Source: Claveliimonas bilis (GTDB lineage: Bacteria; Bacillota; Clostridia; Lachnospirales; Lachnospiraceae). Taken from it: a stretch of 64,000 nt of DNA. The position numbers and the translations under genes are program-made. The first letter of the stretch is position 1. Each line of letters begins with the position of its first letter. Below the pieces are notes generated by a model that saw only the letters and a program-made list of their open reading frames with translations, ran no database searches and had not been told where the DNA came from. The stretch covers positions 2,418,001 through 2,482,000 of the forward strand of contig NZ_AP024845.1 in NCBI RefSeq assembly GCF_020892095.1, read 5' to 3'. This document shows positions 1-64,000 of this stretch, piece by piece.

Positions 1-1
1 T

Positions 2-454
2 TTGCTGCAGATTCTGATCTTGAGGAAAAATTATCACCCAATTCAGCTTATGCAGCTTCCAGTGGCGTTCTTCTTCGGCTATCTCACGGACTTCGGTGTA
101 TGGGCAGTCCGGGGAATCCACTGTGATACATACTGGCAGCAGTGGCTTGTCTGTCTTGCCGGTATCCTGCTGGTGGCCGTGGGAGTCAGTTTTGAAGTTA
201 AGGCGGGAGTGATAGTACTGGCAGGAGAGGGAGTAGTACTGGCAATCTGCAAAGTGTTTCCCAAAGTAAAGTTTGGATATATGAAAGTGGGGTTTGACGT
301 AACGCTGGTTATAATTGCCTGTATTTTGTCGCTTTCCTTTACAGGACAGCTTCAGGGCGTGAGAGAAGGAACAGTGGCAGCGGCTCTTTTGGTTGGGATG
401 CTTGCAAAACAACTGGGGAAATTGTTGTCAAAGTGGGAACTGGAAAAGGAATAG
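2..454 (+). CDS. YitT/YczE-like integral membrane protein, C-terminal part
   Basis: The reading frame is open at the left edge, so the true start lies outside the window. The visible 150 residues contain about four hydrophobic segments (roughly residues 20-37, 47-68, 72-86 and 97-115), and the protein ends in a short charged tail. The overall pattern resembles the YczE/YyaS/YitT group of bacterial membrane proteins, whose function is not settled. It is followed by a 322-nt gap with a promoter for the next gene. I see no signature that would allow a specific substrate to be proposed; the family call is by general resemblance only. Confidence 0.55.
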   Translation: MLQILILRKNYHPIQLMQLPVAFFFGYLTDFGVWAVRGIHCDTYWQQWLVCLAGILLVAVGVSFEVKAGVIVLAGEGVVLAICKVFPKVKFGYMKVGFDVTLVIIACILSLSFTGQLQGVREGTVAAALLVGMLAKQLGKLLSKWELEKE

Positions 455-528
455 GTTGAATTGACGGTCATATATAACAATGCTATAACATACCCGGTAT
501 AAAATTTTGTCAATATAAGAAAAAGATA

Positions 529-587
529 TTGATATTTATTTTTAAATTTGCTATGCTAGTAACAGTTGGTTAGATACAACTAACCAA
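529..587 (+). promoter_or_regulatory. Promoter with operator palindrome, box A
   Basis: TTGATA (529-534) and TATGCT (552-557) are separated by 17 bp. Directly downstream, over the expected transcription start, is a perfect palindrome TTGGTTAG-N6-CTAACCAA (566-587). The same core recurs at four other promoters in the window (near 2381, 5209, 9231 and 10191). Its placement suggests repression of the GNAT/methyltransferase pair. The rest of the gap 455-776 shows a leader of about 200 nt and no other gene. Confidence 0.7.
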
Positions 588-776
588 AATAAAAACACGC
601 AGACAGCTTAACTGAAAGTAAAAGATATTTCCACAGATGTCAGCTTCTCTGGGAAAACAGATCGTAAGATATTATAGTTGTCTTCGGAAAAAAGGATGTT
701 CGGCAACTTGTGGGATTGATAGGTACATAAAAGGGAAGGCGATAAACCTGATCAGCCGGCAGAGAGGAGGAATTTT

Positions 777-1415
777 ATGTTTATGATACGGCCATACAGA
801 GAGGAAGATGCAGGCGGCTGCGGGCAATGTTTTTACGAAGGCTTTTTCACCTGTCCCATTGATGAAAATGACAGGATTCTTTTGCGGGATTACGCTCAGG
901 TCCTGATAGAAAAGTGCAGTTTTACCTATGTGGCGGAAACTTTAGATCACCAGATCGCAGGTTTTATCAGCGGAAATTACGGAAAAAAATTCCGTCCGCT
1001 GAAGACAGATTCTGACAGGTGCAAAAAGCATTATATGGCCTGGTGCCGGATGTTCCTGAAATTTTATCTGAAAGGGTATTGTTTGTCCGAAGCGTTTCAG
1101 AAACAGCTGGACAGCTTTATTTTACAGGCGCGTGAGCGGGAAGAGCAGTTTTTTGACGGATGTGATCTGGAGCTGGTGGCTCTTACTTCCAGAACAGATT
1201 ACCGGAAAGGACTGGGAACGGTGCTGGTATCCAGATTTATGGACAGAGCGGGGAATGACGGGGCTGAAACTGTGCGGCTGTTGACGAATACTCTGGCATC
1301 CTGGAAATTCTATGAAAAGAGAGGGTTTACGAAAATCTTGGAAAAACCATTTCCGGACGGTTCCGGACAGAAAACAATTATTTATGAATACTGCCTCGGA
1401 CAGAGAGAAAAATGA
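777..1415 (+). CDS. GNAT family N-acetyltransferase
   Basis: A 212-residue protein of the GNAT superfamily, which transfers an acetyl group from acetyl-CoA to an amine. It starts with the typical IRPYREEDA strand-helix. The acetyl-CoA binding region is around residues 130-150 (ELVALTSRTDYRKGLGTVLV), and WKFYEKRGF in the C-terminal third is the usual GNAT beta-6/alpha-4 region. A strong AGAGGAGG ribosome site precedes the start; a second in-frame ATG two codons on is possible. The substrate is unknown. It is the first gene after operator box A and is probably co-transcribed with the methyltransferase 31 nt downstream. Confidence 0.8.
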   Translation: MFMIRPYREEDAGGCGQCFYEGFFTCPIDENDRILLRDYAQVLIEKCSFTYVAETLDHQIAGFISGNYGKKFRPLKTDSDRCKKHYMAWCRMFLKFYLKGYCLSEAFQKQLDSFILQAREREEQFFDGCDLELVALTSRTDYRKGLGTVLVSRFMDRAGNDGAETVRLLTNTLASWKFYEKRGFTKILEKPFPDGSGQKTIIYEYCLGQREK

Positions 1416-1446
1416 AATGTCCAGACAGCAAATCTGACTAGGGAGA

Positions 1447-2271
1447 ATGCAGGATATGGAGATGAATGGAAGAAAAGGGAAGCCGGTCAGACTCGGTACA
1501 CACGGAGAAAATTATGGGAACTGGATGTCCGCGCCGGTCTTTTATATGGTGGGTGCACTGGTTGTCTTCATGGCAGTCTTATGCGTTATATCGCATTTTA
1601 TTCCCGGCATGAGGCTGATCGGGGTTCTGGCGCTGATCGCTGCGGTGGTTGTGCTGATCCTGCTTGCCTGGATCACATGGATCCGACGGCAGTATGCCTT
1701 TGACGGGGGAGGCATGATGGAAAAGGTTCATGAGGTTCTTCTGTCTTACCTGGATTTCGACGGAAAGGGGACGCTTCTGGAGGTAGGATGCGGATCAGGC
1801 GCACTCTCCATCCGGGCGGCGATTTCCTGGCCGGAGGCAGAAGTGACCGGCATTGATTACTGGGGTGCAGTCTACAATTACAGTCAGACCATGTGCGAGA
1901 GTAATGCCCGGAGCGAGGGCGTATATGAACGTTGCAGTTTTCTTCACGGCGACGCCCGGAAATTAGACTTTCAGGATGAAACCTTTGATGCCGTAGTAAG
2001 CAATTATGTCTATCATAATATCAACGGCGCGGACAAGCAGGGTCTTCTGCTGGAAAGCCTGAGAGTGCTGAAAAAGGGTGGCGTGTTTGCCCTTAACGAT
2101 GACATGAAGCCCCGGATGTACGGAGATATGGAGGAGTTCGCAAAAAAACTGCGCAAAATGGGATACCGGGAAGTACGGATCATCGATACGGCACAGGAAG
2201 CCTTCGGCTCCCATCGCCGAGCCACGCTGATGATGCTGGGAAATTCCCGAATGATAGTAGGACAAAAATAA
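1447..2271 (+). CDS. Membrane-anchored class I SAM-dependent methyltransferase
   Basis: A 274-residue protein with two N-terminal transmembrane helices (about residues 31-52 and 58-80) followed by a cytoplasmic Rossmann methyltransferase domain. Motif I is LLEVGCGSGALSIRAA (about 111-126), motif II ends in the acidic VTGIDYW, and the post-motif region has FDAVVSNYVYHNI. The membrane anchor suggests a lipid-like or membrane-proximal substrate, but nothing in the sequence names it. It lies downstream of the GNAT gene, probably in one transcript under operator box A, and is followed by a short stem-loop. Confidence 0.8.
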   Translation: MQDMEMNGRKGKPVRLGTHGENYGNWMSAPVFYMVGALVVFMAVLCVISHFIPGMRLIGVLALIAAVVVLILLAWITWIRRQYAFDGGGMMEKVHEVLLSYLDFDGKGTLLEVGCGSGALSIRAAISWPEAEVTGIDYWGAVYNYSQTMCESNARSEGVYERCSFLHGDARKLDFQDETFDAVVSNYVYHNINGADKQGLLLESLRVLKKGGVFALNDDMKPRMYGDMEEFAKKLRKMGYREVRIIDTAQEAFGSHRRATLMMLGNSRMIVGQK

Positions 2272-2311
2272 GACTGATAAATATACTGCCAGTCTTATAT
2301 CAGAATATCCA

Positions 2312-2396
2312 TTGACATGCCTGAATTTGTCTTTTATACATTTACAGCCGTGGAGACACGGCTCATTTTTCAACATGTAGTTAGAAATAACTAATT
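2312..2396 (+). promoter_or_regulatory. Consensus promoter and operator box B
   Basis: TTGACA (2312-2317), a 17-bp spacer and TATACA (2335-2340) form a near-consensus promoter. About 40 bp downstream is TAGTTAG-AAATAA-CTAATTA (2378-2396), with core TTAG-N6-CTAA at 2381-2394. It faces the damaged gene at 2417. Confidence 0.6.
2346..2370 (+). terminator. Short stem-loop with T-run after the methyltransferase gene
   Basis: AGCCGTG-GAGA-CACGGCT followed by CATTTTT. The 7-bp stem is short but GC-rich. It also lies at the predicted start of transcription from the promoter at 2312-2340, so it could instead be part of that leader. Confidence 0.45.
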
Positions 2397-2416
2397 AAAG
2401 AAAGAAAAGACTAATT

Positions 2417-2773
2417 ATGAAGAAACAGAAATCCAAGCGGTGGCTGCTGTTTATTCTTGCCGGAATTGCAGCTATTGCAGCCGCACTCCATATATATCTT
2501 CCCGATCTTCTGGACAACTTAAGATCAGCCCAAACCTATGATGACCTGCATCTACGCTGTATTTACGGTGCTGGGGATTTGCCTGACTTTAGTTTTCTTG
2601 ACTTTTTTGCATGTAAATCCACTGATCCTTATATGGGGAACCTTCTTTCTGTTTTCACTTATTATAATTGTGCTGATAGCATAATGCATTTTCATGAAGA
2701 TACCGGTATCCTGAAAAATATAGAGTATTTGGAATATTTTAATTCAGCTTTGTTTTATTTAGAAAAGAACTAA
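2417..2773 (+). pseudogene. Small membrane protein gene with apparent frameshift
   Basis: The annotated frame starts MKKQKSKRW followed by one good transmembrane helix (about residues 9-28). After about residue 36 it becomes non-hydrophobic and unlike any family I know. The next frame, open from 2523 to the stop at 2682-2684, encodes two convincing hydrophobic segments (for example the stretches around AVFTVLGICLTLVFLTFL and LIWGTFFLFSLIIIVLIA). The simplest reading is a small three-helix membrane protein broken by an indel between about 2523 and 2545. It is driven by operator box B and lies before a decayed ABC-transporter gene. It could also be two separate tiny ORFs. Confidence 0.45.
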
Positions 2774-2807
2774 GCACCAGGGGAATTGTCGGCGCTTAGT
2801 TCTTTTC
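2762..2807. terminator. 14-bp perfect inverted repeat at the end of the small membrane gene
   Basis: GAAAAGAACTAAGC (2762-2775) pairs with GCTTAGTTCTTTTC (2794-2807), with an 18-nt loop. It overlaps the stop codon of the preceding frame. It may act as a terminator in both directions, since A- and T-rich ends lie on both sides. Confidence 0.5.
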
Positions 2808-2858
2808 ATCGTATCAGTGCTTTTATAGACCCATTTTCAGGGAAGGAATATTGTAGAC

Positions 2859-3398
2859 ATGTCTTATATGTCTTTCGTGTTCCAGGATGTGACTCTGTTC
2901 AATGATACTGTTATGAATAATATCCGACTTGGCAGTCCAAACGCAACAGACGAACAGGTGATTACTGCGGCAAAGGCAGCCTATTGTGATGAATTTGTAC
3001 GTGAAATGCCGGACGGGTATCAGACGGTCCTCGGTGAAAACGGCAGCACGCTTTCCGGCGGTGAGCGTTAGCGGATTTCCATCGCCCGTGCCTTGCTGAA
3101 AAACGCGCCGATCATTCTGCTTGATGAAGCGACAGCATCCCTTGATCCGGAGAATGAAGTTCTGGTTCAAAAGGCCATTGCAAAACTGGTGGAGGACAAG
3201 ACGGTCATTATGATCGCTCACCGGCTTCGTTCAGTAGTGGGCGCTGATCAGATATTTGTATTAGATGATGGGAAATTAGTAGAAAGTGGAACACATAGTG
3301 AGTTGATGGAAAAGAAAGGTTTATATCAGAGACTATATCATATTCAGCAGGAAAGCCTTGGCTGGGCTGTTCAAAAGTGTACTATTGATTTTGACTAA
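2859..3398 (+). pseudogene. ABC transporter ATPase, C-terminal remnant with nonsense codon
   Basis: This is only the last third of a fused permease-ATPase ABC gene. The Q-loop (FVFQDVTLF), the signature start (LSGGER), Walker B ([12 protein letters not shown]) and the H-loop (MIAHRL) are all present in one frame. The usual membrane domain and Walker A are missing. The conserved Gln after GGER is an amber codon (TAG 3069-3071, expected CAG), and the remaining frame runs to 3398. The C-terminus (ESLGWAV) resembles that of the intact ABC gene at 5741-7471 (EAAGWKL), so this is probably a decayed paralogue of that transporter family. Confidence 0.85.
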
Positions 3399-3401
3399 GG
3401 T

Positions 3402-3451
3402 AAAAAAATACCGAAGTTCAGTGTGTCTCGGTGGAACTTCGGTATTTTTTT
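3402..3451. terminator. Strong bidirectional terminator
   Basis: An 18-bp perfect inverted repeat (3402-3419 and 3434-3451) has a core ACCGAAGTTC paired with GAACTTCGGT, flanked by A7 on one side and T7 on the other. It sits between the ABC remnant and the convergent hipA gene. Confidence 0.9.
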
Positions 3452-3470
3452 CAGGAAAAGTGCCCGAATA

Positions 3471-4754
3471 TTATTGACGCCGGATTCCCCCTCTGGCAAG
3501 TATTTTTTCTTTTAGGTCGTGCGCATGGACAAATCCTTGAAGTTCAAGAGCAATCACGGCTTTATTAAGTGCCTCGTGAAAATGAGATACCATTGCATCA
3601 AATCGTTTCATCGCCAGATTAGTACCTAATCCAATATGCTTTGATTGTGCTTCAAAAGACTGTTTTGTTATTTCATTGAGTTTATATATACCTCCGATGC
3701 TCAAAGCCATATTTTCTGTGCTGCTTTCATAGATTACTGTGCTGATGATATCATAGGCAGGGGCGAGACGTATTGATTTTAAATCCGGGCTGTATAATAG
3801 AGACAGATTTTTAATATGGTTATCGGTGTTCCCGATAAGATAGTTGTAAATACATATATCCCATAGCTTTAGCTGATCTGTCATTGGATCTGCTGAATAG
3901 GCGCGGAGTAATGCAAACATTCTATTAAGATAGTCTTCATGCTCCCTCTCATATTTATTTGCTGAAGCAATACCGAGTGCTTGAGCGAAATCTTCCTGAT
4001 GAAGCCGGTAAGGAACGGAAAGTCCGTTTATTATTCTGGCATCGGGATGTATTTTTCGGTCATATCTTCTGGTCGCGAACAGGACATCACCGTCCGAAAA
4101 ATCACCAATATTTACTATGAAACTTTCTGGTATATCTATTCCTAAATTACGTGCGGTGAGAAGACACAGCTGTTCATTGGCTACAATTTCTTGTAAACGC
4201 ACATGGCTTTGCTTTACAATATGGGTGCTTGGAGCATCACCTACGGGAAGATACCACTGGTTGTTTTTTTCATCGTAATACAGACCGACTTTTCCTGAAG
4301 CTCCGGTAAGAGATAAATGTGATTTTGTGATTAACTGTGCAGATTCTGTAGCACCTTCTCTGGCTAGATTTTTCGCTTCAGCGTCTGTAAGCCTGCGATA
4401 TTCAGGCGGAAGATGCGGACTGTTTTGTGCGACAATCCTTACAGCTCCGAGACACTCGTGTCCTAAACCTGCAAGGATAGACAAATAATCGTTCTCATCT
4501 ACATGCATCCAGCTTGCTACACAACGACGGGTAAAACCTTCCGGAAGGAGACCGTCAAAAAATGTTTTTGTCTGTTCCGGAGAAAAGGCTGCTTTAGTAA
4601 GAGGCAAACTTATCGAAATGGGGCGGTTTTCCGGATTTAACAGATATTCGGGAGAGTATGTGAAACTCGCGCGTGCCGGAGTATCCCCAATGATATCCCC
4701 GACATAAATGCTTGTCCCGTTAATTTCTATAAATACCGTTAACTTATTGTTCAT
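3471..4754 (-). CDS. hipA: HipA-family toxin kinase
   Basis: A 427-residue protein of the HipA serine/threonine kinase family. The N-terminal HipA_N domain covers about residues 1-105. Then come a Gly/Ser-rich segment (SLTGASGK) and the ATP-binding region with HIVK. Catalytic elements are GNTDNHIKN, the catalytic loop with Asp and Asn, and LAPAYDI, which holds the metal-binding Asp. In E. coli, HipA phosphorylates glutamyl-tRNA synthetase and halts growth; the target here is not known. Length is close to E. coli HipA (440), so it looks intact. It starts 1 nt after the hipB stop, so the two genes are translated together. Confidence 0.9.
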   Translation of the reverse strand: MNNKLTVFIEINGTSIYVGDIIGDTPARASFTYSPEYLLNPENRPISISLPLTKAAFSPEQTKTFFDGLLPEGFTRRCVASWMHVDENDYLSILAGLGHECLGAVRIVAQNSPHLPPEYRRLTDAEAKNLAREGATESAQLITKSHLSLTGASGKVGLYYDEKNNQWYLPVGDAPSTHIVKQSHVRLQEIVANEQLCLLTARNLGIDIPESFIVNIGDFSDGDVLFATRRYDRKIHPDARIINGLSVPYRLHQEDFAQALGIASANKYEREHEDYLNRMFALLRAYSADPMTDQLKLWDICIYNYLIGNTDNHIKNLSLLYSPDLKSIRLAPAYDIISTVIYESSTENMALSIGGIYKLNEITKQSFEAQSKHIGLGTNLAMKRFDAMVSHFHEALNKAVIALELQGFVHAHDLKEKILARGGIRRQ

Positions 4755-4755
4755 C

Positions 4756-4974
4756 TTATCCTCGCTTTTCTATCAATATATCTAATCCGAGTATATTAAT
4801 GATTTTAAGTGTTTTTTCTAATTCGACCGTGGGCTTCCCGCGTTCCAGGTCAGAAATAAAGCTGACGCTGAATCCCGTGAATTCGGATAAATATGTCTGT
4901 GTATAGTGGAGCTCTTTTCTTCGGTCGCGTATTGCTTTGCCAAGCGATTTTGCATCAATTATTTTCATTTCCAA
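4756..4974 (-). CDS. hipB: HipB-like antitoxin, XRE-type DNA-binding protein
   Basis: A 72-residue protein that is almost entirely one Cro/C1 helix-turn-helix (about residues 10-65: LGKAIRDRRKEL, YLSEFTGFSVSFISDLERGK). It is first in the hipBA operon, as antitoxins usually are, and is expected to neutralise HipA by binding it and to repress the operon. Three copies of a palindrome lie between it and the promoter, fitting autoregulation. Confidence 0.88.
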   Translation of the reverse strand: MEMKIIDAKSLGKAIRDRRKELHYTQTYLSEFTGFSVSFISDLERGKPTVELEKTLKIINILGLDILIEKRG

Positions 4975-4982
4975 CTTCCTTT

Positions 4983-5113
4983 TTAGCCGAGCGGCATGAT
5001 TTTTTTAAGTGGTCAATAAATTAGCCGTTCGGCTTTATTCCATAAATTACCTCAAAATTTAGGCGAACGGCTAATTTTTAATATAGTATACTCTGAATTT
5101 ATCTGTTTTGCAA
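4983..5113 (-). promoter_or_regulatory. hipBA promoter with three operator palindromes
   Basis: On the minus strand TTGCAA (5108-5113) and TATACT (5085-5090) are 17 bp apart. Downstream are three related palindromes of the form TTAGCCG-N2-CGGCTAA: 5059-5074 (TTAGGCGAACGGCTAA), 5021-5036 (TTAGCCGTTCGGCTTT) and 4983-4996 (TTAGCCGAGCGGCA). Multiple spaced sites are typical of cooperative HipBA repression. Confidence 0.75.
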
Positions 5114-5175
5114 TGAGAAAGATTTTATTCTTGCTTACTGAAACAAATTGCAGGTGGTTTTTAATTGCCTACCCA

Positions 5176-5222
5176 TTGTGTTTTTCACCAAAAAGCGTTA
5201 TATTTTAGTTAGGCACAACTAA
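5176..5222 (+). promoter_or_regulatory. Promoter with operator box C
   Basis: A weak -35 TTGTGT (5176-5181) and TATATT (5199-5204) are 17 bp apart. TAGTTAG-GCACAA-CTAATC follows, with core TTAG-N6-CTAA at 5209-5222, over the predicted transcription start. Confidence 0.6.
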
Positions 5223-5244
5223 TCGAAGAAAGAGGGAATGAACC

Positions 5245-5478
5245 ATGGGAAGGTATTATCGGTTGTCTAAGGCGTTGAGCGAAGCAGAAGCTTCAGAAAT
5301 TATGCGTGAGGTCCGCGAAATTGAAGAAGTAGATGAGGCTGAGTATTCCGAGGGATATACCAAGATTCTCGTTTTCACTAATAAGGAAAAATATCCGGAG
5401 GTCATGACGAGGATTGTCAATATTGTCAGTCGTGTGGGGCAGGGATGCGAATTAAGCTTTGCCGGGTTTGCGGTCTGA
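5245..5478 (+). CDS. Small HMA-like (ferredoxin-fold) protein
   Basis: A 77-residue soluble protein with an alternating strand/helix pattern: RYYRLSKAL, helix SEAEASEIMREVREI, strands VDEAEYSE and TKILVFT, a second helix YPEVMTRIVNIVSRV and a last strand. This pattern resembles the beta-alpha-beta-beta-alpha-beta heavy-metal-associated fold found at the N-terminus of metal P-type ATPases. It lacks the CxxC metal site; its only Cys is near the C-terminus. A clear AGAAAGAGGG ribosome site precedes the ATG. It stands alone under operator box C. The function is unknown; the fold assignment is by eye. Confidence 0.55.
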   Translation: MGRYYRLSKALSEAEASEIMREVREIEEVDEAEYSEGYTKILVFTNKEKYPEVMTRIVNIVSRVGQGCELSFAGFAV

Positions 5479-5683
5479 AACAAAATAAAGACTACCGTTT
5501 TCATATCAAGTAGTCCTGTATTGGTATGCTTCTTGGCCTGCCAGCCTGCCTTGCAGTGGGAACAATCACAGCAATCCTCTGATCAGCCAGCAATAGAATC
5601 TAGACGGAGGGGTGCTCCCCAAAATCCAAATAAGGGGGGGGTTGGCCCCTGAAATAAGGGTTGCAAAAGAGAAGAGACAGTTC

Positions 5684-5724
5684 GCCGGAGAATACAAGTC
5701 TTAAAAAAGCCCGAATTCTCCGGC
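5684..5724 (-). terminator. Stem-loop after the ABC transporter pair
   Basis: GCCGGAGAAT (5684-5693) pairs with ATTCTCCGGC (5715-5724). It lies 17 nt past the stop of the ABC gene and is followed on the minus strand by a pyrimidine-rich stretch. The rest of the gap 5479-5740 shows only a G8 run and a short hydrophobic frame of 18 codons, with no convincing gene. Confidence 0.6.
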
Positions 5725-5740
5725 AGGCAGACTCATACTT

Positions 5741-7471
5741 TTACAGTTTCCACCCCGCAGCTTCTTTCCTGACTCCCAGGAAATCCCGGTAGATCCCAGG
5801 TGTATCCTTGAGCTCTGCATGGGTTCCATTCTGCACGATCCGTCCTTCGTCCAGCACCAGGATCCGATCTGCTTTTTGTACAGTCTTGAGCCGATGGGCG
5901 ATCATCAGGATTGTTTTATCACGCATCAGCTCTTCCATGGCTTTCTGAAGTTTATCTTCATTTTCCGGATCAACATTTGCCGTTGCTTCGTCAAAGATAA
6001 TGATGGGTGCGTTTTTCAGCATTGCCCGCGCAATGGAGATGCGCTGTTTTTCACCGCCGGACAATGTGGCTCCGCCTTCCCCGATCACCGTGTCATAACC
6101 GTCCGGCAGATCGGAAATAAAATCATGGCAGCAGGCTTTTTTCGCAGCGGCAACAACCTGATCGTGGCTGGCATCCGGCTTCCCGAATTTGATATTGTTC
6201 TCAATCGTGTCTGCGAAGAGATATACATTCTGGAATACCATACTGATCTGATCCATGAGGGATTCCAGTGTATACTCCTGGATATCTGTGCCGCCGATAC
6301 AGATCGAGCCGCTGTCCACATCCCAGAACCGGGCGATCAGACTGCACAGGGTGGTCTTTCCGGAACCGCTGGGCCCTATGATGGCAGTAGTGGTGCGGTC
6401 CGGTATTGTTACGTTAACATTTTTCAGAATCGGTCTCTTATCGTAAGAAAAGTTCACATGATCGAAAGAAATATCATGCCTTTTCGGATATACCGGTCTT
6501 CCGGTGCTGTCCATTTCCGGAATCTCGTCAATCTGGTCTGCATGGTCGATGGAACTTCCGACCACACGCAGCAGGGACACCGCGCTTCCCGTGGACTGGA
6601 TCTGCGAGAAGACTAAGAAGGAAATGACCACGGTCATCAGCGCATCGGAAAGCGTCATGCTCCCGTTCAGGCAGAAAATGATCCCGGCTCCCATAATCAG
6701 TACGGAGAACAGATGCAGGCTCAATTCCTGGGCGACCATATAGGGGGTGAAGAGGCGCTCAATGTCAAGATTGCTCTTCCGGTTATATTCCAGCGCTCCT
6801 CTGACCCGGCGGTCGCCTTTCCCGGTCAGGTTAAAGGATTTGATCACGCTCATGCCCTGGATCTGTTCCAGTACGGCGTCTACAAGCTGGACTTCGGACT
6901 CCTGACGCCGGGGCGTCACCCGGGCAGATTTTTTCTCCATAGCAGAAGTAATGAGCAGATAAAGTACTGTGCCTGCAAGGGAAAGAAAGCCGATGCGCCA
7001 GTCAAATCCGAACACACAGAGGAGAAATACAATGGAATTGATAAAACCGCTGAGGATATTGACAAGCACCACAGGCCCGTTGCTCTCCACTACGTCGAGT
7101 ACAGTGGTGGAGATCCCGGTGATCTCGCCAAGGCTCCGGGCATTAAAATACCCCATAGGAATCCGTTTCAGTTTATCACCGATGGCAATTCTTTTATTTG
7201 CAACCATGAAGTATCCAGCGTGGGTCTGTTGAAGCTGGGTGAAGCGGTTGATGATGGCTCTCCCGGCTATGCTGGCAATGAGTAGAAGAAGAGCGGTCCA
7301 TGCCGCATGGTGTGTCAGGTCTCCGCCGGTAAGGGCGAGCACCACAAAATAGATTGCTGCGATCTGGAACATGTGGAATATTGCGTAGAAAAAGCCCCAG
7401 AAAGTGGATTTGTTGATATTTTTCTGTTCCTCTCCTGCAAACTGATAAAGTTTTTTCAATACTGCGATCAT
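5741..7471 (-). CDS. ABC transporter, fused permease/ATPase (YbtP/Q-like), second subunit
   Basis: A 576-residue type IV ABC half-transporter. The N-terminal membrane domain (about residues 1-310) has around six helices. The ATPase domain has Walker A GPSGSGKTT, Q-loop MVFQNVYLF, signature LSGGEKQR, Walker B IIIFDEATANVD and the H-loop IAHRL, all canonical. Its start overlaps the stop of the upstream ABC gene by 4 nt (ATGA), so the two subunits are translationally coupled and probably form a heterodimer. Similar pairs (YbtPQ, IrtAB) import metal-siderophores although built like exporters, while others export drugs; the sequence alone does not decide. Controlled by operator box D upstream of the partner gene. 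Confidence 0.88.
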   Translation of the reverse strand: MIAVLKKLYQFAGEEQKNINKSTFWGFFYAIFHMFQIAAIYFVVLALTGGDLTHHAAWTALLLLIASIAGRAIINRFTQLQQTHAGYFMVANKRIAIGDKLKRIPMGYFNARSLGEITGISTTVLDVVESNGPVVLVNILSGFINSIVFLLCVFGFDWRIGFLSLAGTVLYLLITSAMEKKSARVTPRRQESEVQLVDAVLEQIQGMSVIKSFNLTGKGDRRVRGALEYNRKSNLDIERLFTPYMVAQELSLHLFSVLIMGAGIIFCLNGSMTLSDALMTVVISFLVFSQIQSTGSAVSLLRVVGSSIDHADQIDEIPEMDSTGRPVYPKRHDISFDHVNFSYDKRPILKNVNVTIPDRTTTAIIGPSGSGKTTLCSLIARFWDVDSGSICIGGTDIQEYTLESLMDQISMVFQNVYLFADTIENNIKFGKPDASHDQVVAAAKKACCHDFISDLPDGYDTVIGEGGATLSGGEKQRISIARAMLKNAPIIIFDEATANVDPENEDKLQKAMEELMRDKTILMIAHRLKTVQKADRILVLDEGRIVQNGTHAELKDTPGIYRDFLGVRKEAAGWKL

Positions 7472-9210
7472 GCCGCGTCACCATCCTTTGTGCCAATATG
7501 TGCCTGCCACATTCCGTGGTACATTGCACTTTGTTTTAAGAGTTCCTCATGTGTTCCGGATGCAGAGATCCGTCCGTTTTCTACGACAAAGATTTGGTCT
7601 GCGTCCGTGATGGTAGAGAGGCGGTGGGCAATGACGATTACGGTCTTCCCTTTTACCAGTTTGGCCACAGCTTTCTGGACGACAGCCTCATTTTCGGGAT
7701 CGATATATGCGGTAGCCTCATCCAGGATCACGATGGGCGCATCCTTTAGCATGGCCCGTGCGATGGCAATCCTCTGTCGTTCGCCGCCGGAGAGATGGGC
7801 GCCTCCTCTGCCCACCACGGTATCGTAGCCGTTTTCCGGTTTCCGTATGAAGAAATCACAGCCTGCGGCTTTTGCCGCGGCTTCTACTTCCGCATCGCCG
7901 GCTCCGGGTTTCCCCATGCGGATGTTTTCCCGTACCGATTCATTAAACAGATAATTGTCCTGAGAGACGAATGCAGTATGTTCATAAAGCTGGCGGAGAG
8001 GGATATCCTTTAAATCATGTCCGCCTAAAGTGATCCTGCCTTTTTCTACATCCCAGAACCCTGCGATCAGCTTTGCGATCGTTGATTTCCCGCTGCCGGA
8101 CGGACCGACGAACGCGGTCATGGTTCCGGCCGGGATGGACAGAGAAACATCTTGCAGGATCTCCTGATCCGCGTGATAGCCGAAAGACACATGATCCAGC
8201 CGAATATCCTCAGAAGGGAAAGATACCGGCGTCAGAGCGTGCTGCTGTTCTTCGCTGTTTAAGATGGAGTCAACTTCGTTTACGATAGTCCCAACTTTTG
8301 CCAGACTGTCCACGAAATCCATGGCGGCAAGCAGAGGGCCGGCAATGCCGAGGGAGAGGATGATGACAGTGATAAAAGTCTCGATATTCAGTGAGCCGCC
8401 CAGATACATGATCCAGCCCGCGGGAAGAATGGTGATTAATGTTGTGGGCGCCAGTGTCCGTGAAATGGACACTGGGAGCTGGCAGCTCCTCATCCAGTGA
8501 TAGAAGTAGGATGCGTTTGCGAGGACGCGCTGAGAAAATTTTGCATAGGAATTTTTCCCCTGATTGAATGCTTTGATTACTTCAATACCACCGATATATT
8601 CTACGATGGTAGAGTTCATCGCCTGCGTAACCTTGACAGCCCCTTCATATTGTTTCCCGTAATTTGCCATCACAGCCATCATGAACGCCATGCCGACAGG
8701 GATAGAGACGAGAGAGAGCAGCGCCATCCGCCAGTCAAGGACAAATAGATAGATCAGGATGCAGACCGGAGCCAGTATATTTGACGTCATCTCCGGCAGA
8801 AGGTGCGCAAGAGGCCGTTCCATACTTTCAACCTGATCCACGATGATCTGCTTCATCTGGCCACTGGGGGTGTCCATGACAGTTCCCAGCGGGAGTTTTG
8901 GAAGCTTTGCAAGGATACGTTCCCGGATACTTTTTAAAATAGCGAAGGTTGCTTTATGCGACATGGAGAGTGCGAGCGCATAAAGAACCACCCGAAGGAT
9001 GTAGCCGCCCAGCGCCAGACAGCACCAGAACAGATAAAATGAAGTGTTCTGCTTAGAATGAATAAGACCTATGATGATCTGTGCTGCTGCGAAATATGGC
9101 AGTATGCCGCATAAAACGCCGACGGACGCGGAAAAAACCGCGCGTATCAGCCCACCTTGATATTGTTCCCCAAGCTCCCACAGCCGGAGCATAGGACTTT
9201 TTTCCTGCAT
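7468..9210 (-). CDS. ABC transporter, fused permease/ATPase (YbtP/Q-like), first subunit
   Basis: A 580-residue ABC half-transporter. The membrane domain (about residues 20-320) is followed by an ATPase domain with Walker A GPSGSGKST, Q-loop FVSQDNYLF, signature LSGGERQR, Walker B IVILDEATAYID and H-loop IAHRL. Both ATP sites of the pair look active, unlike the asymmetric pair at 17-20.6 kb. The start is set by an AGGAGG site 7 nt upstream. It is the first gene of a two-gene operon and lies downstream of operator box D. The divergent position of peroxiredoxin genes under the same box suggests a shared role in metal or redox stress (inference). Confidence 0.88.
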   Translation of the reverse strand: MQEKSPMLRLWELGEQYQGGLIRAVFSASVGVLCGILPYFAAAQIIIGLIHSKQNTSFYLFWCCLALGGYILRVVLYALALSMSHKATFAILKSIRERILAKLPKLPLGTVMDTPSGQMKQIIVDQVESMERPLAHLLPEMTSNILAPVCILIYLFVLDWRMALLSLVSIPVGMAFMMAVMANYGKQYEGAVKVTQAMNSTIVEYIGGIEVIKAFNQGKNSYAKFSQRVLANASYFYHWMRSCQLPVSISRTLAPTTLITILPAGWIMYLGGSLNIETFITVIILSLGIAGPLLAAMDFVDSLAKVGTIVNEVDSILNSEEQQHALTPVSFPSEDIRLDHVSFGYHADQEILQDVSLSIPAGTMTAFVGPSGSGKSTIAKLIAGFWDVEKGRITLGGHDLKDIPLRQLYEHTAFVSQDNYLFNESVRENIRMGKPGAGDAEVEAAAKAAGCDFFIRKPENGYDTVVGRGGAHLSGGERQRIAIARAMLKDAPIVILDEATAYIDPENEAVVQKAVAKLVKGKTVIVIAHRLSTITDADQIFVVENGRISASGTHEELLKQSAMYHGMWQAHIGTKDGDAA

Positions 9211-9230
9211 AAGAATTCCTCCTTTTTGAG

Positions 9231-9258
9231 TTAGAAATCACTAACCACATATTTTATA
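9231..9258 (-). promoter_or_regulatory. Operator box D upstream of the ABC pair
   Basis: On the plus strand GAGTTAG-AAATCA-CTAACC, core TTAG-N6-CTAA at 9231-9244, about 20 bp upstream of the ABC start. On the minus strand it follows an AT-rich TATAAAAT that could be a -10 element (about 9249-9258); no good -35 is seen. Confidence 0.6.
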
Positions 9259-9297
9259 AAAAGACCGCCGCCTGCGGTACCGGACAGGAAACGGTCT
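9258..9297 (-). terminator. Terminator of the TetR gene
   Basis: On the minus strand AGACCG...CGGTCT with additional CCTG/CAGG pairing (arms 9262-9267 and 9292-9297) is followed by TTTTT. It separates the TetR gene from the box D promoter. Confidence 0.75.
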
Positions 9298-9327
9298 GAT
9301 TACCGGTGGTTACTGCTCACACTGTAC

Positions 9328-10023
9328 TCAGAAACCGACAGTGCTCCCGGTGTCAGTGGCCCCCGGAGATTCCCGCTCCGGGTTGAAGATGGTGGTAAAC
9401 CCCTGCATGTGATAGTTGTTGAGAAGATGAATGTATTTTACCGCATCCGCCTTATTCATCCGGTGCCGCACGACCTCAAACATGCCGTTGAAATAAGCGG
9501 TCGTGACGATGTGAATAAAATCTTCGGTGATCAGTCCAGATTTTACGCTTTCACAGCCGATGACTTCCATATATTTATAAGTGTATTCCACTTCTATATC
9601 TACCAGCTTATCCAGAAAAGCAGAAAAGCGGGTGCCTTGTGCGCAGTCCAGAAGAAGGCAGAATTCATCGAAATGAGCGTAGATAAAATCCAGCATAGCA
9701 ATTTGATGATTGGATGTATATTGTCCCATTTCTGCGCGCTGCGTACTTTCATTCAGATTATGGAAATCCTCCTGTATTCCTAAAAACATCTCCGTGAGCT
9801 GATTTGCGGCAGGGGCAACAATGGCCTCAAAAAGACCTTCCTTATCTCCAAAGCGGGTATAGATGGAACCGGTGCTTGTGCCGGCTTCCTGTGCGATGAT
9901 CCGCAAGGATGCATCTTTATAACCTTTCTCTAAAAATTCCTTTTTGGCGCAGGAAAGTATCGCTTCGTATACGCCTTCGATCTGTTTTGCCATAGTGGTG
10001 TCATTTCCTTTCGATTGATTCAT
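9328..10023 (-). CDS. TetR/AcrR family transcriptional regulator
   Basis: A 231-residue regulator. The N-terminal TetR helix-turn-helix is at about residues 20-65 (ILSCAKKEFLEKGYKDASLRIIAQEAGTSTGSIYTRFGDKEGLF split over helices 1-4), and the C-terminal two thirds are a helical ligand and dimerisation domain. Such proteins usually repress neighbouring transporter genes and are released by a small ligand. It lies upstream of the ABC pair in the same direction but has its own promoter and terminator. Two direct copies of AACAGCGTT between its -10 and start codon differ from the TTAG boxes, so it probably regulates itself through those. Ligand unknown. Confidence 0.88.
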   Translation of the reverse strand: MNQSKGNDTTMAKQIEGVYEAILSCAKKEFLEKGYKDASLRIIAQEAGTSTGSIYTRFGDKEGLFEAIVAPAANQLTEMFLGIQEDFHNLNESTQRAEMGQYTSNHQIAMLDFIYAHFDEFCLLLDCAQGTRFSAFLDKLVDIEVEYTYKYMEVIGCESVKSGLITEDFIHIVTTAYFNGMFEVVRHRMNKADAVKYIHLLNNYHMQGFTTIFNPERESPGATDTGSTVGF

Positions 10024-10077
10024 AACGCTGTTTTAAAACGCTGTTATGATTATAAACGATTTTAGGATATGTGTCAA
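10024..10077 (-). promoter_or_regulatory. TetR-gene promoter with tandem repeats
   Basis: On the minus strand TTGACA (10072-10077), a 17-bp spacer and TATAAT (10049-10054) form a consensus promoter. Two direct copies of AACAGCGTT (plus-strand AACGCTGTT at 10024-10032 and 10037-10045) follow, 13 bp apart, just ahead of the start codon. These are good candidates for TetR autoregulation. Confidence 0.7.
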
Positions 10078-10157
10078 TAGGAGTTATTGGGATTTCAAAT
10101 CCGTACAGTACCATGGCTGAGTTATATTGATAAAAGTTATTATTATCAATATTTTTA

Positions 10158-10204
10158 TTGACAAAGGATGGATTCACAGCTACAATTTGATTAGTCATAA
10201 CTAA
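10158..10204 (+). promoter_or_regulatory. ahpC promoter with operator box E
   Basis: TTGACA (10158-10163) and TACAAT (10181-10186) are exactly 17 bp apart. Immediately downstream is TTGATTAG-TCATAA-CTAACCAA with core at 10191-10204, covering the expected transcription start. Its arms match box A at 7 of 8 positions on the left and all 8 on the right. Confidence 0.75.
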
Positions 10205-10235
10205 CCAAATAAGATTTTACGAGGAGGTATTACCT

Positions 10236-10799
10236 ATGTCATTGATCAACAAAGAAATTAGCGAGTTTTGTGTGCAGGCATATCATAATAAGGCATTTAA
10301 AGAAGTGAAAAAAGAGGATGTGCTGGGCAGATGGAGTATTTTCTTCTTTTATCCGGCGGACTTTACTTTTGTGTGCCCGACAGAACTGGAGGACCTTGCG
10401 GACAAATATCCGGAATTCCAAGCGACAGGATGTGAAGTCTACTCTGTATCCTGCGATACCCATTATGTTCACAAAGCATGGCACGATGCGTCTGACCGGA
10501 TCAGAAAGATAGGATACCCTATGCTGGCGGATCCGACCCATGTGATTTCAAGGGACTTTGAGGTTTACATTGAGACAGATGGCGTGGCAGAGAGAGGAAC
10601 ATTTATCGTAAATCCCGAAGGAAAGATTGCGGCCTATGAAGTCAATGCGGGAAATGTAGGGCGCAACGCGGATGAACTGTTGCGTAAACTGCAGGCTTGC
10701 CAGTTCGTATATGAGCATGGAGACGAGGTGTGCCCTGCAAAATGGCAGCCCGGGGCAGAGACGCTGAAACCCAGTCTGGATCTGGTCGGCCAGTTATAA
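10236..10799 (+). CDS. ahpC: Alkyl hydroperoxide reductase AhpC (typical 2-Cys peroxiredoxin)
   Basis: A 187-residue peroxiredoxin that reduces H2O2 and organic peroxides. The peroxidatic Cys47 is in FTFVCPTE, and the resolving Cys166 is in EVCPAKW near the C-terminus. The conserved Trp and Arg region (DRIRKIGYPMLADP) is present, and the length is exactly that of E. coli AhpC. The start is set by GAGGAGG (10220-10226). The reductase partner follows 78 nt downstream, so the pair forms a complete NAD(P)H-dependent peroxide reduction system. Expression should be controlled by operator box E. Confidence 0.95.
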   Translation: MSLINKEISEFCVQAYHNKAFKEVKKEDVLGRWSIFFFYPADFTFVCPTELEDLADKYPEFQATGCEVYSVSCDTHYVHKAWHDASDRIRKIGYPMLADPTHVISRDFEVYIETDGVAERGTFIVNPEGKIAAYEVNAGNVGRNADELLRKLQACQFVYEHGDEVCPAKWQPGAETLKPSLDLVGQL

Positions 10800-10877
10800 A
10801 CAAGAAGAAGGTTGAAAGAAGGGGGCGGCTGCGTGCTGCCCCTGAAATAATAAAAGCATTATTATGCGAGGAAAAGA

Positions 10878-12569
10878 ATGATGAAGGAATTATATGATGT
10901 AGTTGTAATTGGAGGAGGTCCTGCCGGGCTGACAGCCGCTCTTTACCTGGCGCGGGCACGCTATAGTGTGGTCGTCGTGGAAAAGGAGCAGTTCGGAGGA
11001 CAGATCGTGATCACAGAAGAGGTAGTGAACTATCCGGGAGTGGAGCACACATCAGGGAGAGAACTGACTGAGAGTATGTGCCGACAGGCTCAGAATTTCG
11101 GGGCGGAATTTCTGCTTGCAGAAGTGACGGAGCTTGATATGTCCGGAGATATAAAAAAACTAAAGACCAGCCGCGGTGAACTCTCCTGTTTCGGCGTGCT
11201 GCTGGCAGCCGGAGCCCATCCTCGCAAGGTAGGCTTTCAGGGGGAAGAGGAATTCCGTGGAAGAGGGATCGCCTACTGTGCTACCTGCGATGGAGAATTT
11301 TTTACCGGAAGAGACGTCTTTGTGATCGGCGGCGGATTTACGGCTGCCGAGGAGAGTGTATTCCTGACGAAATATGCGCGTCATGTGACGATTCTGATCC
11401 GGGGAAACGGATTCAGTTGTGCGCCGTCTGCCGCGGAGCCGGCGCTGAACCACGAAAAGATCTCTGTGCTCACGAATGCGGAAGTGATTGAAGCGTCGGG
11501 GGAAAGTACGCTTGAATATCTGCGCTATCGGAATACCGTTACGGGAGAGATCACGGAATACCGACCACCGGCAGGGGAGAATTTCGGAGTCTTCGTCTTT
11601 GCCGGATATGAGCCTGCTACGGATCTGGTGAGAGGGATCGCGGAGTGTGATGAGCGCGGTTATATTGTGACAGACCGCCTGATGAAGACAAGCTGTGACG
11701 GGTTGTATGCTGCCGGTGACGTATGTATCAAACCTTTGAGACAGGTGGTTACGGCAGTGGGCGACGGCGCTCTAGCAGCGACAGAACTGGAGCGCTACGC
11801 TGCCACCATGCAGAAAAAGACCGGGCTCCATCCGGCACAGCCGTCGGCAGAGCGTCCGGGAGAGTGGGCTGTGGATCCTGCAGGACAAACGTCTGCCGTT
11901 TCCGGGGAAATCGCGGGCAGCCGTGAGTCAGAATCAGCCGGCATCTTTACCCCGGAGATGACCGCACAGTTAAGGACAGTGTTCAATAAGATGTCGTCTC
12001 CGCTGATATTGGAGCTGTATCTGGATGATACGCCCCTTTCAACGGAACTGAAGAGTTATATGGAAGAGCTTGACAGGTTGACAGAAAAGATACAGGTGAA
12101 AAACAACCGGTTATCTGATCTGGACTCTGCTCTGGTGAAAGCGGAAGAGATGCCCTGTGTGAGGATATGCAGGAGGAATGGAGAGTGGAGTGGACTCGCC
12201 TTTCACGGCGTGCCCGGCGGACATGAATTTACGTCGTTTGTTCTTGGACTTTATAATGTGGCGGGCCCCGGACAACCACTCGGTGAGAAAACACTGTCAG
12301 ATATACGGAAAATATTGAGCACAGTAAATATGAAGATTCTGGTCTCCCTGTCCTGCACCATGTGCCCGGAGCTGGTAACGGCTGCCCAACGCATTGCTGC
12401 GGAGGATCCTTTTGTGACGGCGGAAGTTTATGATCTGAATCATTTTCCGACGCTCAAAGACCGGTACCAGGTCATGAGCGTCCCCTGCCTTGTGATCAAT
12501 GACGGGGAAAAAGTTGTGTTTGGGAAGAAGAATGTGGAGCAGGTAGTGGAGTTGATAAACAGTCTGTAA
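10878..12569 (+). CDS. AhpF-like peroxiredoxin reductase with permuted domains
   Basis: A 563-residue flavoprotein. Residues 1-310 are a thioredoxin-reductase module with FAD motif GGGPAGLTAA, redox pair CATC (about 136-139), NAD(P)-binding GGGFTAAEE and C-terminal FAD motif AAGDV. After a low-complexity linker (about 315-350), residues about 355-563 form a tandem thioredoxin-fold domain like the N-terminal domain of AhpF, with its redox pair CTMC at 493-496. In classical AhpF this domain comes first, so the order here is reversed. It should pass electrons from NAD(P)H via FAD and both disulfides to the AhpC encoded just upstream. Fusions of this order occur in some Clostridia. Confidence 0.88.
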   Translation: MMKELYDVVVIGGGPAGLTAALYLARARYSVVVVEKEQFGGQIVITEEVVNYPGVEHTSGRELTESMCRQAQNFGAEFLLAEVTELDMSGDIKKLKTSRGELSCFGVLLAAGAHPRKVGFQGEEEFRGRGIAYCATCDGEFFTGRDVFVIGGGFTAAEESVFLTKYARHVTILIRGNGFSCAPSAAEPALNHEKISVLTNAEVIEASGESTLEYLRYRNTVTGEITEYRPPAGENFGVFVFAGYEPATDLVRGIAECDERGYIVTDRLMKTSCDGLYAAGDVCIKPLRQVVTAVGDGALAATELERYAATMQKKTGLHPAQPSAERPGEWAVDPAGQTSAVSGEIAGSRESESAGIFTPEMTAQLRTVFNKMSSPLILELYLDDTPLSTELKSYMEELDRLTEKIQVKNNRLSDLDSALVKAEEMPCVRICRRNGEWSGLAFHGVPGGHEFTSFVLGLYNVAGPGQPLGEKTLSDIRKILSTVNMKILVSLSCTMCPELVTAAQRIAAEDPFVTAEVYDLNHFPTLKDRYQVMSVPCLVINDGEKVVFGKKNVEQVVELINSL

Positions 12570-12749
12570 TTTCGCTTCAGAAACGAGGGGACGTCACAGC
12601 AGATATATGGACAGATTCTGATCGTATTCACCTCAGAAGTAGTTTTTCAGGCTGGCAGCGCTTACATCGAACCTATCTGCCGGTTTTCAGGCTGGATGAT
12701 GTTCGCTCAGATCGGCAGTGATTATCTGCTTGGCGCGTTTAGCAAACAT

Positions 12750-12956
12750 GCTGTGGACAGCGTGCCGCTTACAGCGATAAGCCGGAGCGGTCTGAGAAAG
12801 AATTTTGGTATGGTGCTCTAGGACACCTGGCTGTTTGGAGGCAAAATCGTAAAAATTATCTCTTACAGCAAAGCGAACACAACACGGAAAGAGATCATTG
12901 CAGCGGCAAAGGCGGACTCTATGTTATCTGGTGAGAGTCTGCCTTTTCATATCTGA
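12750..12956 (+). pseudogene. ABC transporter ATPase fragment
   Basis: A short in-frame remnant of an ABC ATPase domain. The translation reads AVDSVPLTAISRSGLRKNFGMVL, then an amber codon (12819-12821) where Gln of the Q-loop is expected, then DTWLFGGKIVKIISYSKANTT and EIIAAAKAD, ending at the stop 12954-12956. Walker A, signature and Walker B are all missing. It is more decayed than the remnant at 2859 and covers a different region. Upstream 12570-12749 contains further weak, frame-broken similarity but nothing I can define. The match is to ABC exporters in general. Confidence 0.75.
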
Positions 12957-13118
12957 TATCAATTCAACTCCAATTCTGTAGAAATCTCATGCAAAACTCA
13001 AGTAAAACTCAAGAATCAAACTTTAGACTGGTCTTCGGATGCATCTGCCCGATGCCGGATCAGAGTCTCGGCGTTTTTCAAAAGAATCTGAAGGCGATAA
13101 AAAATTTTTTTAAAAAAA

Positions 13119-13161
13119 TTAGCACTCAACTATTGACAGTGCTGATAATAAGTGTTATATT
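13119..13161 (+). promoter_or_regulatory. hsp20 promoter with CIRCE-like operator
   Basis: TTAGCACTC (13119-13127), nine bases, then CAGTGCTGA (13137-13145). The left arm is perfect CIRCE; the right arm differs from GAGTGCTAA at two positions. The -35 TTGACA (13133-13138) lies inside it and the -10 TATATT (13156-13161) follows at 17 bp. HrcA binding here would block RNA polymerase directly. Confidence 0.85.
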
Positions 13162-13188
13162 ACAACTAGAACAAAAGGAGAGATAAAA

Positions 13189-13257
13189 GTGAAGAGATTC
13201 CTGAAGTTCAAAAACAACATTTTCATTTTAGAAAATGCGAATATAAATAAAAGATAG
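13189..13257 (+). CDS. Possible 22-codon leader ORF before hsp20
   Basis: A GTG start with a strong AAAGGAG site encodes MKRFLKFKNNIFILENANINKR and stops inside the ribosome site of hsp20. It is very basic and has no family. Because its stop touches the hsp20 Shine-Dalgarno, its translation could influence hsp20 initiation. An AT-rich hairpin (CATTTTC...GAAAATG) lies within it. It could equally be chance. Confidence 0.35.
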   Translation: MKRFLKFKNNIFILENANINKR

Positions 13258-13269
13258 GAGAGATGATTT

Positions 13270-13701
13270 ATGATGATGCCTAGTATTTTTGGAGAGAATT
13301 TATTTAATGACTGGTTTGATTTTTCATTTCCGGAGGTGGACAGAAGATATACAGGACGTACGGATCAGATTATGAAGACGGACGTTAAGGAAAAAGACAA
13401 TGGTTATGAAGTGGAGATTGATCTGCCTGGATTCAAGAAAGAAGATATTAAGGCAGAATTGAAAGAAGGATATTTGACGATCAGCGCTGCCAGAAATGTC
13501 AGCAATGAAGAGAAAAAGGAAGGAAAATATATCCGTCAGGAGCGTTTCACAGGCAATGTGAGCAGAAGCTTTTATGTTGGAAAGAATATTACGCAGAATG
13601 ATATCCATGCGAAATTTGAGAATGGTATTCTTACATTAGACATTCCTAAAGTGGATGAGAAGCAGGTGGAAGAAAACCGTTATGTTACAATTGAAGGATA
13701 A
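13270..13701 (+). CDS. Hsp20/alpha-crystallin family small heat-shock protein
   Basis: A 143-residue ATP-independent holdase chaperone. A short hydrophobic N-terminal arm (IFGENLFNDWFDFSFPE) is followed by the alpha-crystallin domain (about residues 37-135) with the strands YEVEIDLPGFKKEDIKAEL and the conserved FENGILTLDIPK near the end. It keeps unfolding proteins soluble for DnaK/DnaJ. It is first in an operon with a DnaJ-like gene, under a CIRCE-like operator, fitting HrcA-controlled heat-shock induction. The leader of about 100 nt holds a small ORF and a hairpin. Confidence 0.93.
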   Translation: MMMPSIFGENLFNDWFDFSFPEVDRRYTGRTDQIMKTDVKEKDNGYEVEIDLPGFKKEDIKAELKEGYLTISAARNVSNEEKKEGKYIRQERFTGNVSRSFYVGKNITQNDIHAKFENGILTLDIPKVDEKQVEENRYVTIEG

Positions 13702-13708
13702 CCTGCAG

Positions 13709-13738
13709 AAATTCCCCGGAATGATTTCCGGGGAATTT
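13709..13738 (+). other. Intercistronic stem-loop between hsp20 and the dnaJ-like gene
   Basis: AAATTCCCCGGAA (13709-13721) pairs perfectly with TTCCGGGGAATTT (13726-13738), with a 4-nt loop and no T-run. It could be a partial terminator, or an mRNA-stabilising hairpin that raises hsp20 levels over the downstream gene. Confidence 0.65.
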
Positions 13739-13777
13739 AGCGTTGGTGAAAAGGCAAAGGATCGGGAGGTGATGTAA

Positions 13778-14803
13778 TTGGAAACAAAAAAAGATTGCTA
13801 TGAGGTTCTTGGAGTGGATAAAAATGCAGATGCAGGTACAATAAAAAAAGCATATAGGAAATTAGCTAAAAAGTATCATCCAGATACAAATGCCGGCAAT
13901 CCGCAGGCAGAGCAGAAATTTAAGGAAATTACGGAAGCCTATGCGATCCTAAGTGACCCTGAAAAGAAAAAAATGTATGATCAGTTTGGCTATGCTGCCT
14001 TTGACGGCAGCGCACCGGGAGGCAGTGGTTATTCGGGCAGAACATACGGAGGATCTGCAGGAAGCGGTTATCAGGAATTTCATTTTGAAAATGGAAATAT
14101 GGATGACATTTTTGATGATATTTTCGGCAACTTTTTTCATGGAAAAAAGAAAGACGGTTTTGGAAAAAGGTCTTTTTACAGCAATGATTTCGGCGGTTTT
14201 CAAAACGATTTTCATACAGGCGGGTTCAGGCAAAAGGGCGCCGATTTAAAGGCAGAAACCAATATCAGCTTTGAAGAGGCTGTCTTTGGATGTGATAAGA
14301 TTATAAGCTTCCAGGATCCCAGAGGGACTGACGGTAAGGTACAGACCCTTCAGGTGCATATTCCGGCAGGTATTGACACCGGGAAGAGCATACGTCTGAA
14401 AGGGAAGGGAATGCCCGGAAACGGAGGCGGAGAGCCGGGAGATCTTCTCTTGAAAGTGAAAGTAGGAGAAAAGAGAGGATTTGAGCGAAAAGGAACAGAT
14501 GTTTATTCTACCCTTCAAATTCCCTTTACAACAGCAGTGTTTGGAGGGGAAGCTCTGGTGAATACTCTCTATGGAAATGTAATGTGCAAAATAAAAGAAG
14601 GTACACAGTCAGGTACGAAGATCCGGCTGCGGGGAAAAGGGATTGTGTCCCTGGAAAATCCGGGGATACACGGCGATCATTATGTAACAGTACAGATTGA
14701 GGTGCCGAGAAATTTAAATCCGGAGGCAAAGAAGAAATTAAAAGAGTTTGAAAAAGCGGCAGGATTGAATAACGGCGGTCATGGAAGGAAGAGTGTAGCT
14801 TAA
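13778..14803 (+). CDS. DnaJ-like co-chaperone without zinc finger (CbpA/type B)
   Basis: A 341-residue J-protein. The J domain (about residues 5-70) includes the HPD motif in KKYHPDTN. Then come a Gly/Phe-rich region (about 75-130) and the two C-terminal substrate-binding beta-domains. The four CxxCxGxG repeats of classical DnaJ are absent, making it a type B (CbpA-like) protein. It should stimulate DnaK and deliver clients from Hsp20. The start is TTG, chosen because of the strong GGGAGGTG site 8 nt upstream and the match [12 protein letters not shown]. It is the second gene of the hsp20 operon. Confidence 0.9.
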
Positions 14804-14846
14804 GTTCCAGTCCAGGGTATACAAAATTATCTGTAAGAAGAACCAG

Positions 14847-14904
14847 AAGGGAAGATCACTGAGAAAGCGAAGGAGCTGTTCTGTGATTTTTCCCTTCCTT
14901 TTTT
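14847..14904 (+). terminator. Terminator of the hsp20-dnaJ operon
   Basis: AAGGGAA-G-ATCAC (14847-14859) pairs with GTGAT-TT-TTCCCTT (14883-14896), followed by CCTTTTTT. Confidence 0.75.
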
Positions 14905-14977
14905 ATACACGTGATATAATGATTACATACCCGTGTAGAGGAAAAAGGGTAATTTAGAATAAGGAGACAACCGGAAA

Positions 14978-15796
14978 ATGATAAAAATTACAAAAGAGAA
15001 CTTTCATCCAGGACAGATCTGCGCATCCGGCCAGTGCTTCCGAATGGATCCTGTAGGAGAGAAGCGGTATGCTCTGATTGCGTCCGGGTATTACCTGGAA
15101 ATAGAAGAAGTCGGGGATCAGAGCTTTCTTTTTTCCTGTACCAGGGAAGAGTTTGAAAAATTTTGGAGAGGATATTTTGATATGGATGGAGACTATAGCG
15201 CCTGTATAAGGGCAATTGATCCTAGGGACAGCTATCTTATGGATGCGGCCCGTTTCGGTTCCGGTATTCGGATTTTGCGTCAGGATCTGTGGGAAATGAT
15301 CGTGTCTTTTATCGTTTCACAGCAAAATAATATTCGCCGTATCAAGAAAATTCTGGAACTTTTATCACAGAGATATGGAACAAAGATGACTGATTTACAG
15401 GGAAAGGAATACTATGCGTTCCCGAAACCGGAAGAACTGGCTCAGGCGGATGAAGAAGCACTTCGGGCATGTAATCTTGGATACAGAAGCAGATATATAA
15501 AAAATACGGTAAACAGTGTGCTTTCCGGAGAAGCAGACCTGGAGAAGATAAAAGGGATGTGCTATCAAGAGGCACGCAAGGAGCTGATGAAGCTTAGCGG
15601 AGTAGGGGAGAAGGTGGCAGACTGTATCTGTCTTTTTGCACTCCACCATCTGGAAGCATTTCCCGTTGACACACATATCAAAAAAGTTCTAAAAAAGAAC
15701 TATCCACAGGGATTTCCTTTTGAAAAATATAAAGGGTCGGAAGGAATCCTGCAGCAGTATATTTTTTATTATGATCTGCAGCATTCGGAAATCTGA
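14978..15796 (+). CDS. ogg: 8-oxoguanine DNA glycosylase/AP lyase (OGG1 family)
   Basis: A 272-residue base-excision repair enzyme that removes 8-oxoguanine. The OGG N-terminal domain (about residues 1-115) contains the characteristic SGQCFRM. The helix-hairpin-helix GPD domain has the catalytic Lys expected in GYRSRYIK, the hairpin LSGVGEKVADC, and the catalytic Asp in PVDTHIKK. A TATAAT (14915-14920) flanked by a 6-bp inverted repeat TACACG...CGTGTA lies upstream. The gene stands alone, beside stress genes, which fits an oxidative-damage theme but proves nothing. Confidence 0.9.
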   Translation: MIKITKENFHPGQICASGQCFRMDPVGEKRYALIASGYYLEIEEVGDQSFLFSCTREEFEKFWRGYFDMDGDYSACIRAIDPRDSYLMDAARFGSGIRILRQDLWEMIVSFIVSQQNNIRRIKKILELLSQRYGTKMTDLQGKEYYAFPKPEELAQADEEALRACNLGYRSRYIKNTVNSVLSGEADLEKIKGMCYQEARKELMKLSGVGEKVADCICLFALHHLEAFPVDTHIKKVLKKNYPQGFPFEKYKGSEGILQQYIFYYDLQHSEI

Positions 15797-15885
15797 GATC
15801 GGAAACAGCAAATGTGACAGTTACTGCATATTTTTCCTTGCAGCCAGGATATAATAAGGGCATAAGTGAAAAAAGGAGAAATCAG

Positions 15886-17019
15886 ATGGAGAAATGCAGG
15901 GAAAACCAGTTGAAGAAGGAGGAAAGAAAGCGGAATGCCAGGGAATTTCTTCTGGCATCTGAGGGAGGATGCAGCGCTATGTCCTGGGAGACAGAAGATG
16001 GTCTTGTACTGTGGGGAAGAAACTTCGATTTTAACAGGATAGCGAAAGGGACAAATGTCCTGTATGTCCCGGCGGAGATTCCTTATGATACATGCGGCGG
16101 CGTACTGCCGGAAGAAAAGACATTACCCTCAAAGAAGAGGGGAAAATATGCGGCAATTGGAATCGGAGGGCTTTTTCTTTCCGACACGCCTCTTTTTTAT
16201 GAAGGCATGAACGAGGAAGGGCTGATGGGAGGTCAGCTCTATTTCCGTAAATTCGCCGCATATCCAAAGAACTGTCAGTCCGGACGTATACCGGTACAGC
16301 CTTCGGTGCTCCTGACACATGTCCTGTTGCAGTGCAAAGATACAAAGGAAGTAGAAGAAGAACTGAAAAACCGGATCAGTCTTGTAGATTTGCCGATTCT
16401 GGGAACTGTGGTGCAGGTGCACTGGATGTTTACAGACAGGAGGGGAAGAAGCATTGTAGTAGAGGAGCGGCGGGATGGTCTTCATGTCTATCCGGATACA
16501 ATGGGAATCATGACGAACAGCCCGGATTATGAATGGCATCGGTTGAACATCTTAAATTATGTGCAGATCAGGCAGGAAGATTATGGCATAAGGGAGTTTG
16601 ATGGAGAGAGAGTAGAGCCCTGCTTTTCCGGCAGCGGTACTCTGGGGCTTCCAGGAGATTTTACCTCTCCGTCACGGTTTGTGCGTCTGGCCTTTTTGAA
16701 GAAGTATGGGGTGAAGGGAAAGAATGAAAAAGACGGGGTAACAAGGCTGTTTCATATGATGCATCACGCTGCGTTCCCGCCGGGACTTGCAGTGGTCGGC
16801 GAACCGGGGGAGAATATGCCGTATGATGAGAGAATGGTTCCCTATGACTATACGATTTACACCTCCGTGATGTGTGCACAGTCGGGAAGGTTTTACTGGA
16901 CAACTTTTGAGAATATGAATATCCGCTGTGCAGCCCTTGCCGATCTGGAAGAGCGGCAGGAGCCGGTACAGCTTGAATTGAATGGAAGGGACGGATACAG
17001 TCAAGAAAGAGTAAGATAA
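15886..17019 (+). CDS. Choloylglycine hydrolase/penicillin acylase family (Ntn) amidase with propeptide
   Basis: An N-terminal-nucleophile hydrolase of linear amides (bile salt hydrolase/penicillin V acylase family). The predicted nucleophile is Cys29 in EGGCSAM. The conserved Arg and Asp follow at the family spacing in GRNFD, then TNSP with the active-site Asn and PSRFVRLAF with the active-site Arg. The ATG at 15886 is chosen for its AAAGGAG site; a longer frame upstream crosses a TATAAT element. Cys is preceded by 28 residues that must be cleaved off to expose it, whereas many bile salt hydrolases only lose Met. I cannot tell bile salt hydrolase from penicillin acylase; the NEEGLMGGQLYF segment looks more acylase-like. 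Confidence 0.85.
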   Translation: MEKCRENQLKKEERKRNAREFLLASEGGCSAMSWETEDGLVLWGRNFDFNRIAKGTNVLYVPAEIPYDTCGGVLPEEKTLPSKKRGKYAAIGIGGLFLSDTPLFYEGMNEEGLMGGQLYFRKFAAYPKNCQSGRIPVQPSVLLTHVLLQCKDTKEVEEELKNRISLVDLPILGTVVQVHWMFTDRRGRSIVVEERRDGLHVYPDTMGIMTNSPDYEWHRLNILNYVQIRQEDYGIREFDGERVEPCFSGSGTLGLPGDFTSPSRFVRLAFLKKYGVKGKNEKDGVTRLFHMMHHAAFPPGLAVVGEPGENMPYDERMVPYDYTIYTSVMCAQSGRFYWTTFENMNIRCAALADLEERQEPVQLELNGRDGYSQERVR

Positions 17020-17041
17020 CGGAGGTAAATTTAAATACAGA

Positions 17042-18889
17042 TCAGGTCAGCTCAGACATGCCATGATAGAGCTGGTAGTACATGCCTTTTTGAGCCAAAA
17101 GTTCCTCATGATCCCCGCGTTCTATGATCCGTCCGTGTTCCAGAACGAGGATGGCATTGGCGTTTCGCACAGTACTGAGGCGATGGGCGATGACAAAGAC
17201 GGTACGTCCTTCCATGAGGCGGTCCATGCCTTTTTCAATCAGGCGTTCCGTTCGCGTATCAATGCTGCTGGTTGCTTCATCAAGAACGAGAACTGGGGGA
17301 TCTGCCACGGCTGCCCTTGCAATAGCAAGAAGCTGGCGCTGTCCCTGGGAAAGGCCCTGGCCGTCTCCGGTGATCCATGTGTCATATCCGTCCGGCATCC
17401 TGCGGATAAAGGAATCGGCGTTGGCAAGAACAGCGGCTTTCGTTACTTCTTCGTCGGAGGCGTCCAGTTTTCCAAAACGAATATTATCAGCAATAGTTCC
17501 GGTAAAGAGGTGAGTATCCTGGAGTACGACAGCCATGGAACGGCGAAGAGACTCCTTACGGATATTACGTATATCAATTCCGTCGTAGGTGATCGTTCCT
17601 TTGCTGATTTCATAAAACCGGCTGATAAGGTTGATTATTGTTGTTTTCCCGGCTCCGGTGGAACCGACAAAGGCAATCTTTTGTCCCGGTTTGGCATAGA
17701 GGCTGATCTGGTCAAGAATCATTTTGTCCTCCCGGTATCCGAAAGAAACATGGTGGAAGCGTACATCACCTTTTAATGGAGTGAGCATGTGGGAAGAAGT
17801 ATTCTCCCATGCCCATAGTCCTGTGTGCTTCTTGGATTTGACAAGGGTGTGATCTGCGGTTTCGGCTGCATTGACAAGGACAATGGTTCCATCGTCTTCC
17901 TCTGGTGTTTCCTCCATCATCTGAAAGATCCTTTCTGCACCCGCCAGCGCGGAGAGCATAAAATTAGACTGCTGCGTGAACTGGTTTACCGGAAGGGTAG
18001 ACTGGCGTACGAAGATCAGGTAGCTGGCAAGGCTGCCGATATCTGTCATGCCGTAAATAGCCATAAGAGCGCCCAGGACAGATACTACAGCATAGTTAAT
18101 ATAGGAAATACTGACGACCATGGGAATCATCGTGCTGGAGTAGGAAACTGCTTTTGTACCGGCTTCCTGCAGCAGAGCATTTTTTTCCTGAAAATGTTGC
18201 AGGCTGTCAGATTCATGGTTGAAGACTTTTACCACCTTCTGTCCCTGAATCAGCTCCTCAATATATCCGTTCAGTTCTCCAAGGTACTGCTGCTGACGGT
18301 TGAAATAGTAGGTGCTTTTTTTCCCGCTGTAGCGAATGTAGAGAAACATAGAGATATAGCCCAGAACAACAAGAAAGCTTAAGCGCCAGTTCAGGACAAA
18401 AAGAATTGTCAGTGTCCCCGCAACCTGAATAAAACTCTGGATAATCATGGCAAAGCTGTTGTTCAGGGCATCGGATATGGTGTCCACATCGTTGGTGAAG
18501 CGGCTCATGGTATCTCCGTAAGGATGCCGGTCAAAATAGTCCAGGGGAAGTTTTTCCATCGTGTGAAACAGATCCCGGCGAATATCATAGATAATCTTCT
18601 GCGCTGCCTTTACCATGGTCTGGCTGTAGCCATAAGAAGAGAGCGCTCCGGCGAGGTAGATGGCGGCAGTAAAAAGGACACCAAAAAGCAGGCCGGAAAA
18701 ATCACCGGGAACAATATACCGATTGACAAGAGGCTTTACCATATAGGTGCCAAGAAGGTTTGCTCCGGCGCTGATGGTGACAAGAACAGCCACGGCAGCC
18801 AGAAGAAACTTATGCATTCCCATATAGGATAAAAGCCTGACGAAAGTTTTTTTCAGATCTTTTGGACGTTTTCTGCTAAGCGTTGCCAT
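17042..18889 (-). CDS. ABC exporter half-transporter, catalytically canonical subunit
   Basis: A 615-residue multidrug-type ABC half-transporter, with a six-helix membrane domain (about residues 20-330) and an ATPase domain: Walker A GSTGAGKTT, Q-loop VVLQDTHLF, signature LSQGQRQ, Walker B VLVLDEATSSID and H-loop IAHRL. A longer-than-usual linker with Lys/His-rich sequence lies around residues 340-370. It overlaps its upstream partner by 14 nt and should form a heterodimer with it. The partner has altered catalytic residues, so this subunit supplies the hydrolytic Glu and His. Likely role: drug or lipid export; the substrate is not visible. Confidence 0.88.
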   Translation of the reverse strand: MATLSRKRPKDLKKTFVRLLSYMGMHKFLLAAVAVLVTISAGANLLGTYMVKPLVNRYIVPGDFSGLLFGVLFTAAIYLAGALSSYGYSQTMVKAAQKIIYDIRRDLFHTMEKLPLDYFDRHPYGDTMSRFTNDVDTISDALNNSFAMIIQSFIQVAGTLTILFVLNWRLSFLVVLGYISMFLYIRYSGKKSTYYFNRQQQYLGELNGYIEELIQGQKVVKVFNHESDSLQHFQEKNALLQEAGTKAVSYSSTMIPMVVSISYINYAVVSVLGALMAIYGMTDIGSLASYLIFVRQSTLPVNQFTQQSNFMLSALAGAERIFQMMEETPEEDDGTIVLVNAAETADHTLVKSKKHTGLWAWENTSSHMLTPLKGDVRFHHVSFGYREDKMILDQISLYAKPGQKIAFVGSTGAGKTTIINLISRFYEISKGTITYDGIDIRNIRKESLRRSMAVVLQDTHLFTGTIADNIRFGKLDASDEEVTKAAVLANADSFIRRMPDGYDTWITGDGQGLSQGQRQLLAIARAAVADPPVLVLDEATSSIDTRTERLIEKGMDRLMEGRTVFVIAHRLSTVRNANAILVLEHGRIIERGDHEELLAQKGMYYQLYHGMSELT

Positions 18890-20639
18890 TTGTCGTGCCT
18901 CCTCTCATCTGAGAATCATAAATTTCCTGATAGACGGGGCAGGATGCAAGGAGCGACTCATGAGTGCCCAGGGCATGAAGGTGTCCGTCATCCAGGATCA
19001 GGATTTTATCTGCATGCATGACAGAAGTAACCCGCTGGGCAATGACCAGTTTGGTCATGGAAGAAAGAGCCGAAAGTCTGCGGCGCATTTTTTCTTCCGT
19101 GGCGGTGTCAACTGCGCTTGTAGAATCATCAAAGATCAGAATTTTCGGATGCTTTAAAAGAGTACGGGCAATACACAGCCGCTGCTTTTGCCCGCCGGAC
19201 AAATTAATGCCGCCCTGCTCCAGTCTGGTATCCAGTCCGTCAGGAAAATGGCGGATAAACTCATCAGCGCAGGCAGTATGACAAGCATTCCAAATCTCTG
19301 TATCAGAAGCGTCGGGATTTCCCCACTGGAGATTTTCACGGATCGTCCCGGAAAAAAGCACATTCTTTTGAAGGACAATTCCCACAGCGTCCCGGAGAGC
19401 ACAAAGAGAATAAGAACGGACGTCGGATCCGCCTACAAGTACTCTGCCGCCGGATGCGTCATAGAGTCGGGGAATGAGCTGTACCAGGGTGGTTTTAGAG
19501 GAACCGGTCCCGCCGATAATTCCTACTGTTTCCCCGGAACGGATATGAAGGTCGATGTCAGAAAGGGTATACTGCTGTGCGTCTCTTTTATACTTGAAAT
19601 ATACATGTTCAAAGTCGATCCGTCCGTCTGAAATTTCGGTGACAGGATCCTTGGGATCAGAAAGATCTGGACATTCGTCAAATACTTGATTGATTCGCCG
19701 TGCACTGGCAAGAGATCGGGTAAGCATAAGAAATACGTTGGAGATCAGCATGAGGGAATTGACGATCTGCAATACATAGCTTAGAAAACCGGTAAGCTGC
19801 CCTACCTGCATCTGTCCGGTCCTTATAAAGTTTCCGCCAAACCAGAGAATCAGCACAATGGCAGTGTACATGGTGGCCTGGAAAGCAGGGAGATTGAGAA
19901 CGGCAAAGTGAAAGGTAGTGCGGCTGGTATCTGCAAGAGAGTGGTTAGCCTTTTCAAAAAATTCTTCTTCATACTCCTCTCTTACAAAAGCCTTCACAGC
20001 ACGGATGGCGGTGAGATTTTCCTGGATAGCGGCATTTACTCTGTCCATGCATATCTGCAGTCTTCCGTACAGAGGCGCGACTTTTCGCACAATGAAAAAA
20101 AGGATGACTCCAAGCACAGGGATGCAGGCAAGGAAAACAAGCGAGAGTTTTGCATTCATCAGGAAAGCAAGAAAAAGTCCGAGAATGAGCATAACAGGAC
20201 CTCTTACCATCGGCCGTATTCCTCCGGTGATCGCATTTTGTATCACGGTGATATCGGTTGTCATACGAGTGATCAAAGAGGAGGTGGCAAAATGATCCAG
20301 ATTGGAAAAGGAATATGTCTGAATACGGGCAAATTCCTGTTCGCGCACAAAAGCACCAAAGCCAAGGGCGGCTTTGGCGGCAAATTTTGCGTAAAACAGT
20401 CCTGTAATGAGAGACAGGACAGCACAGATTCCCATCTGCATACCTTTTATAAGAATATAATGTATATTTCTGTTTGCCACTCCCACATCGATGATGTCGG
20501 CCATGATCAGAGGGATGACAAGTTCAAATCCGGTTTCCGCGATAATAAAGAGAATACTGAGAATAAATTCCCGCCTGAATGGCCCGAGATGAGAAAAAAT
20601 CCGTTTCAGATCATGCAAGATAAGGACTCCCTTCCTCAT
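18876..20639 (-). CDS. ABC exporter half-transporter with degenerate catalytic residues
   Basis: A 587-residue ABC half-transporter and first gene of the pair. Walker A is GGTGSSKTT and the signature LSGGQKQR is intact. Walker B ends ILIFDDSTSAVD, with Asp where the catalytic Glu is expected, and the H-loop reads VIAQRV, with Gln replacing His. This is the pattern of heterodimeric exporters with one degenerate ATP site (TM287/288, TmrAB type), where one site mainly binds ATP and regulates. Six transmembrane helices fill about residues 15-300. The small DUF2798 gene lies just upstream in the same direction. Confidence 0.88.
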   Translation of the reverse strand: MRKGVLILHDLKRIFSHLGPFRREFILSILFIIAETGFELVIPLIMADIIDVGVANRNIHYILIKGMQMGICAVLSLITGLFYAKFAAKAALGFGAFVREQEFARIQTYSFSNLDHFATSSLITRMTTDITVIQNAITGGIRPMVRGPVMLILGLFLAFLMNAKLSLVFLACIPVLGVILFFIVRKVAPLYGRLQICMDRVNAAIQENLTAIRAVKAFVREEYEEEFFEKANHSLADTSRTTFHFAVLNLPAFQATMYTAIVLILWFGGNFIRTGQMQVGQLTGFLSYVLQIVNSLMLISNVFLMLTRSLASARRINQVFDECPDLSDPKDPVTEISDGRIDFEHVYFKYKRDAQQYTLSDIDLHIRSGETVGIIGGTGSSKTTLVQLIPRLYDASGGRVLVGGSDVRSYSLCALRDAVGIVLQKNVLFSGTIRENLQWGNPDASDTEIWNACHTACADEFIRHFPDGLDTRLEQGGINLSGGQKQRLCIARTLLKHPKILIFDDSTSAVDTATEEKMRRRLSALSSMTKLVIAQRVTSVMHADKILILDDGHLHALGTHESLLASCPVYQEIYDSQMRGGTTNGNA

Positions 20640-20695
20640 TTATAAAGATATTATAGCAGGGTTAGGAAAGAAAATCACGAAATAATTTCCTCTCT

Positions 20696-21181
20696 TTACA
20701 GAGTACATTCCTGAAGCTGCCGGCGGAAGATCAGGCGGAACAGAAATCTGACAAGCGGACCGCAGAAAAAAATCTGCCAGCAAAGCGCCATGGGAAAATT
20801 GATGGCTACTGTCTGAAGCCACACTGCTGCAATCTGCACTCCAGCTTGCTTAAAGATGAGGGTTGCCCACAGACTCATGGAAGGACACATAAAGCATACA
20901 GTGACACCAGCGCGCACAAGAGTGACAAGTACAGGATGATCCCTCTTTGGATCCACCATACGAAACGCAATTCCGGAAGCAATCCGATCCATCAGAAAAT
21001 AGCTGGTTGCAAAGCACAAAGGAATCATAAAAGGAAGTTCCGACAGTGCATGGATAAAGCAGGAATTAGACATGCCTCCCTGAAGGAGAGCGGTATTATA
21101 AATTTCCATCGCAAGTACCATAAAGAAAGACATCAGTAAAGTAAAAATGATTTCCTGAAAACGATTTTTTGGCATATGCAT
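20696..21181 (-). CDS. DUF2798 family membrane protein
   Basis: A 161-residue protein with about four transmembrane helices. It opens with PKNRFQEIIFTLLMSFFMV and has the family-like ELPFMIPLCF, FRMVDPKRD and CFMCPSMSLWATL segments, with a basic C-terminus. The sequence reads as two repeats of a two-helix unit. The function of this family is not established. It lies 56 nt upstream of the ABC exporter pair, and the downstream side of its start borders the 132-bp repeat. Confidence 0.8.
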   Translation of the reverse strand: MHMPKNRFQEIIFTLLMSFFMVLAMEIYNTALLQGGMSNSCFIHALSELPFMIPLCFATSYFLMDRIASGIAFRMVDPKRDHPVLVTLVRAGVTVCFMCPSMSLWATLIFKQAGVQIAAVWLQTVAINFPMALCWQIFFCGPLVRFLFRLIFRRQLQECTL

Positions 21182-21194
21182 AACCTCACATTCT

Positions 21195-21326
21195 ATTGTT
21201 TTTTTATTTAATAGGAAATTTCTTTCCTATTAAATAAAACGCTCCGCGGGATGCGCACTCGCGAGAAGTGGAAGTTGCCGCTAAAGCGACCGCGCTCGGC
21301 GCGAGAGTTCCGCAAGGGAACTCTTT
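21195..21326. repeat. 132-bp structured repeat, copy 1
   Basis: This is identical, as read by eye, to 35981-36112 in the same orientation. It begins ATTGTTTTTTT and contains a 16-bp hairpin (TTTATTTAATAGGAAA, loop TTTC, complement). A GC-rich core follows with several smaller inverted repeats (CTCGCGAG, GCCGC...GCG), and it ends in the hairpin GAGTTCC-GCAAG-GGAACTC. Here it adjoins the IS91-like transposase region. Confidence 0.9.
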
Positions 21327-21415
21327 CTTACTTTATAGGAAAGTTCAACTTTTGCTGAACTCTTGAATGAAACTAGCCCGCACAAAGGCGGGCATAGGAA
21401 ACAGACGATTTTGTT

Positions 21416-21625
21416 TTAGAAAATATAAAAACCTTCTTCGCCAAAACCGTCATCATCCAGATCGTCAAATTCGTGTAAGAAATAATCCATGTCCAAAAGG
21501 TCATCGTCGCTCATATCACGGATTTCATCAGAGGTCATACCTTCTGGAGGATTTTTTATATACTGTTCCCGAAGTTCCTTTGCAAGTTCTGCCTCAGTAA
21601 TTCGTTTGATATTGTCCGCCTCCAT
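21416..21625 (-). CDS. Small acidic accessory protein of the IS91-like element
   Basis: A 70-residue very acidic protein (MEADNIKRITEAELAKEL ... MSDDDLLDMDYFLHEFDD). A longer frame reaches 21793 but overlaps the transposase, so the ATG 26 nt after the transposase stop is preferred. It is probably co-transcribed with the transposase. Its role is unknown; a companion of this type is common beside such transposases in Lachnospiraceae as far as I recall. Confidence 0.6.
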   Translation of the reverse strand: MEADNIKRITEAELAKELREQYIKNPPEGMTSDEIRDMSDDDLLDMDYFLHEFDDLDDDGFGEEGFYIF

Positions 21626-21650
21626 TTCTGTATCAGATATATTGATTGTA

Positions 21651-22832
21651 TCACGCAGAAGGAGACGATGGAAGAAAAGAAAAAGAGGCAGGAGCCCGGC
21701 ACCGATGCTTTCGCATAACCTTTTCGTATAATTCATGCAAAGGAACCGGTCTGTGGTTGAAATATAATTCAAGAAAAAGCATGGTCGTACCACAGGAAGG
21801 ACACTTTAAAGGATCATATCCGAAGGAATGCAGGATGGAATCCCGCCAACGGTTAAAAGAAAGAAATATCTTATGCTTTTCCCTTGAAATAGCCCGGCGG
21901 AGGTATTTGTCAGATTTACGGTGCCTGGCATAGATGCCATAGTAACGGATCATTTTGAAATGTTTTTCCGGGATATGCTGGGTAAGCCTGGCTATGAAAT
22001 CAAGGACCGGGATGGTTTCAGAGACCAGTTTTTCATCTTCATGCCGATGATAATGAAAGGTAACAAATTCGCCATCATAAGAATCAATGCGGGAGGTTGC
22101 GATCACAGGGCGTCCGAGATAACGGCCAATGTACTTGATCACGTGAGATGGATTACATTTGTTGGGTAAGGCCCGGACGTAAAAACCATTTTTGTGATCG
22201 GCATAGACAGAAGCCTTAAGCTTTTTAAAAGGGTCACCGATCCTGGAATGTAATTCGTTGAGAAGAACGGTCTGGAAAGAATCCCGCAGGAGTTTGTAGT
22301 TGAAGTGCTTTTTGTGGCGCCAGCGCAGAGAGAGGCCAACGCCGCCTTCGGAAACGAGACAATGGATATGAGGATTCCATTTCAGATCCCTGCCAAAGGT
22401 ATGAAGGACACAGATAAAACCAGGAGTAAAGCGTTCAGCATAGTTATCTTTGAGGAACATACGGGAGACGACGCGGTTGACAGCAGAAAAGAGGCAATTT
22501 AAGAGCGAACGGTCCTGCAGGAACAGAGGACGGAGTTCTCTGGCAATGGTAAACACACAATGGCGATGCTGGACATGGATGATTTTAAAAGACATCGAGG
22601 TAGTCCTGTCAATGGAATACATGTTACCGCAGGAAGGACAGAAGCGGGAGTGACAGCGAAAAGGGAGAAACTTAAGATTACCGCAGGAAGGGCAGGCATA
22701 CATGGTGCCACCAAAAGAGGGATCGCCGCAATGGATCATTTTTTCTACATTTTCGATGACAGAGTCACGAGGATGTTGGATATAGAGCATTTCTTCAAAA
22801 TGGTCTGTAAAAATCTTCTGTAAGATATTCAT
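21651..22832 (-). CDS. IS91-like transposase with zinc-binding N-terminus
   Basis: A rolling-circle (HUH) transposase of about 393 residues from the ATG at 22832; the open frame extends to 22919. The N-terminal zinc-binding domain has Cys pairs (YACPSCGN, RFCPSCGN). The catalytic HUH motif is WNPHIHCLV, and the nucleophile Tyr is expected in HVIKYIGRYLGRPV. A C-terminal zinc pair lies at CPSCGTTM. It appears intact and could be active. Confidence 0.88.
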   Translation of the reverse strand: MNILQKIFTDHFEEMLYIQHPRDSVIENVEKMIHCGDPSFGGTMYACPSCGNLKFLPFRCHSRFCPSCGNMYSIDRTTSMSFKIIHVQHRHCVFTIARELRPLFLQDRSLLNCLFSAVNRVVSRMFLKDNYAERFTPGFICVLHTFGRDLKWNPHIHCLVSEGGVGLSLRWRHKKHFNYKLLRDSFQTVLLNELHSRIGDPFKKLKASVYADHKNGFYVRALPNKCNPSHVIKYIGRYLGRPVIATSRIDSYDGEFVTFHYHRHEDEKLVSETIPVLDFIARLTQHIPEKHFKMIRYYGIYARHRKSDKYLRRAISREKHKIFLSFNRWRDSILHSFGYDPLKCPSCGTTMLFLELYFNHRPVPLHELYEKVMRKHRCRAPASFSFLPSSPSA

Positions 22833-23115
22833 AAGACTATTATGAAGGAAAAAGACACAAAAAGAAACCCCTAATCCCCTCAAGATTGAGGGGCGGGGGA
22901 GTTGAAGTGTCGAAGACACTTTTTTATGGATGAAAGCGTCAAAGAATGATTCACATACATATATGTTTCTTACAAAAACTTTACATATGATTTACTGAAT
23001 GATGATAGTTGGGTGATAAGGCACATGGTATTATAAAAATGAACTTAGTTCCGCGGATATGATAAGAAAATGAAATAAGTTCTTTGTTAAGTGAATAAAA
23101 ACAAGGAGGAAGAAC

Positions 23116-24441
23116 ATGAGAAAAAAGAAATTAAGAGGAGTAGCAGTTGTATTATCATGTGGTTTGACGATGGGAATGTTAGGAGGCTGTGGTATTGCAG
23201 GAGAAGGAGAGGCAGAGAATACCAAAAACAATGAAGACAAAACAGTAATTGAGTATTGGCATATTAATTCGGAAACTGTAGGTGGAAAAACGGTTGATGA
23301 ATTAGTAAAGGAATTTAATGAATCTAATAATGAAATTGAAGTAGTAGCGCGATACAATCCAGAGGAATATAAAGGATTAATGCAGAATTTGCAGGCTGAA
23401 ACAGCAGCAGGTAATGCGCCGGCTGTAGTACAGATAGGATGGACTTATTTGAATTATTTCTCGAGTAATTTTGATTATGTTTCACTACAGAATATAATTG
23501 ATGAATTTTTCCCGGAAGATAGTAGTTTTATTACAGATAATTTCAATGCTAATATTTTAGAATTGGCGCAAAATAGTGATGGTGAGCAGGTGGGAATGCC
23601 TTATTCTTTAAGTACACCGGTTTTGTTCTACAATGCTGATATATTAAAGGAAGCGGGGCTTCCAGAAGAGGGACCCGAAACATGGGAAGAAGTGGAAGAA
23701 TTTTCAAGTAAAATAAAAGAAAGCACAGGTAAGTATGGCCTGTATATGCGTGAAGGACCTGATAGTTGGAATCAACAAGCATTGTTGGAAAGTAATGGCG
23801 CACAGATTATTTCAGAAGAAGACGGGAAATATAAAGCTTCTTTTGCTTCTGAAGAAGGGGTTGAAGCATATACGATGTATGCTGATATGGTATCTGACCA
23901 GGAAGCATTGCACGCAAGCTGGGAAGAAGGATTTCAGGCATTTATTAATGGAGAAGTTGCTATGTTGCATACTACGATAGCATATATGGCAACGATAGAA
24001 GATACGGCACAGTTTGATGTCAGAGCAGTAAGTTCACCCGTGTGGGAAGGGAAAGATCGAGTTGTACCTGCAGGAGGATGCTTCCTAGCTATTACTGCGC
24101 AAGACGAAGAAGAACAAAAGGCAGCATGGGAGTTTGAAAAATATCTGTACTCTGTTGAATCAATGGCAAAATGGACCGAGGGAACCGGTTATGTTCCTCC
24201 GAGAAATAATGTAATTGAGGCAGAAAACGGATTAAAAGATTTTGTAGAAGAGCACCCTATGTTTACAGCGGCGGCAGATCAAATGAACGGTGTTGCTTCA
24301 TGGGCATCTTTTCCAGGTGATGCAGGTCTGGAAGCAGAACAAATGTTAATTGATATGAGAGATCAGATATTAAGCGGAACCGTAGACATAGAGAAGGAAA
24401 TGAAAGAAACACAAGATTCCATTAATCAGATTATGGAATAG
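23116..24441 (+). CDS. ABC transporter substrate-binding lipoprotein (UgpB-like)
   Basis: A 441-residue extracellular solute-binding protein of family 1. The signal peptide has a lipobox LGGC with Cys25, so it is lipid-anchored outside the cytoplasmic membrane. The mature part has the family features EYWHINS, NAPAVVQIGW, PYSLSTPVLFYNADILKEAGL and AWEFEKYL. It delivers substrate to the two permeases encoded three genes later. UgpB relatives bind glycerol-3-phosphate or glycerophosphodiesters; the neighbouring phosphodiesterase and phosphatase favour such a ligand here (inference). The whole operon is AT-richer than its surroundings and starts right after the IS element. Confidence 0.88.
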   Translation: MRKKKLRGVAVVLSCGLTMGMLGGCGIAGEGEAENTKNNEDKTVIEYWHINSETVGGKTVDELVKEFNESNNEIEVVARYNPEEYKGLMQNLQAETAAGNAPAVVQIGWTYLNYFSSNFDYVSLQNIIDEFFPEDSSFITDNFNANILELAQNSDGEQVGMPYSLSTPVLFYNADILKEAGLPEEGPETWEEVEEFSSKIKESTGKYGLYMREGPDSWNQQALLESNGAQIISEEDGKYKASFASEEGVEAYTMYADMVSDQEALHASWEEGFQAFINGEVAMLHTTIAYMATIEDTAQFDVRAVSSPVWEGKDRVVPAGGCFLAITAQDEEEQKAAWEFEKYLYSVESMAKWTEGTGYVPPRNNVIEAENGLKDFVEEHPMFTAAADQMNGVASWASFPGDAGLEAEQMLIDMRDQILSGTVDIEKEMKETQDSINQIME

Positions 24442-24455
24442 AAAGAAGGAAAATA

Positions 24456-25268
24456 ATGAGTCAACTTCATTTTGCACAATTATCAGATACGCATATAAGA
24501 AAAGATTACAGTGTAGGATTATTGAGCGGCATGTTCACTTCATTATTATCTCCGGATGAAAAGCTTAGAAAAATATTGTCTGTCGTTCAAAGCCAACCCC
24601 TTGATTTTATTGTGATAAGCGGTGATTTAGTTCATGAAGGAGAAGAAGTTGACTATCACCAGTTTAAAAAGATTTTGGATGAGTCAAGAATCCAGGTGCC
24701 GGTTTTACTGGCGCTTGGAAATCATGACAATAAAGAAGCGTTTTGCAATGTATTTGAGCAGAAGCTAACTCATGGAAGGTACTATTATTTTTATCAGATA
24801 CGAGAATGGAAGATTGTTGTGTTAGATAGCGCAGACAGGGAACATGGAGTGGGTGAAATTGATGACATTCAGATAGAATGGCTGGAACGGATTTACGATA
24901 AAAAGGACAAAATAGTTGTTTTCGTGCATCACCCGCTTTTTTGGGATGATTATTTGCTTCAAATAGGAAAAAATGGAAAAAGATTACAGAAATTTTTGTC
25001 ACGTTCAAATGTAAAAGGTATTTTTTGTGGTCATGTACATAGGAACAGTATGAAGATAGAAAAACAGATTTGCCAATTTACAGTAGAATCATCTGCATGT
25101 GGGTTTGATTATATTGAGAAAGGTATTTCAGAGCAGGAAAGAAGTGGCTATCTTTCTTGTATAATGGACAATGATGGGATGAAAGTAGAAAATTGCATAT
25201 GTGGAACTAAGGAGGTTTACCAAATACCAAAGGAGATTTTGAAAGAAGTATTGGATAAAAAGGAGTAA
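24456..25268 (+). CDS. Calcineurin-like metallophosphoesterase (CpdA/GpdQ type)
   Basis: A 270-residue binuclear-metal phosphoesterase with all five sequence blocks: LSDTHI, ISGDLVHEGE, LGNHDN, VHHPLFW and CGHVHRN. No signal peptide is visible, so it acts in the cytoplasm. The family includes cyclic-nucleotide and glycerophosphodiester phosphodiesterases. Sitting 14 nt after the solute-binding gene and in an operon with a HAD phosphatase, it most likely cleaves the imported phosphodiester to a phosphomonoester. Confidence 0.88.
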   Translation: MSQLHFAQLSDTHIRKDYSVGLLSGMFTSLLSPDEKLRKILSVVQSQPLDFIVISGDLVHEGEEVDYHQFKKILDESRIQVPVLLALGNHDNKEAFCNVFEQKLTHGRYYYFYQIREWKIVVLDSADREHGVGEIDDIQIEWLERIYDKKDKIVVFVHHPLFWDDYLLQIGKNGKRLQKFLSRSNVKGIFCGHVHRNSMKIEKQICQFTVESSACGFDYIEKGISEQERSGYLSCIMDNDGMKVENCICGTKEVYQIPKEILKEVLDKKE

Positions 25269-25272
25269 AAAA

Positions 25273-26126
25273 ATGCAGAAAGCAGAAAATTGTATTTTGT
25301 TAATACAAAGTATGTATCCTAGTTTTCATCGTGTAGAAAAAAAATTGCGGATTACATTTTGGAAAATTCAGAGGAAGTGGTAACACTTTCAATATCGGAG
25401 TTGGCAAAAAATCTTGAAGTTGCAGAATCCAGCATTGTGAGATTTTGTAAAATACTGCATTTGGGTGGATTTGGAGAATTGAAACTCAATTTGGCATGCC
25501 GTCCAAAGGAAAAACCGGTTCTTCCGTTTGGGAATGTAAAAAAGGATGACAGTACGGCAGAAATATTAGACAAGGTCTTAGGGGCAAGTATACAAGTGTT
25601 AAGCGAAACTCGAGATTTCATAAATCATAAAAAATTTGGTGAGGCCGTGGAATGTATACGAAATGCAAATAAAATTATTTTTTGTGGAATGTATACATCT
25701 TCTACAATTGTGCATGATGCGTACATGCGTTTGTATCGAATTGGATATCCTGTTTTTTGTTTTACAGATCCATATGAAGCGAAGATAGCCGCCAGTATGC
25801 TGGATGAGAATTGTGTAGTTTTGGGAGTTTCTCATACCGGAAGAACAAAGGAAACGATAGAGACCTTGCGTTTGGCGAAAGAAAATGGCGCAAAAGTAAT
25901 TGCGCTGACAAGTTTTGTAAGGAGTCCTATTTTAGATGTCGCGGATATTTCACTTGTAATTTGTTCTTCAGCTTCTGAAGGAGTCATGGAGGCAGTATCA
26001 TCTAGAATTAGTCATATTGCAGTAATGGATGCTCTTTGTACTTGTCTTGGAATTTCCAGATATGAGCAGACTACAAAAAGAATTGAGAAAAACTCGGAAA
26101 TTATTAATAAAATGAGATTTGAATAG
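25273..26126 (+). pseudogene. RpiR family regulator with -1 frameshift in an A8 tract
   Basis: A MurR/RpiR regulator has an N-terminal helix-turn-helix and a C-terminal SIS sugar-phosphate domain. The ATG at 25273 has an AAGGAG site and encodes the expected start (ILLIQSMYPSFHRVEKK). That frame then ends in a stop, while the family continuation (ADYILENSEEVVTLSISELAKNLEVAE, in two pieces) is in another frame that runs intact to 26126. The switch is at A8 (25337-25344); nine As would give one continuous protein of about 284 residues. This may be a real mutation, a reversible slippage site or a sequencing error. It probably regulates this operon in response to a phosphorylated ligand. Confidence 0.85.
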
Positions 26127-26183
26127 ACTTGAGAAATCTGTCTTTGGATAATTAGCAGGCAGATACAATGATTGGAGAGCGTT

Positions 26184-27068
26184 ATGAAAAAAATAAAACA
26201 AAAAGGTCTGGGGTATCTTTTTTTAATTCCATCGATTTTAGCATTTGGGATTTTTATGTTTTATCCCATGGCACAGACGATATATTTAAGCTTTTTTGAT
26301 TGGAATCTTGTGAGTTCTACAAAAGAATTTGTTGGTTTAAATAATTATATTACTTTATTTACAGATTCAAATACATGGAAAATTCTACAAAATACATTAG
26401 TATATATTCTTATATTATTAATTGCTAATATGGTGATACCATACATTTTATCATTTATATTGTCAGTGATTATTAAGAAGGGGAAAAACTTCTATAAAGC
26501 CATATTTTTTCTTCCAAGTGTAATATCACTTGTGGTCGGATCTATTTTATACACATGGATATTAAATCCAGTGTCTGGACCTATAGCAATTATATGTAAT
26601 AATTTTGGAATAACCATTCCTGTGTGGTCTAAAACGGAAGGCTGGGTGATTGCAGTATTATGTATTATTACTTCGTGGAAAGCATTTGGATACAATTTTA
26701 TAGTTATTTTAGCAGGGGTATCTGGAGTATCGCAGGAAGTGATTGAAGCTGCTAAATTGGATGGTGTTTCTACACTTAAGATTTTCAAGGATATCATTAT
26801 TCCGATGAGTTCTGCAACAGGAATTTACGTATTCATATATACTATTGTACAGGGGCTGCAGTACGTTTATACACCTATAAAAGTCATTACCCAGGGTGGA
26901 CCTAATTATGCCAGCTCAAATTTGATATATATGGCGTATCATGAGGCGTTTACTCTGTATCGAACGGGTTCAAGCTCCGCTGTGGCGGTCATTACAGTGA
27001 TTATTTTTATGCTGCTTCTTGTTTTAGAATTTCGATTTGTAGAGAAAGGAGTTTACTATGAAAACTAG
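26184..27068 (+). CDS. ABC sugar-type permease, UgpA/MalF-like
   Basis: A permease of about 294 residues with six transmembrane helices. The EAA loop reads EAAKLDGVSTLKIFKDIIIP (about residues 195-214), which docks the ATPase. The ATG at 26184 is preferred over a TTG four codons upstream because GGAGAG is well placed for it. It overlaps the next permease gene by 11 nt. It forms the membrane channel with that permease, using the lipoprotein at 23116 and ATPase at 27913. Confidence 0.88.
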   Translation: MKKIKQKGLGYLFLIPSILAFGIFMFYPMAQTIYLSFFDWNLVSSTKEFVGLNNYITLFTDSNTWKILQNTLVYILILLIANMVIPYILSFILSVIIKKGKNFYKAIFFLPSVISLVVGSILYTWILNPVSGPIAIICNNFGITIPVWSKTEGWVIAVLCIITSWKAFGYNFIVILAGVSGVSQEVIEAAKLDGVSTLKIFKDIIIPMSSATGIYVFIYTIVQGLQYVYTPIKVITQGGPNYASSNLIYMAYHEAFTLYRTGSSSAVAVITVIIFMLLLVLEFRFVEKGVYYEN

Positions 27069-27894
27069 ACACAAGATAAAAGACTTGCAAATTCCTTGGC
27101 ATATCCTTTTGGGAATTATGGTAATTACATCTCTTTTCCCAATTGTATTTGCAATCTGCAACTCATTTAAGACAAATCAAGAAGCTGTTAATACAGTAAT
27201 GAGTTTGATACCTCAAAACCCTACAATAGAAAACTATTTTCAAGTTTTTGAAAAATTACCATTTGTTCAAATTACAGTGAATACATTTGTGATTGCAATA
27301 ATAGTGACATGCCTTAAAACGATTACGAGCTTGCTGGCGGCATATGCATTTGTCTATTTTACATTTAAAGGGAAAACGCTGATATATTTTATCATGCTGA
27401 GCACAATGTTTATACCGTTTACTGTTACCATGATTCCTAATTATTTATTGATTTCAAAATTAGGATTGTCAGATTCCATTTGGGGTGTTATGTTGCCACA
27501 GTTTGCAGATGTGTTGGGAATTTTTATGTTGAGGCAGGCAATGAGAGGCATCAATAAGTCACTAGTTGAAGTTGCAAAATTAGATAATATTGGAAATTTC
27601 AAGATATTGAAAGACATTGTATTGCCATTGGCTCGTCCGGCAGTTATTTCAACAGGGATTATCTTTTTTATTAATTCTTGGAATGAATATGTATGGCCGG
27701 TTTTAATTCTAAAGAGTAAAGAAAACTATACCTTATCCTTAGCGCTGCAAATGTTTGTCAGTGCAGAAGGTGGGACAAATTTTTCTCTAGCCATGGCGGT
27801 GTCTGTTATGACGATGATAATTCCTCTGATATTATATCTGATTTTTCAAAGATACATTATTAATACGTTTGCAATGTCTGGCATTAAAGGATAG
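27058..27894 (+). CDS. ABC sugar-type permease, UgpE/MalG-like
   Basis: A 278-residue permease with six transmembrane helices and the EAA-type loop EVAKLDNIGNFKILKDIVLP (about residues 175-194). It ends NTFAMSGIKG, a C-terminus common in MalG/UgpE relatives. It is the second channel subunit of the importer and is translationally coupled to the first permease by an 11-nt overlap. Confidence 0.88.
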   Translation: MKTRHKIKDLQIPWHILLGIMVITSLFPIVFAICNSFKTNQEAVNTVMSLIPQNPTIENYFQVFEKLPFVQITVNTFVIAIIVTCLKTITSLLAAYAFVYFTFKGKTLIYFIMLSTMFIPFTVTMIPNYLLISKLGLSDSIWGVMLPQFADVLGIFMLRQAMRGINKSLVEVAKLDNIGNFKILKDIVLPLARPAVISTGIIFFINSWNEYVWPVLILKSKENYTLSLALQMFVSAEGGTNFSLAMAVSVMTMIIPLILYLIFQRYIINTFAMSGIKG

Positions 27895-27912
27895 GAAGGT
27901 TTGGGATAAGGA

Positions 27913-29070
27913 ATGAATAACAAGAATACTAAAGAGATTATATTCGAGCAGGTAGATAAATGTTACGGTAAAAATTATGTAATAAAAGATTTTAATCTGC
28001 AAATAAAAGATGGAGAAAGGATTATTCTTCTGGGACCATCTGGATGCGGAAAATCTACAACATTAAGAATTATAGCAGGGTTGGAAGATATTAATTCAGG
28101 TAACTTATATATGTCAGGAAAACGAGTAAATGATGTACCGTGCGGCGAAAGAAATGTGGCAATGGTGTTCCAAAACTATGCTTTGTATCCACATATGACT
28201 GTGGCCCAGAATATTACATATGGTTTAAAAGCCCATAAAATTGAAAAAGGTGAAATTAAAAAAAGGTTAGATGAAGCATTAGAAATGCTTGATTTAGTAG
28301 AATATGCCCAAAGAACACCCAAGCAGTTATCTGGTGGACAAAGGCAACGAGTGGCATTGGCGAGAGCGGTGGTAAAACGTTCCCCATATTTTCTATTAGA
28401 TGAACCGTTGTCTAATCTGGATGCGCAATTAAGACTTCATGCAAGAAAAGAGCTGGTGAAAATACATGAGAGATATCACCAGACTCTGGTTTATGTGACT
28501 CATGATCAGATTGAGGCCATGACTGTGGGGCACAGAATTGCATTGTTGAACAAAGGAGAACTACAGATGATAGATCATCCATCGGTGATTTATAACCGTC
28601 CGGCAAATATCTTTACAGCAAAATTTATTGGATCTCCATCTATGAATATTGTGGATGCGAAATATGGATCAGGGAAATTATGGATAGGAAAACAAAGTGT
28701 TCATATACCGGAAATTTGGTGCAAACAAATACTATGTGCTGAGACGGAGAACCTATTATTAGGTATTAGACCCGAACATTTGATATTCAGTGATAAGCAA
28801 GAACAAGATACTTTGTGTGCGACAGTAAAATATGTGGAAGATTACGGAAATCGATATGGTGTTTATCTTGAGGTAGAGGGAATAGAGTTGATTGCATTGT
28901 GTGAAGATATGGTTCCACAGTGTGGTAAAAATGTCTATATCAACCTAAATCCAGAGAAAATTCATTTGTTCAAAAAAGAAAATGGGAAATCAATCGGATA
29001 TCCAAAAGAAATTCCAATGCTTATGAGCATTCACATGAATGAGGTAAATGTAAATAAAAAGGAAAAATGA
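27913..29070 (+). CDS. ugpC: ABC importer ATPase, UgpC/MsmX-like
   Basis: A 385-residue ATPase with Walker A GPSGCGKST, Q-loop MVFQNYALYPH, signature LSGGQRQR, Walker B YFLLDEPLSNLD and H-loop VTHDQIEAM. A C-terminal regulatory TOBE-like domain (about residues 235-360, LLLGIRPEHL) is typical of CUT1 importers. It powers the permease pair encoded upstream. Having its own ATPase rather than a shared MsmX suggests the operon is a self-contained, transferable module. Confidence 0.9.
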   Translation: MNNKNTKEIIFEQVDKCYGKNYVIKDFNLQIKDGERIILLGPSGCGKSTTLRIIAGLEDINSGNLYMSGKRVNDVPCGERNVAMVFQNYALYPHMTVAQNITYGLKAHKIEKGEIKKRLDEALEMLDLVEYAQRTPKQLSGGQRQRVALARAVVKRSPYFLLDEPLSNLDAQLRLHARKELVKIHERYHQTLVYVTHDQIEAMTVGHRIALLNKGELQMIDHPSVIYNRPANIFTAKFIGSPSMNIVDAKYGSGKLWIGKQSVHIPEIWCKQILCAETENLLLGIRPEHLIFSDKQEQDTLCATVKYVEDYGNRYGVYLEVEGIELIALCEDMVPQCGKNVYINLNPEKIHLFKKENGKSIGYPKEIPMLMSIHMNEVNVNKKEK

Positions 29071-29073
29071 AAT

Positions 29074-29868
29074 ATGTTGCAAAAAAAGAAACTTTTCCTA
29101 TTTGATATCGATGGTACAATAGCTTTAGGAAATCAATTGATAAACGGTGCAAGAGAATTACTGGATTATCTAGTGGAAAAGAAAAAAACTATATTTTTTA
29201 TAACGAATAATTCTACAAGAAGCCAGCAGGATTATGTTGCGTATTTTGAACAATGGGGGATAGCAGTATCTGAAGAAATGTTTATGACGGCAGGCGTTTT
29301 AACGGCAGAATATTTCAAAAAAAATTTATTTGATAAGAAAATTTTTCTTATGGCAAGTTCTGAATTGACAGAAGAGTTTGCAAAAAGAGGATTACATATT
29401 GTAGATCATTATGAAGAAGATATTGACTGCGTATTAATCTGCTTGGATAAAACTATGACTTTTCAAAAACTTGCGGATGCCTGCCGCTTGCTACAGGATG
29501 AAAATGTTTTATTTTATGCAACTAATATGGATTTGAGCTGTCCTACAGATTGTGGAGTTATTCCGGATTGTGGTTCAATCTGCAAAATGATTGAATGTGT
29601 TACAGGAAGAAAACCAAGATATATAGGAAAACCGGCACCTGATATTGTAGAGTTATGCTTAAAGAAGACAGGCTGTAATTCTGAAGAAGCGATTGTCGTC
29701 GGTGACCGTATTGATACTGACATGGTATGTGCACAAAATGCAGGAGTGGAAGGCGCATTACTACTAAGTGGTGCGACTTCCAAGAAGGATATGGAAAATA
29801 GTAATATTTTGATATCTTATGTATTTGAAGATGCAAAGAGCCTCTTAGAAAATTTGCTGATAGGATAA
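29074..29868 (+). CDS. HAD-IIA family phosphatase (NagD/AraL/PGP-like)
   Basis: A 264-residue HAD hydrolase. The nucleophile motif is FDIDGT near the N-terminus, motif II is ITNNST, and the C-terminal motif IV is VVGDRIDTDM with the binding loop GVEGALLLSG. The cap domain in the middle marks subfamily IIA. Members act on small phosphomonoesters such as glycerol phosphate or sugar phosphates. It starts 3 nt after the ATPase stop and is the last gene of the operon, completing a likely route from phosphodiester to phosphomonoester to free alcohol. Confidence 0.88.
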   Translation: MLQKKKLFLFDIDGTIALGNQLINGARELLDYLVEKKKTIFFITNNSTRSQQDYVAYFEQWGIAVSEEMFMTAGVLTAEYFKKNLFDKKIFLMASSELTEEFAKRGLHIVDHYEEDIDCVLICLDKTMTFQKLADACRLLQDENVLFYATNMDLSCPTDCGVIPDCGSICKMIECVTGRKPRYIGKPAPDIVELCLKKTGCNSEEAIVVGDRIDTDMVCAQNAGVEGALLLSGATSKKDMENSNILISYVFEDAKSLLENLLIG

Positions 29869-29903
29869 AATCAGATGGTTCACATAGTAAATATACCCGG
29901 TTA

Positions 29904-29950
29904 TTGCAGGAACTGCAACCATGGACATGTAGAATACTTTTTGTTATAAT
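29904..29950 (+). promoter_or_regulatory. Promoter of the antiporter gene with upstream palindrome
   Basis: TGGACA (29922-29927) and TATAAT (29945-29950) are 17 bp apart. Just upstream is the palindrome TTGCAG-GAA-CTGCAA (29904-29918), possibly an activator site or the remains of a terminator for the upstream operon. A leader of about 100 nt follows. Confidence 0.6.
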
Positions 29951-30059
29951 AAATCCATCTTTCTAAAAACAATAATCTTTTGCCATTATCTGGCAATATT
30001 CAGTCAAAAATTTAGTAACTTTATATATCAATAATAGATTTGAGGGAAGTGGTGATTGT

Positions 30060-31667
30060 TTGAATGAACCTTTATTGTTGATGGGAGTTGTGATTTTGAT
30101 CTGTATTCTGCTGAATCAGTTGCTAGAGAAAATTCCTGTCCCATCGCTGTTGATTTTTATTGCACTGGGCATGTTTTTTGGGGAAAACGGAGTTCTGAAA
30201 ATTCCATTTGACAATTATGGAGTGGTTAATGTAATTTGTTCCATCTGCCTGATTTTTATTATGTTTTATGGCGGGTTTGGGACTAATATTCTGACAGCCC
30301 GTCCGGTACTGGCTCCCTCCATTCTGTTATCGACACTTGGTGTTATAGGAACCGCCGGAGTAGTAGCAATGTTTGCACATTTTGCATTAAACCTTCCCTG
30401 GCTGGAATGTTTTCTGATCGGCTCCGTTATTTCTTCAACAGATGCGGCTTCGGTTTTTAACATCTTACGTTCACAGAATCTGGCTTTGAAATATCACACA
30501 GACTCTTTGCTGGAGGTGGAGTCCGGTTCCAACGCCCCCATGTCCTACATGCTTACTACGGTTGCTATTGCGTTTCTGAGCGGAGAGTCTGTTTTGGTTC
30601 CGCTTTTATTGGCACAGCAAATCATTATTGGAGTTTTTTGCGGGATTTTGATGGGGTATCTGGCGGTAAAGCTGCTTCATCGGCAGCTTCTTCCTTCGCA
30701 GCAAAGCCATACCATTTTCCTACTGGCGGTTATGTTCCTTGCCTATACCATTCCGGCACAGCTAAATGGAAATGGCTATCTGAGTATGTATTTATGCGGA
30801 ATCTGGATTGGAAACTCCAATCTTCCTAAAAAGAAATATCTGGTACATTTTTTTGATGTGTTGACACATGTGGCACAGGTGCAGATTTTCTTTTTACTTG
30901 GTTTGCTTGTAACTCCTGTAAAGCTTCCGTCTGTCATTGTGCCGGCGGTTATTCTGATGGTATTTTTAACATTGGTTGCAAGACCGGTAGTTTGTACAGC
31001 ACTGTTAGTTCCGTTCAGGGCAAAACTTAGACAGATTGCGCTGGTATCCTGGTCCGGACTTCGAGGTGCGGCGTCAATCGTATTTGCGATTTCCGTGGTC
31101 CTTGCTGGCGTGGAAACAACATACAATTTCTACAATCTTGTATTCTGTATGGTATTGTTATCTATCTCCATCCAGGGGACTTTGCTTCCGGCAGTAGCGA
31201 AAAAGCTTGCTATGATTGACCTGACGGCAGATGTGGGCAGTACCTTCAACGATTATCAGGAAGACAGTGATATCAGTTTTATAAAACTTCGGATTGATGC
31301 AGGTCATGCCTGGTGCGGGAAAACACTTGTTGATCTGCAGTTTCCAGCTGATCTGCTGGTTGCTATGATTGTGCGGAATCATGAAATTGTCATTCCGAAC
31401 GGTGATACCAGGCTGGAAGTGGGAGATTTGCTTGTGCTTGCGGCTCGAAGCTTTGAGGATCGGGCAAAACTGGCACTTCGTGAGGTTGTAGTAGAGCGTG
31501 GAAAGCAATATGCCAACAGGCCTCTGTCACAGAGCTTTCGCGAAAAATCCAACCGTGTAATTTTGATAAAGAGAGGGATTCAAACGATTATTCCGGATGG
31601 AAGCACAGTAATCCAACCGGGGGATATTCTGGTACTGACTCAGTTCATCAATAAAAAGCAGATATAA
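30060..31667 (+). CDS. CPA1 family cation/proton antiporter with RCK_C domains (NhaP2/CvrA-like)
   Basis: A 535-residue protein. Residues about 1-385 form a 12-13 helix Na+/H+ exchanger domain with the conserved SSTDAASVF region in the fifth-sixth helices. Two C-terminal RCK_C (TrkA-C) cytoplasmic domains follow, at about 415-470 (FIKLRIDAGHAWCGKTL ... VGDLLVLAAR) and 495-535 (QPGDILVLTQF). Relatives such as NhaP2 exchange K+ or Na+ for protons and are gated by ligands at the RCK domain. The start is TTG (no ATG fits until residue 8); GAGGGAAGTGG lies upstream. Confidence 0.88.
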   Translation: MNEPLLLMGVVILICILLNQLLEKIPVPSLLIFIALGMFFGENGVLKIPFDNYGVVNVICSICLIFIMFYGGFGTNILTARPVLAPSILLSTLGVIGTAGVVAMFAHFALNLPWLECFLIGSVISSTDAASVFNILRSQNLALKYHTDSLLEVESGSNAPMSYMLTTVAIAFLSGESVLVPLLLAQQIIIGVFCGILMGYLAVKLLHRQLLPSQQSHTIFLLAVMFLAYTIPAQLNGNGYLSMYLCGIWIGNSNLPKKKYLVHFFDVLTHVAQVQIFFLLGLLVTPVKLPSVIVPAVILMVFLTLVARPVVCTALLVPFRAKLRQIALVSWSGLRGAASIVFAISVVLAGVETTYNFYNLVFCMVLLSISIQGTLLPAVAKKLAMIDLTADVGSTFNDYQEDSDISFIKLRIDAGHAWCGKTLVDLQFPADLLVAMIVRNHEIVIPNGDTRLEVGDLLVLAARSFEDRAKLALREVVVERGKQYANRPLSQSFREKSNRVILIKRGIQTIIPDGSTVIQPGDILVLTQFINKKQI

Positions 31668-31728
31668 ACGAAGGGGCTACAATTTTAGAAGTGGAAGATG
31701 ATTATTTGAATATTATTAGAGGGGCCTG

Positions 31729-32352
31729 ATGAATAACAAAACGGAGGTTAAGATAGAAATGAGAAATGAATACACACCGGTGGAAGTGGAAGTGAAGATA
31801 CCGGTGTGCAGTCTGGAAGACACTATAAAGCGTCTGGAACAAGATGGATTCTGCCTGGCGGGTACATGCCGGGAAGAGGACGTGTATTATAACAGCGCAC
31901 ATTATGATTTGAGGGAACATGACAAAGCTCTTCGGATTCGCCGGGTAACAGATTTGGATACGGGAAAAACCAGGGCAGAATTCAACTGCAAAGGTCCGAA
32001 ACTAGATCAGGTATCCGTCTCCAGAATGGAGCTGGAGATGCATCTGGAAACACCGGAGATTCTAGAGCGGATCCTGGAAGAGCTTACATTCCTGCCTGTA
32101 CCATGCGCTGTCAGAAAGACACGTTTCACCTATACCAGAGGAAGAGTTACCGTGGCCGTAGATCGGGTAGAAGGCCTGGGAAATTATCTGGAACTGGAGA
32201 TCATAGGTCAGGGAGAGGAGCAGAGGCCAGCCTGCCTGAAAGAGATTGAAGCAGTTATGAAGGAACTGGGGTATGAACAGAAAGACACCATAAGAACTTC
32301 TTATCTGTCCATGTTGCAGAAGAAAGAAGAGGGCGAGGTGCAGAAGAAATGA
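31729..32352 (+). CDS. CYTH domain protein (class IV adenylate cyclase CyaB-like)
   Basis: A 207-residue CYTH-fold triphosphate tunnel protein. The signature EVEVKI is at the start, followed by REEDVYYNSAHYDLREHDKALRIRR, the Arg/Lys-rich strands (KTRFTYTRGRVTVAVDRVEGLGNYLELE) and DTIRTSYLSML, read in pieces along the barrel. Members hydrolyse or cyclise triphosphates; CyaB-like proteins of this length may make cAMP or act as tripolyphosphatases. An alternative ATG at 31759 has its own GGAGG site. It overlaps the next gene by 4 nt. Confidence 0.85.
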   Translation: MNNKTEVKIEMRNEYTPVEVEVKIPVCSLEDTIKRLEQDGFCLAGTCREEDVYYNSAHYDLREHDKALRIRRVTDLDTGKTRAEFNCKGPKLDQVSVSRMELEMHLETPEILERILEELTFLPVPCAVRKTRFTYTRGRVTVAVDRVEGLGNYLELEIIGQGEEQRPACLKEIEAVMKELGYEQKDTIRTSYLSMLQKKEEGEVQKK

Positions 32353-32681
32353 GTATAACAGTAAATTTATATTATACGGGAGAAAAGGGAAATGCGAGAA
32401 AATTTGCAGAAGAAATGACAAAGAGCGGGATGGTTGAAATGATCCGCAATGAAGAAGGGAATCTTCGTTATGAGTACTTCATCCCTCTGGAGGATCCGGA
32501 AACCGTCCTGTTGATTGACAGCTGGAAAGGTCAGGAAGCCATTGACCGGCATCATGCATCGCCCATGATGGAAAGGATTGCTGAACTTCGAGAGAAGTAT
32601 GATCTCCATATGAGGGTGGAAAGGTACCTTTCAGATGAAGAAAGAATCTCCGAAAAAGACAGGGCATATATTCGAAAATAG
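32349..32681 (+). CDS. ABM domain protein (putative quinol monooxygenase)
   Basis: A 110-residue protein with the antibiotic-biosynthesis-monooxygenase dimeric ferredoxin-like fold. The segments GNARKFAEEM, GNLRYEYFIPLEDPETVLLIDSW and ALDRHHASPMM-like IDRHHASPMM are typical of YgiN-type small monooxygenases. Function in cells is often unclear; quinone or small aromatic substrates are possible. Its ATG overlaps the CYTH stop (ATGA), so both are translated together. Confidence 0.75.
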   Translation: MSITVNLYYTGEKGNARKFAEEMTKSGMVEMIRNEEGNLRYEYFIPLEDPETVLLIDSWKGQEAIDRHHASPMMERIAELREKYDLHMRVERYLSDEERISEKDRAYIRK

Positions 32682-32747
32682 CTGAAAGGAACAAACCGGT
32701 AAAATTTTGTGAGGCGCACAAATGATATGGTGCCCATGCGGTAAAAG

Positions 32748-32798
32748 AAACACCATTGAAATCAATACCTTTTGAGGGTGGATTCCAATGGTGTTTTT
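32748..32798 (+). terminator. Terminator of the CYTH-ABM operon
   Basis: AAACACCATTG-A-AATC pairs with GATT-C-CAATGGTGTTT, followed by TTTAT. A 15-bp stem with one mismatch and a loop of about 17 nt. Confidence 0.8.
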
Positions 32799-32902
32799 AT
32801 AGTATGATATCAGAAATCATGGAATATTGCGGGATTCGCTATCTGTGGGGTGTACGTTTTTTGGCGGAAAGGATAAGATATGTCTGGAAAGGAGTTGAAG
32901 AT

Positions 32903-34069
32903 ATGGACAGTAAGAAGATTGGGGCGTTTATCGCCGTCAATCGCAAGAAGAAAGGACTGACCCAGGAACAGCTGGGGGAGAGACTTGGCGTCACCAATAA
33001 GACCATATCGCGCTGGGAGAATGGAAACTATATGCCGGACTTGTCGATGCTGGAACCGCTAAGTAAGGAACTGGAGATCACGCTGAATGAGCTTCTGGCC
33101 GGAGAAGAGATCAGGGAGGAAGAGAGTGCCGCCCGTGCAGAAAAGAATTTGATCAGCGCTATTGACTACAGTGTAAAGAAAATCAAAAATGAACATAAGA
33201 AGATATCTGTTTGTATCATGATCGTAGGAATCCTGATCTGTATATTCTCATTTTCTATATTCGAACCGGAAAGCAGTTGGGGAGAAATCTATTCCATCCT
33301 CGGATGTCTTCTGATAACAGCCGGGATTTTCCGGGAATTAAGAGCCATGTCCTTGCTGAAGAGAATACTGGTCGGTGCCGGTGCATTTCTGCTGCTGATC
33401 GGGAGTTTTATAGCGGCTGACTTTGTGGGCGTATCAGAATATAAACGCCCGCCTGGTTACCGGTATTCGACTATAACTTATTTTACCAAAGGGAAGATCA
33501 TAGAATACCGCAACTTGTTTTATCATGTGTTTCAGATTAATGCAGATACGCCGAATGAGTATTTTATTATTGATACAAAAAAGGAGTATGGCGTGGATAC
33601 AGTTCCGGTCAGCCCCTTTAACCGGGATAAATGCGGGATAAGGCAGATTATCCGGTATCAGAGTAATTACATCGGAGACAACAGCAATATCGGGAATTTA
33701 TTCCATGCGCTGCCTCTGTCAGAGCGTGGATATGTATTTGAGATTGATTCGGAGAACTGTGGCGCAACCATCGATTACCATACAACAGACTGGTATGGAA
33801 ATGAAGATCTCTATACAGAAAAAGGACTGATTTACAATTCAGTTTCCGCATTTGCCCTGATTAGGAATTTGGAATATATACGGTATAACTTCAGCGGCAG
33901 CAGTTATGTGATTACCAGAAAGGAAGTGGAGCAGAATTATCCAGAGTACCATCAGGTGGTCAACGGACAGAAAATTGATGAAGAAGCTTTTGATGAATAT
34001 GTGGAAAGCAAGATGAACGAGGATGAATTCGTGAAGACAGTGTTTGCACTGTTCGAACAGCAGGGATAA
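32903..34069 (+). CDS. XRE-type regulator with two membrane helices and a DUF4825 domain
   Basis: A protein of about 388 residues from the ATG at 32903, chosen for AAAGGAG; the frame is open further upstream through a terminator. The N-terminal XRE helix-turn-helix (about 7-60: GLTQEQLGERLGVTNKTISRWENG) is followed by a coiled segment, three hydrophobic helices (about 92-170), and an extracytoplasmic C-terminal domain like DUF4825 (ALPLSERGYVFEIDSEN through SSYVITRKEV). The layout suggests a membrane-bound one-component sensor that binds DNA inside and senses something outside. The operon it controls is not evident. Confidence 0.8.
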   Translation: MDSKKIGAFIAVNRKKKGLTQEQLGERLGVTNKTISRWENGNYMPDLSMLEPLSKELEITLNELLAGEEIREEESAARAEKNLISAIDYSVKKIKNEHKKISVCIMIVGILICIFSFSIFEPESSWGEIYSILGCLLITAGIFRELRAMSLLKRILVGAGAFLLLIGSFIAADFVGVSEYKRPPGYRYSTITYFTKGKIIEYRNLFYHVFQINADTPNEYFIIDTKKEYGVDTVPVSPFNRDKCGIRQIIRYQSNYIGDNSNIGNLFHALPLSERGYVFEIDSENCGATIDYHTTDWYGNEDLYTEKGLIYNSVSAFALIRNLEYIRYNFSGSSYVITRKEVEQNYPEYHQVVNGQKIDEEAFDEYVESKMNEDEFVKTVFALFEQQG

Positions 34070-34459
34070 AACTCAAACGGCGGAAGTCAGAAAAGGGCGA
34101 ATGAAGAGATCTGTAAAAAAAGTTAAAGATGAGAGTGGATCTGGTCAAGAAGAATTAATTCTCCAAAAATATTATTAAAAAAATTAGTACTCACCTCTTG
34201 GCTCGTTTGGGGTGGTTTTGTCCTGTGGCGTCAGAGCCCGTAAAGCCTTATTTTACAAGGTTTTTGCGGGTTCTTACTTTTTGTCTGGGAGCGTCAAAAA
34301 TCGTCATTTTGAAAGAAAATGGTGTAGTAGAATTGCTGAAATATGAAGAATTTGGTAGAATTAATTATAAAAATAAGATGTTGATTTCGCAGTCCTTTTT
34401 CGGTATATAAAACATGGTGTTCCATTAACAGTAGATTTTGGGTGAAAGGAATATTTATT
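34070..34459. other. Intergenic stretch with hairpin and gene debris
   Basis: No gene I can support. It contains a hairpin CCCGTAAAGCCTT-N7-AAGGTTTTTGCGGG (34237-34270). On the minus strand a short frame reads GSDATGQNHPKRAKR then stop, which might be the tail of a lost gene. Together with the change to AT-rich sequence downstream, this may mark the left border of a transferred segment, perhaps an old attachment site. Confidence 0.35.
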
Positions 34460-35419
34460 ATGAATAATAATCAAATGCCACCTGATTTTAAAAAATATGA
34501 TTTTACGATGGCTTCTTTGCTAAAGGAAAACACGTTAACTAGATATAGATCCTGTATTTTACAGAATATTGAAAATTTGAAAAAAGATCGTCTTTACTAT
34601 TCGACACCTATTAATTTTAATGATCCGTTTGATACACTTTTATATGCAAACTATTTTAGAATATTAGATGATGTCGCGGAAAATCTTAATATAGGAATGG
34701 AAAATTATCTTAAGTGTTTAAAGGAAAAAGATAAATTTTTAGCTTCTTTTGGCATTGCTATGTGGTATGGTAATAAAAAAGATGATTTTTTAGAGAGTTT
34801 TTTTCAGTCTATACATAATGCGGCAAAAGAATTAAAAGAGTCCCTTAGAAATAATGCTAGAATTATATGTTTTTCAGAAGATTATTTATCAATGTTGATG
34901 TGGTCACATTATGCAGACAATCATAAAGGATTTGCTATTATCTATGATAGAGACGCTATTGCTAATGCTGATAATTTTACTGCGGATAATACAGTTATCA
35001 AAAAAAAACCATTATTGAGACCAGTAAATTATGTTGAACAACAAATTGATCTTACAGAAGAATTAGAAGAATATGTTAGAGCGTATCGAATGAAAACTTT
35101 AGGAGATGTAACCCCACCACAGTGTCATTTGTCTGTAGAAAAACTTCGAACAACTTTATTAGAAAAGTCACAGGATTGGTCATATGAAAGGGAATGGCGT
35201 GTGATTCCAAGACATATTAATTTGGAAAATTCGTCTAATCTTAGTTATATGAAAGTACGACCGAAAGCTGTAATTTTGGGGGCACAGTGTGAAAGAAATA
35301 ATCAAAAAGAAATTATAGATATATGTAGGAAAAGAAAGATATCGGTATATAAAACCGAAATTAATTACTGGGAACCGGGATTCAAATTAGTAGTTATTGA
35401 GCCAAATCCCAATATTTAA
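34460..35419 (+). CDS. DUF2971 family protein
   Basis: A 319-residue protein from ATG 34460 (AAAGGA upstream). It shows the DUF2971 landmarks: LTRYRSC near the N-terminus, YYSTPINFNDPFD, ICFSEDYLSMLMWSHYADNHKGFAI, and the late WSYEREWRVIPR with a C-terminal strand AVILGAQCE. The biochemical role is not established; such genes often occur in phage and defence regions. It is strongly AT-rich compared with the genes on both sides, and the damaged cas3 gene follows, so both probably came in with one transferred segment. Confidence 0.8.
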   Translation: MNNNQMPPDFKKYDFTMASLLKENTLTRYRSCILQNIENLKKDRLYYSTPINFNDPFDTLLYANYFRILDDVAENLNIGMENYLKCLKEKDKFLASFGIAMWYGNKKDDFLESFFQSIHNAAKELKESLRNNARIICFSEDYLSMLMWSHYADNHKGFAIIYDRDAIANADNFTADNTVIKKKPLLRPVNYVEQQIDLTEELEEYVRAYRMKTLGDVTPPQCHLSVEKLRTTLLEKSQDWSYEREWRVIPRHINLENSSNLSYMKVRPKAVILGAQCERNNQKEIIDICRKRKISVYKTEINYWEPGFKLVVIEPNPNI

Positions 35420-35560
35420 GTTGTAAGAAAAAGATAGGGGCTATGATATTATAAATTAAAGGATTAATTTAATATAGAACAAATGATGGGACGAATCAAT
35501 GCTTTGTAAATTTATTTGTTAGTGTGAAAACATATGTAATTATACGAAAGAAGGGGTAGT

Positions 35561-35980
35561 TTGGAAAAATATGTAGCTCACAGAAATGAGTTTACAGGTT
35601 CGATACAAACAGTAAAAGTTCACTGTGAGAATACGGCTGAGTTATGTCGGAAATTTTCTATTCCTGAATTGAAAGACTTTTTGTTTGTAATAGGGCTGCT
35701 TCATGATGTAGGGAAATACCAGGAATCTTTTACGAAAAGGATCAATGGTGCCAATATCCGGGTAGAGCATTCTACCTGTGGAGCCTTGGCTGCCTGTGAG
35801 AATTATACAACTGGTCCTATGGCGCTGATGATGGAATATTGCATTGCAGGACATCATTCCGGGATACCGGATGGGGGATTTGCAAATGACAGCAGCGATA
35901 TGCCGACGCTGCAGGGGAGGATGAAGAGACAGTTTGAGGACTATAGTGAATATAAAAGCGAACTGTTTCTGCCGGAATTA
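35561..35980 (+). pseudogene. cas3: Cas3 HD-nuclease domain, truncated by the 132-bp repeat
   Basis: The first 140 residues match the HD nuclease domain of type I CRISPR Cas3. The N-terminus is followed by TVKVHCENTAEL, the metal-binding GLLHDVGK, EHSTCGA and the last His pair in CIAGHHSG. A full Cas3 has an HD domain of about 200-250 residues followed by a helicase. Here the reading frame enters the 132-bp repeat at 35981 and stops at 36019 after a few foreign residues, and no helicase sequence follows. The start is TTG with AAGAAGGGG upstream. No other cas gene or CRISPR array is visible, so the system is a relic. Confidence 0.82.
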
Positions 35981-36112
35981 ATTGTTTTTTTATTTAATAG
36001 GAAATTTCTTTCCTATTAAATAAAACGCTCCGCGGGATGCGCACTCGCGAGAAGTGGAAGTTGCCGCTAAAGCGACCGCGCTCGGCGCGAGAGTTCCGCA
36101 AGGGAACTCTTT
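35981..36112. repeat. 132-bp structured repeat, copy 2
   Basis: Identical to copy 1 (21195-21326) and in the same orientation, with sequences diverging abruptly on both sides. Copy 2 has no transposase next to it. It interrupts the cas3 frame. Confidence 0.9.
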
Positions 36113-36120
36113 GTTCTTGC

Positions 36121-36173
36121 AAAAAAATAAACGAGCAGGCTGTCAACTGGACTTACGTGACATGCACTGCTCG
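36121..36173 (-). terminator. Terminator for the small membrane protein gene
   Basis: On the minus strand CGAGCAG...CTGCTCG (plus-strand arms 36132-36138 and 36167-36173) is followed by TTTATTTTTTT. Confidence 0.7.
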
Positions 36174-36262
36174 CTTAAGCGGTTTGATTATAACATTTGT
36201 TTTTTGGATTTGCAAGTAAAAATCCGTGGGATGATATGTAAGGTTACAGGGGCAGAACGCCT

Positions 36263-36415
36263 CTATTTTGTGATCGGAATACCCTTTGTAATGCGGCGGA
36301 TGATTTTCCAGATTACTACAATGGGGATTCCCAGCGTGATGACAACTGTCGTCAGAAGTCCGGTACATCCTCCGATAATTACAAGCAGCATCATTCCTAT
36401 ATTTCCGATATCCAT
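36263..36415 (-). CDS. Small single-helix membrane protein (50 residues)
   Basis: From the ATG at 36415 (MDIGNIGMMLLVIIGGCTG...) with a very strong AAAGGAGTGG ribosome site. The body is almost all hydrophobic (about residues 5-35) and the C-terminus is basic (KIIRRITKGIPITK). The size and position after the response regulator recall the small membrane subunits or regulators of ion pumps, such as KdpF, but there is no sequence proof. The gene has its own terminator downstream. Confidence 0.7.
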   Translation of the reverse strand: MDIGNIGMMLLVIIGGCTGLLTTVVITLGIPIVVIWKIIRRITKGIPITK

Positions 36416-36512
36416 TTTAGACCACTCCTTTGCCTTTTCAACGATGTACAACCCTTATTTTAATTCTTGGGCCCGGCAAAGGAAAGAGATCTCGAGATTC
36501 TTTAGCAAAATT

Positions 36513-37220
36513 TTAACAATCCTCCTCCTTCATGCGGTATCCTACGCCTACTTCTGTAAAGATGTATTCCGGCTGCGCCGGATTTTTTTCGATTTTTCGG
36601 CGAATATTAGCCATATTTACCCTGAGGATCTTGTTGTCCTCATCAGCGTATGGTCCCCACACATCATGGAGAAGAGTGGAGTAGGTAATGACCTTGCCTG
36701 AATTTTGAGCCAAGAGGGCCACTATTTTATATTCGACAGGGGTGAGATGAACTAATTCCCCGGAAATAGTAAGGCTTCTCTTGTCAAAATCGAGTACCAG
36801 GTCACGGCAGTGATAGGTATGAATATTGGCGGACGACGCAGCCAGAGGGCGGCTGCTGTGACGGAGGCTTGTCCGGATTCTTGCGAGAAGCTCGGAGGTT
36901 CCGAAGGGTTTTGTAATATAATCGTCTGCGCCGTTGTCCAGAGCCAGTACCTTTTCTTTTTCTGTTGTTCGGGCAGAGATTACAATGATCGGACAGCTTG
37001 TCCAGCTTCGGACAGAGCGGATGATGGACTGTCCGTCTATATCAGGCAGGCCAAGATCGAGCAGAATCAGATCGGGACAGTTGGAACTGATCAGCTGGAG
37101 TCCTTCTTTTCCGGTACTTGCTGTTACAGTTTTGTACCCGTGATTTTTTAACACTTTGCTCATAAAGGCCAGGATATTTTTCTCATCTTCAATAAAAAGG
37201 ACGGTTATTTTTTGCTGCAT
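36513..37220 (-). CDS. KdpE-like response regulator (OmpR family)
   Basis: About 235 residues from the ATG at 37220. The receiver domain (about 5-118) has the acidic pair IEDE, phospho-acceptor Asp in LILLDLGLPDIDG, Thr/Ser in VISARTTE, and Lys in ITKPFG. The C-terminal winged helix (about 135-230) has LTPVEYKIVALLAQNSGKV and RVNMANIRRKIEKNP. It starts 1 nt past the kinase stop, so it is coupled to it. No kdpABC genes lie in the window; the regulated target may be elsewhere or the small membrane gene downstream. Confidence 0.88.
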   Translation of the reverse strand: MQQKITVLFIEDEKNILAFMSKVLKNHGYKTVTASTGKEGLQLISSNCPDLILLDLGLPDIDGQSIIRSVRSWTSCPIIVISARTTEKEKVLALDNGADDYITKPFGTSELLARIRTSLRHSSRPLAASSANIHTYHCRDLVLDFDKRSLTISGELVHLTPVEYKIVALLAQNSGKVITYSTLLHDVWGPYADEDNKILRVNMANIRRKIEKNPAQPEYIFTEVGVGYRMKEEDC

Positions 37221-37221
37221 C

Positions 37222-38286
37222 TTAATTTTCCTCCGAATTTGGTAAGGTGAATGTGAATACTGCGCCGTGTTCATGGTTTCGGGCTGTGATTTCTCCGCCA
37301 TGGGCTTCTACAATTGTCCGGCATATAGAAAGTCCGATTCCCATGCCTTTGTGAATATCACTGCTGTCACCGGATGAGTAGGTACCGAGGAACAAACTGT
37401 CGATCCGGGTTTCATCAATTCCCCGCCCGAAATCTTTCACTTCAAAGGTGGTAAAGAGGTCGGATTGACTGATAGTAAGGACAGTAGGAAGACGACTGTC
37501 AGAATGAACGACTGCATTTTCCAGAAGATTGATCAATACCTGTTCAATTAGGGTTGCGTCCATGGGAATCATCAGGAAGTCATCCGGCACATGGACTTCA
37601 AAACGGGCGTCGGGAATCCTTTTCTGCAGCCTTAATACGGCTTCTGATACAACTTCTTCTACAACTTCAGGAGACTTATGTACCTTTCGGTCATTGGTCT
37701 GGATACGGGTAACGCTTAACAGATTTTCTACCATATTAAGGAGCCAGTGGGAGTCATCATTAATATTCTGGATCAGTTCTCTTTTCTCCTGAGAAGAGAG
37801 AGAATCCTCGGCGTCCAGATAAGAAGCAGAGGCTCCGATAATCCCGGTAAGCGGTGTTCTTAGATCATGGGAGACAGCGCGGAGAAGGTTAGCTCTTAGT
37901 TTTTCACGTTCCGCTTCTTCCATTTCTTTTTCCCTTTCAGCGTTAATGGCAATCTGCTTTTTCAGTCTGCTGGTGACTGTGGTGGTCAGTAAGGTAATGA
38001 CAAGCATTCCGATAAAGGTAATAGGATAACCGGTCAATGTGAAATTGAGGTCAAAATAAGGATAGGTAAAAAAATAATTGATGCAGACGACAGAAAACAG
38101 AGCGGTGAAGATACCATATCGATAACCGCTGGTGCAAAGAGAAATGATGATCAGTGCCAGTATATAGATCAGAGCAATATTGGCAGAATTTTCCGGGACA
38201 AAACGAAAGAATAAAAAGGAAAGCATTGTTGCAGGAATCAGTATAAGACATGTAATCATCCAGTTGTTGGAAAGTATCTTCTTCAC
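37222..38286 (-). CDS. Sensor histidine kinase, short KdpD-like (DUF4118)
   Basis: A 354-residue membrane kinase. Four closely packed helices form the DUF4118 domain (about residues 8-105). A coiled linker and the HisKA domain follow, with the phospho-acceptor His in AVSHDLRTPLTG (about 140), then the HATPase domain with N box NLLENAVVHS, G1 DFGRGI and G2 GMGIGLSI. The N-terminal KdpD and Usp domains of full KdpD (about 900 residues) are missing. Probable role: sensing potassium or osmotic state together with the adjacent response regulator. Confidence 0.88.
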   Translation of the reverse strand: MKKILSNNWMITCLILIPATMLSFLFFRFVPENSANIALIYILALIIISLCTSGYRYGIFTALFSVVCINYFFTYPYFDLNFTLTGYPITFIGMLVITLLTTTVTSRLKKQIAINAEREKEMEEAEREKLRANLLRAVSHDLRTPLTGIIGASASYLDAEDSLSSQEKRELIQNINDDSHWLLNMVENLLSVTRIQTNDRKVHKSPEVVEEVVSEAVLRLQKRIPDARFEVHVPDDFLMIPMDATLIEQVLINLLENAVVHSDSRLPTVLTISQSDLFTTFEVKDFGRGIDETRIDSLFLGTYSSGDSSDIHKGMGIGLSICRTIVEAHGGEITARNHEHGAVFTFTLPNSEEN

Positions 38287-38362
38287 CTTTTAACCTCCTT
38301 TTGCAATCGCATTGCTGTCCAAGATAAGAAAAATGTAACATACAACAAAGGAAAAGTAAAGG

Positions 38363-38391
38363 TTGACAGGCTATAGGAATTTCTATATAAT
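38363..38391 (+). promoter_or_regulatory. mntP promoter
   Basis: A perfect TTGACA (38363-38368) and TATAAT (38386-38391) with 17 bp between them. Transcription should start near 38398, so the riboswitch is at the very 5' end of the transcript. Confidence 0.85.
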
Positions 38392-38394
38392 AAG

Positions 38395-38521
38395 CCAAGC
38401 GATAAGGGAGTAGTTGGCGCATATAAGCGCAGTATTGTCAACATACTGATGTGAGAACATCTGGCATTACTTTAAATAATGAGACTTATCCGTGGGAGTG
38501 ACCTGCGGATAGGTCTTTTTT
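38395..38521 (+). ncRNA. yybP-ykoY manganese riboswitch with expression-platform hairpin
   Basis: The leader holds the yybP-ykoY landmarks GGGAGTAG, the GCGC...GCGC stem, and the GTCAACATACTGATG region, closing with CATTACTT. A terminator hairpin follows: AGACTTATCCG...CGGATAGGTCT then TTTTTT (38482-38521). This class senses Mn2+ and, on binding, prevents the terminator from forming so the efflux gene is expressed. The downstream gene is mntP, a known target. Confidence 0.88.
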
Positions 38522-38572
38522 GTGATATCGCCGAACCTTCCGGAAGGGAAAACAACAAAAGGAGACAAATAT

Positions 38573-39154
38573 ATGGGAATTGCAGAACTTTTTCTGATGG
38601 CAGTAGGATTATCAATGGATGCCTTTGCAGTAGCTGTCTGTAAGGGCCTCGCCATGAAGAAATGTACTTGGACTAAGGCGGGGGTCGTTGGATTGTATTT
38701 TGGCGTGTTCCAGGCCGGCATGCCGATGATCGGATATCTTTTGGGAATTCAGTTTAAAAATGTGATCACATCTGTTGATCACTGGATCGCATTTATTCTT
38801 TTGGGCATTATTGGAGGAGGGATGCTCAAAGAAGCATTTGAAGATGGAGAATGTAAAGAATGTGGAGAAGCGACAGAAGAAGAGGAATCGCTGGATATCA
38901 GAACCATGCTGGGACTTGCGGTAGCTACAAGTATTGATGCGCTTGCAGTAGGGGTTACTTTTGCATTTCTGCAAGTAGAGATCGTGCCGGCAGTCAGCTT
39001 CATCGGCGTAACGACCTTTCTTATTTCGGCAGCGGGAGTCAAGGTTGGAAATATCTTTGGCGGACGCTGGCAGAAAGGGGCACAGATCACAGGTGGCGTG
39101 ATTTTGATTTTGCTTGGCGTGAAAATCCTCATTGAGCATTTGGGACTGATATGA
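38573..39154 (+). CDS. mntP: Manganese efflux pump MntP
   Basis: A 193-residue membrane protein of the MntP (YebN/DUF204) family. Six helices are arranged as two repeats, each with the conserved Asp motif: VGLSMDAFAVAVCKG (about 11-25) and VATSIDALAVGVTF (about 117-130). A Cys/Glu-rich cytoplasmic loop lies between them. It exports excess Mn2+. The ATG at 38573 has AGGAGA upstream. The riboswitch leader links expression directly to Mn2+ level. Confidence 0.93.
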   Translation: MGIAELFLMAVGLSMDAFAVAVCKGLAMKKCTWTKAGVVGLYFGVFQAGMPMIGYLLGIQFKNVITSVDHWIAFILLGIIGGGMLKEAFEDGECKECGEATEEEESLDIRTMLGLAVATSIDALAVGVTFAFLQVEIVPAVSFIGVTTFLISAAGVKVGNIFGGRWQKGAQITGGVILILLGVKILIEHLGLI

Positions 39155-39232
39155 TACACTAAAATGACAGGCATTTGACCGATTTGCAAAAGGACGAAAT
39201 AGAAAAAATAAGAAAACAATTGAGGTGAAGCT

Positions 39233-40186
39233 ATGAAATGGAATAAATTCCGGTTAAAGACAACGACTGCCGCAGAGGAGATCGTCAGCAGTACTTTGAT
39301 GGAGTTGGGGATCCAGGGAGTAGAGATTGAGGATAAAATCCCTTTGACTCAGAAAGATAAAGAGCAGATGTTTGTGGATATCCTGCCGGAAACAGCCGAA
39401 GATGATGGGATAGCATACATTACGTTTTATCTGGAGGAGGAAGAAGATAAAGACGCTGTACTTCAGAGAGTAAGAGAAGAGCTGGATGATCTGTCGGAAT
39501 TTCTGGATATCGGTGAGGCGTTCATTGAGGAATCACAGACAGAAGATGTGGACTGGGTAAATAACTGGAAACAGTATTTCCACCAGTTTACGATTGATGA
39601 TGTGCTGATCATCCCATCCTGGGAGGATGTAAAGCCGGAGGATGAAAACAAAATGATCATTCATATTGATCCGGGAACAGCCTTTGGAACGGGAATGCAT
39701 GAAACGACGCAGCTTTGTATCCGGCAGATCCGTAAGTATGTCACGCCGGACACAGAGATACTGGACGTGGGGTGCGGAAGCGGAATCCTGGGAATGCTGG
39801 CTTTGAAGTTCGGAGCACGGCATAGTGTGGGAACGGATCTTGATCCCTGTGCCATCGATGCCACCCATGAGAATATGGAAGTAAATGGAATTTCCAGAGA
39901 TCAGTATGAGGTGATGATCGGAAATATTATTGATGATAAGGAAATCCAGGATAAGGTGGGATATGAAAAATATGATATTGTAGCAGCCAATATTCTGGCG
40001 GACGTCCTGATCCCTCTGACTCCTGTTATTCTTTCTCACTTAAAGAGCGGGGGAATCTATATCACCAGCGGAATCATAGATGACAAAGAAGAGGCAGTCA
40101 AAGAGGCTGTGGAAGCAGCCGGAATGGAAATTCTGGAAATCGGACACCAGGGAGAATGGGTCAGCGTAACAGCGAGGAAGAAATAG
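39233..40186 (+). CDS. prmA: Ribosomal protein L11 methyltransferase
   Basis: A 317-residue methyltransferase that modifies L11 using SAM. The N-terminal substrate-recognition domain (about 1-100) ends with DVDWVNNWKQYFHQF. The catalytic domain has PGTAFGTGMHETT, motif I ILDVGCGSGILGMLAL, GTDLDPCAID and VAANILADVL. GAGGTGAAG sits before the ATG. The next gene begins at the base after its stop codon. Confidence 0.93.
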   Translation: MKWNKFRLKTTTAAEEIVSSTLMELGIQGVEIEDKIPLTQKDKEQMFVDILPETAEDDGIAYITFYLEEEEDKDAVLQRVREELDDLSEFLDIGEAFIEESQTEDVDWVNNWKQYFHQFTIDDVLIIPSWEDVKPEDENKMIIHIDPGTAFGTGMHETTQLCIRQIRKYVTPDTEILDVGCGSGILGMLALKFGARHSVGTDLDPCAIDATHENMEVNGISRDQYEVMIGNIIDDKEIQDKVGYEKYDIVAANILADVLIPLTPVILSHLKSGGIYITSGIIDDKEEAVKEAVEAAGMEILEIGHQGEWVSVTARKK

Positions 40187-40924
40187 ATGCAGCATTTTTT
40201 TGTGACACCGATGCAGGTGGAAAAGCCCTATATTTATCTGGAAGGTTCTGACGTGAACCATATGAAAAATGTACTTCGGATGAAAAAAGGGGAAAAGGTG
40301 GAAATAAGCGATGGGAACAACCGGAAATATGTGTGCGCGGTAGAATGCTATGAAGAAGGGAAGGCGGTCCTTACGATCCTTGAGGAAAAGGAGCTGGATA
40401 CAGAGCTCAATGCCAGGATCTGCCTGTTCCAGGGTCTGCCAAAGGCAGACAAGATGGAGCTTGTTATCCAGAAAGCGGTAGAACTGGGAGCGGCAGAGAT
40501 CATTCCTGTAATCACGAAAAGATCAGTAGTAAAGCTGGATGCCAAAAAGGGAGAAAAGAAGGTGCAGCGATGGAATGAGATTGCCAAAAGCGCCGCCAAA
40601 CAGGCGGGGCGGGGAGTGATTCCCCAGGTTTCCCGGATCATGTCTTATCAGGAAGCGCTGGAATATGCCGCTGCTTTGGATGTGATCTTATTTCCCTATG
40701 AGTTGGCAGAGGGGATCGCTCATTCCAGGGAGGTGATCTCCTCGGTGAAGCAGGGACAGTCTGTGGGCGTGTTTATCGGGCCTGAAGGCGGATTTGAGAA
40801 AGAGGAGGCTGATCTTGCAGATAAAAAGGGTGCTGCGACCATTACACTCGGGCGGCGGATTTTAAGAACGGAAACAGCTGCTATTACCGTACTCTCATTG
40901 CTGATGTATCACCTGGAATCCTAG
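40187..40924 (+). CDS. rsmE: 16S rRNA m3U1498 methyltransferase
   Basis: A 245-residue SPOUT-class methyltransferase acting on the small ribosomal subunit. The N-terminal PUA-like part includes NHMKNVLRMKKGE. The knot region contains GLPKADKMELVIQKAVELG, KRSVVKL, FIGPEGGFEKEE and GRRILRTETAA. It follows prmA with no gap, the usual pairing in Firmicutes. Confidence 0.93.
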   Translation: MQHFFVTPMQVEKPYIYLEGSDVNHMKNVLRMKKGEKVEISDGNNRKYVCAVECYEEGKAVLTILEEKELDTELNARICLFQGLPKADKMELVIQKAVELGAAEIIPVITKRSVVKLDAKKGEKKVQRWNEIAKSAAKQAGRGVIPQVSRIMSYQEALEYAAALDVILFPYELAEGIAHSREVISSVKQGQSVGVFIGPEGGFEKEEADLADKKGAATITLGRRILRTETAAITVLSLLMYHLES

Positions 40925-40977
40925 AAGCGCATAAGTTAATAGTAAAAATGAATCAATAGATCAGGAGTTGTTGGGAA

Positions 40978-42138
40978 ATGATGGAAGTTTATCTTGATAA
41001 TTCTGCCACTACCAAAGCGTATGAATGCGTGGGGGATCTTGTAAGAAAGGTCATGTGCGAGGATTATGGAAATCCTTCTTCTATGCATATGAAAGGAGTG
41101 GAGGCAGAGCATTATATAAAAGAAGCAAAGGAAATTCTGGCAAAGCTTTTAAAAGTTCAGGAAAAGGAAATTTTCTTTACTTCCGGCGGAACGGAGAGTG
41201 ACAATCTTGCGCTGATCGGCGCTGCCCGTGCCAATAAGAGAAGGGGAAATCATCTGATCACTACATCCATAGAGCATCCGGCTGTCCTGAATACCATGCG
41301 TTATCTGGAAGAGGAGGAAGGCTTCCGGGTGACGTTTCTTCCGGTAGACCGGTTTGGACGGGTGAAACTGTCTGACCTTCAGGAAGCTCTCTGCCCGGAA
41401 ACGATCCTGGTTTCCGTTATGTATGTAAATAATGAAGTGGGTTCTGTACAGCCGGTAGATGAGGCTGCCGGGATTGTCAAGGCCTACAATAGAGAGATCG
41501 TTTTTCATGTGGATGCAGTGCAGGGATTTGGAAAATACAGGATTTATCCGAAAAGGTCCAAGATTGACCTGCTGTCCATCAGTGGGCATAAGATCCATGG
41601 GCCGAAGGGAACCGGCGTGCTTTATATTTCAGAAGGGGTGAAGATAAAACCCATTGTCTTTGGCGGGGAGCAGCAGAAAAATATCCGCTCCGGCACGGAA
41701 AACGTTCCTGGCATTGCAGGGCTTGCACTTGCGGCAAAGGAAATCTATACAGATCTTGAAGAGAAGGTGGCCCGCATGAGGGAGCTGAAAAAGCATTTTA
41801 TTGAAGGTGTGACAAAGCTGGAAGATACGACAGTGCACGGTCTTTATGATGAGACCAGCGCGCCCCATATCATCAGTGTGGGATTTGCGGGAGTAAGGAG
41901 CGAGGTGCTTCTTCACGCGCTGGAAGAAAAGGGAATCTGTGTCTCTTCCGGATCAGCCTGCGCATCCAATCACCCGGCCATCAGCGGTGTGCTTAAAGGT
42001 ATTGGAGCAGGAAAGGAATATCTGGATGCCACGCTGCGGTTCAGTATGTCAGAGTTTACTACAAGAGAAGAGATTGACTATACACTGGAAACACTATATA
42101 ATTTAGTACCGGTGCTGCGGCGCTATACGCGAAGATAG
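40978..42138 (+). CDS. Cysteine desulfurase (NifS/IscS family)
   Basis: A 386-residue PLP enzyme that removes sulfur from cysteine as an enzyme-bound persulfide. It starts YLDNSATT, has the PLP Lys in LLSISGHKIHGPKGTG, GGEQQKNIRSGTENV, and the catalytic Cys in SSGSACAS. The class I-like long loop and adjacent thiI suggest that it supplies sulfur for 4-thiouridine in tRNA. ATG 40978 or 40981 could be used; AGGAG lies upstream. Confidence 0.9.
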   Translation: MMEVYLDNSATTKAYECVGDLVRKVMCEDYGNPSSMHMKGVEAEHYIKEAKEILAKLLKVQEKEIFFTSGGTESDNLALIGAARANKRRGNHLITTSIEHPAVLNTMRYLEEEEGFRVTFLPVDRFGRVKLSDLQEALCPETILVSVMYVNNEVGSVQPVDEAAGIVKAYNREIVFHVDAVQGFGKYRIYPKRSKIDLLSISGHKIHGPKGTGVLYISEGVKIKPIVFGGEQQKNIRSGTENVPGIAGLALAAKEIYTDLEEKVARMRELKKHFIEGVTKLEDTTVHGLYDETSAPHIISVGFAGVRSEVLLHALEEKGICVSSGSACASNHPAISGVLKGIGAGKEYLDATLRFSMSEFTTREEIDYTLETLYNLVPVLRRYTRR

Positions 42139-42164
42139 CCGTCAGCGAAGGAGAGGGAAGAAAA

Positions 42165-43346
42165 ATGACATTTCATACTTTTTTGATAAAATACGGAGAA
42201 ATCGGAATTAAGGGAAAGAACCGCTATCTGTTTGAGGATGCGCTTGTCAGACAGATCCGCTATGCACTTCGGGAAGCGGACGGTTCTTTTAAAGTTCACA
42301 AGTCAAGAGGCAGAATTTACGTGGACTGCGAGGGAGAGTATGATGCAGATGAAGTGACATCCTGCCTGCAGAAAGTGTTCGGGATCGTCGGTATCTGTCC
42401 GGTTGTCTGTGTGGAAGACCACGGATTTGAGCAGCTCAAGAAGGATGTAGTTGCCTATATGGACGAATTGTATCCGGATAAAAACCTTACTTTTAAAGTA
42501 GAAGCGCGAAGAAGCAGAAAGACTTATCCGGTCAATTCCATGGAGATCAACTGCCTGGTGGGAGAGGCAGTTTTGGATGCTTTTCCTGAAATAAGGGTCG
42601 ATGTCCATAAGCCGGATGTCCTGCTCAATATCGAAGTAAGAGAACAGATTTATATTTACTCCAGAATTATACCGGGGCCGGGAGGAATGCCAGTTGGAAC
42701 AAATGGAAAAGCAATGCTCCTTCTGTCTGGAGGAATTGACAGCCCGGTGGCAGGGTACATGATTGCAAAACGGGGTGTGGCGCTGGAGGCCACTTATTTC
42801 CATGCACCTCCGTATACCAGTGAAAGGGCAAAGCAAAAAGTGGTGGATCTGGCCAGGATCGTTGCATCCTATGCGGGTCCCATTAAGCTTCATGTGGTAA
42901 ACTTTACAGATATTCAGCTCTATATTTATGATCAGTGTCCCCATGAGGAACTGACCATTATTATGCGGCGTTATATGATGAAAATTGCAGAGCGTTTTGC
43001 GAAGGAAGACGGGTGCCTTGGCATGATCACAGGAGAGAGTATCGGACAGGTGGCAAGTCAGACTATGCAGAGCCTTGCGGCGACAAATGAAGTATGTACG
43101 CTTCCGGTTTATCGTCCGCTGATCGGTTTCGACAAGAGAGAGATTGTGGAAGTGTCGGAAAAGATCGGATCTTATGAGACCTCTATTCAGCCTTTTGAAG
43201 ACTGCTGTACGATTTTTGTGGCAAAGCATCCTGTGACAAAGCCTAATATCAATGTAATTCACAAGTCAGAGGAAAATCTGACAGAGAAGATTGATGAGCT
43301 TGTGGAGCAGGCTGTTCGTTCTGTGGAAGTGATTGAAGTTCAGTAA
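42165..43346 (+). CDS. thiI: tRNA 4-thiouridine synthetase ThiI
   Basis: A 393-residue protein with an N-terminal ferredoxin-like and THUMP domain (about 1-165) and a PP-loop ATPase with LLSGGIDSPVAGYM (about 185-198). It adenylates U8 of tRNA and inserts sulfur from the cysteine desulfurase encoded directly upstream. The C-terminal rhodanese domain of the E. coli enzyme is absent, as in most Firmicutes. The family Cys pairing for the disulfide (CPHEEL and EDCCTIF) is visible. Confidence 0.92.
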   Translation: MTFHTFLIKYGEIGIKGKNRYLFEDALVRQIRYALREADGSFKVHKSRGRIYVDCEGEYDADEVTSCLQKVFGIVGICPVVCVEDHGFEQLKKDVVAYMDELYPDKNLTFKVEARRSRKTYPVNSMEINCLVGEAVLDAFPEIRVDVHKPDVLLNIEVREQIYIYSRIIPGPGGMPVGTNGKAMLLLSGGIDSPVAGYMIAKRGVALEATYFHAPPYTSERAKQKVVDLARIVASYAGPIKLHVVNFTDIQLYIYDQCPHEELTIIMRRYMMKIAERFAKEDGCLGMITGESIGQVASQTMQSLAATNEVCTLPVYRPLIGFDKREIVEVSEKIGSYETSIQPFEDCCTIFVAKHPVTKPNINVIHKSEENLTEKIDELVEQAVRSVEVIEVQ

Positions 43347-43349
43347 AAA

Positions 43350-43381
43350 ATACGCCGGAATGTCAGAGCATTTCGGCGTAT
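43350..43381. terminator. Terminator between thiI and the HPr-like gene
   Basis: ATACGCCGGAATG, loop TCAGAG, CATTTCGGCGTAT, with A6 before and a T-rich stretch after. It serves convergent transcription. Confidence 0.8.
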
Positions 43382-43430
43382 CTGTTATTTTATGTTTGTC
43401 TATATGATATTCGGTGCAGTACCAATCGGT

Positions 43431-43667
43431 CTATACAAGGTATGGTTTCAGAACTTCCAGGATTTCAGCTACATCACTGTCATTGTCGGCATGAATATTC
43501 AGGTCGATTGCCTTGGACAGGTCCAGGCTGAAAATACCCATGATAGATTTGGCATCAATTACATATCTGCCGGATACTAAATCGAAATCATAGTCAAATT
43601 TTGTAATATCATTTACAAAAGATTTTACTTTGTCAATTGAGTTTAAAGAAATTTGTACTGTTTTCAT
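43431..43667 (-). CDS. HPr-like protein lacking the phosphorylatable histidine
   Basis: A 78-residue HPr fold. The usual His15 motif (GLHARPA) is replaced by LNSIDKVKS, so the PTS phosphoryl transfer residue is gone. The region around the regulatory serine is kept: AKSIMGIFSLDL with Ser41, equivalent to Ser46 of HPr. This pattern is like an extreme version of Crh, which acts only in regulation through HPr kinase and CcpA. AAGGAGG precedes the ATG. Stand-alone gene with convergent thiI. Confidence 0.85.
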   Translation of the reverse strand: MKTVQISLNSIDKVKSFVNDITKFDYDFDLVSGRYVIDAKSIMGIFSLDLSKAIDLNIHADNDSDVAEILEVLKPYLV

Positions 43668-43862
43668 TTGGAAAAACCTCCTTGATTTCTAATTCATTTT
43701 CTATAAACATCTTAAGAGGTGCATAGATAAAAGTCAAGGAACAAATTGCCAAAGAATCAGGCTGAAATTCGTTAAAGCATACAACAATTTGTATGAAGCC
43801 GTCAGGCAGAGCAGCTTACGATATCATTTATACAAAGCAATATAAGAAAAGAGAGGAAATCA

Positions 43863-45164
43863 ATGAAAAAGGCAGCACTTCACAATTTGGGATGCAAAGT
43901 AAACGCATATGAAACAGAAGCGATGCAGGAGATTCTGGAAAAGAGCGGTTATGAGATCGTTTCCTTTCATGATAAAGCCGACGTCTATGTTATTAATACC
44001 TGTACAGTAACCAATATGGCAGACCGGAAATCCAGACAGATGATTCACCGGGCAAGAAAAATGAATCCCGATGCGGTTATTGTTGCGGCAGGCTGCTATG
44101 TGCAGGCGCGGGGAGATGAGCTGGAGGAAGGGATCGATATCGTGATCGGTAACAACAAAAAGCAGGAGCTTGCCGGAATCCTGGAACACTATTGGCAGGA
44201 GAGGGAAAAGAGAGGCAGGCAGACTGCTGTTCAAAAAGAAATTGTAGATATTGGTCATACTTCGGAGTATGAGGAGCTTCATCTGACCCATACGGGAGAA
44301 CATACCCGCGCATATATCAAAGTACAGGATGGATGCAATCAGTTTTGCTCCTACTGTATTATTCCCTATGCAAGAGGAAGGGTGAGAAGCCGGAAAAGAG
44401 AAGATGTGGTTCGGGAAGTAAAAGAGCTGGCAAAAGGCGGATATAAAGAAGTCGTACTGACAGGAATCCATTTGAGCTCTTACGGAATCGATCAGGAGGA
44501 CAATTTGCTGAATCTGATCCAGGCTGTGCATAAAGTAGAAGGAATACGAAGGATCCGGCTGGGTTCATTGGAACCAAGGATCATTACAGAGGAGTTTGCA
44601 CGTACTCTGGCAGAACTTCCCAAGATTTGCCCCCACTTTCATCTTTCTTTGCAAAGCGGATGCGACGAAACGCTGAAAAGAATGAACCGGAGATATACCT
44701 CTGAAGAATATTATGAAAAATGTTGTCTTCTCCGAAAATATTTTCAGGATCCGGCTCTCACGACAGATGTGATCGTAGGATTCCCGGGAGAAACTGAGGA
44801 GGAGTTTGAAAAGTCCAGAGACTTTATTGATAAAGTTAATTTTTATGAGACACATATTTTCAAATATTCCCCCCGTAAAGGGACGAAGGCTGCTGCTATG
44901 GACAGGCAGGTCCCGGAGCAAGTAAAAGCAGAACGGAGCAATGCGCTGATCCAACTTAGCCGGAAGAAACAGAACGCTTATGAAGAAAAGCTGATCGGCA
45001 CCAGCAGGGAAGTGCTTATAGAGGAGTCTGTGCAAAGAGAAGATGGTATTTATCAGGTCGGCTATACTCCGGAATATGTGAAAGTCGGACAAAAAACGCC
45101 AGAAAATTTGGCAAATCAGTTGATAAATGTAGAAATTGAGAACCGTTTACAAATAATTCATTGA
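43863..45164 (+). CDS. mtaB: tRNA ms2t6A methylthiotransferase MtaB
   Basis: A 433-residue radical-SAM enzyme that adds a methylthio group to t6A37 of tRNA. The N-terminal UPF0004 domain holds three cluster Cys (LGCKVN, NTCTVT and AGCYVQ). The radical-SAM motif CNQFCSYC is at about 157-164, and the TRAM domain covers about 370-433. AGAGGAAA precedes the ATG. It starts the housekeeping cluster that runs to RNase J. Confidence 0.93.
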   Translation: MKKAALHNLGCKVNAYETEAMQEILEKSGYEIVSFHDKADVYVINTCTVTNMADRKSRQMIHRARKMNPDAVIVAAGCYVQARGDELEEGIDIVIGNNKKQELAGILEHYWQEREKRGRQTAVQKEIVDIGHTSEYEELHLTHTGEHTRAYIKVQDGCNQFCSYCIIPYARGRVRSRKREDVVREVKELAKGGYKEVVLTGIHLSSYGIDQEDNLLNLIQAVHKVEGIRRIRLGSLEPRIITEEFARTLAELPKICPHFHLSLQSGCDETLKRMNRRYTSEEYYEKCCLLRKYFQDPALTTDVIVGFPGETEEEFEKSRDFIDKVNFYETHIFKYSPRKGTKAAAMDRQVPEQVKAERSNALIQLSRKKQNAYEEKLIGTSREVLIEESVQREDGIYQVGYTPEYVKVGQKTPENLANQLINVEIENRLQIIH

Positions 45165-45219
45165 ATTTCAGATGGGAATAGAGTAGAATAAGTATGAAGT
45201 ATTTTTGGAGGACGTGAAT

Positions 45220-45483
45220 ATGAGAGAATTAACAAACACTCAGTTTTTCCAGGTGGAAAGCGGCCCGCAGATTCAGGCCAAGGACATCCTAGAAATAGTG
45301 TATAAAGCGCTGAGCGAAAAGGGATATAATCCGGTTAATCAGATTGTGGGTTATATTATGTCCGGAGACCCCACTTATATTACCAGTCACAATGGAGCGA
45401 GAAGCCTGATCATGAAAGTGGAGCGTGATGAACTGGTAGAAGAGATGCTCAAGACGTATATTGCGCATCATGATTGGGAATAA
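45220..45483 (+). CDS. ireB: IreB family regulatory phosphoprotein (UPF0297)
   Basis: An 87-residue small protein with N-terminal TNTQFFQV, the family site of Thr phosphorylation by the PASTA kinase, and [25 protein letters not shown]. In Enterococcus IreB modulates cephalosporin tolerance downstream of IreK. GGAGG sets the ATG at 45220; an in-frame TTG further upstream is less likely. It is always found ahead of ruvX, as here. Confidence 0.92.
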
Positions 45484-45488
45484 TTTCT

Positions 45489-45950
45489 ATGAGAATTATG
45501 GGACTGGACTATGGTTCCAAGACTGTAGGTGTGGCTGTAAGTGATCCTATGGGTATTACAGCGCAGGCAGTGGAAACCATTTGGAGAAAGGAAGAGAACA
45601 AGCTTAGAAAAACATGTGCCCGCATTGAGGAGATTATCCGGGAATATGAGGTGGAGTCCATCGTACTGGGACTTCCCCGGCATATGAATTACGATGTGGG
45701 AGAAAGAGCGGAAAAAGCGTTGGAATTTGGTGAGATGCTCCGCCGGCGTACCGGCCTGGAGGTCGTGATGTGGGACGAGCGTCTGACTACAGTGGAAGCG
45801 GAACGGACTTTAAAAGAAAGCAAAGTTAGAAGGGAAGACCGCAAGAAGTATGTGGATCAGATTGCGGCTGTTTTTATATTGCAGGGATATCTGGATGCAA
45901 ACAGACAGAGCGATAAAGGCGGCGCCGAAGATTTACAGAGCTTGTTTTGA
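45489..45950 (+). CDS. ruvX: Holliday junction resolvase-like RuvX (YqgF)
   Basis: A protein of about 153 residues with an RNase H-like fold. It shows [16 protein letters not shown] at the start, [13 protein letters not shown], and the conserved [11 protein letters not shown] and [14 protein letters not shown]. Proposed roles are Holliday junction resolution and pre-16S rRNA 5'-end processing. ATG 45489 is preferred to the TTG at 45474 that overlaps ireB. Confidence 0.92.
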
Positions 45951-45959
45951 GGTGTTAAT

Positions 45960-46220
45960 ATGATGGAAAAAATTAAATTTTGTGCAGATGGTGCGGAGGA
46001 AGTTGAATTTTACGTACTGGAGCAGACGAGAATTAACGGAACGTCCTATATTCTGGTAACCGATTCAGAAGAAGGCGATGCAGAATGCCTGATTTTGAAG
46101 GACAGATCAGAAGATAAAGATACAGACAGCATTTACGAAATTGTGGAGGATGATACAGAGCTGATGGCCGTATCCAAAGTATTTGAGGAACTGCTTGAAG
46201 ATGTTGAGATTGAAAGGTAG
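45960..46220 (+). CDS. DUF1292 family protein
   Basis: An 86-residue acidic protein. The DUF1292 pattern FYVLEQTRINGTSYILVTDSE followed by LILKDRSED is clear. It is a small beta-rich protein conserved between ruvX and fur or rnj in Firmicutes; its function is not known. Confidence 0.85.
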   Translation: MMEKIKFCADGAEEVEFYVLEQTRINGTSYILVTDSEEGDAECLILKDRSEDKDTDSIYEIVEDDTELMAVSKVFEELLEDVEIER

Positions 46221-46226
46221 CATACT

Positions 46227-46697
46227 ATGTCTATAAGTCAGGAAAAATTTAAGGAAATGCTGAAAGAAAAGGGACTCAAAGTAACCAATCAAAGGTTGCT
46301 TGTGTTACAAGTGCTTGCAGAGCATCATGAGCAGCACATGACTGCAGAAGACATTTTTGAACTGGTGAAGGAGGATTATCCGGAGATCGGTCTGGCAACG
46401 ATCTATCGGACGGTTCAGCTTCTGCTGGAAATGCAGCTTGTAGATAGGATTATTTTGGATGATGGGTGTGTGCGGTACGAGATAGGGGATTTCTGCGACG
46501 AAAGAACAGAACCCCATCATCACCATCATCATTTGATCTGCCGTGACTGTGGGAGCGTAATGGAATTTCGGGATGATCTTCTGGAGAACCTGGAGGATCA
46601 TATTGAGAAAGAAACAGGCTTCCACGTTATGGATCACGAGCTGAAATTCTATGGACAGTGCAGAAAATGTCGAGAAAAGCAAAATAACGGAAAATAA
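46227..46697 (+). CDS. Fur family metal-dependent repressor
   Basis: A 156-residue regulator. The winged helix (about 10-90) has KVTNQRLLVLQVLAEHHEQHMTAEDIF and GLATIYRTVQLL. The metal-binding C-terminal half has a run of six His, HLICRDCGSVMEF and the second zinc CxxC in CRKCREK. Fur, PerR and Zur cannot be told apart safely by eye; the context (before RNase J) is a fixed Lachnospiraceae arrangement. It is a candidate sensor for iron or peroxide. Confidence 0.88.
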   Translation: MSISQEKFKEMLKEKGLKVTNQRLLVLQVLAEHHEQHMTAEDIFELVKEDYPEIGLATIYRTVQLLLEMQLVDRIILDDGCVRYEIGDFCDERTEPHHHHHHLICRDCGSVMEFRDDLLENLEDHIEKETGFHVMDHELKFYGQCRKCREKQNNGK

Positions 46698-46715
46698 ACC
46701 TATGGAGGTGTAAAC

Positions 46716-48383
46716 TTGAAGAAAGAAAACAATGGAAAACTGCGTATCATTCCGCTTGGAGGCCTGGAGAAGATCGGAATGAATATTACTGCCTTTGAAT
46801 ACGAAGACAGTATTATTGTGGTGGACTGCGGTCTGGCTTTCCCGGAGGATGATATGCTCGGTATTGACCTGGTCATCCCGGATATTACTTATCTGAAGGA
46901 TAATATTCAGAAAGTAAAGGGATTTGTCATTACCCATGGACACGAGGATCACATCGGAGCGCTGTCATATGTTTTAAAGGAAATGAATCTTCCCATTTAT
47001 GCAACAAAACTTACAATGGGTATTATTGAAAAGAAGCTGACAGAGCATAACCTTCTGCGCAGCACACGAAGGAAAGTCGTAAGATTCGGACAGTCTATCA
47101 ATCTGGGACAGTTCCGGATTGAATTTATCAAGACAAACCACAGCATCCAGGATGCCTCTGCCCTTGCCATCTATTCACCGGCAGGGATCGTGGTGCATAC
47201 CGGAGACTTTAAGGTGGACTATACGCCGGTATTTGGCGATGCTATTGACCTGCAAAGATTCGGAGAGATTGGGAAGAAAGGAGTATTGGCGCTGATGTCA
47301 GACAGTACCAATGCAGAAAGACCCGGATTTACACAGTCAGAGCGTACAGTAGGTCATACTTTTGACCATCTGTTTGCGGAACACCGTAATACAAGGATTA
47401 TTATTGCTACATTTGCATCCAACGTGGACCGCGTGCAGCAGATCATTAATTCGGCTTACAAATATGACAGAAAAGTTGTTGTGGAAGGCCGGAGCATGGT
47501 AAATATCATTTCTACGGCTCAGGAACTTGGTTATCTGAACGTACCGGATAAAACTCTGATCGAGATTGACCAGCTGAAGAATTATCCGCCGGAGAAGACA
47601 GTTCTGATCACCACAGGAAGCCAGGGAGAATCTATGGCCGCGTTATCCAGAATGGCAGCTGATATTCATAAGAAAGTGACGATCATGCCGGGAGATACGG
47701 TTATTTTCAGTTCCAATCCTATACCGGGGAATGAAAAGTCTGTATCAAGAGTGATCAATGAACTTTCTGAAAAAGGGGCCAACGTTATTTTCCAGGATGC
47801 CCATGTTTCCGGACATGCCTGTCAGGAAGAGTTGAAACTGATCTATTCTCTTGTGAAACCGAAATATGCGGTTCCGATCCACGGGGAATACCGTCACAGA
47901 AAGGCAAACGCTTCTCTGGCACAGTCCCTTGGAATCCCGAAAGAGAACATTTTTATGCTGCAGTCCGGCGATGTGCTGGAAGTCAGCGATAAGGAAGCAA
48001 AAGTAGTCGATAAAGTACACACAGGAGAAGTGCTGGTAGACGGTCTTGGTGTCGGCGATGTAGGAAATATTGTATTGAGAGATCGTCAGCATCTTGCAGA
48101 AGACGGAATCCTGATCGTTGTCATGACGCTGGAGCGGGGAACTAACCAGCTTCTGGCAGGACCGGATATTGTATCACGAGGCTTCGTATATGTCAGAGAG
48201 TCCGAAGGTCTTATGGAAGATGCAAGAAAAGTGCTGGTGGAGGCGGTGGACAATTGCCTGCATCGGCAAAGAGGCGCTGACTGGAGCAAGATCAAGCTGG
48301 TAGTACGTGACACGATGAATGAATTTATCTGGAAACGCACGAAGAGACGCCCGATGATCCTGCCGATTATTATGGATGTTTAA
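46716..48383 (+). CDS. rnj: Ribonuclease J
   Basis: A 555-residue beta-CASP metallo-beta-lactamase ribonuclease with 5'-3' exo- and endonuclease activity in mRNA turnover. The metal motif is THGHEDHIGAL, followed by VHTGDFKVD, DSTNAERPGFT, and the beta-CASP segments TTGSQGE and PIHGEYRH. The start is TTG with ATGGAGGTG upstream. It ends the mtaB-rnj cluster; a 39-nt palindrome follows. Confidence 0.94.
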   Translation: MKKENNGKLRIIPLGGLEKIGMNITAFEYEDSIIVVDCGLAFPEDDMLGIDLVIPDITYLKDNIQKVKGFVITHGHEDHIGALSYVLKEMNLPIYATKLTMGIIEKKLTEHNLLRSTRRKVVRFGQSINLGQFRIEFIKTNHSIQDASALAIYSPAGIVVHTGDFKVDYTPVFGDAIDLQRFGEIGKKGVLALMSDSTNAERPGFTQSERTVGHTFDHLFAEHRNTRIIIATFASNVDRVQQIINSAYKYDRKVVVEGRSMVNIISTAQELGYLNVPDKTLIEIDQLKNYPPEKTVLITTGSQGESMAALSRMAADIHKKVTIMPGDTVIFSSNPIPGNEKSVSRVINELSEKGANVIFQDAHVSGHACQEELKLIYSLVKPKYAVPIHGEYRHRKANASLAQSLGIPKENIFMLQSGDVLEVSDKEAKVVDKVHTGEVLVDGLGVGDVGNIVLRDRQHLAEDGILIVVMTLERGTNQLLAGPDIVSRGFVYVRESEGLMEDARKVLVEAVDNCLHRQRGADWSKIKLVVRDTMNEFIWKRTKRRPMILPIIMDV

Positions 48384-48388
48384 TACAC

Positions 48389-48427
48389 TTTGGGACGTAA
48401 CACTTTTCAAAAGTGTTACGTCCCAAA
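48389..48427. terminator. Perfect 19-bp palindrome after RNase J
   Basis: TTTGGGACGTAACACTTTT, one C, then the exact complement. It is an unusually long hairpin. No T-run follows (AATTAACG), so it is not a standard intrinsic terminator, although it may still end or process the rnj mRNA. Confidence 0.6.
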
Positions 48428-48493
48428 TTAACGTAAGTGGTGGGTAAAACTGCAAATAACCCTGTGTAAAAATGAAATGGAGTATATGTAAAA

Positions 48494-49135
48494 GTGATAA
48501 CGGACGAACGTTTGACAACATTTATCAACTCTCTGGAGAGCCGGGATCTGCCTATTTTGGAGGAAATTGAGCAGGAGGCTCTGGATGCGAATGTGCCGAT
48601 CATCCGAAAGGAAACCCAAAGCTTTCTGAAGGTATTGCTTCAGATCCATCGGCCTATGCGTATACTGGAAGCCGGAACGGCAGTGGGATTTTCCGCGCTT
48701 TTGATGAACGCCTATGCCCCGGAGGGATGTCATATTACTACAATTGAAAATTATGAAAAGCGTATTCCGATCGCGAGGGAAAATTTCCGCCGGGCAGGAA
48801 AAGAAGAGGCAATTACCCTGGTAGAGGGGGATGCCCTGGAAGTGATGAAAGGTCTCGAGGGACCCTTTGATCTTATTTTCATGGACGCGGCAAAAGGACA
48901 GTATATTCATTATATGCCGGAGGCGATCCGGCTCTTAAGAAAAGGAGGCCTTTTGGTATCTGATAATGTGCTGCAGGATGGAGATATTCTGGAATCCCGC
49001 TTTGCGGTGGAGAGGAGAAACCGGACCATTCACAGCAGAATGAGGGAATATCTGTATGAACTGAAGCACGATGAGAGACTTCTTACTTCCATTGTTCCGC
49101 TGGGAGATGGAATTGCGCTGAGTGTAAAGCAATAG
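48494..49135 (+). CDS. trmR: tRNA 5-hydroxyuridine methyltransferase TrmR (YrrM-like)
   Basis: A 213-residue class I methyltransferase of the O-methyltransferase family 3. It shows ILEAGTAVGFSALLM, TIENYEKRIPIARENF, LIFMDAAKGQY and VSDNVLQDG. In B. subtilis TrmR (YrrM) makes 5-methoxyuridine at position 34 of tRNA from 5-hydroxyuridine. The gene for the hydroxylation step follows directly, which supports this over a catechol methyltransferase. The GTG start has GGAG about 11 nt upstream. Confidence 0.87.
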   Translation: MITDERLTTFINSLESRDLPILEEIEQEALDANVPIIRKETQSFLKVLLQIHRPMRILEAGTAVGFSALLMNAYAPEGCHITTIENYEKRIPIARENFRRAGKEEAITLVEGDALEVMKGLEGPFDLIFMDAAKGQYIHYMPEAIRLLRKGGLLVSDNVLQDGDILESRFAVERRNRTIHSRMREYLYELKHDERLLTSIVPLGDGIALSVKQ

Positions 49136-49190
49136 ATTCAGTATAAAACAGCTGAGTATGAAACAATAATGGAAAGGATAAAGGGAGAAA

Positions 49191-50423
49191 ATGAAGAAAA
49201 GACACCCGGAACTGCTGATCCCGGCAAGCAGCCTGGAAGTATTGAAAACAGCAGTTATTTTTGGAGCCGATGCAGTTTATATCGGCGGAGAGGCATTTGG
49301 ACTGCGTGCAAAAGCAAAGAATTTTTCCCGTTCCGATATGGAAGAGGGGATAAAGTTTGCTCACGAACACGGAGTAAAAGTTTATGTGACAGCCAATATT
49401 CTGGCTCACAATGATGATCTGCCGGGAGTGAGGGAATATTTTGAAGAGTTGAAGGAAATGAAGCCCGATGCGCTGATCATTGCCGATCCGGCCATTTTCG
49501 ATATTGCAGGAGAAATCTGTCCTGAAATCGAGCGGCATATCAGCACTCAGGCCAACAATACGAATTATGGAACATATAATTTCTGGTGGCGCCTGGGGGC
49601 AAAGAGGGTGGTGTCGGCGAGGGAGCTGTCTCTGGAAGAAATTAAGGAGATCCGCCGCAATATTCCGGAAGAGATGGAAATTGAAAGTTTTGTGCACGGC
49701 GCTATGTGTATTTCCTATTCCGGAAGATGTCTTCTGAGCAATTTCTTCACAGGAAGAGATGCAAACCACGGAGCCTGCACCCATCCCTGCAGATGGAAGT
49801 ATTCTGTCATGGAGGAGACAAGACCTGGCGAATATATGCCGGTTTATGAAAATGAAAGAGGTACGTTTATCTTTAACTCCAAGGATCTGTGCATGATCGA
49901 GCATATCCCGGAATTGATCGACGCCGGTATAGACAGTCTGAAAATTGAAGGGCGCATGAAAACAGCCCTCTATGTAGCTACAGTGGCAAGAACATACCGC
50001 CGGGCTATTGACGACTACCAGAAAGATCCGGAGCTTTATCGGAAAAATATGCCCTGGTATCTGGAACAGATCATAGGCTGTACATACCGGCAGTTTACCA
50101 CGGGATTTTATTTTGGAAAACCGGATGAGACAAGCCAGATATATGACAACAATACTTACGCAAAAGATTATACCTATCTTGGAATCATAGGAGAAGAAAA
50201 GGACGGATTGTACCGGATTGAACAGAGAAATAAATTTTCTGTGGGGGAACAGATTGAGATCATGAAGCCGGACGGAACAAATGCAGAGGTAAAGGTGAAG
50301 AGGATTCTTGATGAAGATGGAAACGAACAGGAGAGCGCGCCTCATCCGAAGCAGGTTCTGTATGTGGATCTGGGAGAAAAAGCGGATCGGTATGATATTT
50401 TAAGAAGAAAAGAAATAGAATAA
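49191..50423 (+). CDS. trhP: Peptidase U32-family tRNA hydroxylation protein TrhP
   Basis: A 410-residue U32 family protein. The start ELLIPASSLEVLKTAVIFGADAVYIGG is split over a strand and helix. The family segment CISYSGRCLLSNFFTGRDANHGACTHPCRW holds the Fe-S Cys residues, and KIEGRMKTALYVATVARTYR is near the end. U32 proteins of this type use prephenate to hydroxylate U34 of tRNA. With TrmR upstream, the pair makes mo5U34. Confidence 0.87.
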   Translation: MKKRHPELLIPASSLEVLKTAVIFGADAVYIGGEAFGLRAKAKNFSRSDMEEGIKFAHEHGVKVYVTANILAHNDDLPGVREYFEELKEMKPDALIIADPAIFDIAGEICPEIERHISTQANNTNYGTYNFWWRLGAKRVVSARELSLEEIKEIRRNIPEEMEIESFVHGAMCISYSGRCLLSNFFTGRDANHGACTHPCRWKYSVMEETRPGEYMPVYENERGTFIFNSKDLCMIEHIPELIDAGIDSLKIEGRMKTALYVATVARTYRRAIDDYQKDPELYRKNMPWYLEQIIGCTYRQFTTGFYFGKPDETSQIYDNNTYAKDYTYLGIIGEEKDGLYRIEQRNKFSVGEQIEIMKPDGTNAEVKVKRILDEDGNEQESAPHPKQVLYVDLGEKADRYDILRRKEIE

Positions 50424-50445
50424 AGTGCAGGAAGCTGCGGGCAGA

Positions 50446-51072
50446 TCAAAAATAGGCCCGCAGCTTTTCTATTGCACTCTTTTCGATTCTGGAAACGTAA
50501 GAACGAGAGATACCAAGCTGTCTGGCAATCTCCCGCTGTGTGTATTCTTCTTCGTTATATAAACCATATCTCATTTTCAGGACCAGACGTTCCCGTGGAG
50601 AGAGGACGGATTCCACTTTAGAGTACAGAAGCCGGATATCGTCTCCCAGCATAACTTTCTCATGGGCATCATCATTTTGTGATTCAATGATGTCAAAAAG
50701 CTGGATTTCATTGCCCTCCCGATCTGTTCCGATGGGTTCATAGAGAGAGATTTCTTTTGAAGATTTTTTCTTCGTTCTTAAATACATCAAAATTTCATTT
50801 TCGATACACCTTGCCGCATAAGTTCCGAGGCGTACAGATTTGTCAGGATTGAAAGTAACGACCGCTTTGATCAGCCCGATGGTGCCGATGGAGAGAAGAT
50901 CTTCTGTGTCCTCATCTGCAGTCTGGTATTTGCGGACGATGTGCGCGACCAGGCGCAGGTTTCTCTCGATAAGGATGTGTTTGGCTTCCAGGTCTCCTTC
51001 CGTATATTTCTGCAGGTAGTATTGCTCTTCAGCGGCTGTTAGAGGAGAAGGAAAGGATTTCAATAGAAGCAC
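50446..51072 (-). CDS. sigK: Sporulation sigma factor SigK
   Basis: A 208-residue sigma-70 family factor. Region 2 has DLLSIGTIGLIKAVVTFNPDK and LGTYAARCIENEILMYLR, followed by the sigK-type linker SSKEISLYEPIGTDREGNEI. Region 4 is VLSPRERLVLKMRYGL and TQREIARQLGISRSYVSRIEK. It directs late mother-cell genes. The gene is continuous, without a skin-type interruption, and has almost no pro-sequence (MLLLKSFPSPL) compared with B. subtilis, as is common in Clostridia. It implies that the organism forms spores. Confidence 0.9.
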   Translation of the reverse strand: MLLLKSFPSPLTAAEEQYYLQKYTEGDLEAKHILIERNLRLVAHIVRKYQTADEDTEDLLSIGTIGLIKAVVTFNPDKSVRLGTYAARCIENEILMYLRTKKKSSKEISLYEPIGTDREGNEIQLFDIIESQNDDAHEKVMLGDDIRLLYSKVESVLSPRERLVLKMRYGLYNEEEYTQREIARQLGISRSYVSRIEKSAIEKLRAYF

Positions 51073-51177
51073 CTCTTAGCGTAGTTAATTACAGTCTATG
51101 TGAAAACAGGCTGATTCGTGCTTTTCCATGTGCAAATATCTCTTTTGTCCAAGAAAACAGCAACATGGGAATTTGAG

Positions 51178-51206
51178 TTGACAAGTTTACGTAAATAATA
51201 TATTAT
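51178..51206 (+). promoter_or_regulatory. Promoter of the yifB-dprA-topA operon
   Basis: TTGACA (51178-51183) and TATTAT (51201-51206) with 17 bp between them, about 110 nt upstream of yifB. Confidence 0.7.
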
Positions 51207-51317
51207 GTGGACTATAAAAGGCAACATAAATGATAAAAAAGTTCTGTTTCGATCAATTTCAATTCAGGCAGTCTGCCTGAAGAAACAATCTCACATGTCA
51301 AATGAAAAAGGAGGAAT

Positions 51318-52862
51318 ATGATGAGTGTAGGTACGGTATATTCCGCAGCTCTCCAGGGACTTGAAGTAAAATTTGTACAGGTGGAGGCAGATCTAAGCAC
51401 CGGACTCCCCATGTTTCATATGGTGGGGTATCTTGCGGCAGAGGTGAAGGAAGCCGGAGAAAGAGTAAGGACAGCTATCCGAAATTCCGGCATTACTTTT
51501 CCGCCCAAAAGAACGGTGATCAATCTGTCTCCCGGAAATATAAGAAAGAGAGGTTCTTCTTTTGACCTTGCAATCGCATTGTCTATCCTGGTGTCTCTGG
51601 GGGAAATTCCCATCTCGGTACTGGAATCTGCAGTTGTTGTAGGAGAGCTGGGGCTTGACGGTTCTATCCGTCAGGTGGCGGGAGTGCTTCCTATTGTGTG
51701 GGAAGCGAGAGAACAGGGGATGAAGATGTGCCTGATTCCTGTAGAAAACAGAGAGGAAGCAGCTTTAGTAGACGGGATCCGCATTTATGCATTCCGGACG
51801 CTCCGAGAATTGTGGGAAACACTGTCCGGCGGTATTGTGCCCCAAAAGAGTAGGAGAAGCAAAATAACTGCAGAAAGGACAGAGAAGGAATCCTCCCTGG
51901 ATTTTGCAGATGTAAAAGGGCAAAAAGGTGTAAAGCGTGCAGCAGAAATTGCAGTAAGCGGCGGGCATAATCTTTTGATGATCGGACCGCCGGGAAGCGG
52001 AAAATCTATGATCGCAAGCCGCGTTTCTACCATACTTCCCCCTCTGACCGAAAAAGAGAGCATTGAGCTGACGAAAATATACAGCGTACAGGGACTTTTG
52101 CAAAATGAGTTCCCGCTTATAACAAAGCGACCTTTCCGGGAGGTGCATCATACAGTGACAAAGGCGGCGCTGATCGGAGGCGGCCAGTATCCTGTGCCTG
52201 GAGAAATCACTATGGCAGATAAGGGAGTTCTGTTTCTGGATGAGCTGACAGAGTTTGCAAGACCGGTACTTGAAGTGCTCCGTCAGCCTCTGGAAGAAAA
52301 AAGGATACGGCTGGTGAGAAAACAGGGAGTGTATATATTTCCTGCTGATTTTATGCTGGTTGCAGCAATGAACCCCTGCCCCTGCGGATACTATCCGGAT
52401 TTGTCAAGGTGCAGCTGTACTTCCGGTCAGATCCAGCAGTATCTGGGGAAAATCAGCCAACCGCTGCTTAGCCGTATTGACCTTTGCATTGACTCGCCGG
52501 GACTGGATTACGGTACGCTGAAATCTTCATCAAAAGAGGAATCCTCTGCAGAGATCAGAGCCCGGGTATGTGAGGCCCGGGAACGTCAGAGGAGAAGATA
52601 CAAAGAGGAGGATTTTCTTGTCAACGCCCTGATTCCGGCATCCAGGATCTCTTTATACTGCTCTTTGGGAGCGGAGGAAGAAAGAGTGATAAAAGAAGCG
52701 TTTACAAGGATCGGGCTGACGGCGCGTACTTATCACAAAACACTGAAGGTGGCAAGAACCATTGCGGATCTTGCGGGACAGGAGAAGATTGGCGTAAGAC
52801 ATTTAAGAGAGGCAATCGCCTATCGTATGCCGGATCAAAGATACTGGGGGAATCTGAAATGA
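51318..52862 (+). CDS. YifB/ComM family Mg-chelatase-like AAA+ ATPase
   Basis: A 514-residue protein. The N-terminal ChlI-like domain (about 20-140) has the conserved INLSPGNIRKRGSSFDLAIA. The AAA+ core has Walker A MIGPPGSGKSM and Walker B GVLFLDELTEF, then MNPCPCGYYPD, and a C-terminal helical domain. ComM in gamma-proteobacteria is a helicase that promotes branch migration in transformation. It overlaps dprA by 4 nt, linking both to handling of incoming DNA. Confidence 0.92.
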   Translation: MMSVGTVYSAALQGLEVKFVQVEADLSTGLPMFHMVGYLAAEVKEAGERVRTAIRNSGITFPPKRTVINLSPGNIRKRGSSFDLAIALSILVSLGEIPISVLESAVVVGELGLDGSIRQVAGVLPIVWEAREQGMKMCLIPVENREEAALVDGIRIYAFRTLRELWETLSGGIVPQKSRRSKITAERTEKESSLDFADVKGQKGVKRAAEIAVSGGHNLLMIGPPGSGKSMIASRVSTILPPLTEKESIELTKIYSVQGLLQNEFPLITKRPFREVHHTVTKAALIGGGQYPVPGEITMADKGVLFLDELTEFARPVLEVLRQPLEEKRIRLVRKQGVYIFPADFMLVAAMNPCPCGYYPDLSRCSCTSGQIQQYLGKISQPLLSRIDLCIDSPGLDYGTLKSSSKEESSAEIRARVCEARERQRRRYKEEDFLVNALIPASRISLYCSLGAEEERVIKEAFTRIGLTARTYHKTLKVARTIADLAGQEKIGVRHLREAIAYRMPDQRYWGNLK

Positions 52863-53947
52863 AATATGAATACTGGTTTGCTTCGATCCGGGGACTTTCA
52901 CATCAGAAAAAGAGAAGGCTGCGGGATGCAGCGGGCAGTGGGGAAGCCATATATTATATAGAAGAAAGCTTGCTGAAAAAGCAGGAATACCTGACAGAAA
53001 ATGACAGAAAAACAATCGGATTTTGTCAGAAAAACAGCAAAGTGGGAGAAGAGTATGAAAGATTTTTGGAGAAAAATATAAAGTTTATCCCTTATTTTGA
53101 TCCGGCTTATCCGCAGAGAATGAAAGACTTGAATGACCAGCCTTATGCTTTGTTTGTCAGGGGAAATCTGCCAAAAGAAGACAGAGTGTCGGCAGCAATT
53201 GTAGGTGCCAGACAGTGCAGTGCTTATGGAGAAAGGCAGGCAATCGCTTTTGCGGAACTCCTTGCAGGGGCGGGAGTACAGATCATCAGCGGGATGGCAA
53301 GGGGGATAGATGGGGCGGCAGGAAGAGGGGCAATAAATGCAGATGGATGCACATATGCTGTATTGGGATCTGGCGTGGATGTATGCTATCCGCGGGAGAA
53401 CAGGGGACTTTATGTTGATATACAAAAATCAGGAGGAATCTTATCGGAGCAGCTTCCCGGCAGTCCGCCTCTTCAGGGGAATTTCCCCAGAAGAAATCGG
53501 ATCATCAGCGCTCTTTCGGAGCTTGTACTTGTCATGGAAGCAAGAGAAAAGAGCGGTTCGCTGATTACAGCAGATTTTGCATTGGAACAGGGAAAGGAGG
53601 TGTATGCGCTTCCGGGACCGGTGACAAGTCCTTTGAGCCGGGGATGCAATGCTTTGATCCGGCAGGGAGCGGGGATATTGATTTCAGCGGAAGACTTTGT
53701 GGAGGAGATGAAAACAATGGGCTATTTAAGGAAGAATTTCGCTAAAAAATCAGACAAAAATAAAAAAATGCTTGAAAGCACCGAAAATATATTGTATAGT
53801 TGTCTCGATTTGTTTCCCAAGGGAGTTCATCAGCTCATAGAAGAAACAGGATTGGAACCGTTTCAGGTTATGGAAACGCTGGTGGCTTTGGAATTAAAAG
53901 GATACATTCAGGAAATTTCGAAAAATTATTATATCCGTTCAGAATAA
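52859..53947 (+). CDS. dprA: DNA processing protein DprA
   Basis: A 362-residue protein that loads RecA onto incoming single-stranded DNA. The Rossmann DprA domain (about 75-290) shows AAIVGARQCSAYGERQA, ISGMARGIDGAAGRGAI, LGSGVDVCYPREN and PRRNRIISALS. A C-terminal winged-helix-like domain of about 60 residues follows. The ATG overlaps the yifB stop. Its presence does not prove natural competence. Confidence 0.93.
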   Translation: MKYEYWFASIRGLSHQKKRRLRDAAGSGEAIYYIEESLLKKQEYLTENDRKTIGFCQKNSKVGEEYERFLEKNIKFIPYFDPAYPQRMKDLNDQPYALFVRGNLPKEDRVSAAIVGARQCSAYGERQAIAFAELLAGAGVQIISGMARGIDGAAGRGAINADGCTYAVLGSGVDVCYPRENRGLYVDIQKSGGILSEQLPGSPPLQGNFPRRNRIISALSELVLVMEAREKSGSLITADFALEQGKEVYALPGPVTSPLSRGCNALIRQGAGILISAEDFVEEMKTMGYLRKNFAKKSDKNKKMLESTENILYSCLDLFPKGVHQLIEETGLEPFQVMETLVALELKGYIQEISKNYYIRSE

Positions 53948-53977
53948 GAAACGCAGAAGGTATTGGAGGAAAAAAGT

Positions 53978-56056
53978 ATGGCTCATTATCTTGTTATTGT
54001 AGAGTCTCCTGCAAAAGTAAAAACAATAAAAAAGTTTTTGGGAAGTAATTATACAGTTATGGCTTCCAACGGTCATGTGCGGGATCTCCCAAAAAGTCAG
54101 CTTGGAATCGATGTGGAGCATGATTATGAACCGAAATATATTACCATCCGCGGGAAGGGGGATATCCTTGCCAGCCTTCGCAAGGAAGTAAAAAAAGCGG
54201 ATAAAGTTTATCTTGCAACCGACCCTGACCGTGAAGGGGAAGCGATTTCCTGGCATTTGTGTAAAGCATTGAAACTGGAAGATAAAAAGACATATAGGAT
54301 CAGCTTTAACGAGATCACTAAAAATGCAGTAAAAGCATCCATTAAAAATGCAAGAGAGATTGATATGGATCTTGTAGACGCCCAGCAGGCCCGGCGGGCG
54401 CTGGATCGTGTCGTTGGATATAAGATCAGTCCTCTTTTGTGGGCGAAAGTAAAGAGGGGATTAAGCGCCGGACGTGTACAGTCTGTGGCTCTTCGGATCA
54501 TCGCAGACCGGGAGGAAGAGATCAATGCCTTTATTCCCGAAGAATATTGGACTCTGGATGCCGTCTTAAAAGTAAAGGGTGAGAGGAAGCCTCTGACAGC
54601 TAAATTCTATGGGACTGAAAAACAAAAAATGACGATTCGTTCTGAAAGCGAGCTGAACCAGATAGTAAAAGAGCTGGAGGGAGCAGACTATCAGGTGGCA
54701 GATATCAAAAAAGGAGAGCGCTACAAAAAAGCTCCGGTGCCTTTCACTACCAGTACCATGCAGCAGGAGGCATCGAAAGTGCTGAACTTTGCTACGCAGA
54801 AAACGATGCGTATTGCACAGCAGCTTTATGAAGGAATCGATATTAAAGGAAACGGAACAGTGGGTCTTATCACTTATCTGCGTACAGACTCCACCCGTGT
54901 TTCCGATGAGGCAGAAGCCAGTGTAAGGGAGTACATCTCGGGAAATTACGGAAGTGAATTTGTCGCTTCCGGTGCAGCGGGAAAGGAAAATGGAAAGAAC
55001 ATACAGGATGCCCATGAGGCTATTCGTCCTACAGATGTAACAAGAACTCCGGCTGCTGTGAAAGAATCTTTGAGCAGAGATCAGTTCCGCCTGTATCAGT
55101 TGATCTGGAAGAGATTTGTCGCCAGCAGGATGAAACCGGCAAAATATGAGACAACATCTGTCAGAATTGCGGCGGGAGATTACCGTTTTCAGGTTGCGGC
55201 TTCTAAGATTGTTTTTGAAGGATTCCGCACAGTTTACACAGAAGCAGATGAGGAAAAAGAAGAAACCAATGTGCTCTTGAAGGGACTGGATAAAGATTCT
55301 GTCCTGAATTGGGAAAAATTTGACACAAAACAGCATTTTACCCAGCCGCCGGCACATTATACGGAAGCTTCCCTTGTAAAGACACTGGAAGAGCTTGGAA
55401 TCGGGCGCCCCAGTACTTATGCCCCCACGATTTCTACAATTATAGCCAGAAGATATGTAGCAAAGGAAAACAGGAATCTTTACCTGACGGAGATCGGAGA
55501 GGTAGTGAACAATATTATGAAGCAGTCCTTTCCGGCCATTGTAGATGTGAATTTTACGGCAAACATGGAAGGCCTTCTTGATAAAGTTGCAGAAGGAAAA
55601 GTTGCATGGAAAACAGTAATTGAAAATTTTTACCCTGATCTGGAAGAAGCGGTAAAGATTGCAGAAAAAGAGCAGGAAAGCGTCAAGATTGAAGATGAAG
55701 TCACAGATGTGATCTGTGAAGAATGCGGACGGAATATGGTGATCAAGTATGGACCTCACGGAAGATTTCTTGCCTGCCCCGGATTTCCGGAGTGCCGCAA
55801 TACGAAGCCCTATCTGGAAAAGATCGGAGTGAAATGTCCCAAATGTGGGAAAGATATTGTCCTTAGAAAAACGAAAAAAGGAAGAAAATATTACGGATGT
55901 GAAGATAATCCGGATTGTGATTTTATGTCCTGGCAGAAGCCGTCAGAGCAGAAATGTTCAAAATGCGGCGGTTACATGGTAGAAAAGGGAAGTAAACTTG
56001 TCTGTATGAATGAAAAATGCGGATATGTAGAAGCAAAAAAAGCAAAAGATAATTAA
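53978..56056 (+). CDS. topA: DNA topoisomerase I
   Basis: About 692 residues from ATG 53978 (GGAGG upstream). The Toprim domain starts LVIVESPAKVKTIKKFL and has DPDREGEAI. The active-site Tyr is in TYLRTDSTRVS (about residue 300). At the C-terminus three zinc ribbons follow (CEECGRN...CPGFPEC, CPKCG...CEDNPDC and CSKCG...CMNEKC). It relaxes negative supercoils. It follows dprA by 30 nt. Confidence 0.95.
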   Translation: MAHYLVIVESPAKVKTIKKFLGSNYTVMASNGHVRDLPKSQLGIDVEHDYEPKYITIRGKGDILASLRKEVKKADKVYLATDPDREGEAISWHLCKALKLEDKKTYRISFNEITKNAVKASIKNAREIDMDLVDAQQARRALDRVVGYKISPLLWAKVKRGLSAGRVQSVALRIIADREEEINAFIPEEYWTLDAVLKVKGERKPLTAKFYGTEKQKMTIRSESELNQIVKELEGADYQVADIKKGERYKKAPVPFTTSTMQQEASKVLNFATQKTMRIAQQLYEGIDIKGNGTVGLITYLRTDSTRVSDEAEASVREYISGNYGSEFVASGAAGKENGKNIQDAHEAIRPTDVTRTPAAVKESLSRDQFRLYQLIWKRFVASRMKPAKYETTSVRIAAGDYRFQVAASKIVFEGFRTVYTEADEEKEETNVLLKGLDKDSVLNWEKFDTKQHFTQPPAHYTEASLVKTLEELGIGRPSTYAPTISTIIARRYVAKENRNLYLTEIGEVVNNIMKQSFPAIVDVNFTANMEGLLDKVAEGKVAWKTVIENFYPDLEEAVKIAEKEQESVKIEDEVTDVICEECGRNMVIKYGPHGRFLACPGFPECRNTKPYLEKIGVKCPKCGKDIVLRKTKKGRKYYGCEDNPDCDFMSWQKPSEQKCSKCGGYMVEKGSKLVCMNEKCGYVEAKKAKDN

Positions 56057-56128
56057 GAAAATTTCGCATAATCATTGTAATTTCCAGAATTGTATGATAA
56101 TATAATGTTCAAAGGATGGAGGATGCTT

Positions 56129-56911
56129 ATGAGTGTACAATTATTAGATAAAACAAGAAAAATCAATAAATTACTGCACAACAATAACTCCAGCAAAGTA
56201 GTTTTCAATGACATCTGTGAAGTGTTGACAGAAATATTGGATTCCAATGTATTGGTAATCAGTAAAAAAGGAAAAGTTCTTGGAGCCAGCAGATGCAGTG
56301 GTGTAGGTGTGATCACAGAATTGATCAAAGGTGAAGTGGGCTGCCACATTGATGAGATGCTCAATGAGAGGCTTTTGAATATCCTGTCTACTAAGGAAAA
56401 TGTAAATTTGGAAACTCTGGGATTTTCCCCGGAGGCAGCAAAAGGATATCAGGCGATCATCACTCCCATTGATATTGCCGGAGAGAGGCTTGGAACATTA
56501 TTTATCTACAAACAGAATGCCGGCTATGAAATTGATGATATTATTTTAAGTGAGTATGGAACAACAGTAGTAGGCTTGGAAATGCTTCGTTCTGTAAACG
56601 AAGAAAATGCAGAGGAGACAAGAAAAGAACACATTGTACAGTCAGCCATCAGCACATTGTCCTTCTCGGAGCTGGAAGCGATCATTCATATTTTTGATGA
56701 ACTGGAAGGAACAGAAGGGATTCTTGTGGCAAGCAAAATTGCAGACCGGGTGGGAATTACCAGATCAGTCATTGTAAATGCGCTCCGGAAATTTGAAAGC
56801 GCCGGAGTAATCGAATCAAGATCTTCCGGAATGAAAGGTACTTACATTAAAGTAGTGAATGATTATGTTTTCACAGAACTGGAAAAGATCAAAGAAGAAA
56901 GAAACAAATAA
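56129..56911 (+). CDS. codY: GTP/BCAA-responsive repressor CodY
   Basis: 260 residues from the ATG at 56129, the standard CodY length. It starts SVQLLDKTRKINKLL. The GAF domain covers about 1-155 and binds branched-chain amino acids, and the C-terminal winged helix-turn-helix has ASKIADRVGITRSVIVNALRKFESAG, the highly conserved recognition helix. CodY represses amino acid synthesis and transport genes in rich conditions. ATGGAGGATG lies upstream. Confidence 0.95.
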   Translation: MSVQLLDKTRKINKLLHNNNSSKVVFNDICEVLTEILDSNVLVISKKGKVLGASRCSGVGVITELIKGEVGCHIDEMLNERLLNILSTKENVNLETLGFSPEAAKGYQAIITPIDIAGERLGTLFIYKQNAGYEIDDIILSEYGTTVVGLEMLRSVNEENAEETRKEHIVQSAISTLSFSELEAIIHIFDELEGTEGILVASKIADRVGITRSVIVNALRKFESAGVIESRSSGMKGTYIKVVNDYVFTELEKIKEERNK

Positions 56912-56932
56912 AAATCAGGACAGCACAAAGCA

Positions 56933-56964
56933 AAGGGTATCGGGGAACTGATACCCTTCTTTTG
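56933..56964 (+). terminator. Terminator after codY
   Basis: AAAGGGTATC, loop, GATACCCTT, followed by CTTTT. The following gene's ribosome site lies just downstream. Confidence 0.8.
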
Positions 56965-56978
56965 AGAAGGAGGACTTT

Positions 56979-57281
56979 ATGTTTGAAAAATGCAGCGCAG
57001 TGCTGAAGATGACCAGTGTATTCCTGGAAGACGAACCCCTGGACAGGACAGAGTACACATGCACAGTCAGCAGGTATGATGAGGAAGGTGAACGCATATA
57101 TCTGGTTATGAACGGAGAAGATATTACAAGGATATCGCTGGATGCAGAATACAGCTGTACCCTTATGGCTGAAGAGGAGCTGGTATGCCAGGGGAGAGTA
57201 AAGGAAAGATTTCTTGATAAAAACGGAAGCCAGCTTGTATTTGGCATTGAAAATGGATTTTATAAAAATAATCTAAACTAA
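56979..57281 (+). CDS. Uncharacterised small beta-rich protein
   Basis: A 100-residue soluble protein with AAGGAGGACTTT upstream. It is dominated by alternating hydrophobic strands (YTCTVSRY, RIYLVMNG, YSCTLMAE, LVCQGRVKERF, LVFGIENGF). This pattern could fit a PilZ-like barrel, but the RxxxR and DxSxxG c-di-GMP motifs are missing. I do not recognise the family. It sits between codY and groES with its own ribosome site; a promoter for it is not obvious. Confidence 0.65.
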   Translation: MFEKCSAVLKMTSVFLEDEPLDRTEYTCTVSRYDEEGERIYLVMNGEDITRISLDAEYSCTLMAEEELVCQGRVKERFLDKNGSQLVFGIENGFYKNNLN

Positions 57282-57292
57282 CAGAAAGTGTG

Positions 57293-57362
57293 TTGACAAA
57301 CGAAAAGGAGAGTGCTATTTTATAACTAGAGTTTTTTAGCACTCTCTTTTTATGAGTGCTAA
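57293..57362 (+). promoter_or_regulatory. groESL promoter with perfect CIRCE plus an extra half-site
   Basis: TTGACA (57293-57298) and TATTTT (57316-57321) are 17 bp apart. CIRCE is perfect: TTAGCACTC (57336-57344), N9, GAGTGCTAA (57354-57362). In addition GAGAGTGCTA (57308-57317), overlapping the -10, is an exact complement of TAGCACTCTC (57337-57346), giving a third HrcA half-site. Confidence 0.92.
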
Positions 57363-57393
57363 CAAAATAGATAGCTTAAAGGAGGAACCATTC

Positions 57394-57678
57394 ATGAAAT
57401 TAGTACCATTGGGAGACAGAGTTGTATTGAAACAGTTAGTTGCTGAAGAAACAACAAAATCCGGAATTGTTCTGCCGGGACAGAATAAGGAAAAACCGCA
57501 GCAGGCAGAAGTTATCGCAGTAGGGCCGGGTGGAGTTGTAGACGGCAAAGAAGTAGAAATGCATGTGAAAGAAGGACAGCAGGTTATCTATTCCAAGTAT
57601 GCTGGTACAGAAGTAGAAGCTGATGAAGAAACATACATCATTGTAAGACAGAGCGATATTCTTGCAGTGATTGAATAG
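57394..57678 (+). CDS. groES: Co-chaperonin GroES
   Basis: 94 residues from ATG 57394 with AAAGGAGG upstream; an in-frame ATG at 57352 lies inside the CIRCE element and is not used. It starts KLVPLGDRVVLKQL, has the mobile loop around ETTKSGIVLPG, and ends with EADEETYIIVRQSDILAVIE. It forms the seven-subunit lid on GroEL. HrcA represses it through CIRCE. Confidence 0.96.
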   Translation: MKLVPLGDRVVLKQLVAEETTKSGIVLPGQNKEKPQQAEVIAVGPGGVVDGKEVEMHVKEGQQVIYSKYAGTEVEADEETYIIVRQSDILAVIE

Positions 57679-57695
57679 AGATACAAATAAGCTAA

Positions 57696-59372
<1,677 letters not shown>

Positions 59373-59410
59373 TTCCTCGCAGTGCGGAATATAAAAAAAG
59401 AATAAAAAAA

Positions 59411-59443
59411 GAAAACTCTCTGTAAGGGGAGTTTTCTTTTTTT
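59411..59443 (+). terminator. groESL terminator
   Basis: GAAAACTC (59411-59418) pairs with GAGTTTTC (59429-59436), followed by T7. Confidence 0.9.
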
Positions 59444-59462
59444 GTCCATTTGTGATACAATA

Positions 59463-59515
59463 TATGTACCCTCTCTTTGTAAGAGATAGATTCCCTTACA
59501 AAGAGAAGGTACATA
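59463..59515. repeat. 21-bp inverted repeat with one mismatch
   Basis: The left arm TATGTACC-C-TCTCTTTGTAAG (59463-59483) and the right arm (59495-59515) are complementary except at one base, with an 11-nt loop. It lies after the groESL terminator and ends 26 nt before the next gene, too close to be its terminator. It may be a regulatory hairpin in the next gene's leader or a tiny mobile-element remnant. Confidence 0.65.
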
Positions 59516-59540
59516 TCAATACAAAGCGGAGGAAAAAACA

Positions 59541-60035
59541 ATGAGTGATTTTTATACAGAACAGCTGATAAAGAAACGTACAGACGGGAAGGACATTATG
59601 AAAAAGACAGTGCTGATTGCCCTGACGGTAATTTCATTTTTTGCCGCTTTTTTATTTCCGCTTCTTATGCTCCTTCCGGTTATTATGATCGTTGTGGATG
59701 TGTTTCTGTTCAGAAAATTGGATGTGGAATATGAATATATCTATATCAATGGTGATCTCGATATTGATAAGATCATGCACAAAGAAAAGAGAAAACACAT
59801 GTTTTCTGCAAATGTAAAAGATATGGAGATTCTGGCGCCGGAAAATGCTTTCCAACTGAAGGATTTCAGAGAGTCTAAGTTCTATGATTACAGCAGCGGA
59901 AATCCGGAGTCCCGGAATAGATATATACTTGTGATCAGTCGTTCAGGAGAGATCACAAAAGTTCTTTTTGAGCCGAAAGAGGAGCTGATAGAAGGAGTTT
60001 ACCTTCTGGCCCCCAGGAAAGTGATTCGAAAATAA
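59541..60035 (+). CDS. DUF6106-like membrane protein
   Basis: A 164-residue protein. A short cytoplasmic N-terminus (DFYTEQLIKKRTDGKDIM) is followed by two adjacent hydrophobic helices (about 21-52) and a soluble domain of about 110 residues with EYEYIYINGDLDIDKIMHKEKRK. The arrangement matches a Lachnospiraceae family I recall as DUF6106; function unknown. GGAGG lies upstream. It is a single gene between groESL and guaB. Confidence 0.65.
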   Translation: MSDFYTEQLIKKRTDGKDIMKKTVLIALTVISFFAAFLFPLLMLLPVIMIVVDVFLFRKLDVEYEYIYINGDLDIDKIMHKEKRKHMFSANVKDMEILAPENAFQLKDFRESKFYDYSSGNPESRNRYILVISRSGEITKVLFEPKEELIEGVYLLAPRKVIRK

Positions 60036-60059
60036 TGAAAAAGAATATGTGGAAACCTG

Positions 60060-60089
60060 TTGACAAAGAACCACAGTATTATGTATGAT
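60060..60089 (+). promoter_or_regulatory. guaB promoter
   Basis: TTGACA (60060-60065) and TATGAT (60084-60089), spacer 18 bp, about 45 nt upstream of the guaB start. Confidence 0.75.
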
Positions 60090-60091
60090 AG

Positions 60092-61588
<1,497 letters not shown>

Positions 61589-61628
61589 AGAGAGTTTAGC
61601 GGAAACGGCGTATCAATAGAAATATATA

Positions 61629-61676
61629 AGAAGGAGCAAGGGCAGAGAAATTTGCATTGTTCCTTCTTTTCTTTTT
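61629..61676 (+). terminator. guaB terminator
   Basis: AGAAGGA-G-CAA pairs with TTG-T-TCCTTCT, followed by TTTCTTTTT. The next gene's TATAAT (about 61679-61684) comes right after. Confidence 0.75.
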
Positions 61677-61725
61677 CGCTATAATAATTGATAGAAGTGT
61701 CGGTGTATGAGAGGAGAAAGAAACT

Positions 61726-62760
61726 ATGAAAGAGATATTTGGAAAATTATCAGACGGACGGGAGATATCCCTTTTTACTCTGAAGAACAAAAACGGTATG
61801 GAAATCCGGGTCAGTGATTACGGCGCGGTTTTGGTCAATGTATTTGTGCCGGATAAAAACGGAGAAAAACGGGATGTGGTATTGGGATATGACAATCCGC
61901 AAGGATATGAAAATGGAGACAAATTTTTCGGGGCTATAGTGGGAAGAAGCGCCAATCGTATTGGAGGGGCCTGCTTCACTTTGAACGGAAAAACATATCG
62001 GCTGGAAAAAAACGATCATGACAATAACCTCCATAGTGGAATGGATTTTTATAATAAGCGGATATGGCAGGTGAAAGAGGCAGATGACAGCCATGTGATC
62101 TTCCTGCTTCACAGTCCGGATATGGATCAGGGGTATCCGGGAGCCGTGGATATCGAAGTGACGTACACTCTGACAGAGGACAACGGAGTAAATATTCATT
62201 ATCATGCACTACCCGCAGCAGATACCATTTTGAATCTGACGAATCACAGTTATTTCAATCTGGATGGAGAGGGAACAGGGACGGTGTTGGAGCAGGAAGC
62301 GTGGATAAATGCTGATACCTATACTCCGGCAGATAAAGCTTCCATTCCGACAGGAGAGATTATCCCGGTAGCAGGAACTCCTATGGACTTCCGGGCAGGA
62401 AAGTTACTCGGAGAGGAGATAGACAGCAGCTATGAGGCGTTAAAGTTGGGAGGCGGATATGATCATAACTGGGTACTGAATGGAAGCGGGCTTAGGAAAG
62501 CGGCAGAGCTCCTTTCAAGGCAAAGCGGGATCAAAATGGAAGTTTATACGGATCTTCCGGGAATGCAGGTGTATACAGCGAATTTTCTGGAAGATGACCA
62601 CGGGAAAAACGGTCATACATATGGAAGAAGAAGCGCAGTGTGTTTTGAGACACAGTATTTCCCGGATGCAGTAAATAAAGAGCAGTTTGCAAGTCCTGTT
62701 GTTTCAGCAGGAGAAATTTATGAGACAGAAACAAGATATTGCTTTTCTGTTGTTTCTTAA
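61726..62760 (+). CDS. galM: Aldose 1-epimerase (galactose mutarotase)
   Basis: A 344-residue beta-sandwich enzyme interconverting the alpha and beta anomers of galactose and glucose. It has the catalytic His in NLTNHSYFNL, NDHDNNLHSG, GYDHNWVL, and the catalytic Glu in CFETQYFPDA. No signal peptide. It is a single gene between guaB and an amidase, with AGGAGAAAG upstream. Confidence 0.93.
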   Translation: MKEIFGKLSDGREISLFTLKNKNGMEIRVSDYGAVLVNVFVPDKNGEKRDVVLGYDNPQGYENGDKFFGAIVGRSANRIGGACFTLNGKTYRLEKNDHDNNLHSGMDFYNKRIWQVKEADDSHVIFLLHSPDMDQGYPGAVDIEVTYTLTEDNGVNIHYHALPAADTILNLTNHSYFNLDGEGTGTVLEQEAWINADTYTPADKASIPTGEIIPVAGTPMDFRAGKLLGEEIDSSYEALKLGGGYDHNWVLNGSGLRKAAELLSRQSGIKMEVYTDLPGMQVYTANFLEDDHGKNGHTYGRRSAVCFETQYFPDAVNKEQFASPVVSAGEIYETETRYCFSVVS

Positions 62761-62853
62761 AATTTCAGGAAAAGATAAGTAAGTCTTCAGATTTCTTTTC
62801 GCAGCATATGATAGAATAAATATACAGTATGGCAAAAGTGTGGGAAAGAGAAG

Positions 62854-63543
62854 ATGAATACAACGAGAAATATAAAAAGGAGAAAGACAAAAGCACAGCA
62901 TCAAAGGCAGATGAAAAAATACTGGAAGAGAGGAATGATCTTCCTGGCTGTCCTTCTGGTCGCTTTGATCGGGATAAGAGTTCTGAAACCGGAATGGCTT
63001 GGCAGAGGGTACATAGAGTTTCAAAGCGATGAGATCGACGCCAGCAAGCCGGATATAGATGTGGAGCTGCTGACAGTAAATCCATATTCCCGGCCGGGGG
63101 CAGAGACAAATAGGATTACAGGAATTGTAGTGCATTATACAGCCAATCCCGGTTCTACAGCAATGGAAAACAGGGATTATTTTGAGGGATTAAAAGACAG
63201 CCATGAGACTCAGGCCAGCAGTAATTTTATTGTAGGATTGGATGGGGAGGTTGTACAGTGCGTTCCGACATGGGAAGTGGCCTATGCTTCTAATTCCAGA
63301 AATATAGATACGGTCTCCATTGAATGCTGTCATCCGGATGAGACAGGAGAGTTTACAGATGAAACCTACAACTCTCTGGTGCAGCTGTGTGCCTGGCTGT
63401 GTATGAAGTTTCAGCTGGACGCAGAGGATGTCATACGCCATTATGATGTGACAGGAAAGATCTGTCCAAAGTATTTTGTGGAAAATGAAGATGCCTGGAG
63501 TAATTTTAAGGAAGATGTACAGGCGGCTATAGACCGGACCTGA
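62854..63543 (+). CDS. Membrane-anchored N-acetylmuramoyl-L-alanine amidase (Amidase_2)
   Basis: A 229-residue protein. A very basic N-terminus is followed by one transmembrane helix (about 30-50). The extracytoplasmic Amidase_2 (PGRP-like) domain runs from about 85 to 225. The zinc ligands are expected in GIVVHYTAN (His), IRHYDVTGKICP (His) and the Cys of that segment, with the catalytic Glu in TVSIECCHP. It cleaves the bond between muramic acid and L-Ala in peptidoglycan. It acts outside the membrane. The next gene begins 14 nt after its stop. Confidence 0.88.
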   Translation: MNTTRNIKRRKTKAQHQRQMKKYWKRGMIFLAVLLVALIGIRVLKPEWLGRGYIEFQSDEIDASKPDIDVELLTVNPYSRPGAETNRITGIVVHYTANPGSTAMENRDYFEGLKDSHETQASSNFIVGLDGEVVQCVPTWEVAYASNSRNIDTVSIECCHPDETGEFTDETYNSLVQLCAWLCMKFQLDAEDVIRHYDVTGKICPKYFVENEDAWSNFKEDVQAAIDRT

Positions 63544-63557
63544 GAGGGGGATGCTGA

Positions 63558-64000
63558 ATGAACCGATGCCCATGGTGTACATGTAATGATAAAATGATCC
63601 GTTATCATGATGAAGAGTGGGGAGTCCCGCTTCATGATGATCAAAAACAGTTTGAATTTCTGATGATGGAAGTCATGCAGTGCGGCCTCAACTGGAACAT
63701 GATGATACAGAAGAGGGAAATCTTCCGGAAATGTTTTGAGGGATTTGATTTTGAAAAAGTAGCAGAATATGAAGAAAAGGATATCGAGCGGATTATGAAC
63801 ACGGAAGGAATGATCCGCTCCAGAAGAAAAATTGAGGCTGTTATACATAATGCCCGCTGTTTTCAGAAGATCAGAGAAGAATGGGGATCTTTCAGCGCCT
63901 ATATCTGGCATTTTACGGATGGAAAGACCTATCTCTACACCGGACATAAAGATGGCAAGATACCTGCAAGAAACGGATTATCTGACAGGGTGAGCGCTGA
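63558..64000 (+). CDS. tag: 3-methyladenine DNA glycosylase I, N-terminal part (runs off the window)
   Basis: An open frame from ATG 63558 (AGAGGGGG upstream) reaches the right edge without a stop, giving 147 codons. It begins MNRCPWCTCND with RYHDEEWGVPLHDD, the Tag signature and its zinc Cys residues, followed by QFEFLMMEVMQCGLNW, FRKCFEGFDFEKVA and RSRRKIEAVIHNARCF. It removes 3-methyladenine from alkylated DNA. Family length is about 185-195, so roughly 40 residues are missing here. Confidence 0.9.
   Translation, partial: MNRCPWCTCNDKMIRYHDEEWGVPLHDDQKQFEFLMMEVMQCGLNWNMMIQKREIFRKCFEGFDFEKVAEYEEKDIERIMNTEGMIRSRRKIEAVIHNARCFQKIREEWGSFSAYIWHFTDGKTYLYTGHKDGKIPARNGLSDRVSA

Follow-up and report, generated by a model that had tools for sequence, protein, structure and literature searches.

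A palindrome that recurs in a 64,000-nucleotide stretch of the Claveliimonas bilis genome (the window) very probably serves as the operator, or iron box, for a small EqbA-type repressor of the DtxR family. The sequence TTAG-N6-CTAA lies at 570-583, 2381-2394, 5209-5222, 9231-9244, and 10191-10204, exactly where the first-pass annotation had placed it. Each copy is upstream of its own transcription unit, at distances of 194, 23, 23, 21, and 32 bp from the ORFs at 777, 2417, 5245, 9210 (reverse strand), and 10236, respectively. The earlier view of it as an operator-like sequence common to several transcription units, suggestive of metal control, agrees with what we found.

Distribution of the palindrome

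The features of the region are as follows.

562..591 (+): putative DtxR-type box 1, TTGGTTAG-ATACAA-CTAACCAA, core 570-583, before the GNAT/methyltransferase genes; promoter-like sequence just upstream at 529-557
777..1415 (+): GNAT acetyltransferase, first gene downstream of box 1
1447..2271 (+): SAM methyltransferase (Pfam), probably cotranscribed with the GNAT gene
2381..2394 (+): putative DtxR-type box 2, which departs from GTTAG-N6-CTAAC by one mismatch
2417..3398 (+): remnant consisting of a small membrane ORF (2417-2773; no match in Pfam) and then an ABC-ATPase fragment with an internal stop (its ABC nature judged by eye)
5209..5222 (+): putative DtxR-type box 3, one mismatch
5245..5478 (+): 77-aa protein without a Pfam or NCBIfam match
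5741..9210 (-): heterodimeric ABC transporter, genes 7468-9210 then 5741-7471 (Pfam for 7468-9210, NCBIfam for both)
9231..9244 (-): putative DtxR-type box 4, an exact copy of GTTAG-N6-CTAAC that separates the TetR gene from the ABC pair
9328..10023 (-): regulator of the TetR family, its gene preceding box 4, without a box at its own promoter
10191..10204 (+): putative DtxR-type box 5, one mismatch, 4 bp downstream of a TACAAT -10
10236..10799 (+): ahpC, alkyl hydroperoxide reductase C (TIGR03137, above cut-off)
10878..12569 (+): AhpF-like NAD(P)H:peroxiredoxin reductase (TIGR03143, above cut-off)

The ABC pair resembles YbtPQ/EqbKL in layout. The 77-aa protein had been called HMA-like, a label that neither Pfam nor NCBIfam bears out; its homologues were found in 7 of the 97 other genomes searched. 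Elsewhere in the window, a 161-aa ORF (20696-21181) considered as a MarR regulator was rejected, being DUF2798.

Six matches to TTAG-N6-CTAA were found in the window, against a mean of 0.96 in dinucleotide shuffles, none of which (0/100) reached six. The sixth copy (13636-13649) falls within an Hsp20 ORF and is probably background. When the gap in TTAG-Nx-CTAA was varied from 0 to 12, six matches came at x = 6, and no other gap gave more than one. The 8-bp arms that had been described are perfect only for the copy at 570; the copy at 10191 has one mismatch. The palindrome had also been said to cover the start site at three promoters, but we found a predicted promoter directly before only two sites (529-557 and 10158-10186), in a scan that was itself weak (22 hits versus a shuffle mean of 17.0, standard deviation 4.0).

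Across the genome we counted 23 copies of TTAG-N6-CTAA in 3.04 Mb, so the five sites in 9.6 kb form a real cluster. The first-pass annotation had raised the possibility that the motif is equally common inside genes: the exact form GTTAG-N6-CTAAC lies outside them at all eight of its sites, and the shorter form is intergenic at 17 of 23 (by a simple ORF rule). The eight exact sites precede feoA, two GNAT genes, two ECF operons, both with S-component genes (Trep_Strep), and three ABC pairs, including the pair in the window. The second GNAT copy is 63% identical to the first, and no further copy was found in 61 genomes. Near-exact sites precede feoB and ahpC, among others, and four exact boxes fall in the region from 2.92 to 2.95 Mb. 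The regulon is thus not the local one that had been proposed, since the box also precedes feoA/feoB, further ABC pairs, the two ECF operons, the second GNAT gene, and a Fur-family gene, as well as feoAB in related genomes. As read from the sequence, the -10 of a TTGACA-17-TATACT promoter falls within the box at feoA.

A small DtxR-family protein as candidate regulator, and a conserved box

No regulator is obviously encoded in the window, as the first-pass annotation had remarked, and our candidate lies outside it. The most likely regulator of the palindrome is a DtxR-family protein of 119 aa, whose gene lies at G000:C1:436050-436406. It has both domains by which the family is recognized, the N-terminal DNA-binding domain (PF01325, 5.4e-11) and the metal-binding/dimerization domain (PF02742, 3.2e-14), each above cut-off, and it ends after the latter, with no SH3-like domain. 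At 80 related loci, the proteins are 116 to 133 aa long, counted from the start of the match to the stop. Thirty-one PDB sequences match the 436-kb protein, including MntR, DtxR, and IdeR. In alignment, its C100 falls at C102 of DtxR and its N9 at M10; across the 80 loci, the Cys is present in 80/80 and the Asn in 77/80, with Asp in 3/80, although the search pattern itself favored DACR. In this genome, the promoter of the gene itself carries no box.

The closest relatives of this protein are frequently encoded beside feo. Scored with a FeoB query only, FeoB was found in the flanks of 42 of the 80 closest named relatives and was divergent in 39; among relatives with both genes, a DtxR-like gene lay within 4 kb of the FeoB gene in 17/46. 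Between the divergent DtxR and FeoB genes, the box was exact at 24 of 39 loci and present with at most one mismatch at all 39. These loci hold 28 exact boxes in 30.9 kb between genes versus 19 in 522.7 kb elsewhere, and eleven other gaps from 1 to 12 gave one exact match between genes and one elsewhere. The -10 of the best-scoring predicted promoter overlaps the box at 33/39 loci. A gap-2 variant with one mismatch was seen between the two genes at 14/39 loci, where 11 overlap the gap-6 box and 3 are separate. In the 800 bp upstream of 30 FeoB genes, the box was exact in 18 and within one mismatch in 25, with no box there at 5/30 loci; gaps of 3 to 5 and 7 to 9 gave no exact match and, with a mismatch allowed, no more than a single locus.

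Conservation at orthologous promoters, which the first-pass annotation had treated as decisive, was uneven. The box persists at feoAB and in the TetR-ABC arrangement of the window, where it lies within 300 bp after the gene in 24/28 TetR homologues. Near the start of ahpC it was found in only 3 of 11 genomes, and not at the closest homologue, which is 80% identical; near the start of the ORF at 5245 it was found in only 2 of 8. The density of exact boxes was higher in genomes that encode the regulator (E ≤ 1e-20) than in those that do not, at 231 in 139 Mb (46 genomes) versus 17 in 28.9 Mb (15 genomes, several of them incomplete; Mann-Whitney p = 2e-4, in a test that ignores phylogeny).

Two further DtxR paralogues are encoded in this genome (G000:C1 2926977 and 2939973), each beside ABC transporter genes. 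They match the 436-kb protein at 51% and 39%, so their specificity could differ, and it is possible, if rather unlikely, that one of them regulates the window boxes while the 436-kb protein serves feoAB. Both are in the region with four exact boxes, and the gene for EqbA likewise accompanies a siderophore cluster (PMC3672683). The feo-linked orthologue, however, is the one found beside the same box across the order, and we infer that the 436-kb protein, rather than either ABC-linked paralogue, acts at the window sites.

Comparison with known regulators

The half-sites had been likened to those of DtxR/IdeR, which holds, but the spacing had been thought to differ, which does not: one IdeR dimer binds TTAGGNNNNCCTAA, which is TTAG-N6-CTAA, so the spacing is the same (PMC8464063). 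The fold family and single-dimer geometry are those of the actinobacterial proteins. Classical IdeR/DtxR sites, in contrast, have a 19-bp consensus with CCTAA repeats in which two such sites overlap and two dimers bind (PMC8464063). That two-dimer site, TTAGGTTAGSCTAACCTAA, is absent from the five window sites and from a 71-box logo, which show a single TTAG-N6-CTAA. The first C of the classical repeat is not kept, and the regulator here is half as long as the classical proteins and lacks their C-terminal SH3-like domain.

The best precedent appears to be EqbA of Streptococcus equi, from the equibactin locus of the mobile element ICESe2, which gave gel shifts with Fe2+, Zn2+, and Mn2+ (PMC3672683). 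Like the protein here, EqbA is DtxR-like, lacks an SH3 domain, and has Cys at DtxR Cys102 and Asn at Met10, a likeness drawn from that paper's description of EqbA (PMC3672683). Its operator contains GTTAG-ATGTAT-CTAAC and so shares GTTAG-N6-CTAAC with our boxes, and it controls iron import through ABC genes, as we propose here (PMC3672683). The EqbA operator is, however, a 36-bp palindrome before one operon on a mobile element (PMC3672683), whereas the boxes here are scattered over the genome in a regulon that includes feoAB. MntR of Bacillus and Escherichia coli gives the best PDB matches and has the same short architecture; its Mn-site Glu is Cys in our protein, the targets here are ferrous iron genes, and the scores fall far below the NCBIfam MntR equivalog cut-offs (81.5 bits versus 153; 62.9 versus 138).

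Other protein families fit less well. The local TetR protein (9328-10023) and its homologues are improbable as the binding proteins despite the conserved downstream box: their promoters lack it (a box within ~200 bp upstream occurs only in L201 and on the shared ahpC side of L197), and the feoAB box adjoins DtxR, not TetR.

A Fur-family protein would match the way that iron control in Clostridia is usually described, and we regard it as equally doubtful. One of the three Fur-family genes in this genome (2619337) has two near-exact boxes upstream, but the role of target fits it as well as that of regulator, and no box was found at either of the remaining Fur loci. Known Fur/PerR boxes are of the TGATAAT type and look unlike GTTAG-N6-CTAAC. 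In Clostridioides difficile, iron limitation is reported to be under Fur control (PMC6311696), which counts against our proposal, as does the presence of three Fur-family genes here.

A MepR-like MarR-family regulator seems a shade more improbable still. MepR of Staphylococcus aureus recognizes a GTTAG signature in its operator (PMC3617543, PMC8044140), but it belongs to another protein family, and we saw no linkage here. The 20 MarR-like loci of the genome (3 kb each) hold no strong box and no palindrome at a promoter, their best PWM score being 12.0 (one site in two overlapping loci) versus 28 to 34 for the five sites used in training. No box was seen at the MarR gene closest to the window (2386806), and the conserved neighbor of the feoAB box is a DtxR gene.

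That the cluster arose by chance is highly improbable. The 14-mer is short, and a backwards-read control outnumbers it genome-wide (70 versus 23), as it does the 16-mer when one mismatch is tolerated (54 versus 19) though not the exact 16-mer (3 versus 8), but that control is unmatched for composition (in the window, TTAG 110 and CTAA 74 versus GATT 397 and AATC 264), and the shuffles, gap specificity, and conservation in other genomes argue against chance, ruling it out for feoAB and TetR-ABC and incompletely for boxes 2 and 3 alone.

A proposed model of iron sensing in Lachnospirales

We postulate that the EqbA-type repressor, a winged helix with a metal-binding dimerization domain and no SH3 domain, would be metal loaded when Fe2+ is plentiful and would then bind GTTAG-N6-CTAAC as a single dimer. 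Sitting over or just after the -10, the dimer would block transcription of feoAB and of the importers of the ABC and ECF types; in this strain, ahpC/ahpF, the GNAT/methyltransferase pair, and the small ORF would be blocked as well. As Fe2+ falls, the repressor would be released from the box. In Roseburia intestinalis, feoB mRNA is reported to rise 1.8-fold in low iron and also 3.8-fold in high iron (PMC4659462); a rise in both is not predicted by simple repression.

On balance, we lean toward the view that in Lachnospirales an EqbA-type DtxR protein, not Fur, is the master ferrous-iron repressor, that the single-dimer feoAB box, with the -10 embedded in it, is ancestral, and that the regulon here spread to genes for peroxide defense, acetyltransferases, and transporters, with a third of it clustered within 10 kb. 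Our literature search on Lachnospirales, which covered few subscription papers, found no description of a DtxR-box regulon, and the literature searched says little about how these abundant gut bacteria sense iron. A DtxR-family iron repressor seems to control iron uptake in many of them. The proposal would account for a second phylum in which one dimer uses TTAG-N6-CTAA, and it would tie an equibactin-type regulator to core ferrous-iron uptake. With the box, its probable regulator, and the targets all named, iron responses in these bacteria can be tested directly.

Palindromes in the window and across the genome

The first-pass annotation had placed five TTAG-N6-CTAA palindromes at 570, 2381, 5209, 9231 and 10191 of the window, and all five lie at those positions. 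They are not a product of chance, because the window holds 6 matches versus a shuffle mean of 0.96 and, in a scan of gaps from 0 to 12, only the 6-bp gap is enriched (6 matches, with ≤1 at every other gap). The sixth match sits within an Hsp20 gene. The 3.04-Mb genome contains 23 matches, 17 of them outside open reading frames (ORFs) by a simple ORF rule. The stricter form GTTAG-N6-CTAAC (the exact box) occurs 8 times, versus 3 for a reversed control (the pattern read backwards in the same sequence), and all 8 sites are intergenic, which speaks against the motif being equally common inside genes. With one mismatch permitted there are 19 sites versus 54 for the control, which is unmatched since TTAG and CTAA are rare here (110 and 74 copies in the window, versus 397 of GATT and 264 of AATC).

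The proposed local regulon proved to be wider, with exact boxes preceding units across the genome.

Boxes in the Claveliimonas bilis genome (genome positions unless marked; near-exact, one mismatch)
Exact: before feoA
Exact: 9231 (window), 2336130 and 2938475, before three ABC pairs
Exact: 2934677 and 2947758, before two ECF S-component operons
Exact: 570 (window) and 2916924, before two GNAT paralogues
Near-exact: before feoB and at the three remaining window places
Near-exact: two before a Fur-family gene at 2619337
Near-exact: 400270, 1124193, 2510085, 2897761 and 2930910

Read from the sequence, the feoA promoter (TTGACA-17-TATACT) has its -10 inside the box. The search for the GNAT gene turned up two copies, both in this genome and each with a box. 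Other features of the window are as follows.

2381-3398: box persisting before a decayed ABC transporter remnant, directly after a terminator-like hairpin (2346-2363)
3471-4974, minus strand: toxin-antitoxin-type pair of a HipA-like kinase and a HipB-like helix-turn-helix protein, located between boxes 2 and 3
10049-10077, minus strand: TetR gene promoter, TTGACA-17-TATAAT (12/12 consensus); repeated CGCTGTT words nearby could be TetR's own operator
21651-22919, minus strand: IS91-type transposase (Y2_Tnp, Zn_Tnp_IS91)
46227-46697: Fur-family regulator gene, with no DtxR box in the surrounding 3.4-kb locus

A candidate regulator and its association with feoB

Pfam identifies three DtxR-family genes in the genome. 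One (436050-436406) encodes a 119-aa protein that has both DtxR domains and lacks the SH3 domain, and this is our candidate iron repressor. It has a match in 54 of 61 genomes (E ≤ 1e-5). In a search of named genomes, its best hits are in Mediterraneibacter species, which suggests that the window probably comes from this genus or a close one. In the 46 genomes encoding it at E ≤ 1e-20, 139 Mb of sequence carries 231 exact boxes and 83 reversed-control matches, versus 17 boxes and 24 control matches in the 28.9 Mb of the 15 genomes without it. This difference in box density has a P value of 2e-4, which ignores relatedness and completeness. In the congeneric genome G002 both the regulator and the box are absent.

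A DtxR-like gene lies ≤4 kb from a FeoB gene in 17 of the 46 genomes having both, and FeoB falls within the 3.5-kb flanks at 42 of the best 80 regulator loci in named genomes, divergently in 39. Between these divergent genes we counted 28 exact boxes in 30.9 kb (24/39 loci), versus 19 in the remaining 522.7 kb of the best 80 loci, and all 39 loci carry a box with ≤1 mismatch. Other gaps from 1 to 12 gave ≤1 exact match each in either compartment. One-mismatch variants in the DtxR-FeoB regions occurred with gap 2 at 14/39 loci, 11 of which overlap a gap-6 box, and with gap 10 at 5. The -10 of the top-scoring sigma-70 promoter overlaps the box at 33/39 loci, in the same register at 32, although its letters are partly common to one box half.

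Conservation at other promoters

Conservation at orthologous promoters, which chance occurrence would not give, was found for some targets only. Upstream of 30 FeoB genes in further relatives the box is exact at 18 and has ≤1 mismatch at 25, and 24 of 28 TetR homologues have a box ≤300 bp past the gene end, mostly just ahead of a large ORF (an ABC transporter in the window and at two more places in this genome). By contrast, a near-start box accompanies ahpC in 3/11 genomes (this one, G014 and G027) and the 77-aa ORF at 5245 in 2/8, a third having a box 621 bp upstream. In G014 a DtxR gene adjoins ahpC.

In a less selected sample (one exact site from each of the 21 other genomes whose box loci were retrieved, 22 sites in all), 16 sites are intergenic and 6 are within ORFs, and 5 of the latter belong to genomes that lack a regulator match at E ≤ 1e-20. 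Seven of 15 intergenic-site loci are linked to a feo or DtxR gene (L229, L231, L234, L238, L239, L240 and L244); among the rest are ABC genes, DUF2325, DUF3793, a Na/Ca exchanger, a methyltransferase and a RimM gene. DUF2325 and DUF3793 genes, downstream of exact boxes in four relatives (L226, L229, L231 and L241), may be iron-regulated.

Precedents and a proposed model of iron control

The spacing was initially thought to differ from that of DtxR/IdeR sites. For IdeR, however, the half site that one dimer binds has been redefined as TTAGGNNNNCCTAA, two of which make up the 19-bp site (PMC8464063); the box therefore has DtxR spacing. IdeR Gln43 touches the first C of CCTAA in that account (PMC8464063), whereas our by-eye alignment places Val there in the 436-kb regulator. 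That C is not conserved in the boxes, and we infer that the two changes probably go together.

A closer likeness is to EqbA of Streptococcus equi, described as DtxR-like, without an SH3 domain and with Cys and Asn at two metal positions (PMC3672683). With Fe2+, Zn2+ or, less completely, Mn2+, EqbA shifted a fragment whose palindrome holds GTTAG-ATGTAT-CTAAC, and eqbA deletion raised eqbE transcripts 13-fold (PMC3672683). The 436-kb regulator has the same Cys and Asn, and its predicted targets share the GTTAG-N6-CTAAC core. Separately, the second of the DtxR paralogues and the ABC genes beside it adjoin conjugation-type genes (DUF3991/Toprim and TraG/VirD4-like; L045, 4719-8110, and L020), recalling the equibactin element.

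We propose that with ample Fe2+ a regulator dimer would occupy the box over the -10 or start and close the promoter. Falling iron would switch on the importers and, in this strain, the peroxiredoxin system and GNAT gene along with them. In Roseburia intestinalis, feoB rose 1.8-fold in low iron and 3.8-fold in high iron; the latter counts against a simple form of repression (PMC4659462).

On sequence grounds, we regard the boxes as marking a real, well conserved and new predicted regulon. The regulator and box type have precedents; the literature searched yielded no description of the predicted master role for this regulator at feoAB across the group.
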